DNA of 64,000 bases from Isoetes taiwanensis (lineage: Eukaryota > Streptophyta > Lycopodiopsida > Isoetales > Isoetaceae). Shown piece by piece: positions 1 to 64,000 of this stretch. Where the stretch lies: the NCBI GenBank assembly GCA_021234155.1, contig JAJEKV010000010.1, forward strand, positions 19,067,418 to 19,131,417, in the 5' to 3' direction. The notes under the pieces are model-generated. The model ran no database searches, was not told the origin of the DNA, and saw only the letters and a program-made list of their open reading frames with translations. The stretch's first letter is position 1, and each line of letters begins with the position of its first letter. Both the position numbers and the translations under genes were made by a program.

Positions 1-88
1 TAATTTGAGACCAGTTTCTCTCTCCATTTCTGTTACATATTGTTTGAAGGCACTCAGTGCTTGGGATTTCCTTGTCAAGCAGTATGTT

Positions 89-1210
89 TTACATTTCCTG
101 ATATAGTGTAAATGTAATGAAGTACCTTTTATTATTTCTGCTCTGCACATTTAAGGGGCCACATAAATTAGAGTGCACTAATTCCAAAGCTTGCTGAGCT
201 CTAGACTTGCTTTTTGGAAATGGCAATCGATTTAATTTCCCTAAAGCACATCCTTCACAAACATGCTTATGTGTCTTGCTGTCATGATAAGTTATGTGCC
301 CTTTCTTTAATAGTGATTTCAGATTCTTGAAATTTGTATGAGCTAGTCTTCTATGCCACAGATCCAAGGTATCTTGTTGTATTGCATTTATACTATGATG
401 CATCACATTATCCAATTCAAACAAGTTTCCAACCCTTTTTGCCAAAAATTTTAATTCATTCTTCATATATACATTGCATGTGTCTCCTTCAAACACTACT
501 TGGTAACTCAAATCACATAATTGACTGACAGAAATTAAGTTTTTAATTATAGCTGGCACACATAACACATCTTCAATGTTCACAACATTTCCTTCTAGAT
601 CTTTTAATTGCAAAAGTCCTCTCCCTTTGACTTCTTGAAGAGCTTCATTCCCCACTTGGATTTTTCTGGAATTTGTAGTTGTTATATTCTTCAAGAATTC
701 AGTAGATTGCACTACTGATCTTTTAGCTCCACTATCAACTACCAAATGATCAGATGCATTAGTAGTAGTACTTTCATTTGCAATAGCAAATTCAGTATTT
801 ACCTCATCTTCATTTTCTTCCTCTGCATCCTTTGTCAATGTGCTCTCATGTTCTTGAGTTACATAAGCCCTTTCATACTCTCGACCCCTCCCTCTTCCTG
901 ATCTGCCCCTGCTTGATTCTCCTCTTCCCCTTGATTTTCCAAAGTTTTTAGGGGTTGGGCATTTTGATGCAACATGCCCCCTTCCACCACACTTATAACA
1001 ATTGAATTCCTTCTTAAGTTTAGGACATTCATTCTTAAAATGCCCTAACTCATGGCAGTTATAACATGTGACTTTCCCCTTCCTTTTAACAACCAACATT
1101 TCTGGTATTTCCTCATTTTGACTTTGCCTTAATATTTTCTTCTGTTTCCATTCAGTTCTTAATGTGATCTCAGCTTCCCTACGTAACCCCCCGTGTGAAT
1201 ATGCACCCAA
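89..1210 (-). pseudogene. Copia gag zinc knuckles, protease and pre-integrase domain (copy A)
   Basis: A 373-codon frame of a Copia polyprotein. It has two CCHC zinc knuckles (CYNCHELGHFKNEC and CYKCGGRGHVASKC, about residues 50-85) that would bind retroelement RNA. An RG-rich stretch and an acidic spacer follow, then the aspartic protease motif VVDSGAK (about residue 158) and the GAG_pre-integrase signature LWHRRLAH with CEGCALGK (about 285-325). The frame ends near the integrase start, at KRYFITFTLY. The first catalytic Asp expected just after 'FITF' is absent. Residues of the next integrase block continue in another frame to base 1. The N-terminal dozen residues come from the flanking insert, so the annotated Met is not the true gag start. 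Confidence 0.85.
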
Positions 1211-1215
1211 ACCAA

Positions 1216-3520
1216 AGGGGGTTTTAGGGGGATGTTAATTTAAATGTATTGAATGTAATGGTTTGTGTCAATTAATGTTGATTGTAGTGATGTATTGGTT
1301 GTTATTATGCTATATATCTATATTAATAAAAAACTTTGGGCCCTTCGGGCCCGAATAAAGGCCTTTGGGATTTAAGGATGGCATAACTTCACGTACCAAT
1401 TTTACAAACACACATGCATGTAATAACACGAGAAACACTTGTGCATGTAATCTAATTACAGGACAGAAGCGTGTAAGTGAAAATGTAATCTCTATCCAGC
1501 TGCAAGTGAAAATGTAGTATCAAAACAATGTTTGATCTATTTCCTGGAATAAATAGACGATCTCAATAATAAGTTATACAACGGTATGCGCATTTTATAG
1601 CGAGGATGAACCACCCAAAATTGACCAGATGCAGCAAATTTATTTACCATTTATGTTTCTCCAATAGTAACAAATCCCAGTTTTCAATAGTCAAATGAGA
1701 TTTAAGTATAAGAACAAATATGGGAAAACCAAGGAACACAAAAGCTGCGAGCAGTCCGGGGAATTGAACCCGGTACCGGATGGTCTATACTTCACCTCAA
1801 GCAGGACTAACCTTGGAATTTCTGCATGGCATGGTAGCAACTCCATTGTCTATGAAACAAGCACAATGTTTTGGAGATGCCTGGGAATTGTCCAAAAAGA
1901 CCAACTAGATTGGTACTTTGCATCAGACTTAAACTTATTGGCAGTTTAAGATTAAACTGAATTCTTGACGATGAACTCAACGAAGACCCCATGAGCTCAT
2001 AATCCAAGGCATAACTTAGCAAGCCAATAATACTTGAGGTTCAGAGCTCTAAAAGAGGAGAGCTTCTGAGATCTTTGCTTTCATATTTGGGCATCACACA
2101 ACTAATACTATATAAGCAAAGGGATATTGGCATCTTGTTATGCTTTGACAAAATGGCCATTGAATCTGACTTATAGTTTTGCGCAATTTCAATATCGCGA
2201 CAAAACTCCCTTCTGTTGTTGCATATATAGCATACATCGGTATGTATATGAACTATAATAAATAAACAAAAAGTGAAGGCTAATAGTGGCTTCTACTTAA
2301 GTAAAAAAAAAGGTGAAACATCTTGAACACAACATTGTAAGTTAATATCGGTGCCTTGAAAAATGACATCGTTCAAATTGAGCGGAACATATTTGTAAAT
2401 AAAAGAAGGAGGAGTACCTTTAGAACTCGGTTCAATTCCACTAGAAAGAACACAAGCATTGGAATTTGATAAATGACACACTCGAAGAGCTCGTTGTCAA
2501 GGATCTACGCTCACGGTTTCTCAATACGACAAGCCTTGCAAGCTATGTTTTATTATGGCGACCCCAGCGGCTTTAGCACGGAAATTCAAGCAAATATTTC
2601 ACACCATGTACCTTTGTCCTTGAATAGAGAAAAGCATAAGCAGTCCACACACTTGCACAAAGTAAATGGTTATTTATTGTTTTGGCAAAGCGAAAACATT
2701 ATCAATTGGCTAGAACATACCGGCATCTGGATGTAATACCCAACGAAGTATTAAGAAATGGACAGCATCACGGAAGAAGCCAAATAGATTCCCAGGTCTA
2801 CAAGCGTCGAGCTTAGCATTTGTTCACCATTCGCACTTGTAACCTATGCATCAAATTACGCATTTTGATTTAATCCCATATCATGATCTTTTTCAATATT
2901 CTAGCGAGGTTTTCCTTTGGGATAGCTAGCTTAGGGTCGAGGAACGGACTTTTGTCAGCGAACTGTTGTTCAATTTCGATCAAAGTGAGTTGACTTCTAC
3001 GCCCCCATGGCCATGGCTTTTTGCACACAATTATTTCAAAGAAATACAATTCAGAAAATTGACCTCCATTAGTTTTCTGGCATGAAATCCAGGAGCCATA
3101 GCTGCATAGATCTTCCTCCATTGTGGCTTCATCCTATTTCGTTCCACCTATCGAAATCTTCGTAAATCAATACAACCAACACCTTCTAGATTACATCTGA
3201 CTCTGCTTCTTCGACCACCGCTGCGCTTTCTTTGCCGACTACGCATTATTTCACGCCAAGTCGAGGCGACTGTATGCAAAGTTCCTTGGCCTTCTCGGCA
3301 TGAAACCATAGAATCCTAAAATGGATTAGGTCGAGCCCTGCATGCTTCAGCTTTCGAAATTGATAGGTGAACCATTGGAAATTGGCACCAAAATCAACGC
3401 CAGCGTATGTGCACTCTAGATGTACTGATTAGTACGTCTCATGAAATACCATCATCAAATCATATAAAAACCTTAGGGGAAAAAGTATAAAAATACAAAA
3501 GAAACCCCCTGTTATTTTGC
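1216..3520. other. 2.3-kb non-Copia insert replacing the middle of gag (copy A)
   Basis: Copia gag is interrupted between the fragment ending near 3,520 and the zinc-knuckle part starting near 1,210. About 80 residues of gag, which a related gag at 6,140-6,440 retains, are missing. The insert is AT-rich and repeats at about 31,931-34,272. Near its edges the plus strand has C-runs (aacccccc near 1,185; aacccc near 3,505), but I could not define terminal repeats or a target duplication. It holds an 83-codon minus-strand frame (2,870-3,121, starting MEEDLCSYGSW) that I do not recognise and that is broken in the other copy. It also has a tRNA-T-arm-like stretch (1,757-1,776, minus strand GGGTTCAATTCC). 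It may be captured host sequence, but no product can be named. Confidence 0.55.
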
Positions 3521-3633
3521 TACATATTCAAGTAAGTCTATTTGGGAAGAAGTTTTTTCTTCATAATGCTTCAATAAATACTTCCACATATCTCTAGGGC
3601 CAAGAGTTCTAAGCTTAAGACGAATTGAGGGAC
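3520..3633 (-). pseudogene. Copia gag middle fragment
   Basis: A short gag piece encodes RDMWKYLLKHYEEKTSSQID followed by LLE. It aligns to the same block of the related plus-strand gag at 6,140-6,210 (RDMWIFLLKHYEEKTSSQID), which places it in the UBN2-type retrotransposon gag domain. On its 5' side (right) it ends exactly at the target-site duplication of the hAT MITE, and across that MITE the frame continues with the N-terminal gag at 4,443-4,778. On its 3' side the frame runs into the 2.3-kb insert and stops. Confidence 0.75.
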
Positions 3634-4442
3634 CAGTGTTGTTAAAAAACCCCGTTTTTAACCATAGAGTGCTTCTTAAAAAACCCCTGCGTTTTCTAAA
3701 CGTTTGCAACCATCGGGGGTTATCAAAAAATGTAAAAAAAAAAAACCATTACTAGTGCCTTGAATGACTTTCATTTAGATTTTCTAGTCTAGCAAACAAG
3801 ATTTTGGAACTATGAGCGGCCGCATGCATGTAGAAACATGTCGAATGCATGTAGAACCAGGATTTTGGTTTTTTGCTCAATGAAAGAAAGGTTTTTACTC
3901 CACCATGCAAACCAGGAAACAGTTCTTGCGCCAATCCAAGACCAGTCGACCAAGGTAACTTTTCCATTCTTCTTCTTTTACAACTAATTTTATTTCAATT
4001 CATTTTTTTCTATATTGCTTCTGAAGATCTGACTGCCATAAGTGACAAATAGAAGCAGGAAGAGACCCAAAACCGTTCCAAAGGTATAGCTGCTTCAAAT
4101 AATTCTTTTTTACCTATATTCATTTCTCTTCTATTTACCTCTAGTATGATAATAAGCTAAACATTTATGTTAGTTGTTATATTATTAAGTTAAACCTTTG
4201 AATTGAATACACATTTTTGTGATTTGATTGGAACCCAAATATGGTGTTGGTATTAAAAAATATTATATAATCTGTTTCAAAGGGGCAATTTGGGGTTTTT
4301 AAAGTTTTTTTTTTTTACGTTTTTAACGTTTTTAATGTTATAAAAACGTATTCTAAGATTTAAAAACCAAAAATAAAAAACTTAAAAAAAACTTAAAAAA
4401 TGTATAGTACCCGTACGGTATGCAAAGTATTTAACAACATTG
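3634..4442. mobile_element. Non-autonomous hAT-type MITE (copy A)
   Basis: An 809-bp AT-rich element lies between perfect 8-bp direct repeats TGAGGGAC (3,626-3,633 and 4,443-4,450). Its ends are inverted: CAGTGTTGTTAAA at the left and the complement of CAATGTTGTTAAA at the right. Eight-base target duplications with short CA(G/A)TG-type inverted termini are the hallmark of the hAT superfamily. It has no transposase-sized frame, so it must have been moved by an enzyme supplied in trans. It splits the Copia gag, and removing it with one TSD copy rejoins the gag frame. The same insertion is at 34,384-35,177. Confidence 0.88.
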
Positions 4443-4778
4443 TGAGGGACTTACCTTACAAGATATGATCCCTTGAGCTTCTTTGGCTTTAGCTTGTAGA
4501 GATTTCCCTCCACCAGCACCACTAGCTCCACCACCAGTCACACCTGCACTTCCTGCTATGGACTGAGCCACTGTCCCTACTGCTGACCCTGTGGAATCTG
4601 CCCTATTCAGAATTCCTGTTTCAGCACTAACAGTACTGTCTGGATCTACTAGATCCCAGAGGTCTTCTACCTCTAAAACATATTTGATGGCATCCTTCCA
4701 CACCTGGAAGCCTGATCCACCCTTATACACATCAATAGTATTTAATAGACTTGCAGCAAATCTACTAGACATCTTCAA
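4443..4778 (-). pseudogene. Copia gag N-terminal domain (copy A)
   Basis: The frame starts MKMSSRFAASLLNTIDVYKG and contains GFQVWKDAIKYVLEVEDLWD, the usual N-terminal block of plant Copia Gag (DUF4219/UBN2-like, capsid). A Gly/Ala/Ser-rich linker and a KSLQAKAKEAQGII segment follow. The start codon is only a few bases from the PBS, an unusually short leader. The reading frame runs into the hAT MITE and terminates there. Without the MITE, Gag would continue into 3,520-3,633. The equivalent frame at 35,178-35,510 is more broken as assembled. Confidence 0.8.
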
Positions 4779-4790
4779 GCTCTGATACCA
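4776..4790 (-). other. Primer-binding site of Copia element (copy A)
   Basis: On the minus strand this reads TGGTATCAGAGCTTG, the standard plant PBS complementary to the 3' end of initiator Met-tRNA. It lies one base inside the 5' LTR. It primes minus-strand DNA synthesis and fixes the element's orientation. In the other copy the same site reads with 'ctcgatacca' instead of 'ctctgatacca'. Confidence 0.9.
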
Positions 4791-4791
4791 A

Positions 4792-5625
4792 TGATAGGTT
4801 TTAACAACAACAACTACTTATGTCTAGTAAGATTTATGATTTCCTTTGTGCAAATATAACTAGGCACTCAACTTCAATTATCAATAGAAGAACCTCAACA
4901 ATGTCTTATGGAAAGCCAAATTGTGGTCACTCATTTCCATAAGCATTTACCATATTAAATCCAAATTGATCATTATACAAGGAGTCAATAATGATCTTAA
5001 AGGTAAGAAAATAACAATAAACCCAATTCTTATGGTTCACCATTGGTACTGTTCATCGGGCATGTAAATCCGTCTAGCAAGTCCGCAATGCCAACCAAAA
5101 CTCCCTGTGTGTATCCCATTTATCCACCCCCCCATATTTAAAGGCTATTTGATCTTATCTATTCTCATTCCGGCGGTTAAGGCATTCAAATCTGTTGCCA
5201 ATCTGAGGTATCTAGTTCGCCAACAATATCCCACAGGAATAACCGTGGAAATAAGCTGTTGCCATGAATATCCCACATGCCTAGCCACGAAAATGAGCTT
5301 TTGAACCATTAGCCAATTTTTGAATTAAATTTAACCTTCATGAACCTTAAACGAAATTTTCTTCAAGTTAACCCTTGATCAATGCTTCAAGGTTCAACCT
5401 AAAGTAATCTTGTCATAAACTTAGCACCTGCATGATACACAAAGTCCACCATAAGTTAATCCTCCGGCCCTCTGTTTTTCTATGACTTCAAGTAGTTTAT
5501 TATTGTCAAGCTAGTCTGCCCACTGCCACTGCTTCTCATAGACAGACTTTGGTTTGTATTGCACTGCTTGTGTACATTTGCTAGCTGCTAGTTTGTAGAC
5601 TAGACTTATATGCTGAATCCCTTCA
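4792..5625 (-). repeat. Copia 5' LTR (copy A)
   Basis: An 834-bp LTR beginning TGATAGG and ending CTTCA, so it has the canonical TG...CA ends. It matches 27,423-28,254 and 35,526-36,352 nearly throughout. Many differences are small changes at CAG/CTG sites. It is followed by the TSD CTGTT and then LINE-I sequence. Confidence 0.92.
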
Positions 5626-5985
5626 CTGTTTTTACTTGTATCCCAAAAAGAAGTTTTCTTAATCGCCAATGCTCAAAATTGTTGACCTTACATTGATACA
5701 TCATACTATAAAATGCCTTGAGACCACCCGATACACGCTTTTGGGCTGCCAATGTCCACTTATAATTATTCGTCACTTCTACTCCCAAATATTTATACTT
5801 CGTTACTTGTTCAAGTGGAACACCATCTGCATATAAGATTGTATTATCCCTGCCTCCTAGCACCATTATCTTTGACTTTTCAGGATTGATCTTCATGCTT
5901 TTTTGTTCACAAAAAGCGTGCAACACATCAAGATGACGTTGTAACCCAGCTACATTCCTTGAAACTAATACTAATACCAGCATTG
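5626..5985 (-). pseudogene. LINE-I reverse-transcriptase C-terminal fragment (copy A)
   Basis: The minus-strand frame contains GLQRHLDVLHAFCEQKSMKI, NPEKSKIMVLGG and YKYLGVEVTNNYKW, typical of the segment just after the YADD motif and the thumb of LINE reverse transcriptases. It ends in GIQVKTV at the Copia LTR junction. The same element's downstream part lies on the far side of the full-length Copia at 26,559-27,422, where the frame resumes exactly across one TSD copy. The 5' side ends near 5,985 against plus-strand gag sequence, so the YADD motif itself is missing. Confidence 0.85.
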
Positions 5986-6515
5986 CAGAAATAAACTCAG
6001 GAGATGTCAACACTGGAGCGACCTCTGAAGCCATTACAACAGGGGTCATGACTGGAAAAAGTCTATTTGCTAAACAGAAAGAGGCTCAAGGGATCATAAC
6101 ATCTAAGGTTAGTCCATTATCAGACTGAAACTTAGAAATATGATAGCTAGGGATATGTGGATTTTTCTACTAAAGCACTATGAAGAAAAGACCTCATCTC
6201 AGATAGATCTTTTGGAAAAGGAACTAAGAAATCTCAAACTTCGAGATGAATATGATGTTTTTGAATATTTTAACAAATTTGAAAATATTATAGCGGAGAC
6301 TTGGGGGAATTTTGGAGTTATTTTGACTGAAACATATCAAGTGCTGGCTATAGCTAGATCTGTAGTTGATAATGACCAGCTATCCCTATTTATCAGAAAT
6401 ATAGCTAAGTCCAGAGAGGAAGCTGAAAGTATTCTCAGAACTTAAGTAGAACAAAAAAGGGTGATGAGAGATGAAGAGAGCTCAGATGAAATTTTGTATG
6501 CTGGAAGAAGGGGGA
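5986..6515 (+). pseudogene. Second Copia gag remnant, plus strand (copy A)
   Basis: Frames on the plus strand carry gag blocks homologous to the minus-strand Copia: a Ser/Thr-rich linker, KSLFAKQKEAQGIITSKVS, then after two stops MIARDMWIFLLKHYEEKTSS through EYFNKFENIIAETW to KSREEAESILRT (6,140-6,445), and VEQKRVMRDEESSDEILYAG beyond one more stop. This is a related but distinct Copia family in opposite orientation. It retains the middle of the gag domain that the other element lost. Upstream it abuts the truncated LINE-I, and downstream it is cut by the LINE-II tail near 6,520. Confidence 0.75.
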
Positions 6516-6520
6516 AAGAA

Positions 6521-7962
6521 AGGAAGAAGGAAGGAAGGAAGTATATTTTAACGTCCAGGAGGCCAACTGGTCTATGAGACGGTGATACAATATAGCGGAA
6601 AGTTTCCAAACACAAAAGAAAACCACAGAAACCCTGTACAATGTGTCTCTACCACTGGGATGTAAAAAACCCACATGTGGGAGGAAAAACCCTTGTAGTA
6701 GGCGTTGAGAGGCCCTATCTGGGCGCTCAAATTCCTTGTGCTGTGAGGGACTCCCTAACGGTGGAGACTTGCAGAATGTAGGATGCGAGACGTGCAACCA
6801 TTGGCGAAGCCAGCAGTTGATGAATTGCTATCTCAGAGCATCTGAGATCGGCATGAGCTTCTCGGATGTGTGTATATGCTGGGCATTCACCAGAAACCGC
6901 GGTGTTCATCTTCTACTATCGCATGTGGCGGCGGCATAATCTCTCATCATTGGGGAATTCCACGCCCTCCATCCGTACCCAAATGACTGTCTCAATTCTG
7001 AGATGGTGGGACCCTGTTCTTAGTGCAGCTATAGCTCTCCGTTTCTTGGTAGAGAAGTGTGCCTTCAAATACTAGTGGGGGCCATGTTCAAGCGAGGATT
7101 AACTTGCGTGTGGTAGTGCTCTGTTTTGGGCTTTGCAAGAGTGGGTGCATCCCACAGAGAGGCAGCAAAGCGCTCATTCAAATGCAGCTCCTGCTCCGCG
7201 ATATCTGACATATCTATAATGTGTTGATAGTCTATGGACCATCTTGCGAACCATCCCCTACAATGCTCCTGCCACACTCTCTTCAGATGTTGTGGCCCTT
7301 GTATAATAGCGAGGCGGGGAGGAAGGCGTTGTGCATCCATTCTGTCAACCTTATGGAAATCGCCAAGGTACTGCGCATAGCATAATCTTTGCGAGGGGCC
7401 AAAAAGCCGATCTCATCTGCAAAATCGGATAAGGCACCAGGTGTCCTTGACACCTAGGCTATATGTCGGGGAAAGCCGCGTACCCTCTCTAGCTTATCCC
7501 AAGTACCCTTGCTAACCCGGCCCCGGACCTCTACCCCATACAACCAATCTTGGTTCCCGCGAGTGCTTTCGGAGCAGGTGTGCTCGCGTGCTTAATGAGC
7601 GAGATCTGATACGTAACGACTATTGCATTGCATACGAGGGCTTTCCATCCCGGCCTGACCCTTCTTTCTACCACGGACATCCCATAGCATGTTAGCGGAA
7701 ATCGATTCCCGGATACTTAAAGGTCCTTACAACTTCCATCCCTTTGTCCTCTGTAATAGAAGTCACGGGATATCATCTTTGACGAACGGGGATTGGCTTA
7801 GCGGCTTGGTTTTCTGGCGGTTATTTGTCATTCTGCTATATCAGAAATTGGTGAGAAACATCAAATGTTCTGCATACTCCCTAATTTGTATGGGACAATA
7901 AGCCCGGATCGATGCATAGAGCAAGCTGTTGTCTTGTATATGCCTGCGGCAGCTGCGGGCCA
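6521..7962 (-). pseudogene. LINE-II 3' part (copy A)
   Basis: Minus-strand remnant of a second LINE. Next to the giant LTR, broken frames still show the post-YADD region (EHL..., NTRKTK-like, then RGQRMEVV and FKY-GI-like thumb residues around 7,660-7,930). A 91-codon frame at 7,065-7,340 (starting MDAQRLPPRLAII) belongs to its C-terminal part. The 3' end is marked by a (GGAA)n run on the plus strand at 6,521-6,541, a simple-repeat tail like those of several LINE clades. The copy is interrupted at 7,963 by the giant LTR element. Its upstream half is visible only for copy B, at 54,263-55,470. Confidence 0.7.
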
Positions 7963-9522
7963 TGTGGCGACCCGGCTCATATCACGATGCCCGATCGTAT
8001 ACAAGCTGGAGATCATCCCTCAAACCAGCATCGCTCGCTGACATGGGCCGTCCACCTAACATCGGGCCCTTGATGGTGGCAAGAGCGGGGCCGGGGAAGA
8101 ATGGGCGTGTCATTCATCCCGTCTCCCTCGAGATCGACCTAGGCTGCGAAGTGTAAACAAAACATGAGCACATGACATCAATCAACAATAACATACCCAC
8201 CTCGAAGGGTGGTCCACCATATCGATGGCTGCAACAACACATCGGTACATCAACATAACATGGGAAATCCTACCAGGGGCTCGGACTCATGGGGAAAGGC
8301 CCGGCGGCTTGGGGTCTCTAGATAACAATCTGGGAGGAATTCATGGCAAATGGATTTGGTGGCATAGGAACATGGTCGTTGGGTAGTCCCTCCATCCGCC
8401 CCTCATTGCATACTTTGCGAGATAGGCTGAAAAGTATTGGAGCTGACCCAGTAGCCTACCCAGTGAATAGCCGGAGGGGCTACTACTCTTGGGTTGCATC
8501 TCCCGGTCCGATGAAGGAAGAGGAGATCATTCCCCTCCGGGGAGGTTCATGCCAATCGCAGGCTGAGCTAGAGAGCCCTTGCTTTCAAACCGACTTCCAA
8601 CTCGGAAGGTGGCGCATCACCCCCGGTGTCGAGCCCATACCACGGCCTCCGCGATTACCGGGTTATTAGGCCTAGCTCACGGCGTTCCCCCTCCCGGCCC
8701 GATTCTGGCGCCCGGTGGATCAGCAAGTGATTAGACACAAGCCCTCCCTTGCGCCCCGGTCTAGCTCCGCCACCCATGAGCCGAGGCGGGCTCTTATACT
8801 GTTTGTATTAATTGGGAATTAATGGGCTAAAACTAGGATCATCCAACTACTTGGGCTCTGCGGGTCTCTACCCCCTTCCCAATACACAAGGTGGGCGCAT
8901 AGAATGTCAAAACAACATCTGTGAACTGAAATAATAGAATACATCTATTCTAATCTACCTAATCATACATGGTTAGGTTCCTTTGTTAGTTCCTATCATT
9001 CTTAGGTTGTAGGGTAAGCCTATAGCTAAGAATGAATACTAATCCTATGGAATGAGGCACGAGAACTTCGGATTTAACTATCGGATCAACCACTAACCAG
9101 CTTCTTGGTGGCTCCCCTCCTCGAAGGCGTCCATCTTCTTTGGATCTCGAGGCTGGCGGTCTGGATCGGCTGCAACCTATGAATTCGATTTCCTGCTACT
9201 CTTGGTGAAATGAAGCCCAAAGGCTGCTGCAATCCGACCTATAGGGCATTTGGAAACCGAAAGGGTTTCCCCTTTTAGGGTTTATGCCCTTTTATACAAT
9301 TTAGGGCTGGGCCCTTTTGGTCAATGGGTCATTGCCCGTGGCAAGAAGGGATTACATTCACATGTTGCTTTTAACATGTGCAATATAATAGTTCACAAGG
9401 TAGGTACCCTAGGGTACTACCCTTCGGTCGGAGGTGTACATGTCATCTAAGTCGACATGTACTAGTGGCGTGTCGATTATAATATCGCGTATTCATACCA
9501 TATGTTATCTTTGGGCGTCACA
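7963..9522 (-). repeat. Giant-element 3' LTR (copy A)
   Basis: A roughly 1,560-bp LTR starting TGTGGCG (TGTGACG in the other copies) and ending CGTCACA, so the ends form a short inverted repeat. It matches 38,704-40,253 and 52,714-54,262. LINE-II lies to its left and the element interior to its right. Internal landmarks shared by all three copies include 'gggtttcccttttagggttt' (about 9,266) and a stretch of 'acatgt' repeats near the right end. Confidence 0.9.
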
Positions 9523-12389
9523 TTCTCTGTGAATTGATGTTGTGCATGACATCAGGAGTCTCCACCTTGGGCTCTTCACGTCACGCAATCAACGATGATG
9601 CCTACGATATACTACTATAATACTTACACATTTATTAAGATTACCTTAAGGTAATATTTTTAAATCATTATTAGGCCATTACATTTATCAAATAACTTGT
9701 CAAATCGTGGCTTCTATTAAAACAAGGTACTTCTTAGTTTTCTGTTATCACAACATTTAGTTTATCACAATTTAACACTTTCATATACAATTATTATTTA
9801 AAGGTACTCTTCATTCCTTGCAACATATTCCAACAAAATTTGTGTTTGCAAGTCTTAGCACACTTAAAATCTGTATTAATTTTACAATATCTATAATTAC
9901 ACACTTACTATCTTAATTATTAGAATTACTCTAAGGTAATGTTTAAGACATTCTTGTACTATTTTATTATCAATTAACTTATGACTTCATAACTTAATCC
10001 ACATAAGGTAATTATTGCCCTTACTTAATACAATATTTAAGTTTATCAAAAGTTTATCAATTCCATACAAAATTTACACTTCTAAGGTACTCTTCATCCC
10101 TTGCATCACATTATAACAAAATTTGTGTTGTAAGTCTTAATTAGCTTCGACCTCCTAAGCCCTCCGGTGCTCTATTGGCTTTGGGGTCGTCACTACGTTA
10201 GAACCATTTAATTATTAATAAAATTTTGGTTATATGGTGACCACCCACCTATCTACATGGATGCATGGCTAATCTCGGGGGGAAGGGTGAATCTTCCATT
10301 ATGGCCGTGGAGGCAGCCTATATGCCTATATCAAAACGCTCATGCCTACCCCTAGTTGCCCGTGGAGGATAGGTCCTTCAGGTATATGCGTGAAGGCCAA
10401 TTCCTCCTATCAAAGCATATATGGGGCTAGAGGTGCTTTTCCTATCAATGCATTCTGAATGACCTCCTTTCTCGAGGGGTCGTCTACCTCAGTGGAGCAG
10501 TAGACTTTCTAATCTACCTTCCACTCATCAAAGCGGAAGCGGTCATGCCTACATTGACATTACACCGCCCTAGAGATCACCGTAGTAATCTCATCATCGG
10601 TAACAAGCATGCACCCCCCTTACCTCATAGGTTGCATCGTGGGTCTCTTAACTACACATGAAATTAATCTAAACACAAATCGACATTTTTGGTAGGGTTT
10701 TTTGCTGGCTCACTTTAATGCATGTGATTAACATAATTACCTTAGCGTAATATTTATGAATTAGCGTTATCATAGCATCGGATACATTACTTCCGATGGT
10801 ACAATTATATTTACTCTAAGCTTTACAATATTTAATTACTTTTTAGATCGCGATTATTTAAACAATAACCCTAATTTTAGACCTATTGTTACATAGAAGG
10901 TTTTAGTCATCATACACAAGAATTAGATGTGCTTCTTATTCTCTTCCTTGGGTCTTGCATTACCCTTGGAAGTATATCCCTAAGATGCTTAAGTATATCG
11001 AATTCTATTTTCTATTTATATTTATAAGGACCTCGAGGTCATATAGCTATCCTTGGAAGGAATTGCATCCCTGAAGGATTAATTAACATGCTAACTCACA
11101 TTATCGTTGTTATTTAACTTATTTCCATTATGATACATATGCGTGCATCAATTTCTATGCGGTTATTAGGATCTATATTTAACTTATCTATAAGACACAT
11201 TAAAGCTTATAATACATGCACACACCTTACCTAAGGCTGACGCATCCACCCATTGAAATTTGGCGTTGAGTAATTTGGAGATGACTTGAGTGGTTGCATT
11301 GCTCCCATAGTTTTGCTCCACTTCATTGGTGTAGTTAGCTACTCGTCGGTCTCGCCGTTGAAGGCCTCAGGCCTAAGGTATCTATCTATTTCACGCTCTA
11401 TTAAGCCGGCCATTGCGAGTGAACTCTATTCTCTGGTCGGTCAATTCGATGCAAAATGCGTTCAATCACGAGATTGAGCCCTCCCACTTTCTTGAAAAGA
11501 AAATGGTCATGCACCCCTTCAATGGCGTTTGTACACAATGTCATATTTATTCTCTCCCCTTAAGGGTTATACGCTTCTTATTTGGCATTAATTTACTAGC
11601 CTTAGCTGACATATATAACCATCTAAGATGGATATACATATTATGTTATCATTTATTTCAATATAGCTATGGGTTACCTACTTGGTTAGAGCGATTCTAA
11701 ACCACAAGGTTTTGTCATCATGACAATTCCTTTTTGTCTCAAAGACTATTTGATTACTATAATTTTTATTTTAGATGTACTTTGCATGTTCTATTCTTTT
11801 ATATTCTAGAGATTCCCCCTTTCTTAGTTATTTAAACTCTTGGAATATTCCCACCAATCGAATTGATGTCATCGTAACAAGTTGGCGGACTTGTTAGATT
11901 ACTTCTTTTCTTTTCGGTTGGATTATTCTTTTAGATTACTAAATTTATACATGGTCAACAATTATCCTAGTAATGATTCCTTCTTAGCGGGGGTGATCAA
12001 TCTCACCAAAAGTGGTTTCAATATGTTGGATGTCTGTTAACAATCTTGTATAATTTTAGTTACTCTTATGTGTTTTCCTTCCCAATACTTGGCGGCTTAG
12101 CTCAATATTGGGCAATCCCTTCGTGAGAATATCTAAAAAAAAATGCCTTCTAATCCCAATGTGGATGTTGCCGTCAGGTACATTTAACCTACTAGGCCCC
12201 ATGGCCTTAGATTCTGAGCTTGCTAGAAGCAAATGCGATCTGCCCGAGAGTTGACCCTCACGGCCTTCGGGATCTTATCAATACTTGAGGTTAGATCTAG
12301 GTTGATATGAACTTAATCCAACTATGTTGGTGAAAATTTAATCTTCAATAAATAATTGAAAATGATTCTCATTATGTATATAACTAATA
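9523..12389. other. Giant-element interior, no gene seen (copy A)
   Basis: AT-rich sequence with no convincing frame on either strand. It contains a degenerate direct repeat of about 285 bp: the block ending at 9,807-9,860 ('tactcttcattccttgcaac') recurs at 10,091-10,145 ('tactcttcatcccttgcatc'). Palindromic 'ttaccttaaggtaa'-like motifs recur near 9,640, 9,935 and 10,735. Copy B at 40,267-43,170 is collinear. It is probably the 3' non-coding region of the giant element. Confidence 0.6.
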
Positions 12390-13762
12390 TCAACCATTGT
12401 AATATAGCTCAAAAGAAATACACCCATATATAGATTTATTCAAAATCAAAGCCAAGTTGCACTGCTTGAAGTAGCAAGATGCGTTCTTCAAGAGTAATTT
12501 CGATACCTCGGTCTCTGGGCCGGTGGCTCCTCTTGATGTGGGGGTTGACTTTGTTCGTTTAGAAGCCTCTCCTTGTTGGTCTTTGATGGTGTAGTTGGTC
12601 ACTTGAAATCTTCCATGCAGCTTTTCAAAAGCACGAAGGGTGGCGCCGTTGAAAAAGATCTTTCATCTTGAACTCTTTGTCTTGGCGGCTAAAGGGCGAC
12701 TCTATATCAGGCATTGTTTCCACCGACTCCATCGGCGTCTCATACATCGAGTCCTCTTGTCGTTATCGGCGTTGCCCGAAGAGTGTTGAAGATGTTGATT
12801 GCTTCACCCACAAATTGGGTGACATCTCTTCGTTTGATTTGTTCGCTATGGGAGGGAAAAATAACAAAGGGAACTATATATGCAAAGCATATAGCTTACA
12901 TAATTACAATTACTAATAGAGCTATTAAGTCCCCTTGTGCCTCCCTTGAGGTTGCACACCTACTCTTGGTAATGTCATCGGTGTTCCCTCGATCTCATTT
13001 TGGCTACAATGGTAATAGATGATCTATATCCTCCCTATTTTAAAAAACCCCGTCATTTCGTTTTAAGGAAAACCCTAAGTGTACTTGCATAAAATAATAC
13101 TTGGGCCCTCAGATGTTTGACAACACAAACATTAACATATGAAACAACTGCCTGATAAACTTTGCATCACATTCTAATTAAAGGTGTCTTTGGTCGTTAA
13201 AATGAAACCCTAGCCGACATTTGCATGGAACATGCCTCCCTATTCTAGATTCGAGATTTCTCGGCGGTCGATAATAGAGCTATTTCCCCCCTTCATGACC
13301 TACTTGTAAAGCTATTTGGATCTATATCCTCCTATTTGGCGTCTCTTGAGACACTTGTTGATATACTTGGGCCCTCCGTGTTTTCCTTTGGCTATACATT
13401 CCTGGTGGTTGATGTGTTGTTCTCTTACGTTCCCGATTGTTCTTTGAATCGTCCATCATTGGTTCAGGTTTTCTCCTAAGTTGCATTGTTCTTTGCATGC
13501 AAGTCCCGGGTTGCAAGATTGGTCGGCTGAAGCCTCGGCTCACCTAATTGCTTCTCCCTCGAGCTTCAATCTTCCTTGTTTTGATCCCCTGGGTCACATG
13601 GCTTGGACATTGTCCGTTCCTCGGTGCTATCTTTGTCTTCTTGTCTTGAGGTACCCCTCCAGATGGTTTTGATTGTGCGGTCGGTTTGATCCTCCTGTTA
13701 GCAATACGTAATTTTACAAAGGTTTGCTCCTTTCTCCTATCATGTTTTTCCATATACAACAA
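12390..13762 (-). pseudogene. Degenerate coding region of giant element, unknown product (copy A)
   Basis: Broken minus-strand frames with protein-like composition are shared with 43,179-44,640. Recurrent peptides are DKEFKMKDLFQR, TNYTIKDQQGEASKRTKS and GVPQDKKTKIAPRNGQCPSH. The region is basic and polar, as in an RNA-binding or Gag-like protein, but I recognise no domain. Relative to copy B the segment 12,950-13,699 is scrambled. For example, a 'cttgggccctc' block occurs twice here (about 13,102 and 13,367) and once in copy B. Confidence 0.4.
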
Positions 13763-16700
13763 TGTTGTAATTATTATAATAAATAGTTACAAAGACATCA
13801 TCTCATGTACAAGACATGTATGAAGGCATGGCCATTAAGTATATCTACTTGAAATCTTAAGGTATATAACTATTCAGCCTGTAATCTCACAAATAAGGAT
13901 CACTATATGGCCCGAATCATGGCATAAGTCACAAATAACATTTTGAGTTGACGAACATATTTGTTTCTATATATTTATCTCCTTGTCAATGATTCTAATT
14001 TAATATGATTCTAGAGACAATGCATCCTCTTTGCTAACTAGCAAAAATATGCATCATTCCAATTTTAAACCAATGCAAATTGTGCCCAATAATTTTAGCA
14101 TGGAAAATAGATTCTTGGCTTCAAAATACATGTTGTGCATATCCCATAAACCTTTTGGAGCTACATCCAGAAAAATGAAATAAATACAAATTTGTGCTTT
14201 AGGCCATCACCGTATCTAGCATTACCGACTTGACCTTTACCAATCGGAAAGCAACCTCGGCATTATATCTATCCTTTGTCACCAGACACAGTGCAAAGGA
14301 AACATAATCAATTACCTCATCCATATATATATTTCATATGCTCCATTAAATTATTCAGATGCAAAAAGACAGATGGCAAATAACAAGAAAAGAAAGTAAG
14401 GAAAGAATTAAACGCATGAATAGGGAAGGGGAAGAGATGAGTTGAACTGCATAATCTGACCGTATTACGTTTCTCGCTTTTGGGTTTTAGTGTAGAGAGC
14501 TTAGCATAAGGAATTTTGTATATTAGAGTAGAAGAATTATCCTCGCTTTTTTGTCTGCTTCAACTGAAAGCTCACGATTCCCCGCTAAGCCGGCTTCATG
14601 CATGTGGTCTCATACAACGGAAAGCAGAGGTCTTTCTCAATTTGGGTTTTGGCATGTATGGTATGCCGACACGCATTAGATTATTGCAGAAATTTCACAT
14701 CCAACTACCAGAGGACTTGAATTTTTTGAAAGCAATCGAGTTAGCAAGTTTATCTGGCCTAAAAGGTTATATAATTGTAAATGTAAGTTTTAATTATGCT
14801 AACCGATAAAATTTCAACCGAATTGAGATAACAAATTTCCAATCTTCACGCTATTTTGAGTACATAATGAAATGGTAGGAACAAGATTCTTACAAGAATC
14901 TTGGGTGGTCACTGACCATACTATGCATCTCACAAATCTTGACCACTAGAGCCTCCATCCCTTCCTCTAGATGCGTATGATATGGCATACAATTTCTCGC
15001 TAGCTTCCCTTTGACTTTTACTGACAACACCTCAGGTAATAATCAAGATAAGACTGAGCAAAGACAGTAACAACAATTGCTCCTAAAATAATTATATGAT
15101 GTCCAACAATGCTCATTCATCAGATTCCAAATATCTTGGAGCAAAACCACCTCCCCTAATCGATATTTTAAAACATCTCGTGAAATCGTGGTCCTGCATT
15201 TAAATACAAAAAGGGTCATCCAACAGTTCTCATGTTCGGGTTGTTTTCTGATCCTTTCAAGTAAAGCAACGAATGATAAATTTTTTTGCTCCGTGAGCTC
15301 AAGGTATCCGGGTATGGGTGGAAGCTCCCCACTGTATTCTCTTTACAACAACCCCATCCGGTGGAATATAGCATGTCAAAACCATATACCACCGCTTTTA
15401 TTCTCAGAATGGTAACCTACTCACAATGTTGGTGTGTTTCATTCAAGGTGGTTTTCCACTTGCCATTCTCCGCTAAGTGCCGTATAACCTAAACTATCAA
15501 GTCTCCATTGGGAGGCCATATATATCTTTATCAATGTCTCTATAACCCCGCAGACTAAGTTAAGAGTTGTGCCTCAATAATTTAATGATATTTTTATAGA
15601 ATACCGAACGCACTTTTAGATAATATGATATAGTTCCATCAAAATGCAATACACATAATGTACACATTAACAAAATCACTTTCATTGATGTAGTATCCGG
15701 GTGGCGTAATACACTCATATGGTCAGTGAGATGGATGGAGGATCCCAAGTCAAAGAACTTAGAGTTGAGGAAAAGGATAGATGAATTTGCTAACACAAAG
15801 AAGAAAGACCCATCGAAATGCACATCACCTAGTTGTAGATGCACTCAAGGGGCGCTTGCAAATGCATAACACATGATGTACCAAACCATAAAATATAAAG
15901 AACTCGAATGCAAAAAGCAAGTTTTATCAGATAGCAAAGGGGATGAAGTACAGAATTATAAGAGATAACATGAGAGCAAGGAAGCTTTTTGAGTCAAGCA
16001 TCCAATGTTGGAAAACTTAGGATTTACAATGAAGTGATAATGCCCAACAAATAATGGAAACAATCCTCAAAGGTGGCCTTCCCTATGGAAAAGTAACATT
16101 AAGAAAATCTAGAATATGAACAAGGGTATGTTCTCAAGGAGCTCAACCCGTAGCTTAGCACAGACATCAAAAAGAGAAGATCAAATTCTGCATAAATATG
16201 CAAAAGGAGCATCAATACAAGACAAAAAGCGCATCACTAACCCTTAATCCCAAAGAGCACCAAATTTGAGTGTCATGAGCTTGAATTTACTTACCACGAT
16301 CGCCACATAATCCCTCCTGAATCAAATTTAATCAATCTAATTGACTTGTTCAATAGCAATTCCAAGAGGTGCAACACCGGCCAAGTTTCTAATCGCCATG
16401 TAGCAACACGAGGGTCCCTTTTGAGCATTGGGCCACATTGTTCTTCACCGGACCGTATCCAACTTCTAGCACTTTTTTTTTTCTTTAGGAAAAACGTTTC
16501 TTTTCCCTAAAATACAATCACCGTGGTCACAAGGCTTCATGGTGCTAGAAGAAATCACATAGAATTTAACCCTACCAGGAATAAGAAAAACTTAAACAAT
16601 TTAGAGCTGATACAATCCTTCCGCCGCCACCGTGAATGCATGGCACTACTTTTCCGCTTGGCCATGGCATTTTAGGGCCCAAAGACGGTGAGTGCAGTTT

Positions 16701-18750
16701 GGTCTCATACGCCAGCTAAGAAGAACATCCGCCTATCTAGAACGCATGAGACCGCCAGCCATGCCCACAATGGGTTTTTAGTACATCAGATATCCTAGGT
16801 ATATTCTAACATATACCTAGAATATACCATAAACCTATTATAAACAAGGGTTTGCCCCCTAGGGCAAACCCAAAACCCGAAAGTGTTACAAATATTAGTT
16901 GGACAATATTCCAACTTGGCACGCCACGGCAACTTCAAGCTTAACATAATGATAATGTCGATGTAAGCTTGGATTTGAAATGCGTAAAAGCTATAACACT
17001 TTGATTATCACACATATATACTCATTCCCATCCCGGACCTCGGCCTTTAAGATTCTAACAAGCCGCGAACCAAACAAGTTCAAGGGGTTCGCCAAAGATG
17101 CAAGAACATATTCCCCGCTTCAAAGAGAGAAAGTGAAACACATCATTGTTTCTTTACTCATCCAAGACACTAGAGATTTTTCCAAAGCATTTAAACCTTC
17201 TTCATCTCGCTTAACTGTGATACCTAAACATGAGTATATTTCCATGCCAACCATCTCAAATGCGTAAGATAGTCTCCTCTTGATAGCCAATATATTCACA
17301 TAGAAACCTGCAAAACTTAGCTCTAAAAGTTTGTCTTAAACTTATAAGATGCACCTCAAGTATCCTTTTCCAACAAACGCCAATATCTTCCACTTTTGGA
17401 TGTAAAGACCCAAAGATCCACATTAGGAATTAGGCTATCAAGTATCTCGTAATCGCAAATTTTGAATATCTTCAATTGACTCCCCGGGTCCATAAAGGAG
17501 TTACGCCTTCAAAGAAGAAGTATTGTTCAATTTTGCACATAAATAATAAAGAGCTACAGCCTTTTCTCAAAATGACTTATCCAAGCCAAATTTAATAAGC
17601 ATACATCGAATAACATTGATTATTGCACATTGATGATACTCAACAATGCCATTTTATTTGAGGAGAATCAAAGATAATAGACTCACAAGCTATACCATGC
17701 ACAAGGTAGTAGGCCACATGTACCAACATGCACAAGCTCAAACCCGAGCAAGCAAATCAAACCGAGCCACAAATGCTAGCAATACTCAAGCTTCCATACG
17801 CCACTGGGCTTGTAATGAGGACATAAATTCACCATAACCAGATCCGCACTAGTAGCTAAAGCTCATGATATTTCAAGATCCGTCTGTGGGCTTCTATTGC
17901 CTTCATATCATAATCACATCTATTAGACCATCTACCGGGCTTCCATTGCCTTCATATCGAGTCACATCCTTAGACCATCAAGATCCCTTATCGCTGCCAT
18001 CATACAAATCAAACTCCCCGATAAAATCATCTTCCAACTTCGTGGATTTACATGCTCATTCCCAACATGATGTAAAGATGAACAACTTGAAGATGAGGAG
18101 GCCTCATTATCCACATTAGGATTTAGCGACTTTTGTTCCATATTAAGCTTCCTAAGCTAAATTGCACATTTGCCTTTCGTGATTGAAAGGATCGACATGT
18201 TGCTCCCAACAAAGACATGCCTCACACGCTGCTTGAAGGCGAATGTTGCTTCCCAACAAAGACATGCCTCTACACGTTGCTTTTGCAATAGCACACACCG
18301 CATATGTTGCTTCCAATAGCACATGCCTCATATACATCCATTGACGAAGATTTCTCAATGATAGACCGTCAATGTCTCTATCGAGGTCATAAACATCTAC
18401 ATCCATTGATGCAAAGATTTCAATGATAGACCGTCAACAATTCTATCGACATCCGTTATAATCGCCCGTGATATAGCTCAAATGTTGTTTCCAATATTAA
18501 TACTCATGTAACACCCAATTAAATCATCAAGCATGCAACATTGCAATGTGCATCATATAATACCATTTCAATCATCATGAAATACCTTCAAGCACGTGCA
18601 ATGCTAAATATGGTTTAATACGCATGTTATGCAAGTTTTTATCAATCAAAAGCATGATTCCAATGCATCTATGAAAACCTATAAGGATACTAGGTATATA
18701 GGTAGAATCGGTATAACATCATCAAGACTTAAAGGAAAAGCTAGATAAAA
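13763..18750. other. AT-rich intergenic or decayed repeat sequence
   Basis: No supportable gene. Short frames exist, but none has recognisable domains or extends beyond about 100 codons. A minus-strand frame at 15,560-15,844 contains DLGSSIHLTDHMS, faintly like a Copia protease DSG motif, without neighbouring Copia domains. Around 18,170-18,450 there are short local duplications ('gcttcccaacaaagacatgcc', 'gatagaccgtcaa'). Otherwise I see nothing. Confidence 0.5.
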
Positions 18751-18759
18751 ATTGAGTTT

Positions 18760-18835
18760 TAACCCAAACTCGAACATGGGTCTCTGGGGCAACAGGCTAT
18801 CACCTTAACCAACTAATCCATCAATGGGTTTAAAA
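18760..18835 (-). repeat. tRNA-like (possible SINE head) sequence
   Basis: The minus strand reads like a degenerate tRNA: an A-box-like TTAGTTGGTTAAGG (about 18,818-18,803) and, roughly 35 bases later, a B-box-like GTTCGAGTTTGGG (about 18,775). Spacing suits an internal polymerase III promoter. No clean acceptor stem or terminator is visible, so it is more likely a tRNA-derived SINE head or a dead tRNA than a working gene. Confidence 0.35.
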
Positions 18836-19334
18836 CAAATTATGAAATATAAATAATGAACGATACAAATGGTTTCAGAGGGTTAAACAGAAGCTTTTTT
18901 CTGCGCAGAGCAGGGCGGACCTAGCAGATATGGCCGGAACTCAACATAGAAGGAGCAGAACAGGCCGGAATTGGTAAAACACAAGCTTTTCCATGGTCTT
19001 GAGTCATATCCAAGCTCTGTAGATCCTGCACAAAAGATTAGGGTCTGATGACTCATCGGTTTTGGTCTGCGATTTGGAAACACAGGGAAATACCATCAGG
19101 CTGTGATTAAACACGATTCTTGAGTAGCTAGCAGATAACTAGATGGAAAACCAACAACAAAACGGCATTCTTTTCACGACTAAGACTAATTAGCAAGTAA
19201 CAATGACAGCCAGGCCATCATGGATTCCTTTGGATTTGGCACAACAGCGAACTAACTGATAAACGTTGATGTCTTTCTACTGCGACAGATTCGCAAAATC
19301 TAAAAACTTACGGAGCAGGCTACTTTGATCTATA

Positions 19335-19900
19335 GCTCTGATACCATGTTAAAACTTACAAGTTTTACTAAGAAAACAGAAAAAGAGAAGATTGCACCAC
19401 AATACAAGACACTTCTATTGAATGAATCGTGTTACAATATATAGACCATAAAAAGATATTTTATGGTAAAAGGTGAAAGCTATAAGGAGCCTCGTTGCCT
19501 TTTATAGCGGCGCTGCCTAAGAATAGGCAGCTTCGCTAACACTCCATAGCTCTGGACTTGGGCTTTCCATGGCGCTGTCGCGAATGTGTGCTTGCCCTAA
19601 ACCGACAGCAAGAAGAGGAAAAGAAAAAGGTAAGAAAGTAAGAAAATAAAAAAGATAAAAGAAAACTATTTTCACTACCTATATAAGGCGTATACATTTG
19701 TTCCCATCACTAGACCTCGCCTCGAACTATTCTCGATCCATGGACCGTAATCGCCCACATGACCTCTCGCCACTTAAAACCCATGTAACTCACAAATGAA
19801 ATTTCAATTTTGAACTATACCGCCACCATTTGAGTCTTCACTTGTTTTAATGACCTCTCGAGAATTTCAAGACCAATGGGGTCACCTCTACCTGTGGTGA
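19335..19900 (-). repeat. LTR-like boundary with Met-tRNA PBS
   Basis: On the minus strand 19,346-19,335 reads TGGTATCAGAGC. It is immediately preceded by a sequence whose complement starts TGTTAAAACTTAC at 19,347. This is the arrangement of a PBS abutting a 5' LTR of a minus-strand LTR element. The LTR would extend right from 19,347 through 'cctaagaataggcag' (about 19,515), but its far end was not determined. No gag or pol frame lies to the left, so it is a decayed or non-autonomous element. It is a different family from the other two LTR elements here. Confidence 0.45.
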
Positions 19901-22500
19901 TTGCTCAAACATTAGAGAATTTAGCGCTCGCACCACCCGAATCGCCTTCTTCAATTTTTCTAGCAGATAAAGTGACCTAAACCTTGCTAAAATTGGAGGT
20001 ATTTGATCTGCTTATCATAGAACACATTGAGTTTTATGTTCCCATGTTTTCTTTGCTATCATCCTGGACATTGGTGGAAGCCGCCAAACCCTATTTTGGT
20101 CAAAAAAGTCGCTTGAGGTTCGAAATTATTTTCTCTTATTATAACAAGTTTTAACTTAATTTGTGGCCATGAGTTGCTAACTATACGAGCTATAGTCTCA
20201 TGATTTTTGGAGTGTTCATAATCATGTTAACCCCCTACAATTTACTAAAAGAATCTATGATACGTAATCTGTGACACAAGTATATGTTAAAATGCTCAAA
20301 TAACAACCATCCATAATACCATGAGGGTAATAAGTGATGCATTCTACTTATATCTACATAGAATATAACTTTTATCAACTTACATATAGGGTAACTAGAG
20401 TGTAACCATGCAATTTTTGGGATTAAAACATGATGTACAAATTTAACACATTAGAGTATAAAAGTTGAGTTAACTCCACAATTATAGCTCCAAAACTCCA
20501 CAATGGTCATATTTAGTGATGTTTATTGATGAATTAAGTGAATGTTGTGAAGTTTAGCCATGACAATATGTAATTAGACCATATGACATTATATGTATGG
20601 TTCTTTAGTTCATGGAAGAGACACTACCTTTCCCCATATAAGCCTATAAAATAGTTGAAAATGTGAACATTGACTTATATGGAGATCTCTTATATAGGTT
20701 GTATGTCCTTATTGAAAAAAACACAAAGAAATCTTTTATTTTTACTAGCATAAACTTTATATCCTGTGTTGTCGCTTATAAAGCATTGTCATCTAAGTAG
20801 AATAATGTTACATGTAGGTTATCTTTCATGTATATTATATTTTTCATGGATGCATACCTTTCTTGGAAATATAAATTTAGTTGCATGTTAAAGTAACATG
20901 TTATTTCTAAGGTTTTAATTTATATAAGCATGCATCACCATTTATGGTACATGAGACCAATTGTATAGAGCATATATCTCACTAGCCTTATCCATTTTGC
21001 CCCATAGAATGATACTATGGCTTTTATCTTCGATCACATGATTTTTTGAAAGGTGTAAGTGGAGGTCCGTAGGTTCAATTGGTCATAAGTACCCCATAAA
21101 TTCTCAATTTTTTGTGCTTCAATCTTACCCTTTAAATTACGCAAGCTCACATAGTCAACTAATTTTCTCCTACAGAGAATCATACAAGTAAACTATATGC
21201 TAAAGTTGAGATCAAAATTGATTAAAGTGATGCCATTATTGATTTTTAAACTTTCAATCATTTGGACCAATGATGGTTCAGAATCGGATCATGCAGATAG
21301 CAAAATATCTTGATATTTTATAGAAAAAGTTTTTCATATTTTTCCTTGGTTCTTTTGCATTTGTTTCTTGATATGAGATACTTCGAGGATGTGATTTTGT
21401 AAAGTCACACCTTTAAGGCACAAATCTAGAATAAACATGGAAGACATAATATAATTGATGCTATTTATTTTAATACAATCCTCAAGATAATGACCAATGA
21501 TATTTTTTTGTGAACAAAGTGGTTCAAGAGCTACCATGTCCCAAAACTCAACGGAGATGGACTAACATAAGTATATTATTGATTTTAAAATGGACTATGG
21601 ACCAAGAATGGGTGTGTACGTAAATTGTTTTTGATTTTTATTTACCATGTCTTTTTACTCTTTTCACGAAGCTTGTTTTTGCATTGGTTTCATATTCTTA
21701 TAAACTTTCATAATGTGATTTTTTTGAGGACAACCTAGAGTCATATGTATCAATGTTAGCCATTTGTATAAATTCCCCTAAAATTAAAATTAGAAGTAAA
21801 AGTCAAAACATCAAATTCAAACTCAACAAACATTTTTCTAGGATGGAGGACCTCGAACTACTTATATGCCAAATTTGAGCTCAAAATTTATCTCCTTCCA
21901 AAAGTTGTTGTTTTTATATTATTAATCCGTTTCTGAACCAAAGATCGTTCCTTAAAGGTAAGACGCCTCGAATTCTCGCTATGTTTGAATGGCTATATCT
22001 TCCTTCACAGACTTCGGATTGAGATGCAGTTTTTTGTGTCTTGCTCTATATCTCGTGTAGAAAAATTACATTATAGCCAAAAAAATCAAAAAAATCTTTT
22101 CGTTAAAACAGTTTTACTTTGTGTGAACATGAAGCTTTTGGTACTTGACCCCCTTGGGTTTGCTAGTGCATAACTCACAAGAACGGGAGCTGATATATTT
22201 TTGTGTATTTTTTATATGAACCATAACTGCCATATATGAACTCCTAGAAAGGCTTTGGCCAATTGTTGTGCCCTTGATTTTATATGATTTTTTTTGTAAA
22301 CCTTCAAAATGCCCTTTAATGGTCCATCATGGGACAGGTCTAGTGTTAAAAAATTGCTCCTAATATTTCTGGGCTAAGAAGAGCCCCCAGGGTGGCCACG
22401 TCTATTTATTTGGGCTTTTCTAATATAAGAGCAGAAAAAACTATTTTTGCCACACGTGTCAAATGCCAAGGCTAAAAATAGAGGCCGCCGCAATCCATTA
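19900..22500. other. AT-rich non-coding sequence
   Basis: Low-complexity AT-rich DNA with no coding signal, RNA gene or repeat boundary that I can support. Open frames are at most about 67 codons. Confidence 0.5.
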
Positions 22501-22505
22501 TTGCG

Positions 22506-23320
22506 ATGATTAGACAATTCAATGACCCCGCATCTGTGCCGGCAGCACCAGCGGCGATCTGGCAAGCCCCATCAGATTGGTCTGACAAGCTCTCCACGAA
22601 GAAGATGATTTAGTGCAAAAATCTGGCAGCCCAGATAGAAAGGAGCCCAGATAGAAAGGATGATGCTGTTGTTGAAGAAATGGGGATTTACAAAAACCCA
22701 TCTCCGAATCGAAGAAATTTTGCTCCTCATTCCAGCCCTGTTCTAAAAAAGGATGAGCGTTTTAAAGGCTCCCCTCCAAAGGGTTTATCGTGACAACAGC
22801 CCGAAAGGAGGATCACCAAAGTTTCGGACCAGCCTAGAAACCAAGATCAAAAGCTCGATATTGAGGATCTAATCATTATCGATTGAACGGATCATCTTCC
22901 GTAAAAAATGAAGATCAAAGGCTTATTTTTTCAGAACTGCAACTGTGATCACCGGGAAACAATCATCCCGCATGTAAAAATGAGGATCAAAAGCCTATTC
23001 ATGAGGATCGTAACCGTGATCGGCCCAGAGAATCATTTGGTAGAAAAGAACGAGGATCAAAAGGTCATTCGTGAGCTTCAAAAGGATCATCCTCAGAAGA
23101 AAAAGAGGATCAAAACAAAGTTTATTTGATGATTTGGGCAAATGCTCTTCTTCACGATAAATGGGGCTACCATTTTTGGCCGATCTTTTGCTAACCATTT
23201 GCTTCGCATCATTCCAAAAGAGCTATGGCTATGGCTATGGCGATTCGATTGGGGCAGAAATCATTGGTCAGAATCTGGTCGTATGGGGGTTTCCAAATCC
23301 ATCAAAGCCATTATGCTTCC
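22506..23320 (+). pseudogene. Decayed protein-coding sequence, unknown family
   Basis: One plus-strand frame (starting ATG at 22,506, MIRQFNDPASVPAAPAAIWQ) shows protein-like content for about 800 bp, punctuated by several stops. Readable islands are ERSPDRKDDAVVEEMGIYKN, NEDQKPIHEDRNRDRPRESF and VYLMIWANALLHDKWGYHFW. Part of it (22,905-23,120) consists of units of roughly 60-75 bp beginning 'gaggatcaaaag', so the encoded protein had polar, charged repeats. I do not recognise the family. It could be a retroelement Gag-like gene or a host pseudogene. Confidence 0.35.
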
Positions 23321-26300
23321 CGGCTAGGCCGCCATGGCTAAGCAGGCATCTAACTCCGATCGACCGTTCCTTCTCATCTCGAAATCCAGTGCATCCCCGC
23401 CATCTCCTCCGACATGGACGCAAGAGACGCTCGATCTCTTTTCTTCTTCTAATATAAACTAGCTTAAATGAAAATGACGTGAACTTCATTAGTGATTGTT
23501 TCCATGATTTCATAAATTGCTAGTTTTAGTTATATATTTCACGAATGCAACTTAGGTTGCATTCTTATTCGCCACTCATACGCCAGTACACGGCATAGTT
23601 TCTCCCGCTTCGAATCTCTATCCGCTCAACAAATGACGGCAAACACGACGGATCAGCAAATGGGCGCTCAGAGCTTAATGGATTTACATTACATTCTCAC
23701 GATTTACATCTCATTCTACAAAGATTTACCCGACATTCAGCCTTCTACCCCTCATTCCGTATTTTTACCTCCGATTCGCCGCTTACCCCTGATTCCGGAT
23801 TTCGTTGCCATGGTGCATCGCAACCTGTTGTATTCGACAATTTTGACAAAGTTTAGTTTGCCCAGATTCCGGCATAACAATGCCATTTGCCGCTGCCGGC
23901 ATTTTCCATGCCCTAATCTGGGCAAAACAAGCATTCCTATATACGTAACTTAAAGACTGATAGATCGCCAATTTCTCGCCAAAGTTCCCCGGAAATTCTT
24001 CCTCAATAGCTAGATGTCCGAAAGCACCAAACATCACTAGGCGTAAGAACATGGCCATATTCTTTCATGCATGACACTTTTATTCTATTATTAAAATAAA
24101 GTTGCAAGCTATATAGTATGTTGTTTTCGTTTTAGTAAGTGTACCACAAAGATGATTAATTCAATTATGTACACCCTGCAATACAATTGCAAATACACTA
24201 CTTTTAGAGGCTACCTAGACTTCACTCTTTACGAAATAATATAATATTCTTAGCTCAGATGTTTAATTATAAGAAGTTTAAATGATGAACTTACATTTCT
24301 GTTACATGCAACTTAGAATCATCGCAAAATTATACCCTCCCAATCCCCTAAGTGCATGGGTCATTACCCTTCCAGATTTCAAAAACGTAAGAAGGCTCAA
24401 GTTTTTTCATAGCCTCGCAGGCGTAAACCGTATGAAACCTAGAGTTATTTTTTATGCATAACGAATCCTTATAGAAATTCAAAATGAAAGTTTACCATGA
24501 GAACGATTCACACCGTAGTCGCGAAACTAAAACAGAGCAAGCAAGAAAAGTGCTAATGCAGCTCGAAAATCCATAGCCATGTTTAATGAATGGCCAACCA
24601 ACCATACGACCGCAAAGAACCATTTATTTATCACTGAATGGGGACCCATTATAACACGCACTGTTCATTATACTTGACCAAGTTTCTTTGTCACCGAATG
24701 GGGCCCAAGTATCATACGCACATCAAGTTCATTATACTTGACCAAGTTTCTTTTGCCTACTTGACACCTCTCTCCAGAGAAAATGTGCTCTCTCACCAAA
24801 TCCTCAAGTAGAGATATCAAGTAATCCTTGCAGCCTACAAAAGATCCAAGACCTCAAACCTCGATCCGCCATTTCCTTTGTAGCTTATATAAACTGCTTT
24901 CCATCGATCGATTTTGCCCTCTAACTCTTCTTTGCTTTGCCTAAACCCAAGCATAATGCTTCCAAGACATTTGTCTTTCTTTGTTACACACATAGTAAGT
25001 ATATAGATGATTTGTGTCTTTTCAGTTAAAGATGTAAAATAAAATGGTAGAAAACAACATTTATATAGAATAGATGCCATTTTTTATTCCGAGATTTTCA
25101 CTAGACGCAAAAGTTTTCCTTTTAAACTTACCATATGTTGTCTATCTGTGCAATCATATATTGAGCGGAGCAAATAATCGTGGTTGCACAATATTGCATG
25201 ACGGACCATCTCAATGATGCATATCATAAATTTGTTCTTACCATATAGAAAGCTATTGGGTTAATGGGTCATGTTCATATGCATTTTGAATAGCCATTTT
25301 GCATAGATATATTGGCAACTACAGAGGTTAGAACTCTCCATGATCAAACACAGTTCAATTTTTGTATGTTCGAAACTTAGATTCTTTTGATTTAATACAA
25401 AACATCTTTTGTAACGAGTCGTCATGGTCAATATTCTTCTATCCTGCGGGCACTGAACACAAGGAAAAAAATGCGGTGTTCAAATTTCGCCGAAGTTGGG
25501 GAAGAGAATGCCATGCGCCTTGGCCGCGATAAGTTTCTTGTAATCATTAAATCTATTACTTTTGAGAAGAGTGCTAATAAATGCTTTTAATAAGATGGTT
25601 AAGAGGCATTTTTAAGACTTTTTGTTTTGAAATGGTGGGGGTTGATTTGAATGGTGGGGGTTCGATTCTCACTTGAAACAAACTCAGTTCGATTCTCACT
25701 TGAAACAAACGCATATGTATTAGCACCAGGGGATTTATTTTAATCCACTAAGACAAGTTCCGAGAGGCAAAGTTAGACATTTTTCTTAGACTTATGAGAG
25801 TTAGACATATGGCATGTTTGATCTCATATGATGGCATGTGATACCATGGCATGTTTAGACATTTTTCATATACATGTTTAGCACATGGTATCATTGCCTC
25901 CAATCTATGTCTAAGTGGTATGAATTGTTTTCTGTTTTTAGCATGAATGACCATGTACATATATGTTTCAAATTACCTTTTGGGGAACTTTGGGTCTGAT
26001 GTCGATATAGATGTAAATATAACACATAGATGTAAATATAACGAGTGGCTATAGATAATATAATTACCCTTTTGCTACTAAACAATACCATATATATGCT
26101 ATTTTTTCAATGTAATTGTTTTTATTTATGGTCATCCTATATTTCTTTGTTCATATTGTTCATCTAATGGTATCGTTAGCATTCCCAATGGTTCACCATC
26201 CACTATCATTCACCATGTGTTATGGTTGTTGAAATATCATCATATAATTACAAAAAAGTATCTTCAATGTATCAAATATGCAGGAGCAATACATTTTGAA

Positions 26301-26490
26301 GAGGTCTTTACCATCTTATATTATATAGATCATAAGGATCTATAGGTCTATGATAAGGGTTCGTTTTGAAGGAACTAACCTATGGTCAAATATTATCATG
26401 ATTAATGGTGAGGTGTCAAAATGCCATATGAAGATTTTTGGAGCGAAAAATTGCTATGAACTTAGCAACTAGCTAAGGCGGCCTAATTCG
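23321..26490. other. AT-rich intergenic sequence
   Basis: No gene is supported. It contains a tandem duplication (24,631-24,755) and a small direct repeat 'gttcgattctcacttgaaac' (25,656-25,705). The latter resembles a tRNA B-box, and a possible A-box-like 'aagatggttaagaggc' lies about 60 bases before it. Just before LINE-I, 26,491-26,555 could encode MAKPSKASNEVNMPASSSTR, perhaps a gag N-terminus, but this is speculative. Confidence 0.45.
24631..24755. repeat. Two-unit tandem duplication
   Basis: Units 24,631-24,690 and 24,691-24,755 share 'tcac(t/c)gaatgggg' at the start and 'ttcattatacttgaccaagt' toward the end. The second unit has about 5 extra bases. Confidence 0.8.
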
Positions 26491-26558
26491 ATGGCTAAAC
26501 CGTCGAAGGCCTCTAATGAAGTCAATATGCCTGCCAGTTCTAGTACAAGATACTCATA

Positions 26559-27422
26559 ATAATTTAATTTAATTTAATTTAATTTATTGACCAAGCCATT
26601 TAGGCCCCCAGGCCTCTATGGCAAAAGAATACAAATCTATTTGGCACTTAGTATAGAACACCATCAATGTCAAAAATATCTCTAAAATATGAATATAGGG
26701 TATGCGTAGGTACAACATCAAAGAGTTCACCAAGTGTCGATGCTGTAATATCATACTGGCGCCTGACTTGTTCATATGCTGAGCACTTCAAGAATGCGTG
26801 CTCTTCGTCTTCGATTGCTGGATCTAAGCAACTCGGACAAAACCGCTCAATGCGAGGTGTATTATTCCACCTTCCAGTCTCAATATGCAAATGATGAGAC
26901 GACAATCTGATTTGAGAGATAAGCATACGTTTTCCTCTGCTAATACGTGAGAGTAGATAAGACTGCTCTTTATACTCCGATAGATCATTTATCTCAGCAA
27001 GGTAAAACTTGGTTTTCACGTCAGATTCATCACTTACTTGCCACAATTTGCAAAACGCTCGTGCAGCCACATCATGTATTTCTTCAAATTTTTGGGATAC
27101 TGGCCAAGCATCATCATCCAGCCATTTTCTTGCCCATCTCTTAACATCAGCATACCACCCTTTTGTGCTATGCACAAGGGCCTGATATGGTAATCGATCT
27201 GTGCCCATGGCTTGGACTCGATTCACATATGAGATGGTTCTGCATAATGCCTCTACTTCAAGAGGTAGTAAACCCGTTTCAGCCAACAGCATACAGTATG
27301 GAGTTTGCACCTTAACTTCCAATTCAGCTATTAAAAATCTTTTTTGCACCTTCTCTATGTCTCTCCATCCCTTTAAAGACAAGCCTGGCCCCCAGACTGG
27401 ACATCCATAAAGGACAACTGTT
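26559..27422 (-). pseudogene. LINE-I 3' end with ORF2 C-terminus
   Basis: Minus-strand frame of 244 codons (26,648-27,382, open to the LTR junction) ending in a stop, then a short 3' UTR and an (AAATT)n tail at 26,561-26,585. The protein is the C-terminal region of a LINE ORF2. It begins with VVLYGCPVWG at the LTR junction (typical of the post-RT region) and contains LRLSSHHLHIETGRW-like text and a zinc-binding-like FCPSCLDPAIEDEEHAFLKC (C-x2-C ... H-x3-C). The upstream part continues at 36,353-36,715, beyond the inserted Copia. The frame is uninterrupted here, suggesting a fairly young insertion. Confidence 0.88.
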
Positions 27423-28254
27423 TGATAGGTTTTAACAACAACAACTACTTATGTCTAGTAAGATTTATGATTTTCTTTGTGCAAATATAACTAGGCACTC
27501 AACTTCAATTATCAATAGAAGAACCTCAACAATGTCTTATGGAAAGCCAAATTGTGGTCACAAGCATTTACCAAATTAAATCCAAATTGATCATTATACA
27601 AGGAGTCAATAATGATCTTAAAGGTAAGAAAATAACAATAAACCCAATTCTTATGGTTCACCATTGGTACTGCTCATCTGCATGTAAACTGCCTAGCAAG
27701 TCCGCAATGCCAACCAAAACTCCCCGTGTGTATCCCATTCGCCCACCCTCCCCATATTTAAAGGCTATTTGATCTTATCTATTCTCATTCCGGCGGTTAA
27801 GGCATTCAAATCTGTTGCCAATCTGAGGTATCTAGTTCACCAACAATATCCCACAGGAATAACCGTGGAAATAAGTTGTTGCCATGAATATCCCACATGC
27901 CTGGCCACGAAAATGAGCTTTTGAACCATTAGCCAATTTTTGAATTAAATTTAACCTTCATGAACCTTAAACGAACTTTTCTTCAAGTTAACCCTTGATC
28001 AATGCTTCAAGGTTCAACCTAAAGTAATCTTGTCATAAACTTAGCACCTGCATGATACACAAAGTCCACCATAAGTTAATCCTCTGGCCCTCTGTTTTTT
28101 TTTTACTTCAAGTAGTTTATTATTGTCAAGCTAGTCCGTCCCAATCGCCACCGCTTCTCATAGACGTATGCTTTTAGTTTGTATTGCAATCGCTTTTGTG
28201 TACATTTGCTAGTCAAGTAGTTTGTAGACTAGACTTATATGCTGAATCCCTTCA
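27423..28254 (-). repeat. Copia 3' LTR
   Basis: 832 bp, TGATAGG...CTTCA. Relative to the other two LTR copies it lacks about 10 bp ('tcatttccat', expected near 27,560). The left flank CTGTT is the TSD and the right flank is the polypurine tract. Confidence 0.93.
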
Positions 28255-28266
28255 CTCCTCCTTCAG
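28255..28266 (-). other. Polypurine tract of Copia element
   Basis: The minus strand reads CTGAAGGAGGAG directly upstream of the 3' LTR. This is the expected position and composition for the plus-strand DNA primer. Confidence 0.8.
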
Positions 28267-28267
28267 C

Positions 28268-28754
28268 TTATAAGTCTGAATCTTGACACTGATCTGCTAC
28301 ATTTAGTCCTCCTTTGAACTTTGTGAATTTAGCCTCTGATAAGGCTTTTGTAAAAACATCTGCTACTTGGTTATTTGTATCCACATATACCATCTGTATA
28401 ACTTTTTTCTCAGCTAACTCTCTTATGAAATGCAAATTAAGCTCAATGTGCTTGGTCCTATCATGGAAGACTGGATTCTTAACTATTGCTATACAACTTT
28501 GGCTGTCTGTCCAGATCTCTGTTGGTTGTTGTTGAATGCAACCTAATTCATCCAATAACCTCCTTAACCAGACCAACTTCCTTAGCAGTAAGGGAAGATG
28601 CCACATACTCTGCTTCTGCTGAGCTCATTGCCACAGAGGCTTGTTTTTTGCACTTCCAGTTTATTACACCTCCTCGCAGAAATACTGCATATCCAGAGGT
28701 CGATTTCCTAGTGTGCAGGTCACCTCCCCAATCTGCATCAGTGTAACACTTCAA
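28268..28754 (-). pseudogene. Copia RNase H domain
   Basis: Two overlapping frames encode the RNase H that degrades the RNA strand during reverse transcription. The first (28,548-28,754) has YTDADWGGDLHTRKSTSGY and MSSAEAEYVA. The second (28,268-28,606) has IWTDSQSCIAIVKNPVFHDR, KHIELNLHFIREL and NNQVADVFTKAL. The active-site Asp/Glu/Asp context (TDADW, SAEAEY, TDSQS) is visible. A frameshift near 28,560-28,600 separates them. The end of the polyprotein lies 14 bases from the LTR, as usual in Copia. Confidence 0.9.
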
Positions 28755-28756
28755 GG

Positions 28757-30037
28757 TTAGATTTTCTGAAATAAAACGTATACCATGAGTTTGTGTTCCC
28801 TTGAGGTATTTGAGAACTCGTTTGCTGCCTCCCAGTGAACTTTGGTTGCATGATGATTTTTTCTGCTTAAAATATTGACTGCATAGGCTATGTCTGGCCT
28901 AGTACTGTTTGCCAAAAATAGCAGGCAGCCAATCAATGCCCTATATGGTATCTTCTCCATTTCATTCATTTCAATGTTAGAGACATCTCTTATTTCTGTC
29001 AGCCTATGTCCAGCTGCTATAGGTATTTTTGATGGTTTAGCTTCTGCAAGCTTAAACCTTTGGAGCATATTTTCTATATGTGCACCTTGATGAAGTTTTA
29101 TCCATTTCAATTCTCTATTTCTGATAACCCCTATTCCCAGAAATTTTTTGAGTTCACCTAAGTCAGACATTTGGAACCTGGACTTTAAGATATCTTTGCA
29201 CATGTTTAGGACCTTCATGGAGCTGGCTGCCATTATGCAATCATCAGCATAGAGTGCTATAATGCAATATTCACCTTTTTGCTCATATCTATAGAGGTTT
29301 CCATCATTTTGTAATTTTTCAAACCCTTGTTCTTGCAGAAAATGATTGATACATAAATACCATTCTCTTGGTGACTGTTTAAGCCCATATACTGCCCTAT
29401 TAAGCTTCCAGATCATGTCCTTGCCTTGAGAATATCCTGGAGCTTGTTTCATGTAGGCCTCCTCCTCAAGAGTAGCATTTAAAAAAGCGGTTTTCACATC
29501 CATATGATGTAATTCCAAATTCATAGCATTTGCCATGGCTAGCAATACTCTAATACTTGTGAGTTTCACTATAGGTGAGTAGGTTTCATCATAATCCCTT
29601 CCCTTCTTCTGAGTATATCCTTGAGCCACCAATCTTGCTTTAAATTTCTTGCTTCCATCAGGATTTAACTTAATCTTATACAGCCATTTACTTCCAATAA
29701 CATTCTGTTTACCATTAGATTTGACCAGCTCATAAGTATTAGTTTCAGCAAAAGACCTCAATTCATCATTCATGGCCTCAATCCATTTTTCTTTATCATT
29801 ACTTTGTTGAACTTCCTCAAAGCTTTGTGGAATAATTTCATCCTCCAAAATTGCCATAATTTGTTCATGCTCAATTGCACCACCTCTTCTGCTTCTTCCT
29901 AACTCATTTCTTCCATATAATTTACCTTCTTCTAATTTTGCCTCCTCCATTAGTCTTTCTGCTTGTGTTTTTCTCTTTATTTTTCCCATATGATCATTAT
30001 CTAATTTCCTTTGTTGTTCCCCTGCTGGTGTGTTCAC
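28757..30037 (-). pseudogene. Copia reverse transcriptase
   Basis: A 426-codon frame holds the RVT_2-type reverse transcriptase: IEAMNDELRSF, WLYKIKLNPDGSKKFKARLV, MDVKTAFLNATLEEEAYMKQ (first catalytic Asp), AVYGLKQSPREWY, then IALYADDCIMA, in which YADD is a variant of the usual YVDD catalytic pair, and IGCLLFLANSTRPDIAYAVN. All core RT motifs are intact. A frameshift separates it from integrase upstream (30,037-30,114) and from RNase H downstream. Confidence 0.93.
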
Positions 30038-30113
30038 CTCCTCTGCAAATCTAGTTTTACCTTCCTCTCCAGATAAGTTAGTCTCCCTCGTGAGGTTTCA
30101 GTGTTCAAGTGAG

Positions 30114-31496
30114 CTAGTACTCAAATTCCTCCTCCTCAAGATCATCTAAGTCATCTGCTTTAAACTTAGCTTGCACTTCTTGATTTGCTTCAGCAATTTT
30201 AATTCCTTTTTTATACCTATCTTTGTATAGGACATGTTCATTAAATAGCACGTCTCTGCTGACTATAACAGTCTTAGTTTCAGGAATGTACACCCTATAT
30301 CCCTTAGATTCTTCATCACAAATATTTTTCACAAGGAATCCGAACGACATGACCACATTGCCTTTGTTGTCAAGCTTCTTTCTGAGTTCAGTTGGGACAT
30401 GAGTATACACTAAACACCCAAATGCTTTCAACCTTTCATAGTTTAATTTTTTATTAGGATTCCACATCAAATCTGGTATGTTACCATTTAAGCTGGCTGA
30501 GGGCAACATATTCTGTATTTGCACTGCAGTTTGCAAAGCCTCTTCCCAGAGTTTATTAGGTAAACCACTTCCCTTTATCATGGCTCTAACTGCATCCATT
30601 ATGGTTCTATTCTTTCTCTCTGATACACCATTTTGTTGAGGGGAATATCTGCAGGTCAGTTGCCTTTTAATCCCATGAGCTATGCAAAATTGTTTAAATT
30701 GCTTGGCCAAATACTCACCTCCTCTGTCTGACCTAATACATTTTAATTTGAGACCAGTTTCTCTCTCCATTTCTGTTACATATTGTTTGAAGGCACTCTC
30801 CAAGCTTGGGATTTCCTTTGTCAAGCAAAGATGTTTTACATTTCCCTCGATATAGTGTAAATGTAATGAAGTACCTTTTATTATTTCTCGCCTCAAGACA
30901 TTTAAGGGGCCACATAAATTAGAGTGCACTAATTCCAAAGCTTGCTGAGCTCTAGACTTGCTTTTTGGAAATGGCAATCGATTTAATTTCCCTAAAGCAC
31001 ATCCTTCACAAACATGCTTATGTGTCTTGCTGTCATGATAAGTTATGTGCCCTTTCTTTAATAGTGATTTCAGATTCTTGAAATTTGTATGAGCTAGTCT
31101 TCTATGCCACAGATCCAAGGTATCTTGTTGTATTGCATTTATACTATGATGCATCACATTATCCAATTCAAACAAGTTTCCAACCCTTTTTGCCAAAAAT
31201 TTTAATTCATTCTTCATATATACATTGCATGTGTCTCCTTCAAACACTACTTGGTAACTCAAATCACATAATTGACTGACAGAAATTAAGTTTTTAATTA
31301 TAGCTGGCACACATAACACATCTTCAATGTTCACAACATTTCCTTCTAGATCTTTTAATTGCAAAAGTCCTCTCCCTTTGACTTCTTGAAGAGCTTCATT
31401 CCCCACTTGGATTTTTCTGGAATTTGTAGTTGTTATATTCTTCAAGAATTCAGTAGATTGCACTACTGATCTTTTAGCTCCACTATCAACTACCAA
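30114..31496 (-). pseudogene. Copia protease-to-integrase region
   Basis: A 460-codon frame covers the protease (VVDSGAK at its start), pre-integrase zinc domain (LWHRRLAH, CEGCALGK) and integrase core with the second Asp (CIRSDRGGEYLAKQFKQF) and catalytic Glu (QQNGVSERKNRTIMD). After it come KLKAFGCLVY-type residues and the chromatin-side spacer. The first integrase Asp should lie after KRYFITF, but that sequence is shifted into another frame (30,733-30,915) and reads TLYRGK, so DDE chemistry looks lost. Copy A shows TLYQ at the same spot, so the loss predates the duplication or is a shared sequencing artefact. Confidence 0.9.
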
Positions 31497-31499
31497 ATG

Positions 31500-31930
31500 A
31501 TCAGATGCATTAGTAGTAGTACTTTCATTTGCAATAGCAAATTCAGTATTTACCTCATCTTCATTTTCTTCCTCTCAGATCCTTTGTCAATGTGCTCTCA
31601 TGTTCTTGAGTTACATAAGCCCTTTCATACTCTCGACCCCTCCCTCTTCCTGATCTGCCCCTGCTTGATTCTCCTCTTCTTCCCCTGATTTTCCAAAGTT
31701 TTTAGGGGTTGGGCATTTTGATGCAACATGCCCCCTTCCACCACACTTATAACAATTGAATTCTTCTAAGTTTAGGACATTCATTCTAAAATGCCCTAAC
31801 TCATGGCGCTTATAACATGTGACTTTCCCCTTCCTTTTAACAACCAACATTTCTGTATTTCCTCATTTTGACTTTGCCTTTAATATTTTCTTCTGCTTCC
31901 ATTCAGTTCTTAATGTGATCTCAAATTTTC
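31500..31930 (-). pseudogene. Copia gag zinc-knuckle segment (copy B)
   Basis: The frame at 31,611-31,850 keeps the second CCHC knuckle (CYKCGGRGHVASKC) but the first reads CYKRHELGHF, losing a Cys. The underlying base change is 'gcagttataac' in copy A versus 'gcgcttataac' here, one of the CAG-site discrepancies, so the knuckle may really be intact. Small indels also break the link to the protease frame. Confidence 0.8.
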
Positions 31931-34272
31931 CCCACGTAACCCCCGTAGAATATGCACCCAAACCAAAGGGGGTTTTAGGGGATGTTAATTTAAATGTATT
32001 GAATGTAATGGTTTGTGTCAATTAATGTTGATTGTAGTGATGTATTGGTTGTTATTATGCTATATATCTATATTAATAAAACTTTGTTCTTCGGGTCCTA
32101 ATAAAGGCCTTTGGGATTTAAGGATGGCATAACTTCACGCATCAATTTTACAAACACACATGCATGTAATAACACGAGAAACACTTGTGCATGTAATCTA
32201 ATTACAGACGTAAGCGCAAGTGAAAATGTAATCTCTATCCAAATTGCAAGTGAAAATGTAGTATCAAACAATGTTTGATCTATTTCCCGAATAAATAGAC
32301 GATCTCAATAATAAGTTATACAAATGATCGCCTCAGATTTTATAGCTTAGGATGAACCACCCAAAATTGACCGTGATGCAAAATTTATTTACCATTTATG
32401 TTTCTCCAATAGTAACAAATCCCAGCCAATAGTCAAATGAGATTTAAGTATAAGAACAAATATGGGAAACCAAGGAACACAAAATCACAACAAATCCCTG
32501 AATTGAACCCAAAGCACTGTGATGGTCTATACTTCACCTCAAACAGACTAACCTTGGAATTTCTCGTGATGGCATGGTAGCAACTCCATTGTCTATGAAA
32601 CAAGCACAATGTTTTGAGAGATGCCCGAATTGTCCAAAAAGACCAACTAGATTGGTACTTTGCATCAGACTTAAACTTATTGGCGCTTTAAGATTAAACC
32701 AATTTTGACGATGAACTCAACGAAGACCCCATGAGCTCATAATCCGAACTCGCATAACTTAGCAAGCCAATAATACTTGAGGTTCAATGAGCTCTAAAAA
32801 GAGGAGAGCTTACCGAGATGTCGCTTTCATAGTCGGGCATCACACAACTAATACTATATAAGCAAAGGGATATTGGCATACCGTTATGCTTTGACAAAAT
32901 GGCTTCGTGAATACAAATTTTATAGTTGTCTCCAATTTCAATATGCCGACAAAACTCCCTTCCTCGTTGTTGCATATATAACGATACATCAAGATGTATA
33001 TGAACTATAATAAATAAACAAAGAGTGAAGGCTAATAGTGGCTTCTACTGTGAAAGAAAAGGTGAAACATAATCAACACAAACATTGTAAGTTAATATCG
33101 TGCCTTGAAAAATGACATCGCTCAAATTCAATGCATATATTTGTAAATAAAAAGAAGGAGGAGTACCTTTAGAACTCCCAGCCCAATTCCACTAGAAAGA
33201 ACACAAGCATTGGAATTACAAGAATGACACACTCAAGAGCTACGCTGTCAAGGATCTCGCCCGTTTCTCAATACCGACAAGCCTTGCAAGCTATGTTTTA
33301 TTATGACGACCCCAACAGCCTTTTAGCACTTGGAAATTCAAGCAAATATTTCACACCATGTACCTTTGTCCTTGAATAGAGAAAAGCATAAGCACCCACA
33401 CACCGCACAAAGTAAATGGTTATTTATTGTTTTGGCAAACGAAAACATTATCCAATTGGCTAGAACATACCAAAGATACGATGTAATACCCAATGTATAT
33501 TAAGAAATGACAAAGATCCGAAGAAGCCAAATAGATTCCTGTGTCTACAAACGCCCGAGCTTAGCATTTGTTCACCATTCGCACTTGTAACCTATGCATC
33601 AAATTCTCGTGATTTTGATTTAATCCCATATCATGATCTTTTTCAATATTCTAGCAGTTTTCCTTTGGGATAGCTAGCTTAGGGTCCAGAACCGACTTTT
33701 GTCAACTAACCGTTGTTCAATTTCTCGATCAAAGTGAGTTGACTTCTCTCGCCTCCGCCATGGCTCAAGGTAATACAATTATTTCAAAGAAATACAATTC
33801 AGAAAATTGACCTCCATTAGTTTTCTCGCATGAAATCCAGAGCCATAGTGCATAGATCTTCCTCCATTGTGGCTTCATCCTATTTCGTTCCACCTATCGA
33901 AATCTTCGTGAAATCAATACAACCAACACCTTCTAGATTACATCCGACTTCGCTTCGACCCCCGCCTCGCTTTGTCGCTTTCGCTCGCAGATTCGGCCAC
34001 GCAAGTCGAGAAAAGCGACCGTATGCAAAGTTCCTTGGCCTTCTAAGATGAAACCATAGAATCCTAAAATGGATTAGGTCGAGCCCTCAAGATGCTTCAA
34101 ATTTTCGAATTGATAGGTGAACCATTGGAAATTGGCACCAAAATCAACGCCAACAGATGTGCACTCTAGATGTACCGATTAGTACGCCCCATGAAATACC
34201 ATCATCAAATCATATAAAAAACCTTAGGGGGAAAAGTATAAAAATACAAAAGAAACCCCCAAGTATTTTGCT
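31931..34272. other. 2.3-kb insert in Copia gag (copy B)
   Basis: Collinear with 1,216-3,520. The 83-codon frame found in copy A is broken here by several CAG/CTG-type differences (about 33,690-33,870). No gene is recognised. The tRNA-T-arm-like stretch of copy A lies near 32,490-32,510. Confidence 0.55.
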
Positions 34273-34383
34273 ACATATTCAAGTAAGTCTATTTGGGAAG
34301 AAGTTTTTCTTCATAATGCTTCAATAAATACTTCCACATATCTCTAGGGCCAAGAGTTCTAAGCTTAAGACGAATTGAGGGAC
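34273..34383 (-). pseudogene. Copia gag middle fragment (copy B)
   Basis: The same gag block as 3,520-3,633 (MWKYLLKHYEE region), bounded by the 2.3-kb insert on the left and the MITE target duplication TGAGGGAC (34,376-34,383) on the right. Confidence 0.7.
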
Positions 34384-35177
34384 TGGGGTTGTTAAAAACC
34401 CCGCTTTTAACCATAGAGTGCTTCTTAAAAACCCCCAAGGCTTTCTAAACGCTTGCAACCATCTGGGGTTATCAAAAATGTAAAAAAACCATTACTAGTG
34501 CCTTGAATGACTTTCATTTAGATTTTCTAGTCTAGCAAACAAGATTTTGAACTATGAGCGTCGTGATGCATGTAGAAACATGTCGAATGCATGTAGAACC
34601 AGATTTTGGTTTTTTGCTCAATGAAAGAAAGGTTTTACTCCACCATGCAAAACCAGAAACACAGCTTCTTGCCCAATCCAAGACCAAAATGACCAAGGTA
34701 ACTTTTCCATTCTTCTTCTTTTACAACTAATTTTATTTCAATTCATTTTTTCTATATTGCTTCAAGATCCGACCGCCATAAGTGACAAATAGAAGAAGAA
34801 GAGACCCAAAACCGCTCCAAAGGTATAGCTGCTTCAAATAATTTTTTTACCTATATTCATTTCTCTTCTATTTACCTCTAGTATGATAATAAGCTAAACA
34901 TTTATGTTAGTTGTTATATTATTAAGTTAAACCTTTGAATTGAATACACATTTTTGTGATTTGATTGGAACCCAAATATGGTGTTGGTATTAAAAAATAT
35001 TATATAACTGCTTCAAAGGGGGCAATTTGGGGTTTTAAAGTTTTTTTTTTTGATGCTTTTAACGCTTTTAATGTTATAAAAACGTATTCTAAGATTTAAA
35101 ACCAAAAATAAAAACTTAAAAAAACTTAAAAATGTATAGTAAATCGCATTTCGGATGCAAAGTATTTAACAACATTG
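34384..35177. mobile_element. Non-autonomous hAT-type MITE (copy B)
   Basis: A 794-bp counterpart of 3,634-4,442, flanked by TGAGGGAC (34,376-34,383; 35,178-35,185). The left terminus here reads 'tggggttgttaaa' versus 'cagtgttgttaaa' in copy A, another change at a CAG. No coding capacity. Confidence 0.85.
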
Positions 35178-35525
35178 TGAGGGACTTACCTTACAAGATA
35201 TGATCCCTTGAGCTTCTTTGGCTTTAGCTTGTAGAGATTTCCTCCACCAAAGACCACTAGCTCCACCACCACCACACCTGCACTTCCTCGCTATGGATCG
35301 AAAGCACGTCCCTATCGGCCGACCCCGTGGAATCGGCCTATTCGGGGAATTCGCTTCAGCACTAACAGCATCGGCCTCGATCTACTAGATCCCGAGGTCT
35401 TCTACCTCTAAAACATATTTGATGGCATCCTTCCACACCGAAGCCCGATCCACCCTTATACACATCAATAGTATTTAATAGACTTTGCAAAGAAATCTAC
35501 TAGACATCTTCAAGCTCGATACCAA
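35178..35525 (-). pseudogene. Copia gag N-terminus and PBS (copy B)
   Basis: Equivalent to 4,443-4,790. The gag N-terminal frame is broken by several small differences at CAG/CTG sites (for example near 35,290-35,350). The PBS lies at 35,511-35,524 but reads with 'ctcgatacca' instead of 'ctctgatacca', so one base of the tRNA match appears lost in the assembly. Confidence 0.75.
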
Positions 35526-36352
35526 TGATAGGTTTTAACAACAACAACTACTTATGTCTAGTAAGATTTATGATTTCCTTTGTGCAAATATAACTAGGCA
35601 CTCAACTTCAATTATCAATAGAAGAACTCAACAATGTCTTATGGAAAGCCAAATTGTGGTCACTCATTTCCATAAGCATTTACCATATTAAATCCAAATT
35701 GATCATTATACAAGGAGTCAATAATGATCTTAAAGGTAAGAAAATAACAATAAACCCAATTCTTATGGTTCACCATTGGTACCGCTCATCTGCATGTAAA
35801 CCGCCTAGCAAGTCCGCAATGCCAACCAAAACTCCCTGTGTGTATCCCATTTATCCACCCCCCCATATTTAAAGGCTATTTGATCTTATCTATTCTCATT
35901 CCGCAAGTTAAGGCATTCAAATCATGCCAACTGAGGTATCTAGTTCGCCAACAATATCCCATGAATAACTGCGGGAAATAAGCTGTTGCCATGAATATCC
36001 CACATGCCTAGCCACGAAAATGAGCTTTTGAACCATTAGCCAATTTTTGAATTAAATTTAACCTTCATGAACCTTAAACGAAATTTTCTTCAAGTTAACC
36101 CTTGATCAATGCTTCAAGGTTCAACCTAAAGTAATCTTGTCATAAACTTAGCACCTGCATGATACACAAAGTCCACCATAAGTTAATCCTCCGGCCCTCT
36201 GTTTTTCTATGACTTCAAGTAGTTTATTATTGTCAAGCTAGTCTGCCCACTGCCACTGCTTCTCATAGACAGACTTTGGTTTGTATTGCACTGCTTGTGT
36301 ACATTTGCTAGCTGCTAGTTTGTAGACTAGACTTATATGCTGAATCCCTTCA
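35526..36352 (-). repeat. Copia 5' LTR (copy B)
   Basis: 827 bp with TG...CA ends, matching 4,792-5,625 and 27,423-28,254. The TSD CTGTT follows at 36,353-36,357, then LINE-I coding sequence. Confidence 0.93.
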
Positions 36353-36715
36353 CTGTTTTTACTTGTATCCCAAAAAGAAGTTTTCTTAATCGCCAATGCT
36401 CAAAATTGTTGACCTTACATTGATACATCATACTATAAAATGCCTTGAGACCACCCGATACACGCTTTTGGGCTGCCAATGTCCACTTATAATTATTCGT
36501 CACTTCTACTCCCAAATATTTATACTTCGTTACTTGTTCAAGTGGAACACCATCTGCATATAAGATTGTATTATCCCTGCCTCCTAGCACCATTATCTTT
36601 GACTTTTCAGGATTGATCTTCATGCTTTTTTGTTCACAAAAAGCGTGCAACACATCAAGATGACGCTTGTAACCCAAAATACATTCCTTGAAACTAATAC
36701 TAATACCAGCATTGC
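36353..36715 (-). pseudogene. LINE-I reverse-transcriptase fragment (copy B)
   Basis: A 114-codon frame (36,333-36,677) with LDVLHAFCEQKSMKINPEKS and YKYLGVEVTNNYKW. It is the upstream neighbour of 26,559-27,422 in the same LINE before Copia integrated. Its 5' boundary against plus-strand gag sequence lies near 36,700. Confidence 0.85.
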
Positions 36716-37235
36716 AGAAATAAACTCAGGAGATGTCAACACTGGAGCGACCTCTGAAGCCATTACAACAGGGGTCATGACTGGAAAAAGTCTATTTGCT
36801 AAACAGAAAGAGGCTCAAGGGATCATAACATCTAAGGTTAGTCCATTATCAGACTGAAACTTAGAAATATGATAGCTAGGGATATGTGGATTTTTCTACT
36901 AAAGCACTATGAAGAAAAAGACCTCATCTCTATAGATCTTTTGGAAAAGGAACTAAGAAATCTCAAACTTCGAGATGAATATGATGTTTTTGAATATTTT
37001 AACAAATTTGAAAATATTATAGCAGACTTGGGGGAGGGCCGGAGTTATTTTGACCAAACATATCAAGTGCCGGCTATAGCTAGATCTGTAGTTGATAATG
37101 ACCAGCTATCCCTATTTATCAGAAATATAGCTAAGTCCAGAGAGGAAGCTGAAAGTATTCTCAGAACTTAAGTAGAACAAAAAAGGGTGATGAGAGATGA
37201 AGAGAGCTCAGATGAAATTTTGTATGCTGGAAGAA
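36716..37235 (+). pseudogene. Second Copia gag remnant, plus strand (copy B)
   Basis: Same as 5,986-6,515. Frames 36,630-36,857 (with KSLFAKQKEAQGIITSKVS) and 36,869-37,171 (MIARDMWIFLLKHYEEKDLI to AKSREEAESILRT). Stops between and after them are shared with copy A, so they are genuine decay. It is cut downstream by the LINE-II tail. Confidence 0.75.
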
Positions 37236-37240
37236 GGGGG

Positions 37241-38703
37241 AAAGAAAGGAAGAAGGAAGGAAGGAAGTATATTTTAACGTCCAGGAGGCCAACCGGTCTA
37301 TGAGACGGTGATACAATATAGCTGAAAAGTTTCCAAACACAAAAGAAAACCACGTAAACCCCCAGACAATGTGTCTCTACCACTGGATGTAAAACCCACA
37401 TGTGGGAGGAAAAACCCTTGTAGTAGGCGTTGAGAGGCCCTATCTGGGCGCTCAAATTCCTTGTGCTGTGAGGGACTCCCTAACGGTGGAGACTTGCAGA
37501 ATGTAGGATGCGCAGACGCGCAAAACATTGGCGGCCGCCAGCTTGATGAATTGCTATCTCGAGCATCCGAGATCGGGCATGAGCTTCTGATGTGTGTATA
37601 TGCCGGGCATTCTCTCAGAGAGCACGGTGTTCATCTTCTACTATCTCGCATGTGACAAAGACTGCATAATCTCTCATGCCGGGGAATTCCCCGCCTCCAT
37701 CCGCATTCCCCAAAGCACTGCCTCAATTCTCGAGATGGTGGGACCCCGCTCTTAGTGCAGCTATAGCTCTCCTTTCTTGGTAGAGAAGTGTGCCTTCAAA
37801 TACTAGTGGGGCCATGTTCAAGCCGGGGATTAACTTGGCGCGGTGGTAGTGCTCGCTTTTGGGCTTTGCAAGAGGGGTGCATCCCACGAGAGGCAAAGAA
37901 AGCGCCATTCAAATGCAGCCCGCCCGCGATATCCGACATATCTATAATGTGTTGATAGTCTATGGACCATCTTATAACCATCCCCTACAATGCTCCCCGC
38001 CACACTCTTCGGGAGATGTTGTGGCCCTTTGTGCCAATAACAGAGCCCTGGGAGGAAGACGCTGTGCATCCATTCTCACAAACCTTATGGAAATACGCTA
38101 GGTGCCCTCGCGATAGCATAATGCCGCAGGGCCAAAAGCCGCCTCATACAAAGAAAATCGGATAAGGCACCGTGGTCCTGACACCTAGGCTATATGTCGA
38201 AAGCCGCCTGTATTCTCTCTAGCTTATCCTAAGTACCCTTTGCTAACCGGCCGCCCCCTGCACCTTCTACCCCCCATACAAAGAATACCGGGTTCCACGA
38301 AAGTGCTCTGAATAGGTGTGCTTTATGCGTCTAATCGCAGTAGATCTATTCTCAGAATGTTTTTATTCTCAGATTGCATACGGCTTTCCATCCCACACCG
38401 ACTTTTCTTTCTACACGCATATCCCATAGCATGTTAGCAGAGAAATCGATTCCCGTGATACTTAAAGGTCCTTACAACTTCCATCCTTTGTCCTCTCAAT
38501 AGAAGTTCGATATCATGTCATACAGACAGGATTGGCAAATGCCTTTGGTTTTCGGGTGTTGACTGCCATTCCCGCTATATCACGTAATTGATCGAGAGCA
38601 TCCAAATGTTCCTGCATACCCTAGTCAGATGGGACAATAAGCCCGTGATCGCCTCGCGATAGAGCAACCGTTGTAATCAGATATGCCTCGCAATCGCGGG
38701 CTA
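37241..38703 (-). pseudogene. LINE-II 3' part (copy B)
   Basis: Starts at a (GGAA)n tail (37,241-37,267) and runs to the giant LTR. The reading frame is heavily broken but shows RGQRMEVVRTFKYHGNRF near 38,470-38,520. There the expected Leu codon CTG of the usual FKYLG motif reads as 'cacg' here and 'ccg' in copy A. The region that should encode YADD (about 38,660-38,690) is unreadable in both copies. The upstream half resumes at 54,263 beyond the giant element. Confidence 0.72.
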
Positions 38704-40253
38704 TGTGACGTTCCCAGCCATATAATGATGCCCGATCGTGATACAAACCGAGATCATCCTCAAACCAAAGATTCCGCCACGACATGAGGCCGCCCACCTA
38801 ACATCGGGCCCTTGATGGTGGCTAAGAACCGACGGGAAGAATGGACGCGGTTTCATCCCGCCTCCCCGATCGACCTAGCCGTATGTAAAACAAACATGAG
38901 CACATGACATCAATCAACAATAACATACCCACCTCGAAGGGTGGTCCACCATATCACAAGAGTCGCAAATAACACATCAAGACATCAACATAACATGGGG
39001 AAATCCTACCCGTGCTCGCACTCATGGGGAAAGACCGACGGGCTTGGGGTCTCTAGATAGCAATGCGCATTGCAATTCATGGCAAATGGATTTGGTCGCA
39101 TAGGAACATGGTCGTTGGGTAGTCCACTCCATCCGCCCCTCCCCGGCATACTTTGCAGATAGGGCTGAAAAGTATTGGAGCCCCACCGTAGCCCCGCCGA
39201 AAGTGAATAGCCGAGGGGCTACTACTACCGGGTTGCATCTCCCCAGTCCCGATGAGGCGAAGGAGATCACTCCTCCGTGAGGTTCATGCCAATCACAAAG
39301 CGAAGCTAGAGAGCCACCGCCAGATTCGACTTCAACTCACCGGAAGGTGACGATCACCCCACGAAGTGTCGAGCCCATACCTCGCCTCACGCAGGCTGTG
39401 TTATTAGGCCTAGCTCACACAGTTCCCCTCCCTACCCGCCGCCGGGCCAAATGGATCAACCGCGGATTAGACAAGCCCTCCCTTGTCACCGGCCTAGCTC
39501 CGGCCACCCACGCCAGCGGCTCTTATGCACAGTCAGTATTAATTGGGAATTAATGGGCTAAAACTAGGATCATCCAACTACTTGGGCTCGGGTCTCTACC
39601 CCCTTCCCAATACACAAGAGTGGCGATAGAATGTCAAAACAACATCACAAATGAACCGAAATAATAGAATACATCTATTCTAATCTACCTAATCATACAT
39701 GGTTAGGTTCCTTTGTTAGTTCCTATCATTCTTAGGTTGTAGGGGTCGCCTATAGCTAAGAATGAATACTAATCCTATGGAATGAGGCCCCGAGAACTCG
39801 GATTTAACTATCGATCAACCACTAACCCGCTTCTTGGCTGGGTCCCACTCCTCTCAAGGCCCATGCCGCCGATCTCGAGACCGCCGGTCCTCGGATCGAA
39901 ATGCAACCTATGAATTCCGATTCCTCTCTACTCTTTCAGCGAAATGGCTTCAAAGCCGCCGCAATCCGACCTATAGGGGCTGGAAACCGAAAGGGTTTCC
40001 CTTTTAGGGTTTATGCCCCTTTATGCCCACGAATTTAGGGCTGGCCCTTTTGGTCAATGGGTCATTGCCACGCGGCAAGAAGGGATTACATTCACATGTT
40101 GCTTTAACATGTGCAATATAATGGTTCACAAGGTCGTACCTAGGGTACTACCCTTTACGGCCGCCGCGGTACATGTCATCCGAAGTCGACATGTACTAGT
40201 GACGGTCGAGATAATATACGTATTCATACCATATGTTATGCTGGAACGTCACA
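38704..40253 (-). repeat. Giant-element 3' LTR
   Basis: 1,550 bp, TGTGACG...CGTCACA, collinear with 52,714-54,262 and 7,963-9,522. Left neighbour is LINE-II, right neighbour the PPT. Confidence 0.92.
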
Positions 40254-40266
40254 TTCTCCCCACCTT
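40254..40266 (-). other. Polypurine tract of giant element
   Basis: The minus strand reads AAGGTGGGGAGAA immediately upstream of the 3' LTR. This fixes the minus orientation together with the PBS at the other LTR. Copy A shows a degraded version at 9,523. Confidence 0.7.
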
Positions 40267-43170
40267 GAATTGATGTTGTCCGCAGCATCAGGAGTCTCCC
40301 CACCTTGGGCTCTTCCTGTCCTGCAATCAACCTGATGCCTACGATATACTACTATAATACTTACACATTTATTAAGATTACCTTAAGGTAATATTTTTAA
40401 ATCATTATTAGGCCATTACATTATCAAATAACTTGTCAAATCGTAACTTCTATTAAAACAAGGTACTTCTTAGTTTCTGTTATCACAACATTTAGTTTAT
40501 CACAATTTAACACTTTCATATACAATTATTATTTAAGGTACTCTTCATTCCTTGCAACATATTCCAACAAAATTTGTGTTGCAAGTCTTCGCACCTTAAA
40601 AATCTCAGATTAATTTTACAATATCTATAATTACACACTTACTATCTTAATTATTAGAATTACTCTAAGGTAATGTTTAAGACATTACTGTACTATTTTA
40701 TTATCCAATTAACTTATGACTTCATAACTTAATCCACGCAAGGTAATTATTGCCCTTACTTAATACAATATTTAAGTTTATCAAAGTTTATCAATTCCAT
40801 ACAAAATTTACACTTCTAAGGTACTCTTCATCCCTTGCATCACATTATAACAAAATTTGTGTTGTAAGTCTCAGAGTTCGACCTCCCCGCCCCCCCGGAG
40901 TGCTCTATTGGCCTCGAGGTCGCCACTACGCTAGAACCATTTTAATTATTAATAAAATTTTGGTTATATGGTGACCACCCCACCTATCTACATGGATGCA
41001 TGGCTAATCTCCCTGGAAGAGGGTGAATCTTCCATTATGGTCGTGGAGACAGCCTATATGCCTATATGTCGCCATGCCTACCCCCTAGTTGCCCAAATGG
41101 AGGATAGGTCCTTCCCCGTGATATGGGCTTGAAGGCCGCCAGATTCCTCCTATCAAAGCATATATGGGGCTAGAGGTGCTTTTCCTATCAATGCATTCCT
41201 GAATGACCTCCTTTCTCTCGAGGTCGCCTACCTCCGCGGGAACGTATAGTAGACTTTCTAATCTACCTTCCACTCATCCAAGCTTTAAACGCTGGCCATG
41301 CCTACATTGACATTACACCACGCCCTAGAGATCACCGTAGTAATCTCATCATCGGTAGCAACGCATGCAACCCTTACTCATAGGTTGCATGCGAGATTAT
41401 ACTTAACTACACATGAAATTAATCTAAACACAAATCGACATGCCCTGAGCCGCATTTTTGTCGGCTCACTTTAATGCATGTGATTAACATAATTACCTTA
41501 ACGTAATATTTATGAATTAACGCTATCATAGCATCTGATACATTACTCCGATAGTACAATTATATTTACTCTAAGCTTTACAATATTTAATTACTTTTAG
41601 ATCATGATTATTTAAACAATAACCCTAATTTTAGACCTATTGTTACATAGAGAAGGTTTCACCATCATACACAAGAATTAGATGTGCTTCTTATTCTCTT
41701 CCTTGGGTCTTGCATTACCCTTGGAAGTATATCCCTAAGATGCTTTTTAAGTATATCCTAATTCTATTTTCTATTTATATTTATAAGGACCTCGAGGTCA
41801 TATAGCTATCCTTGGAAGGAATTGCATCCCCGCTGGAAGGATTAATTAACATGCTAACTCACATTATCGTTGTTATTTAACTTATTTCCGTATGATACAT
41901 ATGCGTACATCAATTTCTATGCAGTTATTAGGATCTATATTTAACTTATCTATAAGACACATTAAAGCTTATAATACATGCGCACACCTTACCTAAGGCT
42001 AGAACGATCCACCCATTGAGTCATGCTGAGTAATTTGGAGATGACTTGGTCGCTGCATTGCTCCCATAGTTTTGCTCCACTTCATTGGTGTAGTTAGCTA
42101 CTACGCCGGGCCTCGCACGCTGAAGGCCTCCCCGAGCCTAAGGTATCTATCTATTTCACGCTCTATTCGCTTCGGCCATTGCCAGAGTGAACTCTATTCT
42201 ACGGGTCGGTCAATTCGATGCAAGTACGTTCAATCCTGAGATTGAGCCCTCCCACTTTCTTCGAAAAGAAAATGGTCATGCACCCCTTCAATGGCGTTGT
42301 ACACAATGTCATATTTATTCTCTCCCCTTAAGAGGTTATACGCTTCTTATTTAGCGCATTAATTTACTAGCCTTAGCTGACATATATAACCATCTAAGAT
42401 GGATATACATATTATGTTATCATTTATTTCAATATAGCTATGGGTTACCTACTTAGTTAGAACGATTCTAAACCACAAGGTTTTGTCATCATGACAATTC
42501 CTTTTGTCTCAAAAGACTATTTGATTACTATAATTTTTATTTTAGATGTACTTTGCATGTTCTATTCTTTTATATTCTAGAGATTCCCCCTTTCTTAGTT
42601 ATTTAAACTCTTGGAATATTCCCACCAATCGAATTGATGTCATCGTAACAAGTTGGCCGGACTTGTTAGATTACTTCTTTTCTTTCGGTTGGATTATTCT
42701 TTGGAGGTACTAAATTTATACATGGTCAACAATTATCCTAGTAATGATTCCTTCTTAGCGAGGTGATCAATCTCACCAAGTGGTTTCAATATGTTGGATG
42801 TCTGTTAACAATCTTGTATAATTTTAGTTACTCTTATGTGTTTCCTTCCCAATACTTGACGCTTAGCTCAATATTGGGCAATCCTTTCGGCGAGAATATC
42901 TAAAAAAAAAATGCCTTCTAATCCCAATGTGGATGTTGCCGTCCGTACATTTAACCTACTAGGCCCCATGGCCTTAGATTCCTGAGCTTGCTAGAAGCTC
43001 GTACGATCCTGCCGAGTTGACCCTCCTGGCAACTCGGGATCTTGTCAATACTTGAGGTTAGATCTAGGTTGATATGAACTTAATCCAACTATGTTGGTGA
43101 AGAATTTAATCTTCCAATAAATAATTGAAAATGATTCTCATTATGTATATAACTAATATCCAACCATTGT
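40267..43170. other. Giant-element AT-rich 3' interior
   Basis: Collinear with 9,523-12,389. It has the same degenerate 285-bp direct repeat (blocks ending near 40,580 and 40,870) and 'ttaccttaaggtaa' palindromes. No gene seen. Confidence 0.6.
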
Positions 43171-43178
43171 AATATAGC

Positions 43179-44640
43179 TCAAAAGAAATACACCCATATA
43201 GATTTATTCAAAATCAAAGCCAAGTTGCCTGCTTGAAGTAGCAAGGTACGTTCTTCCGAGTCGCTCGATACCTCAGTCTCCTGGACGGTGGCTCCTCTTG
43301 ATGTAGAGGTTGACTTTGTTCGTTTAGAAGCCTCTCCTTGTTGGTCTTTGATGGTGTAGTTGGTCACTTGAAATCTTCCATGCCGCTTTTCAAAAGCCTG
43401 AAGGTGGCGCCGTTGAAAAAGATCTTTCATCTTGAACTCTTTGTCTTGGCAGCTAAAGGACGACTCTATATCCGACATTGTTTCCTCGACTCCATCGACG
43501 TCTCATACATCGAGTCCTCTTGTCGTTATCGCGTTGCCCGAAGAGTGTTGAAGATGTTGATTGCTTCACCCCTGCAAATTGGCTGACATCTCTTCGTTTG
43601 ATTTGTTACGCTATGGGAGGGAAGAAATAACAAGGGAACTATATATGCAAAGCATATAGCTTACATAATTACAATTACTAATAGAGCTATTAAGTCCCCC
43701 TTGTGCCTCCCTTCTTCGAAGCTGCACACCTACTCCTTGGTAATGTCATCGGTGTTCCTCTCGGTGGCTTGGTGTTGACGATCTATATCCTCCTATTTGT
43801 GGTTGATACGTCACCGTATTCCTCGGTACTTGTTGATATACTTGGGCCCTCCGATGTTTGTCGGCTATGGCACAACACGCCATTTGCATCACATTCTAAT
43901 TAAAGGTGTGGGTGGTCGGTGATGCTTCGGACATTTCGGGGTCTGCAGCTCGATTACGTTCTCTCTGTAATTGTTCTAATAGAGCTCCCCCCTTCATGAT
44001 ACTTGAAGCTATTTGGAGGCGTCTCTTGAGGTACGTCGATGACCATATCTTCCTTTGGCTATACTCCTCCGAGTTGTTCTCTTCTTGCATTGTTCTTTGA
44101 ATCGTCCATCATTGGTTCACCTAAGTTGCATGCAAGTCCCCGTGCAAGTTATCGGCTCGCCTCGGCTCACCTAATTGCTTCTCCCTCGAGCTTCCAATCT
44201 TCCTTGTTTGATCCCCTCAGTCACATGGCTTGGACATTGTCACGTTCCTCAGTGCTATGCTGTCTTCTTGTCTTGAGGTACCCTCCGATGGTTTTGATTG
44301 TGCCCGTCAGTTTTGATCCTCCTGTTGCCTCTAGGGAGCTCGTGGAAGAAGTCGGTTGCTAGCACTTCTCCAGCTTTTAGTTCCTGACCTTTGTCCCTCT
44401 GTGCAGTGTGTCGTTGCAAGGTTGCCGATGTGCGGTGCCATTGATCCGTTGATCTCCTGGCTATTGCAGTCGGGCGTTCTTGAATGTCTTCGAAGCTCTG
44501 AGATCGTGGTCGGTAGGCAGGCATTGTCATTCCTCCGTAGGTTGAATTTCTGAGTGCGACTCCTGTTGCTTGGCACAAGGCCCCCAAAATTGAATCAGTA
44601 TGATTTTTTTGAAATGATTTATTAGTGAAAATCAAATCTT
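43179..44640 (-). pseudogene. Degenerate coding region of giant element, unknown product (copy B)
   Basis: Successive minus-strand frames read as protein: 44,255-44,635 (starting MIFTNKSFQKNHTD, with ALRNSTYGGMTMPAYRPRSQ), 43,896-44,090 (with IASSIMKGGALLEQLQRERN) and 43,179-43,478 (starting MSDIESSFSCQDKEFKMKDL). They are polar and basic, and the last is conserved in copy A as DIESPFSRQDKEFKMKDLFQ. This could be one frameshifted Gag-like or accessory protein. No domain recognised. Confidence 0.4.
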
Positions 44641-45399
44641 AAAATCATTACCAATATGTGGGCCAAAAAGTTTACAAACCATATCTGGTTATACATTATA
44701 GTTCATCACTACAATTCCACGACGTGATAAAAGATCATTGTTTTTTGATATGGTAGTAGAACATGATAGTTATAGTTAGTCTTCATAACAACTTAAAATA
44801 TATGATGTGCGTTATTGCTTAGTATGTCTAGTTTAATATAGAATGATTATCGATCCCATCTATCTTCCTTAGCATATACACATGGTAATTTTAAGGGTTT
44901 ATGTTACGATGATTTATAGTGATTAATCGTAACAACATACGATAAATGTAATTGGTTTAGGTTTGCTAGTATGAGTTTATAGTGATTAATTATAACAACA
45001 ATATATGATAATTATAGTTGGTTTAGATTTGCTAGTATGACTTTTTTTGCATGATACCAAATGGTTAACCACTGCAATATTACCAAATAGTTCACCACTG
45101 TAATTTTACAACCTAATTTTGAGCATGTGATATTTAATAGGGTTGTATGACAATGCAGTAGAGGATTTAGGGATACAATGGGAAGGTGAACATGTGGGAG
45201 TTGAACCCACAATTTTACCATGTGTTTCGCAATAAAATTAGATCAGATATAGTCATGTGATATGTTTCTAAAGAGCCAAACACCTAAAAGGAATGAGTAA
45301 TTTAGAAGCCAAATTTCTTTAGAAGCATAATCATTCCTAAAAGGAATGAGGAATTTAGACGCCAGATTGCTTAGAAGCATGGAAACAAAGGAGCATTAC
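44641..45399. other. AT-rich interior, no gene seen
   Basis: Local repeats only: 'gtttatagtgattaat' occurs around 44,913 and 44,975. A tRNA-T-arm-like stretch 'gtgggagttgaacccac' at 45,194-45,210 (minus strand GTGGGTTCAACTCCCAC) has no convincing partner D-arm. Confidence 0.4.
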
Positions 45400-46630
45400 C
45401 TAGTGTAATATGCAAGAAAGCCATTTGGCCCTGGTAACCCCAGCAATAACCCTGGAAAAAGACATAGGATCATAGAATATATAAAACTTAGAAAAAAATT
45501 GTATACAAGAAAACTCGGAGCAAGGCCAACCTATTATCGTTGTCGAACATTGGGTACAAAAATCCCTCCTTGAGGGACATCTTTAGTATGCATCTGAATA
45601 ACAAACAAGCAATAGCATATGTATTCAAAAATGAAAGACAGTGACATCTGCACAGACATTAACATTTCGTTAACTTATAGTAATCTTCCTGAATTTAATG
45701 GAAAGGACAAATAGCTTTCATTTTCATTTAAGATAGAGGGCCACAACTCTTTTTAATTTATTAGACATACAGGGCAAATTTGTTTTTCTAAAAGTAACTA
45801 ATAATTATTTGTTGATTATTTCCTATGCCAAAACTGGATAAGTTCTATAACCATATATTTTCTATCCAAGTGCATACCTCATTACCTATGAAAATCACTG
45901 CTACCTCTGGCACTTTGGCACTGTAATTGGAACACTATAAAACAAAAATACAAAACAAAGCATGTCAAATAAACAGTCTATTGTTCAACAAACCATATAA
46001 TCCTTAAACCTACATACCATCTTGCTGAATTGAGAAATTTGTTGTAGTACAGTATTAGATAATCCTTCTGCGAAAAATATTTGATAATCTACATCATGTC
46101 TTCTATCTTGGACACACCTGCAGATATTCATAGATATTTTAAAATCCTGGCAGATACCGTGCCGCTAAGAAGTCATTAGATGGATCCCCATTTTTCTGAA
46201 TGGACAAAACCCAGGTTCAGAGCTTGCAGGATATCTCTCGTGCTCTGATTCAAGTCAATTCGATTATTTTGATGTCTATGCATATGGTTTACATTCACAA
46301 AATCTTCCATTATTTGGGTATCCTTATCTATGCATATTGGATATTCATCTCAGATAAGTTCGAATTATGGATCAGCTGATAAATGACAATAACTCTCCAG
46401 CAAAGGAGAACAAAGCAAATGAAATGGAATAAGAGATTAGAAAAAGAAAAAAGGGAAAAACCTGGAACTGCTGGACCAGATGAACGCAGGAACCATTGAG
46501 GAATCCGCAGCATGCGAAACCACGGAAAAAAAATGGGAAGAGTAAGAAAACAAATTTGGGTGCCATGGCCGCGTCACTCGTCGGATCGTGCGTCTTGCAG
46601 CTTCTCGCCGGTTTATACTTTTGTTTCATG
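45400..46630 (-). pseudogene. Exon-like fragments of a captured host gene
   Basis: The minus strand looks like a short intron-containing gene piece. 46,563 back to about 46,460 encodes a signal-peptide-like MAPKFVFLLFPFFFRGFACC followed by a possible GT splice donor. Near 46,120-46,020 an AG acceptor precedes VDYQIFFAEGLSNTVLQQIS and QFSKM, ending at GTATGT. Near 45,940-45,890 an AG acceptor precedes NYSAKVPEVAVIFIG and a GT donor. A further possible exon lies at 45,595-45,525. The spacing of a QI-QF block and a VAVIFIGNE block resembles GDSL-type esterases (QI..F then GND), but the Gly-Asp-Ser block is not seen. Family assignment is weak. Confidence 0.35.
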
Positions 46631-47977
46631 CTAGGCTAACGTGCTCATAAGAGAAAATTCAAAAAATCTGTAAAGCAAAAGGCATCATAATCCGAAAATA
46701 TTGAGAATAGATCCGTGCAACAAGCCTGCAAGAATGCTGGAAGTAAGCAAGTGCAAAGGAACAATAAAAAATAATGTAAAAGCTGCACATCAAATAAAAG
46801 TTTCTACTTCAAAGGTAGTGATTCTTGCATCCTTCTGCAGCTTTAGAAACTATTCAATTTCATGAGCTACTTATTGGGCAATGGCTAGCAAGAGCTGAAA
46901 GACGCTAGTCGGATACCTATATTCTGTGAAGAGCCTCAGGTAAACTGCCATGCCTATGCTTGTTCTCAAAGAAGCATGATTCCCGCCCTATGTTATGGAT
47001 CGGCATCCTTTAGGGCATATGGCCGCTGCTAAGTGGAGCATGGCCGCATCCGGCGAAACCAAATGGGAGCTCTCAGCTCCACCGCCGCTGCTGCATTAGA
47101 AAAATGGAGGGAAATAGGGTTTGGGGCATTATCAAAATAAAGAATTCATATCCTTACGAATTACTCAAAAGAAAATTTAAAAAAGCCCTTATATTTATTT
47201 ATGGGGTATTTCCCAATGGTCAGGATAGTTCTACCCTAGTTTTGGGGATCCCGGAAGTGAAAAGACCGGCCTCCGTTATCACCGCCATCTCTCGACGGAA
47301 CCCGTTCCAGGCCCCTCCGTTTCACCGTACTGACACACGTGAGGGGACCTGCGCCAATCTCAGTCCTCCGCTCCCGTGACACATCCGGGCCGTCCATGCT
47401 GTTCCCCCCCTCTGGTATCATTATAAAACATACACGGTGATCCCGCCGTCCGCCGGATGGTGATCCCGGATGTGGGGATCACATGCGAACGATGCCTCCT
47501 CCAGGATCCCCAGTTAGCTGACGGGACAAATTAAGAAAATTAACCATTGGAAGAGAAACAAAGAATTAGAAAAATCACGTCCGCCAGATGGTGATCCCAG
47601 AGGACGGAATCATTTGCATGGTGATCCCCGAGGTGGAGATCATCGTGCACACGATGCCGTCCTCCGGGATCCCCAATTGGCGAACGGGACCATGGAACCA
47701 TAGAACAATAGAACCATTGAACCATAGAACAATTGAAAATAATAAAATAGAACAATTCAACATTACACTCACTGATATGAATTGAAAGTGTGAGAAATAC
47801 AAGTTTTGAATCTCAGGTTTCAGCCCCCAAAAGTTTGGACTAAATAGTCGACTTATGGCAACTTACATAAAGCCTCCATCTCAACTTCCTTCCAATTCTT
47901 CTTTGGTTCCTTCACCTTCCAGTTTCCAAGTTCTAATATAGGCTTGAGCCTTGTCAAGCTAGTACCACAGTTCACTT
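46631..47977. other. Interior with a duplicated 'ggtgatcccg' module
   Basis: No gene supported. Two related modules occur at 47,446-47,527 and 47,579-47,690. Each starts 'gtccgcc(g/a)gatggtgatccc', contains a G-A-T-C-rich stretch and ends '(a/g)ctgacgggac' or 'ggcgaacgggac'. An imperfect 'accatagaacaat' repeat follows at 47,690-47,760. Confidence 0.5.
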
Positions 47978-48379
47978 CTAAGTAGGCTCATGTAGACTTG
48001 ATATATTAGTGCTCGTGCCGGCTATGTCATCCATCTTCTCAAGTCTAAAGTCGAGCTTCCTCATGAGAGAATCAGTTGCAACTAAAATGTTAGGATCTTT
48101 GCCAGCCCTAGACATCACTCTAGCAATTACCACCTCAAAGGAGGCCTTAGTCTTCTCCAAGTCCACTCGACTGCATGTTTGCAAGGGAGACTCCTCTCCT
48201 AGGCCTACTACCTGAAGCACCTCGGATCCCCCATCTCCACAACTCTCTTGCACACTCTTACAACTCTCTTGCGCAACTCCGTATGGTTTCAAGCGGTCCA
48301 TGCCCCCACCAATTGTCCCATATTGGGAACCCAACACATGTAAAAGATCTTGATCCCTGTAATTGCCAAGCATTTGCAT
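47978..48379 (-). pseudogene. Unknown frame in giant element
   Basis: A 133-codon minus-strand frame. The C-terminal half (KASFEVVIARVMSRAGKDPN, LMRKLDFRLEKMDDIAG) looks protein-like and helical. The N-terminal half is less convincing. No family recognised. It could be part of the same decayed polyprotein as 49,080-49,752. Confidence 0.3.
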
Positions 48380-49079
48380 AACTTTTACTTGATGCTTATA
48401 TAGATTACCCTTGGCTCCCCAAGAGCAATCATAATATCCCCAATTCTTGTGTGCTTCAGCAACAAAATACGGGCCCTGCCCAACTATCTTACAAAACCAT
48501 ATAGGTTATACGACAATTAGCATTAGAAATCATCCTATATTACAGTATAAAAAATGCACGCTAAAAAAACACCTCCCAACTAGTGATGATTTCAAGAAAC
48601 TAGTATAAGAGATAGAATTAGTATAAAAAATATGATGCAAACTAGTAATGATTTACAAAACCATGGAGAATATATGGTTTTTGATGAGATTACAATTTAT
48701 CAGTACGAAAAATCACATTTATACTAGTTCTCATGGTGATTATTTATGCGTGCTCTTTTTTGGGGGGCTTGTGTGGGCTTTGCTTCATTCCGAGGTGCCT
48801 CTCCTGTGCCTGGAAGTGTGGTAATCTCCATTGCCCCTACCATGGCTCCTTCTAGTCGCCTTTGGTGACTTGTACCTGCTGGCTAGGTCGTCTCCTCCGT
48901 CCCTTGGATCTTATCCATTCGAGTCTCGCACTCCTTGGCTGACGTAGTAAAGTCGTCCTTCCTTTGCTTTCTATACGCTCCTGTGTCGCCATGACTTCTC
49001 TCCTCGACGGAAGATTATGCCCTCTGGCCCTAGCTCGTGATGCTAACGTGGCATTGCTGTCTAACTGTATTTTGCTGCC

Positions 49080-49752
49080 TTGCGTTCTTCCATTTGAAAC
49101 TCATGTGCGTCGAGCTGGTGAAGGCGTCGAGATCGTCTTTCTGATGTGAGCTCGTGGACGTGGTAGCCGGGAGGTTGACATCTAGAAGATGCTTGATGGG
49201 GTTGGTTACCGAATATTCTTCCCATTTGATGAAGATTGATGATAGGCCGGTGGTGTCCTATTCTACTCTTTTGTCGGTTGAGGTGTTTGTCGTTGTGCTT
49301 CCCTCTCTTGGGTCTGCCTTTTCGGTCCTTATCTGTCTGTACATCGGCTGGGACCTTGATGTCTTCAAGGAGTTGCGCCTCTAGCTCTTCTGTGGCTTTG
49401 GTCCCGTCCTTCGAAAGTAACGCTCGTATATATCCTAGAGTCTAAGGGTCTACTTGAAGGGCTCTCCTACAACATTTTGGGCTCTATAAGCAAGCAAGAT
49501 GGCTCGAGCAGCATTATTGGAGACATATCTATAATCTCCAAGTCTATGGACATTAGGACGTGTGGTATGGCATGAAATGAGGGTTGTTTTGCAAACCTCC
49601 ATGATGTTTGAGGTATACTCTAAGGTCCTATCAAAGTTGGTTTGGGGGAGTCCAATCTCTACACATGGAGTGACTTGGGCAGCTCTAGACTCTAGCTCCT
49701 TTCTAGGTATCCTGGCAATAGGGAGTGTCAATGTGGCAGCTGTATAGGTCAA
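49080..49752 (-). pseudogene. Second coding region of giant element, Gag-like, unknown
   Basis: The frame at 49,450-49,752 (starting MTYTAATLTLPIARIPRKEL, including RLGDYRYVSNNAARAILLAY) continues after one frameshift near 49,450. It then carries YIRALLSKDGTKATEELEAQ, DVQTDKDRKGRPKRGKHNDK and a His/Arg-rich stretch to about 49,080. An ordered N-terminal part followed by a charged, basic tail is compatible with a capsid/nucleocapsid-type Gag, but no zinc knuckle or known domain is visible. It lies about 0.8 kb downstream of the histone-like frame on the same strand. Confidence 0.4.
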
Positions 49753-50150
49753 ACTCTATTAAAAGAACACCAAATTAGGTCAAGGTTTATGCCTTTGGCA
49801 TGAGCAGAGGTGATGTACCAACAGTTAGACTTGGGTTGCTATGCTGAGGTCTAGATGACTATAACAAGGGGGTGTTCTTGGGCACTTCTCTCTAGGAGTA
49901 AGGCATCAGCTTTGAGCCAAGGTAATACTTGTGAGGTACTACTGGGGTATGCTTCTATTTACAAACAAACCACAGTTTGGAAAAACAATTCAAGGGTTTA
50001 AGCAATTTTGGTCATTTTGAGCTGGGGTTTGACATTTCTAGCCTAATTTTGAGGTCATAAATGGATTTTAGGCTGTCTAACGGTCCTATTGCAACAAATT
50101 TCAGACGATTTAGAGCTCTGTAGCTCAAGTTATGGGGTTTGAAAAATTGG

Positions 50151-50430
50151 ACGCCTCTAAGAGTGCGCGAGGGGGTGTTAGGTTGGGACCTAAGTGGCCT
50201 CTGGCGCACTCTTGGAGGTATTGGCCTATCTCTGCCTAATGGATGCCAAGAATCAGCTGGAAGGGGTAAATTTCTATTAATTTTCTTCCTAAATGCAAGT
50301 TTCTTTGTTTATTTACTACGTTTGGAGCAAGTAGGGCTAATCAAGGCCCCAGTTGGCTGGATGACTCTAAGAGTGCGCGAGGAGGGGGTTAGGTTGGGAC
50401 CTAACTATGCTCTGGCGCACTCTTGGAGGT
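50151..50430. repeat. Two hairpin repeats downstream of the H3-like gene
   Basis: Units at 50,151-50,219 and 50,361-50,430 share the pattern CTCTAAGAGTGCGC ... TTAGGTTGGGACCTAA ... GCGCACTCTTGGAG. The outer arms are inverted repeats of each other and the centre is itself palindromic (ttaggt-tggg-acctaa), so each can form a two-stem hairpin. Spacing between units is about 210 bp. Three further copies lie on the other side of the gene. Confidence 0.85.
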
Positions 50431-50572
50431 GTTGGCCAAATGTCGCATTTGCTCCAGATCTACTACTGTACCTAATGAAATACACATTTTTAAACGACTA
50501 TATATCTTTATTATTCAAAATTTTTATACACTACATATAAGCCCGCCGGGCTTACAAAAGTAGCTTCGCTCT

Positions 50573-51749
50573 CTATTTATCCGCCCTCTTGATGTATTTA
50601 GCCAATCTCATGTCCTTTGGCTGAAGCATGACTCTTTTTGCATGGACCGTGCATGCCAGTGAATCTTCGAAGTGTTGCACGGCCTCCATCTCTGCTGCTT
50701 CTTGTAAAGCGAGTAACATGTCGTTGGTTACTCGCTTGTCGGGGTCGAATTCCCACAAAATCTCCCGGACAAATCTCTGGAATGCAGCTCTGGGAATAAG
50801 AAATCCGTAACTCCGTTGGAAGTGTCGGATTTCTCGCAAGGCTTTCCCAAATACTGAATTTTGGGATCTTCTCTTGGCTTCGTGGGGGTCCGTGGCTCGT
50901 GTGGGTGTCACCGGAGTGTCTCACGGTTGGCCGCCCTCCTTCAATATATTTTACCTTGTGTGCCTCGTAATAGGCACTGTACTCGGTGTGCATCCTCTTA
51001 TATATGGTATAGTCTGCTAACTCTTTCTGGTACCTCCTCTCGGGCCCTAAAGTGTATGATTCTCTGGCCGTTTTCTTCGCCTTCTTTGGTGCTGCTTTGT
51101 CTGCATCTAGCTTCCTCGCTTCTTGCCATTGCGAAAACGGTGGAGGCATTGGCGGGGGTAGTTCATTCTGGGGTCCTGCCGGGTCTTGGGCTGGGGTTTG
51201 GCCCTCCTCTTGGGGTTCATCTGTCTCAGGATGATTGTTCTTGTTCTTCTGCGAGGATTCTCCTGTTCCTACAAGTACTTCTTCCAAGAAGTTCTGCGCG
51301 TCCCTCGAATCTTCCGACGACGATGGAGGTTGGTCGCCTTCGGGTCGTTCACCGATGACGATGTCGACCGAGCTCCTCCTCTTCTTCTGCGGGGGCTCGT
51401 CTGTCATCACCCTTTTGCCTTTCCTGTGGTGTTCTTCCCTGCTCTTCGTTCCCTGTTCGCGCCCTTGGTCTTCATCAGCCTCCTCGGCTGCTCCCTGTGC
51501 TTTCTTCCTTGCCCTCTCCTCTCTCCTCTTTGCTTTTTCCTCTTTCCTCTTTGCCTTCTCTTCTTTTCTCTTGGTCTTTTCTTCTTTCTTCCGCCTCTTC
51601 TCTAGATTTCGGTAGTATCTAGGTCTCCTCTCCATGTCGGCCTTCAGTTTCTCTTCGGCATCTTTGAGTTTCTACTCGGTGGCGAGGACTTGGGCACTAG
51701 GCTAATCATCGTTGCTTACCTTAGGAGCGGTCTGCTTCGTCTTAGCCAT
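50573..51749 (-). CDS. Histone H3-like protein with long charged insert
   Basis: On the minus strand the frame opens at 51,749 with MAKTKQTAPK, nearly the histone H3 N-terminal tail (ARTKQTARK), with Lys4 and Lys9 equivalents kept. ATG context is favourable (A at -3, G at +4). Two TAG codons fall within the first 26 codons, then 345 codons are open (51,635-50,598). These comprise a Lys/Glu/Arg coil, an NLS-like PPQKKRRSS, an acidic Ser/Pro/Gln stretch, and KKAKKTARESYTLGPERRYQ. After a one-step frameshift near 50,930 comes a complete H3 fold: ALREIRHFQRS (alpha-N), FQRFVREI, ALQEAAE, HAKRV, PKDMRLAKYI. From ALREI to the end it aligns gaplessly with canonical H3, about 43 of 89 identical by eye. 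Loop 1 has canonical length, unlike CENH3. It sits at the gag position of a retroelement. Role unknown. It could package element nucleic acid or target chromatin. Confidence 0.82.
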
Positions 51750-52700
51750 TGTTTGACAGGAGTTCGATTTGGATCGTATGCGGAAGATCGCTGTTGGGAC
51801 AAGCTCAAGGACAACGGGGAAACCCTAAAAATGAGGTCCGAGTCCACTTAATTTATAGGGTTAAATTTTAGGGTTTGGCCTAAGTGCTTATTTTCTTGGT
51901 TTGTTGGTGAAATCCTCTATATCCCGAATCAAGCCGGGTCCTTCTTCAACTATTTTTCCTCGAACCCTTCTCGAAAGCATGCGCCGAGGAGCGTGTTAAG
52001 TCCAGACCTAACTATGCCCTGTTGCATCCTTAGAGGTGTGGACCTCTTTTTGCTTTAAACTTATCCAATTTAAACAAATTAACATGCGTTTCCCACTAAT
52101 GTAAGCATTCTAAGCAAGATTCTATCATTACCTTTACCTTTTGAGTAAGTTATGATCAATTTTTGCAGTCACTTTTAGGGATGCCTCTAAGAGTGCATCG
52201 AGGGGGGTTAGGTCGGACCTAACTATACTCAAGGCCTTTGGAGACATTGTTCCAAAAGTGTCTTGTACTTAACGTTTTTCGATGTTTTAACATATAATTC
52301 TAGCTATTTCGAGCTTTTTGATTGGGATTTCATCTTTTATTTTATCATTTGGAGTTCCTAAGGCCAAGTTCTAGGGTTCGTAGGGGTGACTACTCTAAGA
52401 GTGCACGAGAGGGCCATTAGGTCTGAACCTAACATGCTCCTGGCGCACTCTTGGAGTCATTGGCCTAAAGTGCTTGAAATTTAGTAGGCTCTCTTAAGTG
52501 CTTTTCGTCTGTTTGTTCTATCTTACCTATGTTCTCTAATTATCCTAATCCTAGATAATTACTAACTCTACCCCAGGAAGAAAAATTTTCCCGCTACTCG
52601 AGGTTTGTGCTTGGGCTTTTACCTCCAAGACTGAATGTCTAGACGAGTTAGTTCCTATAGAGTTTTGGTCAGTGCTCGATCCTGGTCTGCCAAGATCAGA
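51750..52700 (-). promoter_or_regulatory. 5' leader of giant element with three hairpin repeats
   Basis: A roughly 950-base untranslated leader lies between PBS and the H3-like start. Three copies of the hairpin motif lie at about 51,975-52,037 (degenerate, lacking the left arm), 52,181-52,244 and 52,388-52,458, spaced about 200 bp. The last reads CTCTAAGAGTGCACGAG ... ATTAGGTCTGAACCTAA ... GCGCACTCTTGGAG, with both arms nearly perfect. The position suggests an RNA-level role such as packaging or dimerisation, but that is inference. Confidence 0.65.
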
Positions 52701-52712
52701 GCTCTGATACCA
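52701..52712 (-). other. Primer-binding site of giant element
   Basis: The minus strand reads TGGTATCAGAGC, complementary to initiator Met-tRNA, one base inside the 5' LTR. Extension to AGAGCTCT continues partly. Confidence 0.88.
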
Positions 52713-52713
52713 T

Positions 52714-54262
52714 TGTGACGGCTCCAGCTCATATAGGATGCCCCGATCGTATACAAACTGGAGATCATCCCTCAAACCAAAGATTCTGCCACGACATGAG
52801 GCCGTCCACCTAACATCGGGCTCTTGATGGTGGCCAAGAACCCGACGGGAAGAATGGACGGTTATTCATCCCGCCTCCCTGGATCGACCTAGCCGCGGAA
52901 GCGTAAACAAAACATGAGCACATGACATCAATCAACAATAACATACCCACCCTCGGCGGGTGGTCCACCATATCACAAAGAGCCGCAACAACACATCAAG
53001 ACATCAACATAACATGGGGAAATCCTACCCGTGCTCGCACTCATGGGGAAAGACTGACGTTTGGGGTCTCCGTGATAGCAATGCGCATTGCAATTCATGG
53101 CAAATGGATTTGGCTAGCATAGGAGCATGGTCGCTGGGTAGTCCACTCCATCCGCCCTCCCCCTGCATACTTTGCAGATAGGTGAAAAGTATTGGAGCCC
53201 CACCGTAGCCCCGCCAGAATGGCCGAGGGGCTACTACTACCGGGTTGCATCTCCCCAGCCCCCGATGAGGCAGAGGAGATCACTCCCTCCGTGAGATTCA
53301 TGCCAATCACAAAGCGAAGCTAGAGAGCCACCGCCAGATTCGACTTCAACTCACCGGAAGGTGACGATCACCCCACGAGTGTCGAGCCCCATACCCCGCC
53401 TCACGCAGCGCCGTGGTATTAGGCCTAGCTCACAAAGATTCCCCGGCCGCCGCTACGCGCCCGGATCAACCGCGGATTAGATAAGCCCTCCCTTGTCGAC
53501 GGCCTAGCTCCGCCACCCACCAAAGCGGGCTCTTATGCACAAAGCCGCATTAATTGGGAATTAATGGGCTAAAACTAGATCATCCAACTACTTGGGCTCG
53601 AAGTCTCTACCCCCTTCCCAATACACAAGAGTGGCGATAGAATGTCAAAACAACATCACAACAGAATGAAAATAATAGAATACATCTATTCTAATCTACC
53701 TAATCATACATGGTTAGGTTCCTTTGTTAATTCCTATCATTCTTAGGGTCAGAGGGGTCATTTATAGCTAAGAATGAATACTAATCCTATGGAATGAGGT
53801 CGAGAACTCTTCGATTTAACTATCGATCAACCACTAACCCGCTTCTTGGCTGGCTCCCACTGAAGGCGCCCATGCCGCCGGATCTCGAGACCGCCGGTCC
53901 CGGATCGAGCCGCAACCTATGAATTCGATTCCTCCGCTACTCTTCAGCGAAATGGCTTCAAAGCCGCCGCAATCCGACCTATAGGGGCTGGAAACCGAAA
54001 GGGTTTCCCTTTTAGGGTTTATGCCCCTTTATGCCCACGAATTTAGGGCTGGGCCCTTTTGGTCAATGGGCCATTGCCACGTGGCAAAAAGGGATTACAT
54101 TCACATGTTGCTTTAACATGTGCAATATAATGGTTCACAAGGTCGTACCCTAGGGTACTACCCTTTACGGTCGCCGTGTACATGTCGTCTGAGTCGACAT
54201 GTACTAGTGACATGTCAGTATAATATACGTATTCATACCGTATGTTATGCTGGAACGTCACA
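52714..54262 (-). repeat. Giant-element 5' LTR
   Basis: 1,549 bp, TGTGACG...CGTCACA. The PBS lies on its left and the TSD copy GGCCA on its right (54,263-54,267). Closely similar to 38,704-40,253. Many differences are one- to four-base changes around CAG/CTG/CCG trinucleotides. Confidence 0.92.
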
Positions 54263-55470
54263 GGCCACCACCTCCATGTTCTTGCATCCAGATCTCCAAC
54301 TTGTCAATATAGAGTCAAAAAAGCATTGGAGATAACGGGCATCCCTGTTTAACACCTATGGTGCTGTTCACCCGGTGGTCTGCCGCAGGCAAAGTGGCAT
54401 ATATTCCATCATAGAGCCAGTAGATGGCATTCTGCAAATCCTGTGCGACATGTAGCTCCTGCAAGCGTTGCCACAATAGGTCCCGAGGGACCGTATCATA
54501 TGCCATCTTAAAATCCACGAAACAGCAATACAAGTCACGTCGTGCATTGCGGCTCGCTTCCATAAGGATTCTGAGAGTAAAAATATGATCACTCATGGAG
54601 TGGGCAGGGCAAAAACCTGCCTGGCCAACTGCACGTACTTCAGTTTCCTCCGTCCATTGCATTAACTTCTTCTCCAGCACACCTGCTAGAAGTTTAGGCT
54701 CACCATGATCATACGGTAGTTGGTGGAGTCATCCCTGCTTCCCGTCTTATGAATAGGGGTGACCTTGCTAACCCTCCATTCCTGCGGGGGGCCCTCTCTG
54801 ATGGCCTGATTGATTATCCCTCGCCAAAGGCCCGAGCAAAGCTGGCCCACCCCATTTCAACAGCTTTACTGAAGTCCCCGCAAGTCCTTTGCTTTTACCA
54901 TTAGCAAGATGCCTAAGACCCCGTGGATGTCCTCCTCCTCGAAAGTCGTAGTGTTTCTCCTAGTTGATCCGGGTACATCATTTGCTTCGGGGGATCATAC
55001 AACTCCTCCAACCGCCGCTCCACCGGGTCCGAGGTAACATTGTCGTGGTTGATGCCTCTTATACAACACTCTACATCAAAAGGCTTTTGCCTCGCCATCG
55101 TGAGATCGCATTACGCGCTGCTGATTTTCTCGCAATGTAGCGATGCTTTTGGATTTCGTGAATGCCTTATAGTCTCTAATGGCCTCGCTGCCGTAGAGCC
55201 GTGGATCTAAGATGGTGCGTGAGTGACTCTTTAGAGCCTTACATTCAGCCAAAAACAGGGTTTTGAGGGAATTGCGCAAAGGTCCCTTCACGGAGGCGTT
55301 TTTGCCGCAAAGCATTCACCGGGTCGCCGCTAATAAGGCCTTCACCAACCATTCACACTTATCATGCAATGTATAGAGGGCATCTATCCCCAGAGCTCGT
55401 GTTCAAGCCACCTCATATCCTCGCTTAGCCTCGATAGTTCGGGTGTATCCCAAACCCCGAAAGCACTACA
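54263..55470 (-). pseudogene. LINE-II reverse-transcriptase domain, 5' part
   Basis: The frame at 54,315-54,680 carries AGFCPAHSMSDHIFTLRILM, CCFVDFKMAYDTVPRDLLWQ (motif A catalytic Asp) and GVKQGCPLSPMLF (motif B), all standard LINE RT blocks. Further right, broken frames give the preceding RT motifs (IREGPPQEW, IHKTGSRDDSTNYR; 54,690-54,820) and the linker before RT (ECKALKSHSRTILDPRLYGS; 55,076-55,315). The RT is interrupted after LEIWMQEHGGG by the giant LTR and should resume at 38,703. No endonuclease is seen. The 5' end is lost at the CpG-rich block near 55,470. Confidence 0.85.
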
Positions 55471-56035
55471 AGGGATAGTCGACGCCCAACGACGCCGCTG
55501 ACGGTCGGCGAACGACGGTCGCCGCCGAACATCGACGACATCGTCGTTCAACGACGCATTAACGTCGCTTCGGACGCCGCTCAACGACGCTTCTCGTGGA
55601 TGACGTGTCGGATTGGCTCGCGTGGCATGGTACCGCCGCCAAGCCGGGCAGCCCGCAGGTCAAAACATCGCCACCAACGCCGCTGAACGACGCCTCACAG
55701 AGCCGACGCGGCACATCCGGCCAAGGCGGCTTGCCCGACATGCCAGTCGGGCACGCCACCGTGTTCGCCATCGCCGACATGACGCCGTTGAACGCATCGA
55801 CTAAAAATCTGGACGCGACCGCCGGGCTTTGCCGACATGCCAGTCGGGCACGCCAAAGTGTCCCGCCATCGCCGACACGACGCCGTTAAACGACGCCGAA
55901 TATCCGACGCGGGCTTTAAGGCTAGCCGCGGTCGCATCGTCCGCGCTTCACGCCATTGTCGCCAGAGCGCCATCGTAGCAACGCCGCTTAACGACGCAAA
56001 AAAAAAAAAAAAAAAAAAAATTAATACCGACGCCG
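55471..56035. repeat. CpG-dense repetitive block with poly(A) run
   Basis: Strikingly GC- and CpG-rich compared with its surroundings, built from recurring 'gacgccg(c/t)t(g/t)aacgacg' motifs (55,555-55,590, 55,675-55,695, 55,780-55,800, 55,875-55,895, 55,980-55,997). A longer unit with 'gacatgccagtcgggcacgc' occurs at 55,737-55,756 and 55,832-55,851. A run of about 23 A at 55,998-56,020 looks like a retroposon tail on the plus strand, but the same motif recurs after it. Long open frames on both strands here come from base composition. Confidence 0.6.
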
Positions 56036-56190
56036 CTTATCGCTTGGAATGCCAAAATTACCCTATGGACTAAGTTACACTACCGGGCTTTGCAAAAAAC
56101 GACACACACTTTACGCCTCTACACCGCAAAAAGATTCAACAACCACCTCCTAGGCCAATTGACTACGAAAGTGTATTGCACATGAGATAG

Positions 56191-59100
56191 TTTGGCGCTT
56201 CTTCGAGAAGGGGTGGGCTTCGCCACAAAACTTGGTCCCTAGGGCAATGTCGACGCTCGAGTCCATTGGCGAGACAGATCACGGTTCCGAGGGGAAGTTG
56301 CCCGTCCGGCCGCCAGTGGCCTTTGGGAGAGGACTTTTGGGGCAAGTTGCTTCCCGGTGGTTTTAGGGTCCGTGGCTCAAGGCCAACACCCCCTCTACGC
56401 CAAGACACCACGCAAGGTCCTAGTCGACCGACAAGGATAGAGCCCAAACGTAAACCCTATGAGTTGCCGTGTTCTAGCAGTGGTTTGGCGCTTTGGGTGC
56501 CGAAGTTTTGGTCTTTTGCACTTGGGACGTGGCCAATCACATGCGCTGAGAACGCTGGCAAGGGGAACTGACGGAATGGAGTTTGGACCTGTACTCCTCC
56601 CGCTGTGGCGCTTAGAAGTCAAGGCCCGCTTTGCGGTAGCAAGACATTCGTAAATTGTAATTAATGCATAGTAATGGACTTAAATTCTGATTTTTGTCAG
56701 CTAGCATCCTAAGTCATCGCCAACATACAGGCCAACTTTCAAAAATTTTGATATGGTTTAGATCAAATAGTTTGCACTAGAACGGTCCGGCAGCCTGTTG
56801 TTGGGCAGCCGAGCTGGCACACTTGCCCAAGTCAAACAAGGCCAGGACCTTGCAAGGCCTCCTCATTAGAGGGGAGAGTCCGAACCCCAGGAGGCGAGCC
56901 CCAAAAAAGCTTCCCCGAGGCAGCCTTTCGGCAGCGCTCCACGGGGCGACGCTAAAGACCACACTCCCGGATCTCTGCCCCGTGATCCGACCGCTGAATC
57001 CTTTGTTCCAGAACCTGGTCCGAGAAGGTCCAAAAATCCAACATCCGTCCGAGAACATATCGAATCACGCCGCGCCCAAGGGCGACAGCCAGAGAAACCA
57101 AAGTGTTTTGTCGTTCGGACATTGCAGAGGCTCCGAAATGCCGATCCGACTTCGCCACATCGTCCGGAATGCCAAAATTACCCTAGGGACCAAGTTATAC
57201 GGTCAGTTTTGCAAAAGAAACAAACACTTACAACCTACATTGCAGTATTCAGCAGCCACCTCCTAGGCCAATTGACTACGAGTGTGTTGCACATGAGATA
57301 GTTTGGCGCTTCTTCGAGAAGGGGTGGGCATCTGGGCACAAAACTTGGTCCCTAGGGCAATGTCGATGTTCTGAGTCCATTGGCAGAGACAGATAACGGT
57401 TCCGGAGAGGGGAAGTTGCCCGTCCGTCGCCAGGGCCTTCGGGAGAGGAATTTTGGGGCAAGCTGCTTCCGGGTGGTTTTTAGGGTCCGTGCTCTGGCGT
57501 CAACACCCCCCCTCTACATCAAGACATGGCGCAAGGTCCTAGTCAAATCTGACAAGGATAGAGCCTCCGAAACGTAAACCCTATGAGTTGCCAGGTTCTA
57601 GCAGGGTTTGCGTTTTGGGTGCCGAGTTTTGGTCTTTTGCACTTGGGACGTGGCCGATCACATGCAGTTGAGAACACGAAGCAAGGGGAACTGACGGAAT
57701 GGAGTTTGGACCTGTACTCCTCCCGTTGTGGCAGTTAGAAGTCAAGGGCCGCTTTTGCAGTAGCAAGACATTCGTAAATTCGTAATTAATGCATAGTACG
57801 GACATAAATTCTGATTTTTGTCACCTAGCTTCCTAAGTCATCGCCAACATACGCACCAACTTTCAAAAATTTTGGATATGGTTTAGATCAAATAGTTTGC
57901 ACTAGAACGGTCCGGGCAGCCTGTTGTTGGGCAGCCGAGCCGGGCACACTTGCCCAAGTCAAACAAGGCCAGGACCTTGCAAGGCCTCCTCATTAGAGGG
58001 GAGAGTCCAAAACCCGTGAGGCGAGCCCCAAAAGCTTCCCGAGACAGCCTTTCCCGGCAGCAAAAGGCCGGGGTGTACGCTAAAGACCACACTCCCCGAT
58101 CTCGGTTCGTGATCCCACCGCTGAATCCTTTGTTCCGTGAACCTGGTCCGAAAGGTCCAAAAATCCAACATCCGTCCGGATAACATATCAAACCGCTGGC
58201 GCCCCGCTGGCGACAAGTAGAAACCAAAGTGTTTTGTCGTTCGGACATTGCGAGGAGGTTCAAATCCCGATCCGACTTCGCCACATCGCTCTAATGCCAA
58301 AATTACCCTAGAGACCAAGTTACACGGGCCGGGTTTGCAAAAGAAAGAAACACTTACGCCTCTACATTGCAAAAGATTCAAAGCAGCCCACCTCCTAGGC
58401 CAATTGACTACGAAAGTGTGTTGCACATGAGATAGTTTGGCGCTTCTTCGAGAAGGGTGGGTTTCTCGCCACAAAAACTTGGTCCCTAGGGCAATGTCGA
58501 CGTTTTGAGTCCATTGGCGTAGACAGATCACGCCCGGAGAGGGGAAGTTGCCCGCTCGCCGCCAGGCCTTTGGGAGAGGACTTTTGGGGCAAGCCGCCTT
58601 CCGGTGGTTTTAAGGGTCCGTGCTCAAGGCCAACACCCCCCTACGCCAAGACACGGCGCAAGGTCCTAGTCGACCGACAAGGATAGAGCCTCCAAACGTA
58701 AACCCTATGAGTTGCCGTGTTCTAGCAGGGTTTGCGTTTTGGGTGCCGAAGTTTTGACTTTTGCACTTGGGACGTGGCCAATCACATGCAGCTTGAGAAC
58801 GCTGAAGCAAGGGGAACGACGGAATGGAGTTTGGACCTGCACTCCTCCCTTGTGGCGCTTAGAAGTCAAGGGCCGCTTTTGCAAAGAGCAAGACATTCGT
58901 AAATTCGTAATTAATGCATAGTACGGACTTAAATTCTGATTTTTGTCAGCCTAGCATCCTAAGTCATCGCCAACATATAGAAACCAACTTTCAAAAATTT
59001 TGGATATGGTTTAGATCAAATAGTTTGCACTAGAACGGTCCGGGCAAATGAAATGGGCACACTTGCTCAAGTCAAACAAGGCCGACCTTGCAAGGCCTCC

Positions 59101-59545
59101 TCATTAGAGGGGAGAGTCCAAACCCGTGAGGCGAGCCCCAAAAGCTTCCCCGAGGCAGCCTTTTCCTCGGCAACCCGGGGTGGCGTGACGCTAAAGACCA
59201 CACTCCCCGGATCTCGGTTCCCGTGATCCCACCGCTGAATCCTTTGTTCCGGGAACCCGGTCCGAAGGTCCAAAAATCCAACATCCGTCCCCGAGAACAT
59301 ATCAAACCGCTGCCGCCCCCGCATGCGACAGCCAGAAACCAAAGTGTTTTGTCGTTCGGACATTGCGGGAGGTTCAAATGCCGAACCGACTTCGCCACAT
59401 CGTCCTAATGCCAAAATTACCCTAGGAACCAAGTTATACGGCCGGGCTTTGCAAAAGAAACAAACACTTACGCCCTACACCGCAAAGATTCAACAAATGC
59501 CACCTCCTAGGCCAATTGACTACGAGTGTGTTGCACATGAGATAG
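56191..59545 (+). repeat. Satellite higher-order repeat 1 (monomers P-Q-R)
   Basis: Three monomer types can be told apart. P (56,191-57,301) has 'cggggcgacgc' and the tail 'aacctacattgcag'. Q (57,302-58,435) has 'ctacatcaagacatggcg', 'ggggtgtacgc' and the tail 'gcctctacattgcaaaag'. R (58,436-59,545) has 'ggggtggcgtgacgc' and the tail 'gccctacaccgcaaag'. Confidence 0.75.
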
Positions 59546-62500
59546 TTTGGCGCTTCTTCGAAGGGGTGGGCTTCGCCACAAAACTTGGTCCCTAGAGCAA
59601 TGTCGACGCTCGAGTCCATTGGCGCAGACAGATCACTTGCCCGGAGAGGGAAGTTGCCCGTCCGCCGCCGTGGCCTTTGGGAGAGGACTTTTGGGCAAGT
59701 TGCTTCCCCGGTGGTTTTAGGGTCCGTACCTCAAGGCCAACACCCCCTCTACGCCAAGACACGACGCAAGGTCCTAGTCGACCGACAAGGATAGAGCCTC
59801 CAAACGTAAACCCTATGAGTTGCCGTGTTCTAGCAGTGGTTTGGCGCTTTGGGTGCCGAAGTTTTGGTCTTTTGCACTTGGGACGTGGCCAATCACATGC
59901 GCTTGAGAACGCCAAGCAAGGGGAACTGACGGAATGGAGTTTGGACCTGTATCCTCCCGCTGTGGCGCTTAGAAGTCAAGGCCCGCTTTTGCAAAGAGCA
60001 AGACATTCGTAAATTCGTAATTAATGCATAGTACGGACTTAAATTCTGATTTTTGTCACCTAGCATCCTAAGTCATCGCCAACATACAGCCAACTTTCAA
60101 AAATTTTGGATATGGTTTAGATCAAATAGTTTGCACTAGAACGGTCCGGGCAGCCCGTTGTTGGGCAGCCCGAAGCCGCACACTTGCCCAAGTCAAACAA
60201 GGCCAGGACCTTGCAAGGCCTCCTCATTAGAGGGGAGAGTCCAACCCCGTGAGGCGAGCCCCAAAAAGCTTCCCGAGGCGCCTTTTCGGCGGCAGCCCCG
60301 CCCGGGCGACGCTTAAAGACCACACTCCCGATCTCGGTTCCCCCGTGATCCGACCGCTGAATCCTTTGTTCCAGAACCTGGTCCGAAAGGTCCAAAAAAT
60401 CCAACATCCGGCCCAGAGAACATATCGAACCGCTGGCCGCCCCTGCGGCGACAACAGAGAAACCAAAGTGTTTTGTCGTCGGACATTGCAGAGGTTCAAA
60501 TGCCGATCCGACTTCGCCACATCGTCCGAATGCCAAAATTACCCTAGGGACCAAGTTATACCTGGCCGGGTTTGCAAAAGAAACAAACACTTACAACCTA
60601 CATTGCGTTATTCAAAGCCAGCCCACCTCCTAGGCCAATTGACTACGAAAGTGTGTTGCACATGAGATAGTTTGGCGCTTCTTCGAGAAGGGTGGGCATC
60701 CGGGCACAAAACTTGGTCCCTAGGGCAATGTCGATGTTCCGAGTCCATTGGCGAGACGGATAACAGATTCCGAGAGGGGAAGTTGCCCGTCCGTCCGCCG
60801 TGGCCTTCGAGAGGAATTTTGGGGCAAGCCGCTTCCGGGTGGTTTTAGGGTCCGTGCTCAAGGCCAACACCCCCTCTACATCAAGACATGGCGCAAGGTC
60901 CTAGTCAAATCGACAAGGATAGAGCCTCCAAACGTAAACCCTATGAGTTGCCGTGTTCTAGCGGGGTTTGCGCTTTGGGTGCCGAAGTTTTGGTCTTTTG
61001 CACTTGGGACGGGCCGATCACATGCGCTTGAGAACGCAGCAAGGGGAACTGACGGAATGGAGTTTGGACCTGTACTCCTCCCGTTGTGGCGCTTAGAAGT
61101 CAAGGGCCGCTTTTGCAAAGAGCAAGACATTCGTAAATTCGTAATTAATGCATAGTACGGACATAAATTCTGATTTTTGTCACTAGCTTCCTAAGTCATC
61201 GCCAACATACAGCCAACTTTCAAAAATTTTGATATGGTTTAGATCAAATAGTTTGCACTAGAACGGTCCGGCAGCCTGTTGTTGGGCAGCCGAGCCGGCA
61301 CACTTGCCCAAGTCAAACAAGGCCAGGACCTTGCAAGGCCTCCTCATTAGAGGGGAGAGTCCAACCCCGTGAGGCGAGCCCCAAAAAAGCTTCCCCGAGA
61401 CAAATTTTTCTCGGCAAACAAAGGGGGGGTACGCTTAAAGACCACACTCCCTGATCTCTGTTCCCCGTGATCCCACCGTTGAATCCTTTGTTCCAGAACC
61501 TGGTCCGAGAAGGTCCAAAAATCCAACATCCGGTCCGGATAACATATCAAACCGCTGAAGCGCCCCGCGGGCGACAAGAAAACCAAAGTGTTTTGTCGTT
61601 CGGACATTAAGGAAGGTTCAAATGCCGATCCGACTTCGCCACATCGCTCGAATGCCAAAATTACCCTAGAGACCAAGTTACACGGCCAGTTTTGCAAAAA
61701 GAAAGAAACACTTACGCCTACATTGCAAAAGATTCGCCAGCCCACCTCCTAGGCCAATTGACTACGAAAGTGTGTTGCACATGAGATAGTTTGGCGCTTC
61801 TTCGAGAAGGGTGGGTTTCGCCACAAAACTTGGTCCCTAGGGCAATGTCGACGCTTTGAGTCCATTGGCGAGATGTATCACGGTTCCTGAGAGGGAAGTT
61901 GCCCGTCCCGCCGCCGTGGCCTTTGGGAGAGGACTTTTGGGGCAAGCCGCCCGGTGGTTTTAAGGGTCCGTGCTCAAGGCCAACACCCCCCACGCCAAGA
62001 CACTACGCAAGGTCCTAGTCGAATCGACAAGGATAGAGCCTCCAAACGTAAACCCTATGAGTTGCCGTGTTCTAGCGGTGGTTTGCGCTTTTGGGTGCCG
62101 AAGTTTTGACTTTTGCACTTGGGACGGGCCAATCACATGCAGCTTGAGAACGCTGAAGCAAGGGGAACCGACGGAATGGAGTTTGGACCTCAGATCTCCC
62201 CTTGTGGCGCTTAGAAGTCAAGGGCCGCTTTTGCAAGAGCAAGACATTCAGAATTGTAATTAATGCATAGTACGTGACTTAAATTCTGATTTTTTGTCAC
62301 CTAGCATCCTAAGTCATCGCCAACATACAGCCAACTTTCAAAAATTTTGGATATGGTTTAGATCAAATAGTTTGCACTAGAACGGTCCGCAGCACGTAAT
62401 GAGCCGCACACTTGCCCAAGTCAAACAAGGCCGGGACCTTGCAAGGCCTCCTCATTAGAGGGGAGAGTCCGAACCCCGTGAGGCGAGCCCCAAAAGCTTC

Positions 62501-62895
62501 CCCGAGGCAGCCTTTCCTCGGCAAATACCGGGTGGCGTGACGCTAAAGACCACACTCCCGGATCTCGGTTCCCGTGATCCGGACCGTTGAATCCTTTGTT
62601 CCGTGAACCCGGGTCCGAGAAGGTCCAAAAATCCAACATCCGTCCGAGAACATATCAAACCGCCGGCGCCCCGCGGGCGACAAGAGAAACCAAAGTGTTT
62701 TGTCGTTCGGACATTGCGAGGTTCAAATGCCGAACCGACTTCGCCACATCGTCCTAATGCCAAAATTACCCTAGGAACCAAGTTATACGGTCTGGTTTTG
62801 GTAAAAAGAAACAAACACTTACGCCCTACATTGCAAAGATTCAAAGAGCCCACCTCCTAGGCCAATTGACTACGAGTGTGTTGCACATGAGATAG
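59546..62895 (+). repeat. Satellite higher-order repeat 2 (monomers P-Q-R)
   Basis: P at 59,546-60,670, Q at 60,671-61,789, R at 61,790-62,895, with the same diagnostic tracts as the first trimer. Offsets from the first trimer are 3,355, 3,369 and 3,354 bp. Confidence 0.75.
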
Positions 62896-64000
62896 TTTGG
62901 CGCTTCTTCGAAAGGGGTGGGCTTCGCCACAAAACTTGGTCCCTAGGGCAATGTCGACGCTCGAGTCCATTGGCGAGACAGATCATCGGTTCCCGAGAGG
63001 GAAGGTGCCCGTCCCGCCGCCAGTGGCCTTCGGGAGAGGAATTTTGGGGCAAGCCGCCCGGTGGTTTTAGGGTCCGTAGTTCTCTCTCGCCAACACCCCC
63101 TACATCAAGACATCGCCAAGGTCCTAGTCAAATCGACAAGGATAGAGCCTCCAAACGTAAACCCTATGAGTTGCCGTGTTCTAGCGGTGGTTTGCGCTTT
63201 GGGTGCCGAAGTTTTGGTCTTTTGCACTTGGGACGTGGCCGATCACATGCAGCTTGAGAACGTGAAGCAAGGGGAACTGACGAATGGAGTTTAGACCTGT
63301 ACTCCTCCGCTGTGGCGCTTAGAAGTCAAGGGGCGCTTTTGCGTGAAAGAGGCAAGACATTCGAATTCGTAATTAATGCATAGTACGGACTTAAATTCTG
63401 ATTTTTGTCAGCTAGCTTCCTAAGTCATCGCCAACATACAAAGCCCAACTTTCAAAAATTTTGGATAAGGTTTAGATCAAATAGTTTGCACTAGAACACG
63501 GGCAGCAGCTGTTGTTGGGCAGCCGAAATGCCGCACACTTGCCCAAGTCAAACAAGGCCAGGACCTTGCAAGGCCTCCTCATTAGAGGGGAGAGTCCAAC
63601 CCCGTGAGGCGAGCCCCAAAAAGCTTCCCGAGGCAGCCTTTTCCCCGGGCAGGCAAGCGCGGGGGTGTACGCTAAAGACCACACTCCCCGATCTCGGCCT
63701 CCCGTATCCGGCCGTTGAATCCTTTGTTCCAGTGAACCTGGTCCGAGAAGGTCCAAAAATCCAACATCCGTCCGGAGAACATATCAAACCGCTGGCGCCC
63801 CGCGGCGACAAGTAGAAACCAAAGTGTTTTGTCGTTCGACATTATGAGGGTTCAAATGCCGATCCAACTTAATACATCGTCCTAAATGCCAAAATTACCC
63901 TAGGAACCAAGTTACACCTGGTCAGTTTTGCAAAAGAAAGAAACACTTACGCCTCTACATTACAAGATTCAGCCAGCCCACCTCCTAGGCCAATTGACTA
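62896..64000 (+). repeat. Satellite monomer of type Q out of phase
   Basis: The next monomer should be P by the trimer order. It instead has the Q features in both halves ('ctacatcaagacat' at 63,103, 'gggggtgtacgc' at 63,662, tail 'gcctctacatta' at 63,950). It is truncated by the window end. Confidence 0.65.

What the first reader, a model, noticed from the sequence alone, without database searches (positions are those of the whole stretch)
50573..51749. A retroelement-borne histone H3-like gene in the gag position
The reading frame ends in a complete H3 histone fold that aligns without gaps to canonical H3 from the alpha-N helix to the C-terminus (ALREIRHFQRS, FQRFVREI, ALQEAAE, HAKRV, PKDMRLA). 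About 43 of 89 residues are identical by my count against H3 recalled from memory. It lies between the PBS and the non-coding interior of a bounded LTR element with TSD, so it is cargo or a structural gene of the element, not a neighbouring host gene. I know of no described plant LTR element encoding an H3 fold. It may serve as a nucleic-acid-packaging protein, direct integration to particular chromatin, or alter host nucleosomes.
Basis: partly seen in the sequence, partly recalled or inferred. Interest (0 to 1): 0.95.

Follow-up and report, generated by a model that had tools for sequence, protein, structure and literature searches.

The report
Retrotransposon carrying its own histone H3
A large family of plant jumping genes (the host is probably a quillwort) carries its own version of histone H3, one of the spools that DNA is wound on, and selection has kept that gene working across many copies, which suggests that the element uses a borrowed histone for its own ends.

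Summary
On the minus strand at 50573-51749 a decayed reading frame ends in a gapless H3 fold (Pfam PF00125, E 1.6e-19; 45 of 89 residues identical to the host's H3). It is not gag and not a one-off capture. The 1.66-Gb genome holds at least 350 further places with such a match. Fuller copies are Ty3/Gypsy chromoviruses: LTR, PBS, ORF1 (long extension plus C-terminal H3 fold), ORF2 (unknown), gag-protease-RT-RNaseH-integrase-chromodomain, LTR, with 5-bp target duplications. ORF1 sits a few kb upstream of the protease on the same strand in copy after copy. The fold is under very strong purifying selection (median dN/dS 0.02-0.06 within subfamilies, lower than the rest of ORF1); between families even the ten-residue tail tip changed codons but not residues. 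The window copy is a decayed, non-autonomous member. No histone-encoding retroelement appeared in the listings of nine full-text searches. Most likely mechanism (inferred): the protein pairs with host H4 and is deposited as an H3 variant on the element's DNA or at target chromatin. Expression, H4 binding and function are untested.

The parts
38704..54262 (-). whole LTR element (15.56 kb), a non-autonomous, decayed copy of the window (B) family
   Evidence: LTR pair, PBS, PPT-like tract and near-TSD; no gag-pol piece found by tblastn; family shown by LTR 85% identical to a copy with pol
52714..54262 (-). 5' LTR (TGTGACG...CGTCACA)
   Evidence: 90.0% to 38704-40253
38704..40253 (-). 3' LTR
52701..52712 (-). 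primer binding site TGGTATCAGAGC (tRNA-iMet type; the tRNA name is recalled)
40254..40266 (-). polypurine tract AAGGTGGGGAGAA next to the 3' LTR (read by eye)
   Evidence: sequence printed
50573..51749 (-). ORF1 (H3-fold protein), broken here by two stops and a frame change; uninterrupted frames of about 390-490 aa in other copies
51720..51749 (-). H3 tail tip, first ten codons (MAKTKQTAPK; MARTKQTARK in other copies)
50576..50842 (-). H3 histone fold (host H3 A47 to C-terminus), 45 of 89 identical to host H3
49456..49755 (-). remnant of ORF2, homologous to part of ORF2 in the fuller copy L027
   Evidence: BLASTP E 5e-11; tblastn E 6e-08
38699..38703 (.). left flank 5-mer GGCTA (target site duplication, 4 of 5 kept)
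54263..54267 (.). right flank 5-mer GGCCA

Best explanation
Shown: a lineage of Ty3/Gypsy chromoviruses carries, between PBS and gag, an ORF derived from a eukaryotic histone H3 (family A 77 of 89 fold residues identical to the host's). It has a gapless C-terminal H3 fold, in two of three families also the H3 tail tip, and an element-specific stretch of about 290-370 residues before the fold. It shows strong purifying selection and stands next to a second conserved ORF. The window copy is a decayed, non-autonomous member. Inferred: the protein is imported and chaperoned like H3, pairs with host H4 and is deposited as an H3 variant, either on the element's own unintegrated or newly integrated DNA or at chromatin that the chromodomain integrase should find. 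The extension and tail tip then recruit or repel readers of the H3 tail, so that the element controls the chromatin it lands in or is silenced by.
For: Fold. Tail tip: (L054 and L027 differ at 6 of the 10 tip codons, all silent). Architecture with TSDs. Linkage to pol: 27 of 135 closest A-type pol matches (the query's own element among them) have a listed H3 2.4-4.6 kb upstream, same strand, none on the other strand between 2 and 5 kb; a sample of 13 of the remaining 107 adds 7 and one more; B-type 18 of 30, the query's own element among them. Selection: fold median dN/dS 0.046 (A2, 20 of 21 pairs in the dS range), 0.018 (A1, 2 of 3), 0.063 (B, 39 of 45), against 0.12-0.21 for the rest of ORF1. 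Residues recalled as contacting DNA, H3' or ASF1 are kept in B at 15 of 18 against 30 of 71 elsewhere (p 0.0017), in C 15 of 18 against 34 of 71 (p 0.006). Single viral histones close to host histones are thought to enter host nucleosomes (PMC9145170, passages).
Against: No expression, interaction or localisation data. The position list is recalled, and in family A the difference is not significant (17 of 18 against 60 of 71, p 0.25). Some copies with RT seem to lack ORF1: of 6 sampled pieces without H3, two carry long and one a short (89 bp) LTR match where H3 should be, so ORF1 may be dispensable in cis. B and C lost R63 and R129, which could weaken DNA contact or chaperone binding. The single-sequence model of the window fold is weak (pLDDT 65.6; best Foldseek E 0.014, TM-scores 0.37-0.45 for the four H3 matches, none at E 0.001 or less). 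Only one genome was searched.
Confidence: 0.55

Rival explanations
1. Histone mimic or decoy: the protein need not enter nucleosomes but titrates H3 chaperones or silencing enzymes and readers through its fold and its MARTKQTARK tip, so relieving silencing of the element.
For: Exact or near-exact H3 tip kept through silent codon change in B and C; chaperone-facing residues L126, I130, D106, K122 kept (list recalled).
Against: Would not by itself explain why DNA-contact residues R49, R69, R72, R83, K115, R116 and T118 are kept in the majority of all three families; family A2 has no such tip (MPRFKL...).
Confidence: 0.2
2. Particle nucleoprotein: the H3 fold packages RNA or cDNA inside the virus-like particle, as an auxiliary nucleocapsid.
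For: Position ahead of gag, charged extension, strong conservation.
Against: The element has its own capsid-type gag (a CCHC knuckle is visible by eye in the frame, without a Pfam row); an H3 fold needs an H4-type partner and none was recognised in the element; ORF2 matches no Pfam or PDB family.
Confidence: 0.12
3. Families B and C descend from a captured centromeric H3 (CENH3) and steer the element to centromeres, while family A descends from canonical H3 (two captures).
Against: Loop 1 has canonical length, with no CENH3-type insertion (the CENH3 feature is recalled); host CENH3 was not found; the CENH3 row is long and recalled; the tail tip is canonical; homologous ORF2 also fits one old capture.
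Confidence: 0.1
4. Passenger capture or pseudogene with no function.
For: The window copy itself is broken and shows near-neutral divergence from L004 (dN 0.015, dS 0.018); three intact window-type copies show only mild constraint (ratio 0.41-0.49 over whole ORF1).
Against: At least 350 places, fold dN/dS medians of 0.02-0.06 within subfamilies, fixed place in the element.
Confidence: 0.02

Closest known systems
Ty3/Gypsy chromoviruses of plants
   Same: LTR, PBS, capsid-type gag, protease, RT, RNase H, integrase, chromodomain, 5-bp TSD.
   Different: Two extra ORFs before gag, one of them an H3-fold protein.
Plant LTR elements with additional ORFs (review PMC7264820; orchid elements with an AlkB-type demethylase, PMC9289625)
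   Same: A host-like domain fixed in many copies of an LTR element.
   Different: Described extra ORFs lie more often between pol and the 3' LTR; no word beginning with 'histone' occurs in that review, and the domains named in the screen of 121 angiosperm genomes do not include a histone.
Singlet histones of DNA viruses (bracovirus H4, NCLDV H3; PMC9145170)
   Same: A mobile parasite encoding one core histone close to the host's, some with long N-terminal extensions (passages).
   Different: Those are DNA viruses; here the carrier is an LTR retrotransposon. No word beginning with 'retro' occurs in the main text of that review.
CENH3
   Same: H3 fold with diverged tail; B and C share a few CENH3-like residues (recalled reference).
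   Different: Canonical loop 1, canonical tip, very long extension; host CENH3 not available for comparison.

Membership tests
Histone H3 | complete histone fold, gapless to H3 from alpha-N to C-terminus | tested here: met
Histone H3 | H3 N-terminal tail | tested here: inconclusive
   only the first ten residues kept in B and C copies, partly in one A3 copy (MARTKG, L044), not recognisable in A1 and A2
Histone H3 | incorporation into nucleosomes with H4 | not testable with these tools
   needs biochemistry
Ty3/Gypsy chromovirus | gag plus PR-RT-RNaseH-INT order with C-terminal chromodomain | tested here: met
   L025 1385-aa frame: capsid, protease, RT, RNase H, integrase zinc domain; its rve match has 30.1 bits, just under the cut-off 32.6; chromodomain E 8.2e-10 shown in L021 only
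Ty3/Gypsy chromovirus | LTR pair, PBS, 5-bp TSD | tested here: met
   TSD exact in 3 of 3 copies with pol, 4 of 5 bases in the window copy. The exact PBS string was found in L026, L027 and the window but not in L021/L022 or L023/L024
Ty3/Gypsy chromovirus | own gag-pol present in the window copy | tested here: not met
   tblastn of gag-pol pieces finds none within 38704-54262 at E 0.01
CENH3 | longer loop 1 (recalled) and kinetochore role | tested here: not met
   loop 1 of canonical length; role not testable
gag / nucleocapsid gene | capsid fold or zinc knuckle | tested here: not met
   the H3-fold part of ORF1 matches Histone (in L022 also CENP-S and CENP-T_C below their cut-offs), the rest no family over its cut-off; gag is a separate frame

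The most novel reading that the evidence does not exclude
The element carries both halves of a private addressing system: a self-made H3 variant deposited at chosen chromatin, and a chromodomain integrase whose ligand is that variant or its modified tail. ORF1 would then be the missing partner of plant group II chromodomains, and the element would write the mark that it reads.
Probability: 0.12. Interest if true: 0.97.

Novelty: new variant of a known kind. Interest (0 to 1): 0.88.

Why it matters
Core histones are known from DNA viruses, but none of the papers seen here describes one in an LTR retrotransposon. The family offers natural, heavily selected H3 variants that replicate as parasites, so it can show which H3 surfaces a genomic parasite needs. 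It also bears on an open question: the interacting factor of plant group II chromodomains had not been found (PMC3350952 of 2012, passages), and here a chromodomain element carries its own H3 (that its chromodomain is of group II is my reading by eye). Gene annotators may also be counting these ORFs as host histone variants.

Tried and rejected
Rejected: host H3 pseudogene or neighbouring gene (multicopy, LTR-bounded, TSDs); gag (separate gag found); single chance capture without function (dN/dS, copy number). Tried without result: ORF2 against Pfam at E 10, PDB with a profile and viral contigs; host CENH3 by recalled rice sequence (the three candidates read were H3 copies or a fragment of the family-A kind); homology of the ORF1 extension between A and B (E 0.087 over 14 columns, and A and C E 0.42, so none shown; B and C do match, E 1.5e-33). 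Codon-model omega from IQ-TREE: the runs gave nothing (thread error, seen); one search built trees but I found no omega in the output, so only Nei-Gojobori values are used. A full-length ORF1 or ORF2 structure was not asked for, because structure prediction names only the window and certain fetched loci as sources.

Full report
What is in the window. The minus strand of 38704-54262 holds a 15.56-kb LTR element: LTRs 38704-40253 and 52714-54262, 90.0% identical, PBS TGGTATCAGAGC at 52701-52712, a polypurine tract beside the 3' LTR, and flanking 5-mers GGCTA/GGCCA. Between PBS and interior lies the reported frame, 50573-51749, whose last part is an H3 fold (Pfam E 1.6e-19; PDB H3 E 1.8e-20). Against the host's own H3 it is gapless with 45 of 89 identical. 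It begins MAKTKQTAPK, the H3 tail tip. In this copy it is broken by two stops and a frame change. tblastn with eight pieces of gag-pol and ORF2 finds no gag-pol within the element at E 0.01, only an ORF2 remnant at 49459-49701 (BLASTP E 5e-11).

It is a family. The genome search scored only the best 150 of about 8,000 rough candidates. Merging (less its 15 top rows, which score as canonical H3; less the window) and 20 gives 350 distinct places. This is a lower bound on matches; not each place was checked to lie in an element. Frames of 390-490 aa without stops occur in many. Three protein families were seen among the copies read. A: fold 77 of 89 identical to host H3 by majority (15 copies). 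B, the window's: 45 of 89 (23 copies, the window's among them). C: 49 of 89 (3 copies). All lie at the C-terminus of a longer protein, behind about 290-370 residues where the start is visible. Eight fetched loci without an uninterrupted fold (named) and three duplicates (L001, L024, L029) were left out of these counts.

Full anatomy. Four elements besides the window's were read in pieces, three of them with pol. C908:3.25 Mb (L025/L026): LTRs 96.5% identical, PBS, ORF1 frame of 485 aa, ORF2 frame of 470 aa, and a 1385-aa frame with capsid, protease, RT, RNase H and integrase. C1018:14.51 Mb (L021/L022): same order, LTRs 93.9%, chromodomain E 8.2e-10; its gag region is frame-shifted (by eye) and the exact PBS string was not found there. 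C980 (L027/L028), of the window family: LTR 85% to the window's, PBS, ORF1 with MARTKQTARK, ORF2 with one stop, a gag-like frame read by eye, protease and RT (in one search the gag-like stretch gave only a below-cut-off SR-25 match). Exact 5-bp duplications flank these three LTR-to-LTR units, so the H3 ORF transposed with them. L023/L024 at C908:4.37 Mb is a window-type copy in whose fetched pieces no other frame over 140 aa lay downstream of ORF1.

Linkage. Of the 135 best pol matches to family A, 27 (the query's own element among them) have a listed H3 2.4-4.6 kb upstream on the same strand, and none has one on the opposite strand between 2 and 5 kb; about 0.5 pairs would be expected by chance within 15 kb on either side and strand. 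The H3 lists are incomplete, so 13 of the 107 pol matches without a listed H3 within 1.5-8 kb were sampled by taking a 1.4-kb piece upstream of each. 7 of 13 hold H3 on the right strand, and one search lists an eighth just outside its piece (L061). Of the six pieces without H3, two (L065, L067) carry a long and one (L064) an 89-bp LTR match there, so some copies lack ORF1 at that place; besides L061 the other two show nothing recognised. For family B, 18 of the 30 best pol matches (86% identity or more; the query's own among them) have H3 3.1-4.4 kb upstream, same strand, two more at 8.2 and 10.6 kb. Of the other 110 rows, 12 picked by eye for a shared contig were checked: 3 have H3 about 3.6 kb upstream, one has H3 downstream; 98 were not checked.

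Selection. Nei-Gojobori dN/dS over pairs with dS 0.2-1.6: fold 0.046 in A2 (20 of 21 pairs), 0.018 in A1 (2 of 3), 0.063 in B (39 of 45); rest of ORF1 0.124 (12 of 21), 0.128 (3 of 3) and 0.209 (34 of 45). The rows used had open frames, which favours low values. Pol for comparison, L021 against L025: dN 0.048, dS 0.336 and dN 0.107, dS 0.664, so pol is constrained too. Silent sites are saturated against host H3 in 7 of 7 copies compared and in the one A-B pair compared, so capture is old. The tail tip is kept as protein: L054 (C) and L027 (B) differ at 6 of the 10 codons with no residue change; 8 of 18 B/C copies listed show the exact tip, though the listing used a near-match pattern and so excludes lost tips. 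The window copy itself is at dN 0.015, dS 0.018 from L004, as expected after insertion. Window-type copies L004, L008 and L014, with open frames, give 0.41-0.49, only mild constraint.

What the fold keeps. 39 positions are shared by the A, B and C majorities and host, including R49, R69, R72, R83, K115, R116, T118, C110, H113, D123, L126 and I130. With a recalled list of 18 contact positions, B keeps 15 against 30 of 71 others (p 0.0017), C 15 against 34 of 71 (p 0.006), A 17 against 60 of 71 (p 0.25). That pattern favours a working H3-H4 unit. The single-sequence model of the window fold shows helices in the expected order at low confidence (pLDDT 65.6), and its four best Foldseek matches are nucleosome entries at 46-49% identity, but at E 0.014-0.029 and TM-scores under 0.5, so it adds little.

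One capture or two. ORF2 is homologous between A and B (E 2e-11), so the architecture is shared. The ORF1 extension is not detectably homologous between A and B. A shares almost no derived fold residue with B or C (only K64R). Host CENH3 was not found. The question stays open.

Host. G000 has 1,658,258,908 bases in 1,110 contigs; the published Isoetes taiwanensis assembly is 1,658.30 Mb in 204 scaffolds plus 909 contigs (PMC8566536, passages). The host is thus very likely this quillwort; this rests on size and count alone.

Literature. Nine searches of the held PMC library, of which only the listed papers were seen, gave no retroelement encoding a histone. Seen: PMC7264820 (first part of three, and a term search; 'histone' 0), PMC9289625 (outline and the section on its domain screen; histone not among the domains named), PMC9145170 (passages; viral singlet histones), PMC2864245 and PMC3350952 (passages; chromoviruses of non-seed plants, interacting factor of group II chromodomains not found), PMC8566536 (passages; 'histone' 0). 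Subscription papers and preprints were mostly out of reach, so absence from print is not proven.

Verdict. A real and unusual finding: an LTR retrotransposon lineage with its own H3-type histone, kept by selection. The carrier is a known kind, the gene in it is not. The mechanism, deposition as an H3 variant with host H4, is inference at about even odds.

Noticed in passing
L026:1-414 with L025:8906-9901; L027:4986-6557: ORF2, a second conserved element protein of about 460-490 aa without Pfam or PDB match and without a relative in viral contigs; one search lists 122 matches, many in frames of 480 aa or more.
   Followed up: partly
window 56039-60000: Direct copies of a unit of about 1.12 kb, up to four, outside the element.
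   Followed up: no
window 54318-54728 (-) and 36333-36725 (-): An RT fragment (RVT_1 E 4.9e-10; by eye of the LINE type) lies at the right flank, and a LINE-like frame (by eye) left of the element; L028 also has an RT frame in its flank. A preference for such targets is possible.
   Followed up: partly
window 7963-9522: A third LTR copy (81.6% to the 5' LTR), perhaps a solo LTR; PBS-like strings also at 4779 and 19335.
   Followed up: no
L002-L005, L007-L014, L018 and the window: 13 of 19 loci compared share the window's sequence downstream of ORF1 beyond the point where L027 goes over into ORF2: a window-type subfamily. ORF1 may be the only intact gene in some of it (downstream context seen only for L014/L024).
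   Followed up: partly
L065, L067 (and weakly L064): Copies with pol but with LTR sequence where ORF1 should be: elements that lost, or never had, the H3 ORF.
   Followed up: partly
window about 41700-48950: About 7 kb of the interior not matched by the window-type copy L024, probably another insertion; it includes the 175-aa frame 47978-48505 without a Pfam match.
   Followed up: no
window 30576-30782 (-): A weak match to the RT-integrase frame (30% over 69 aa, E 1e-05), outside this element.
   Followed up: no
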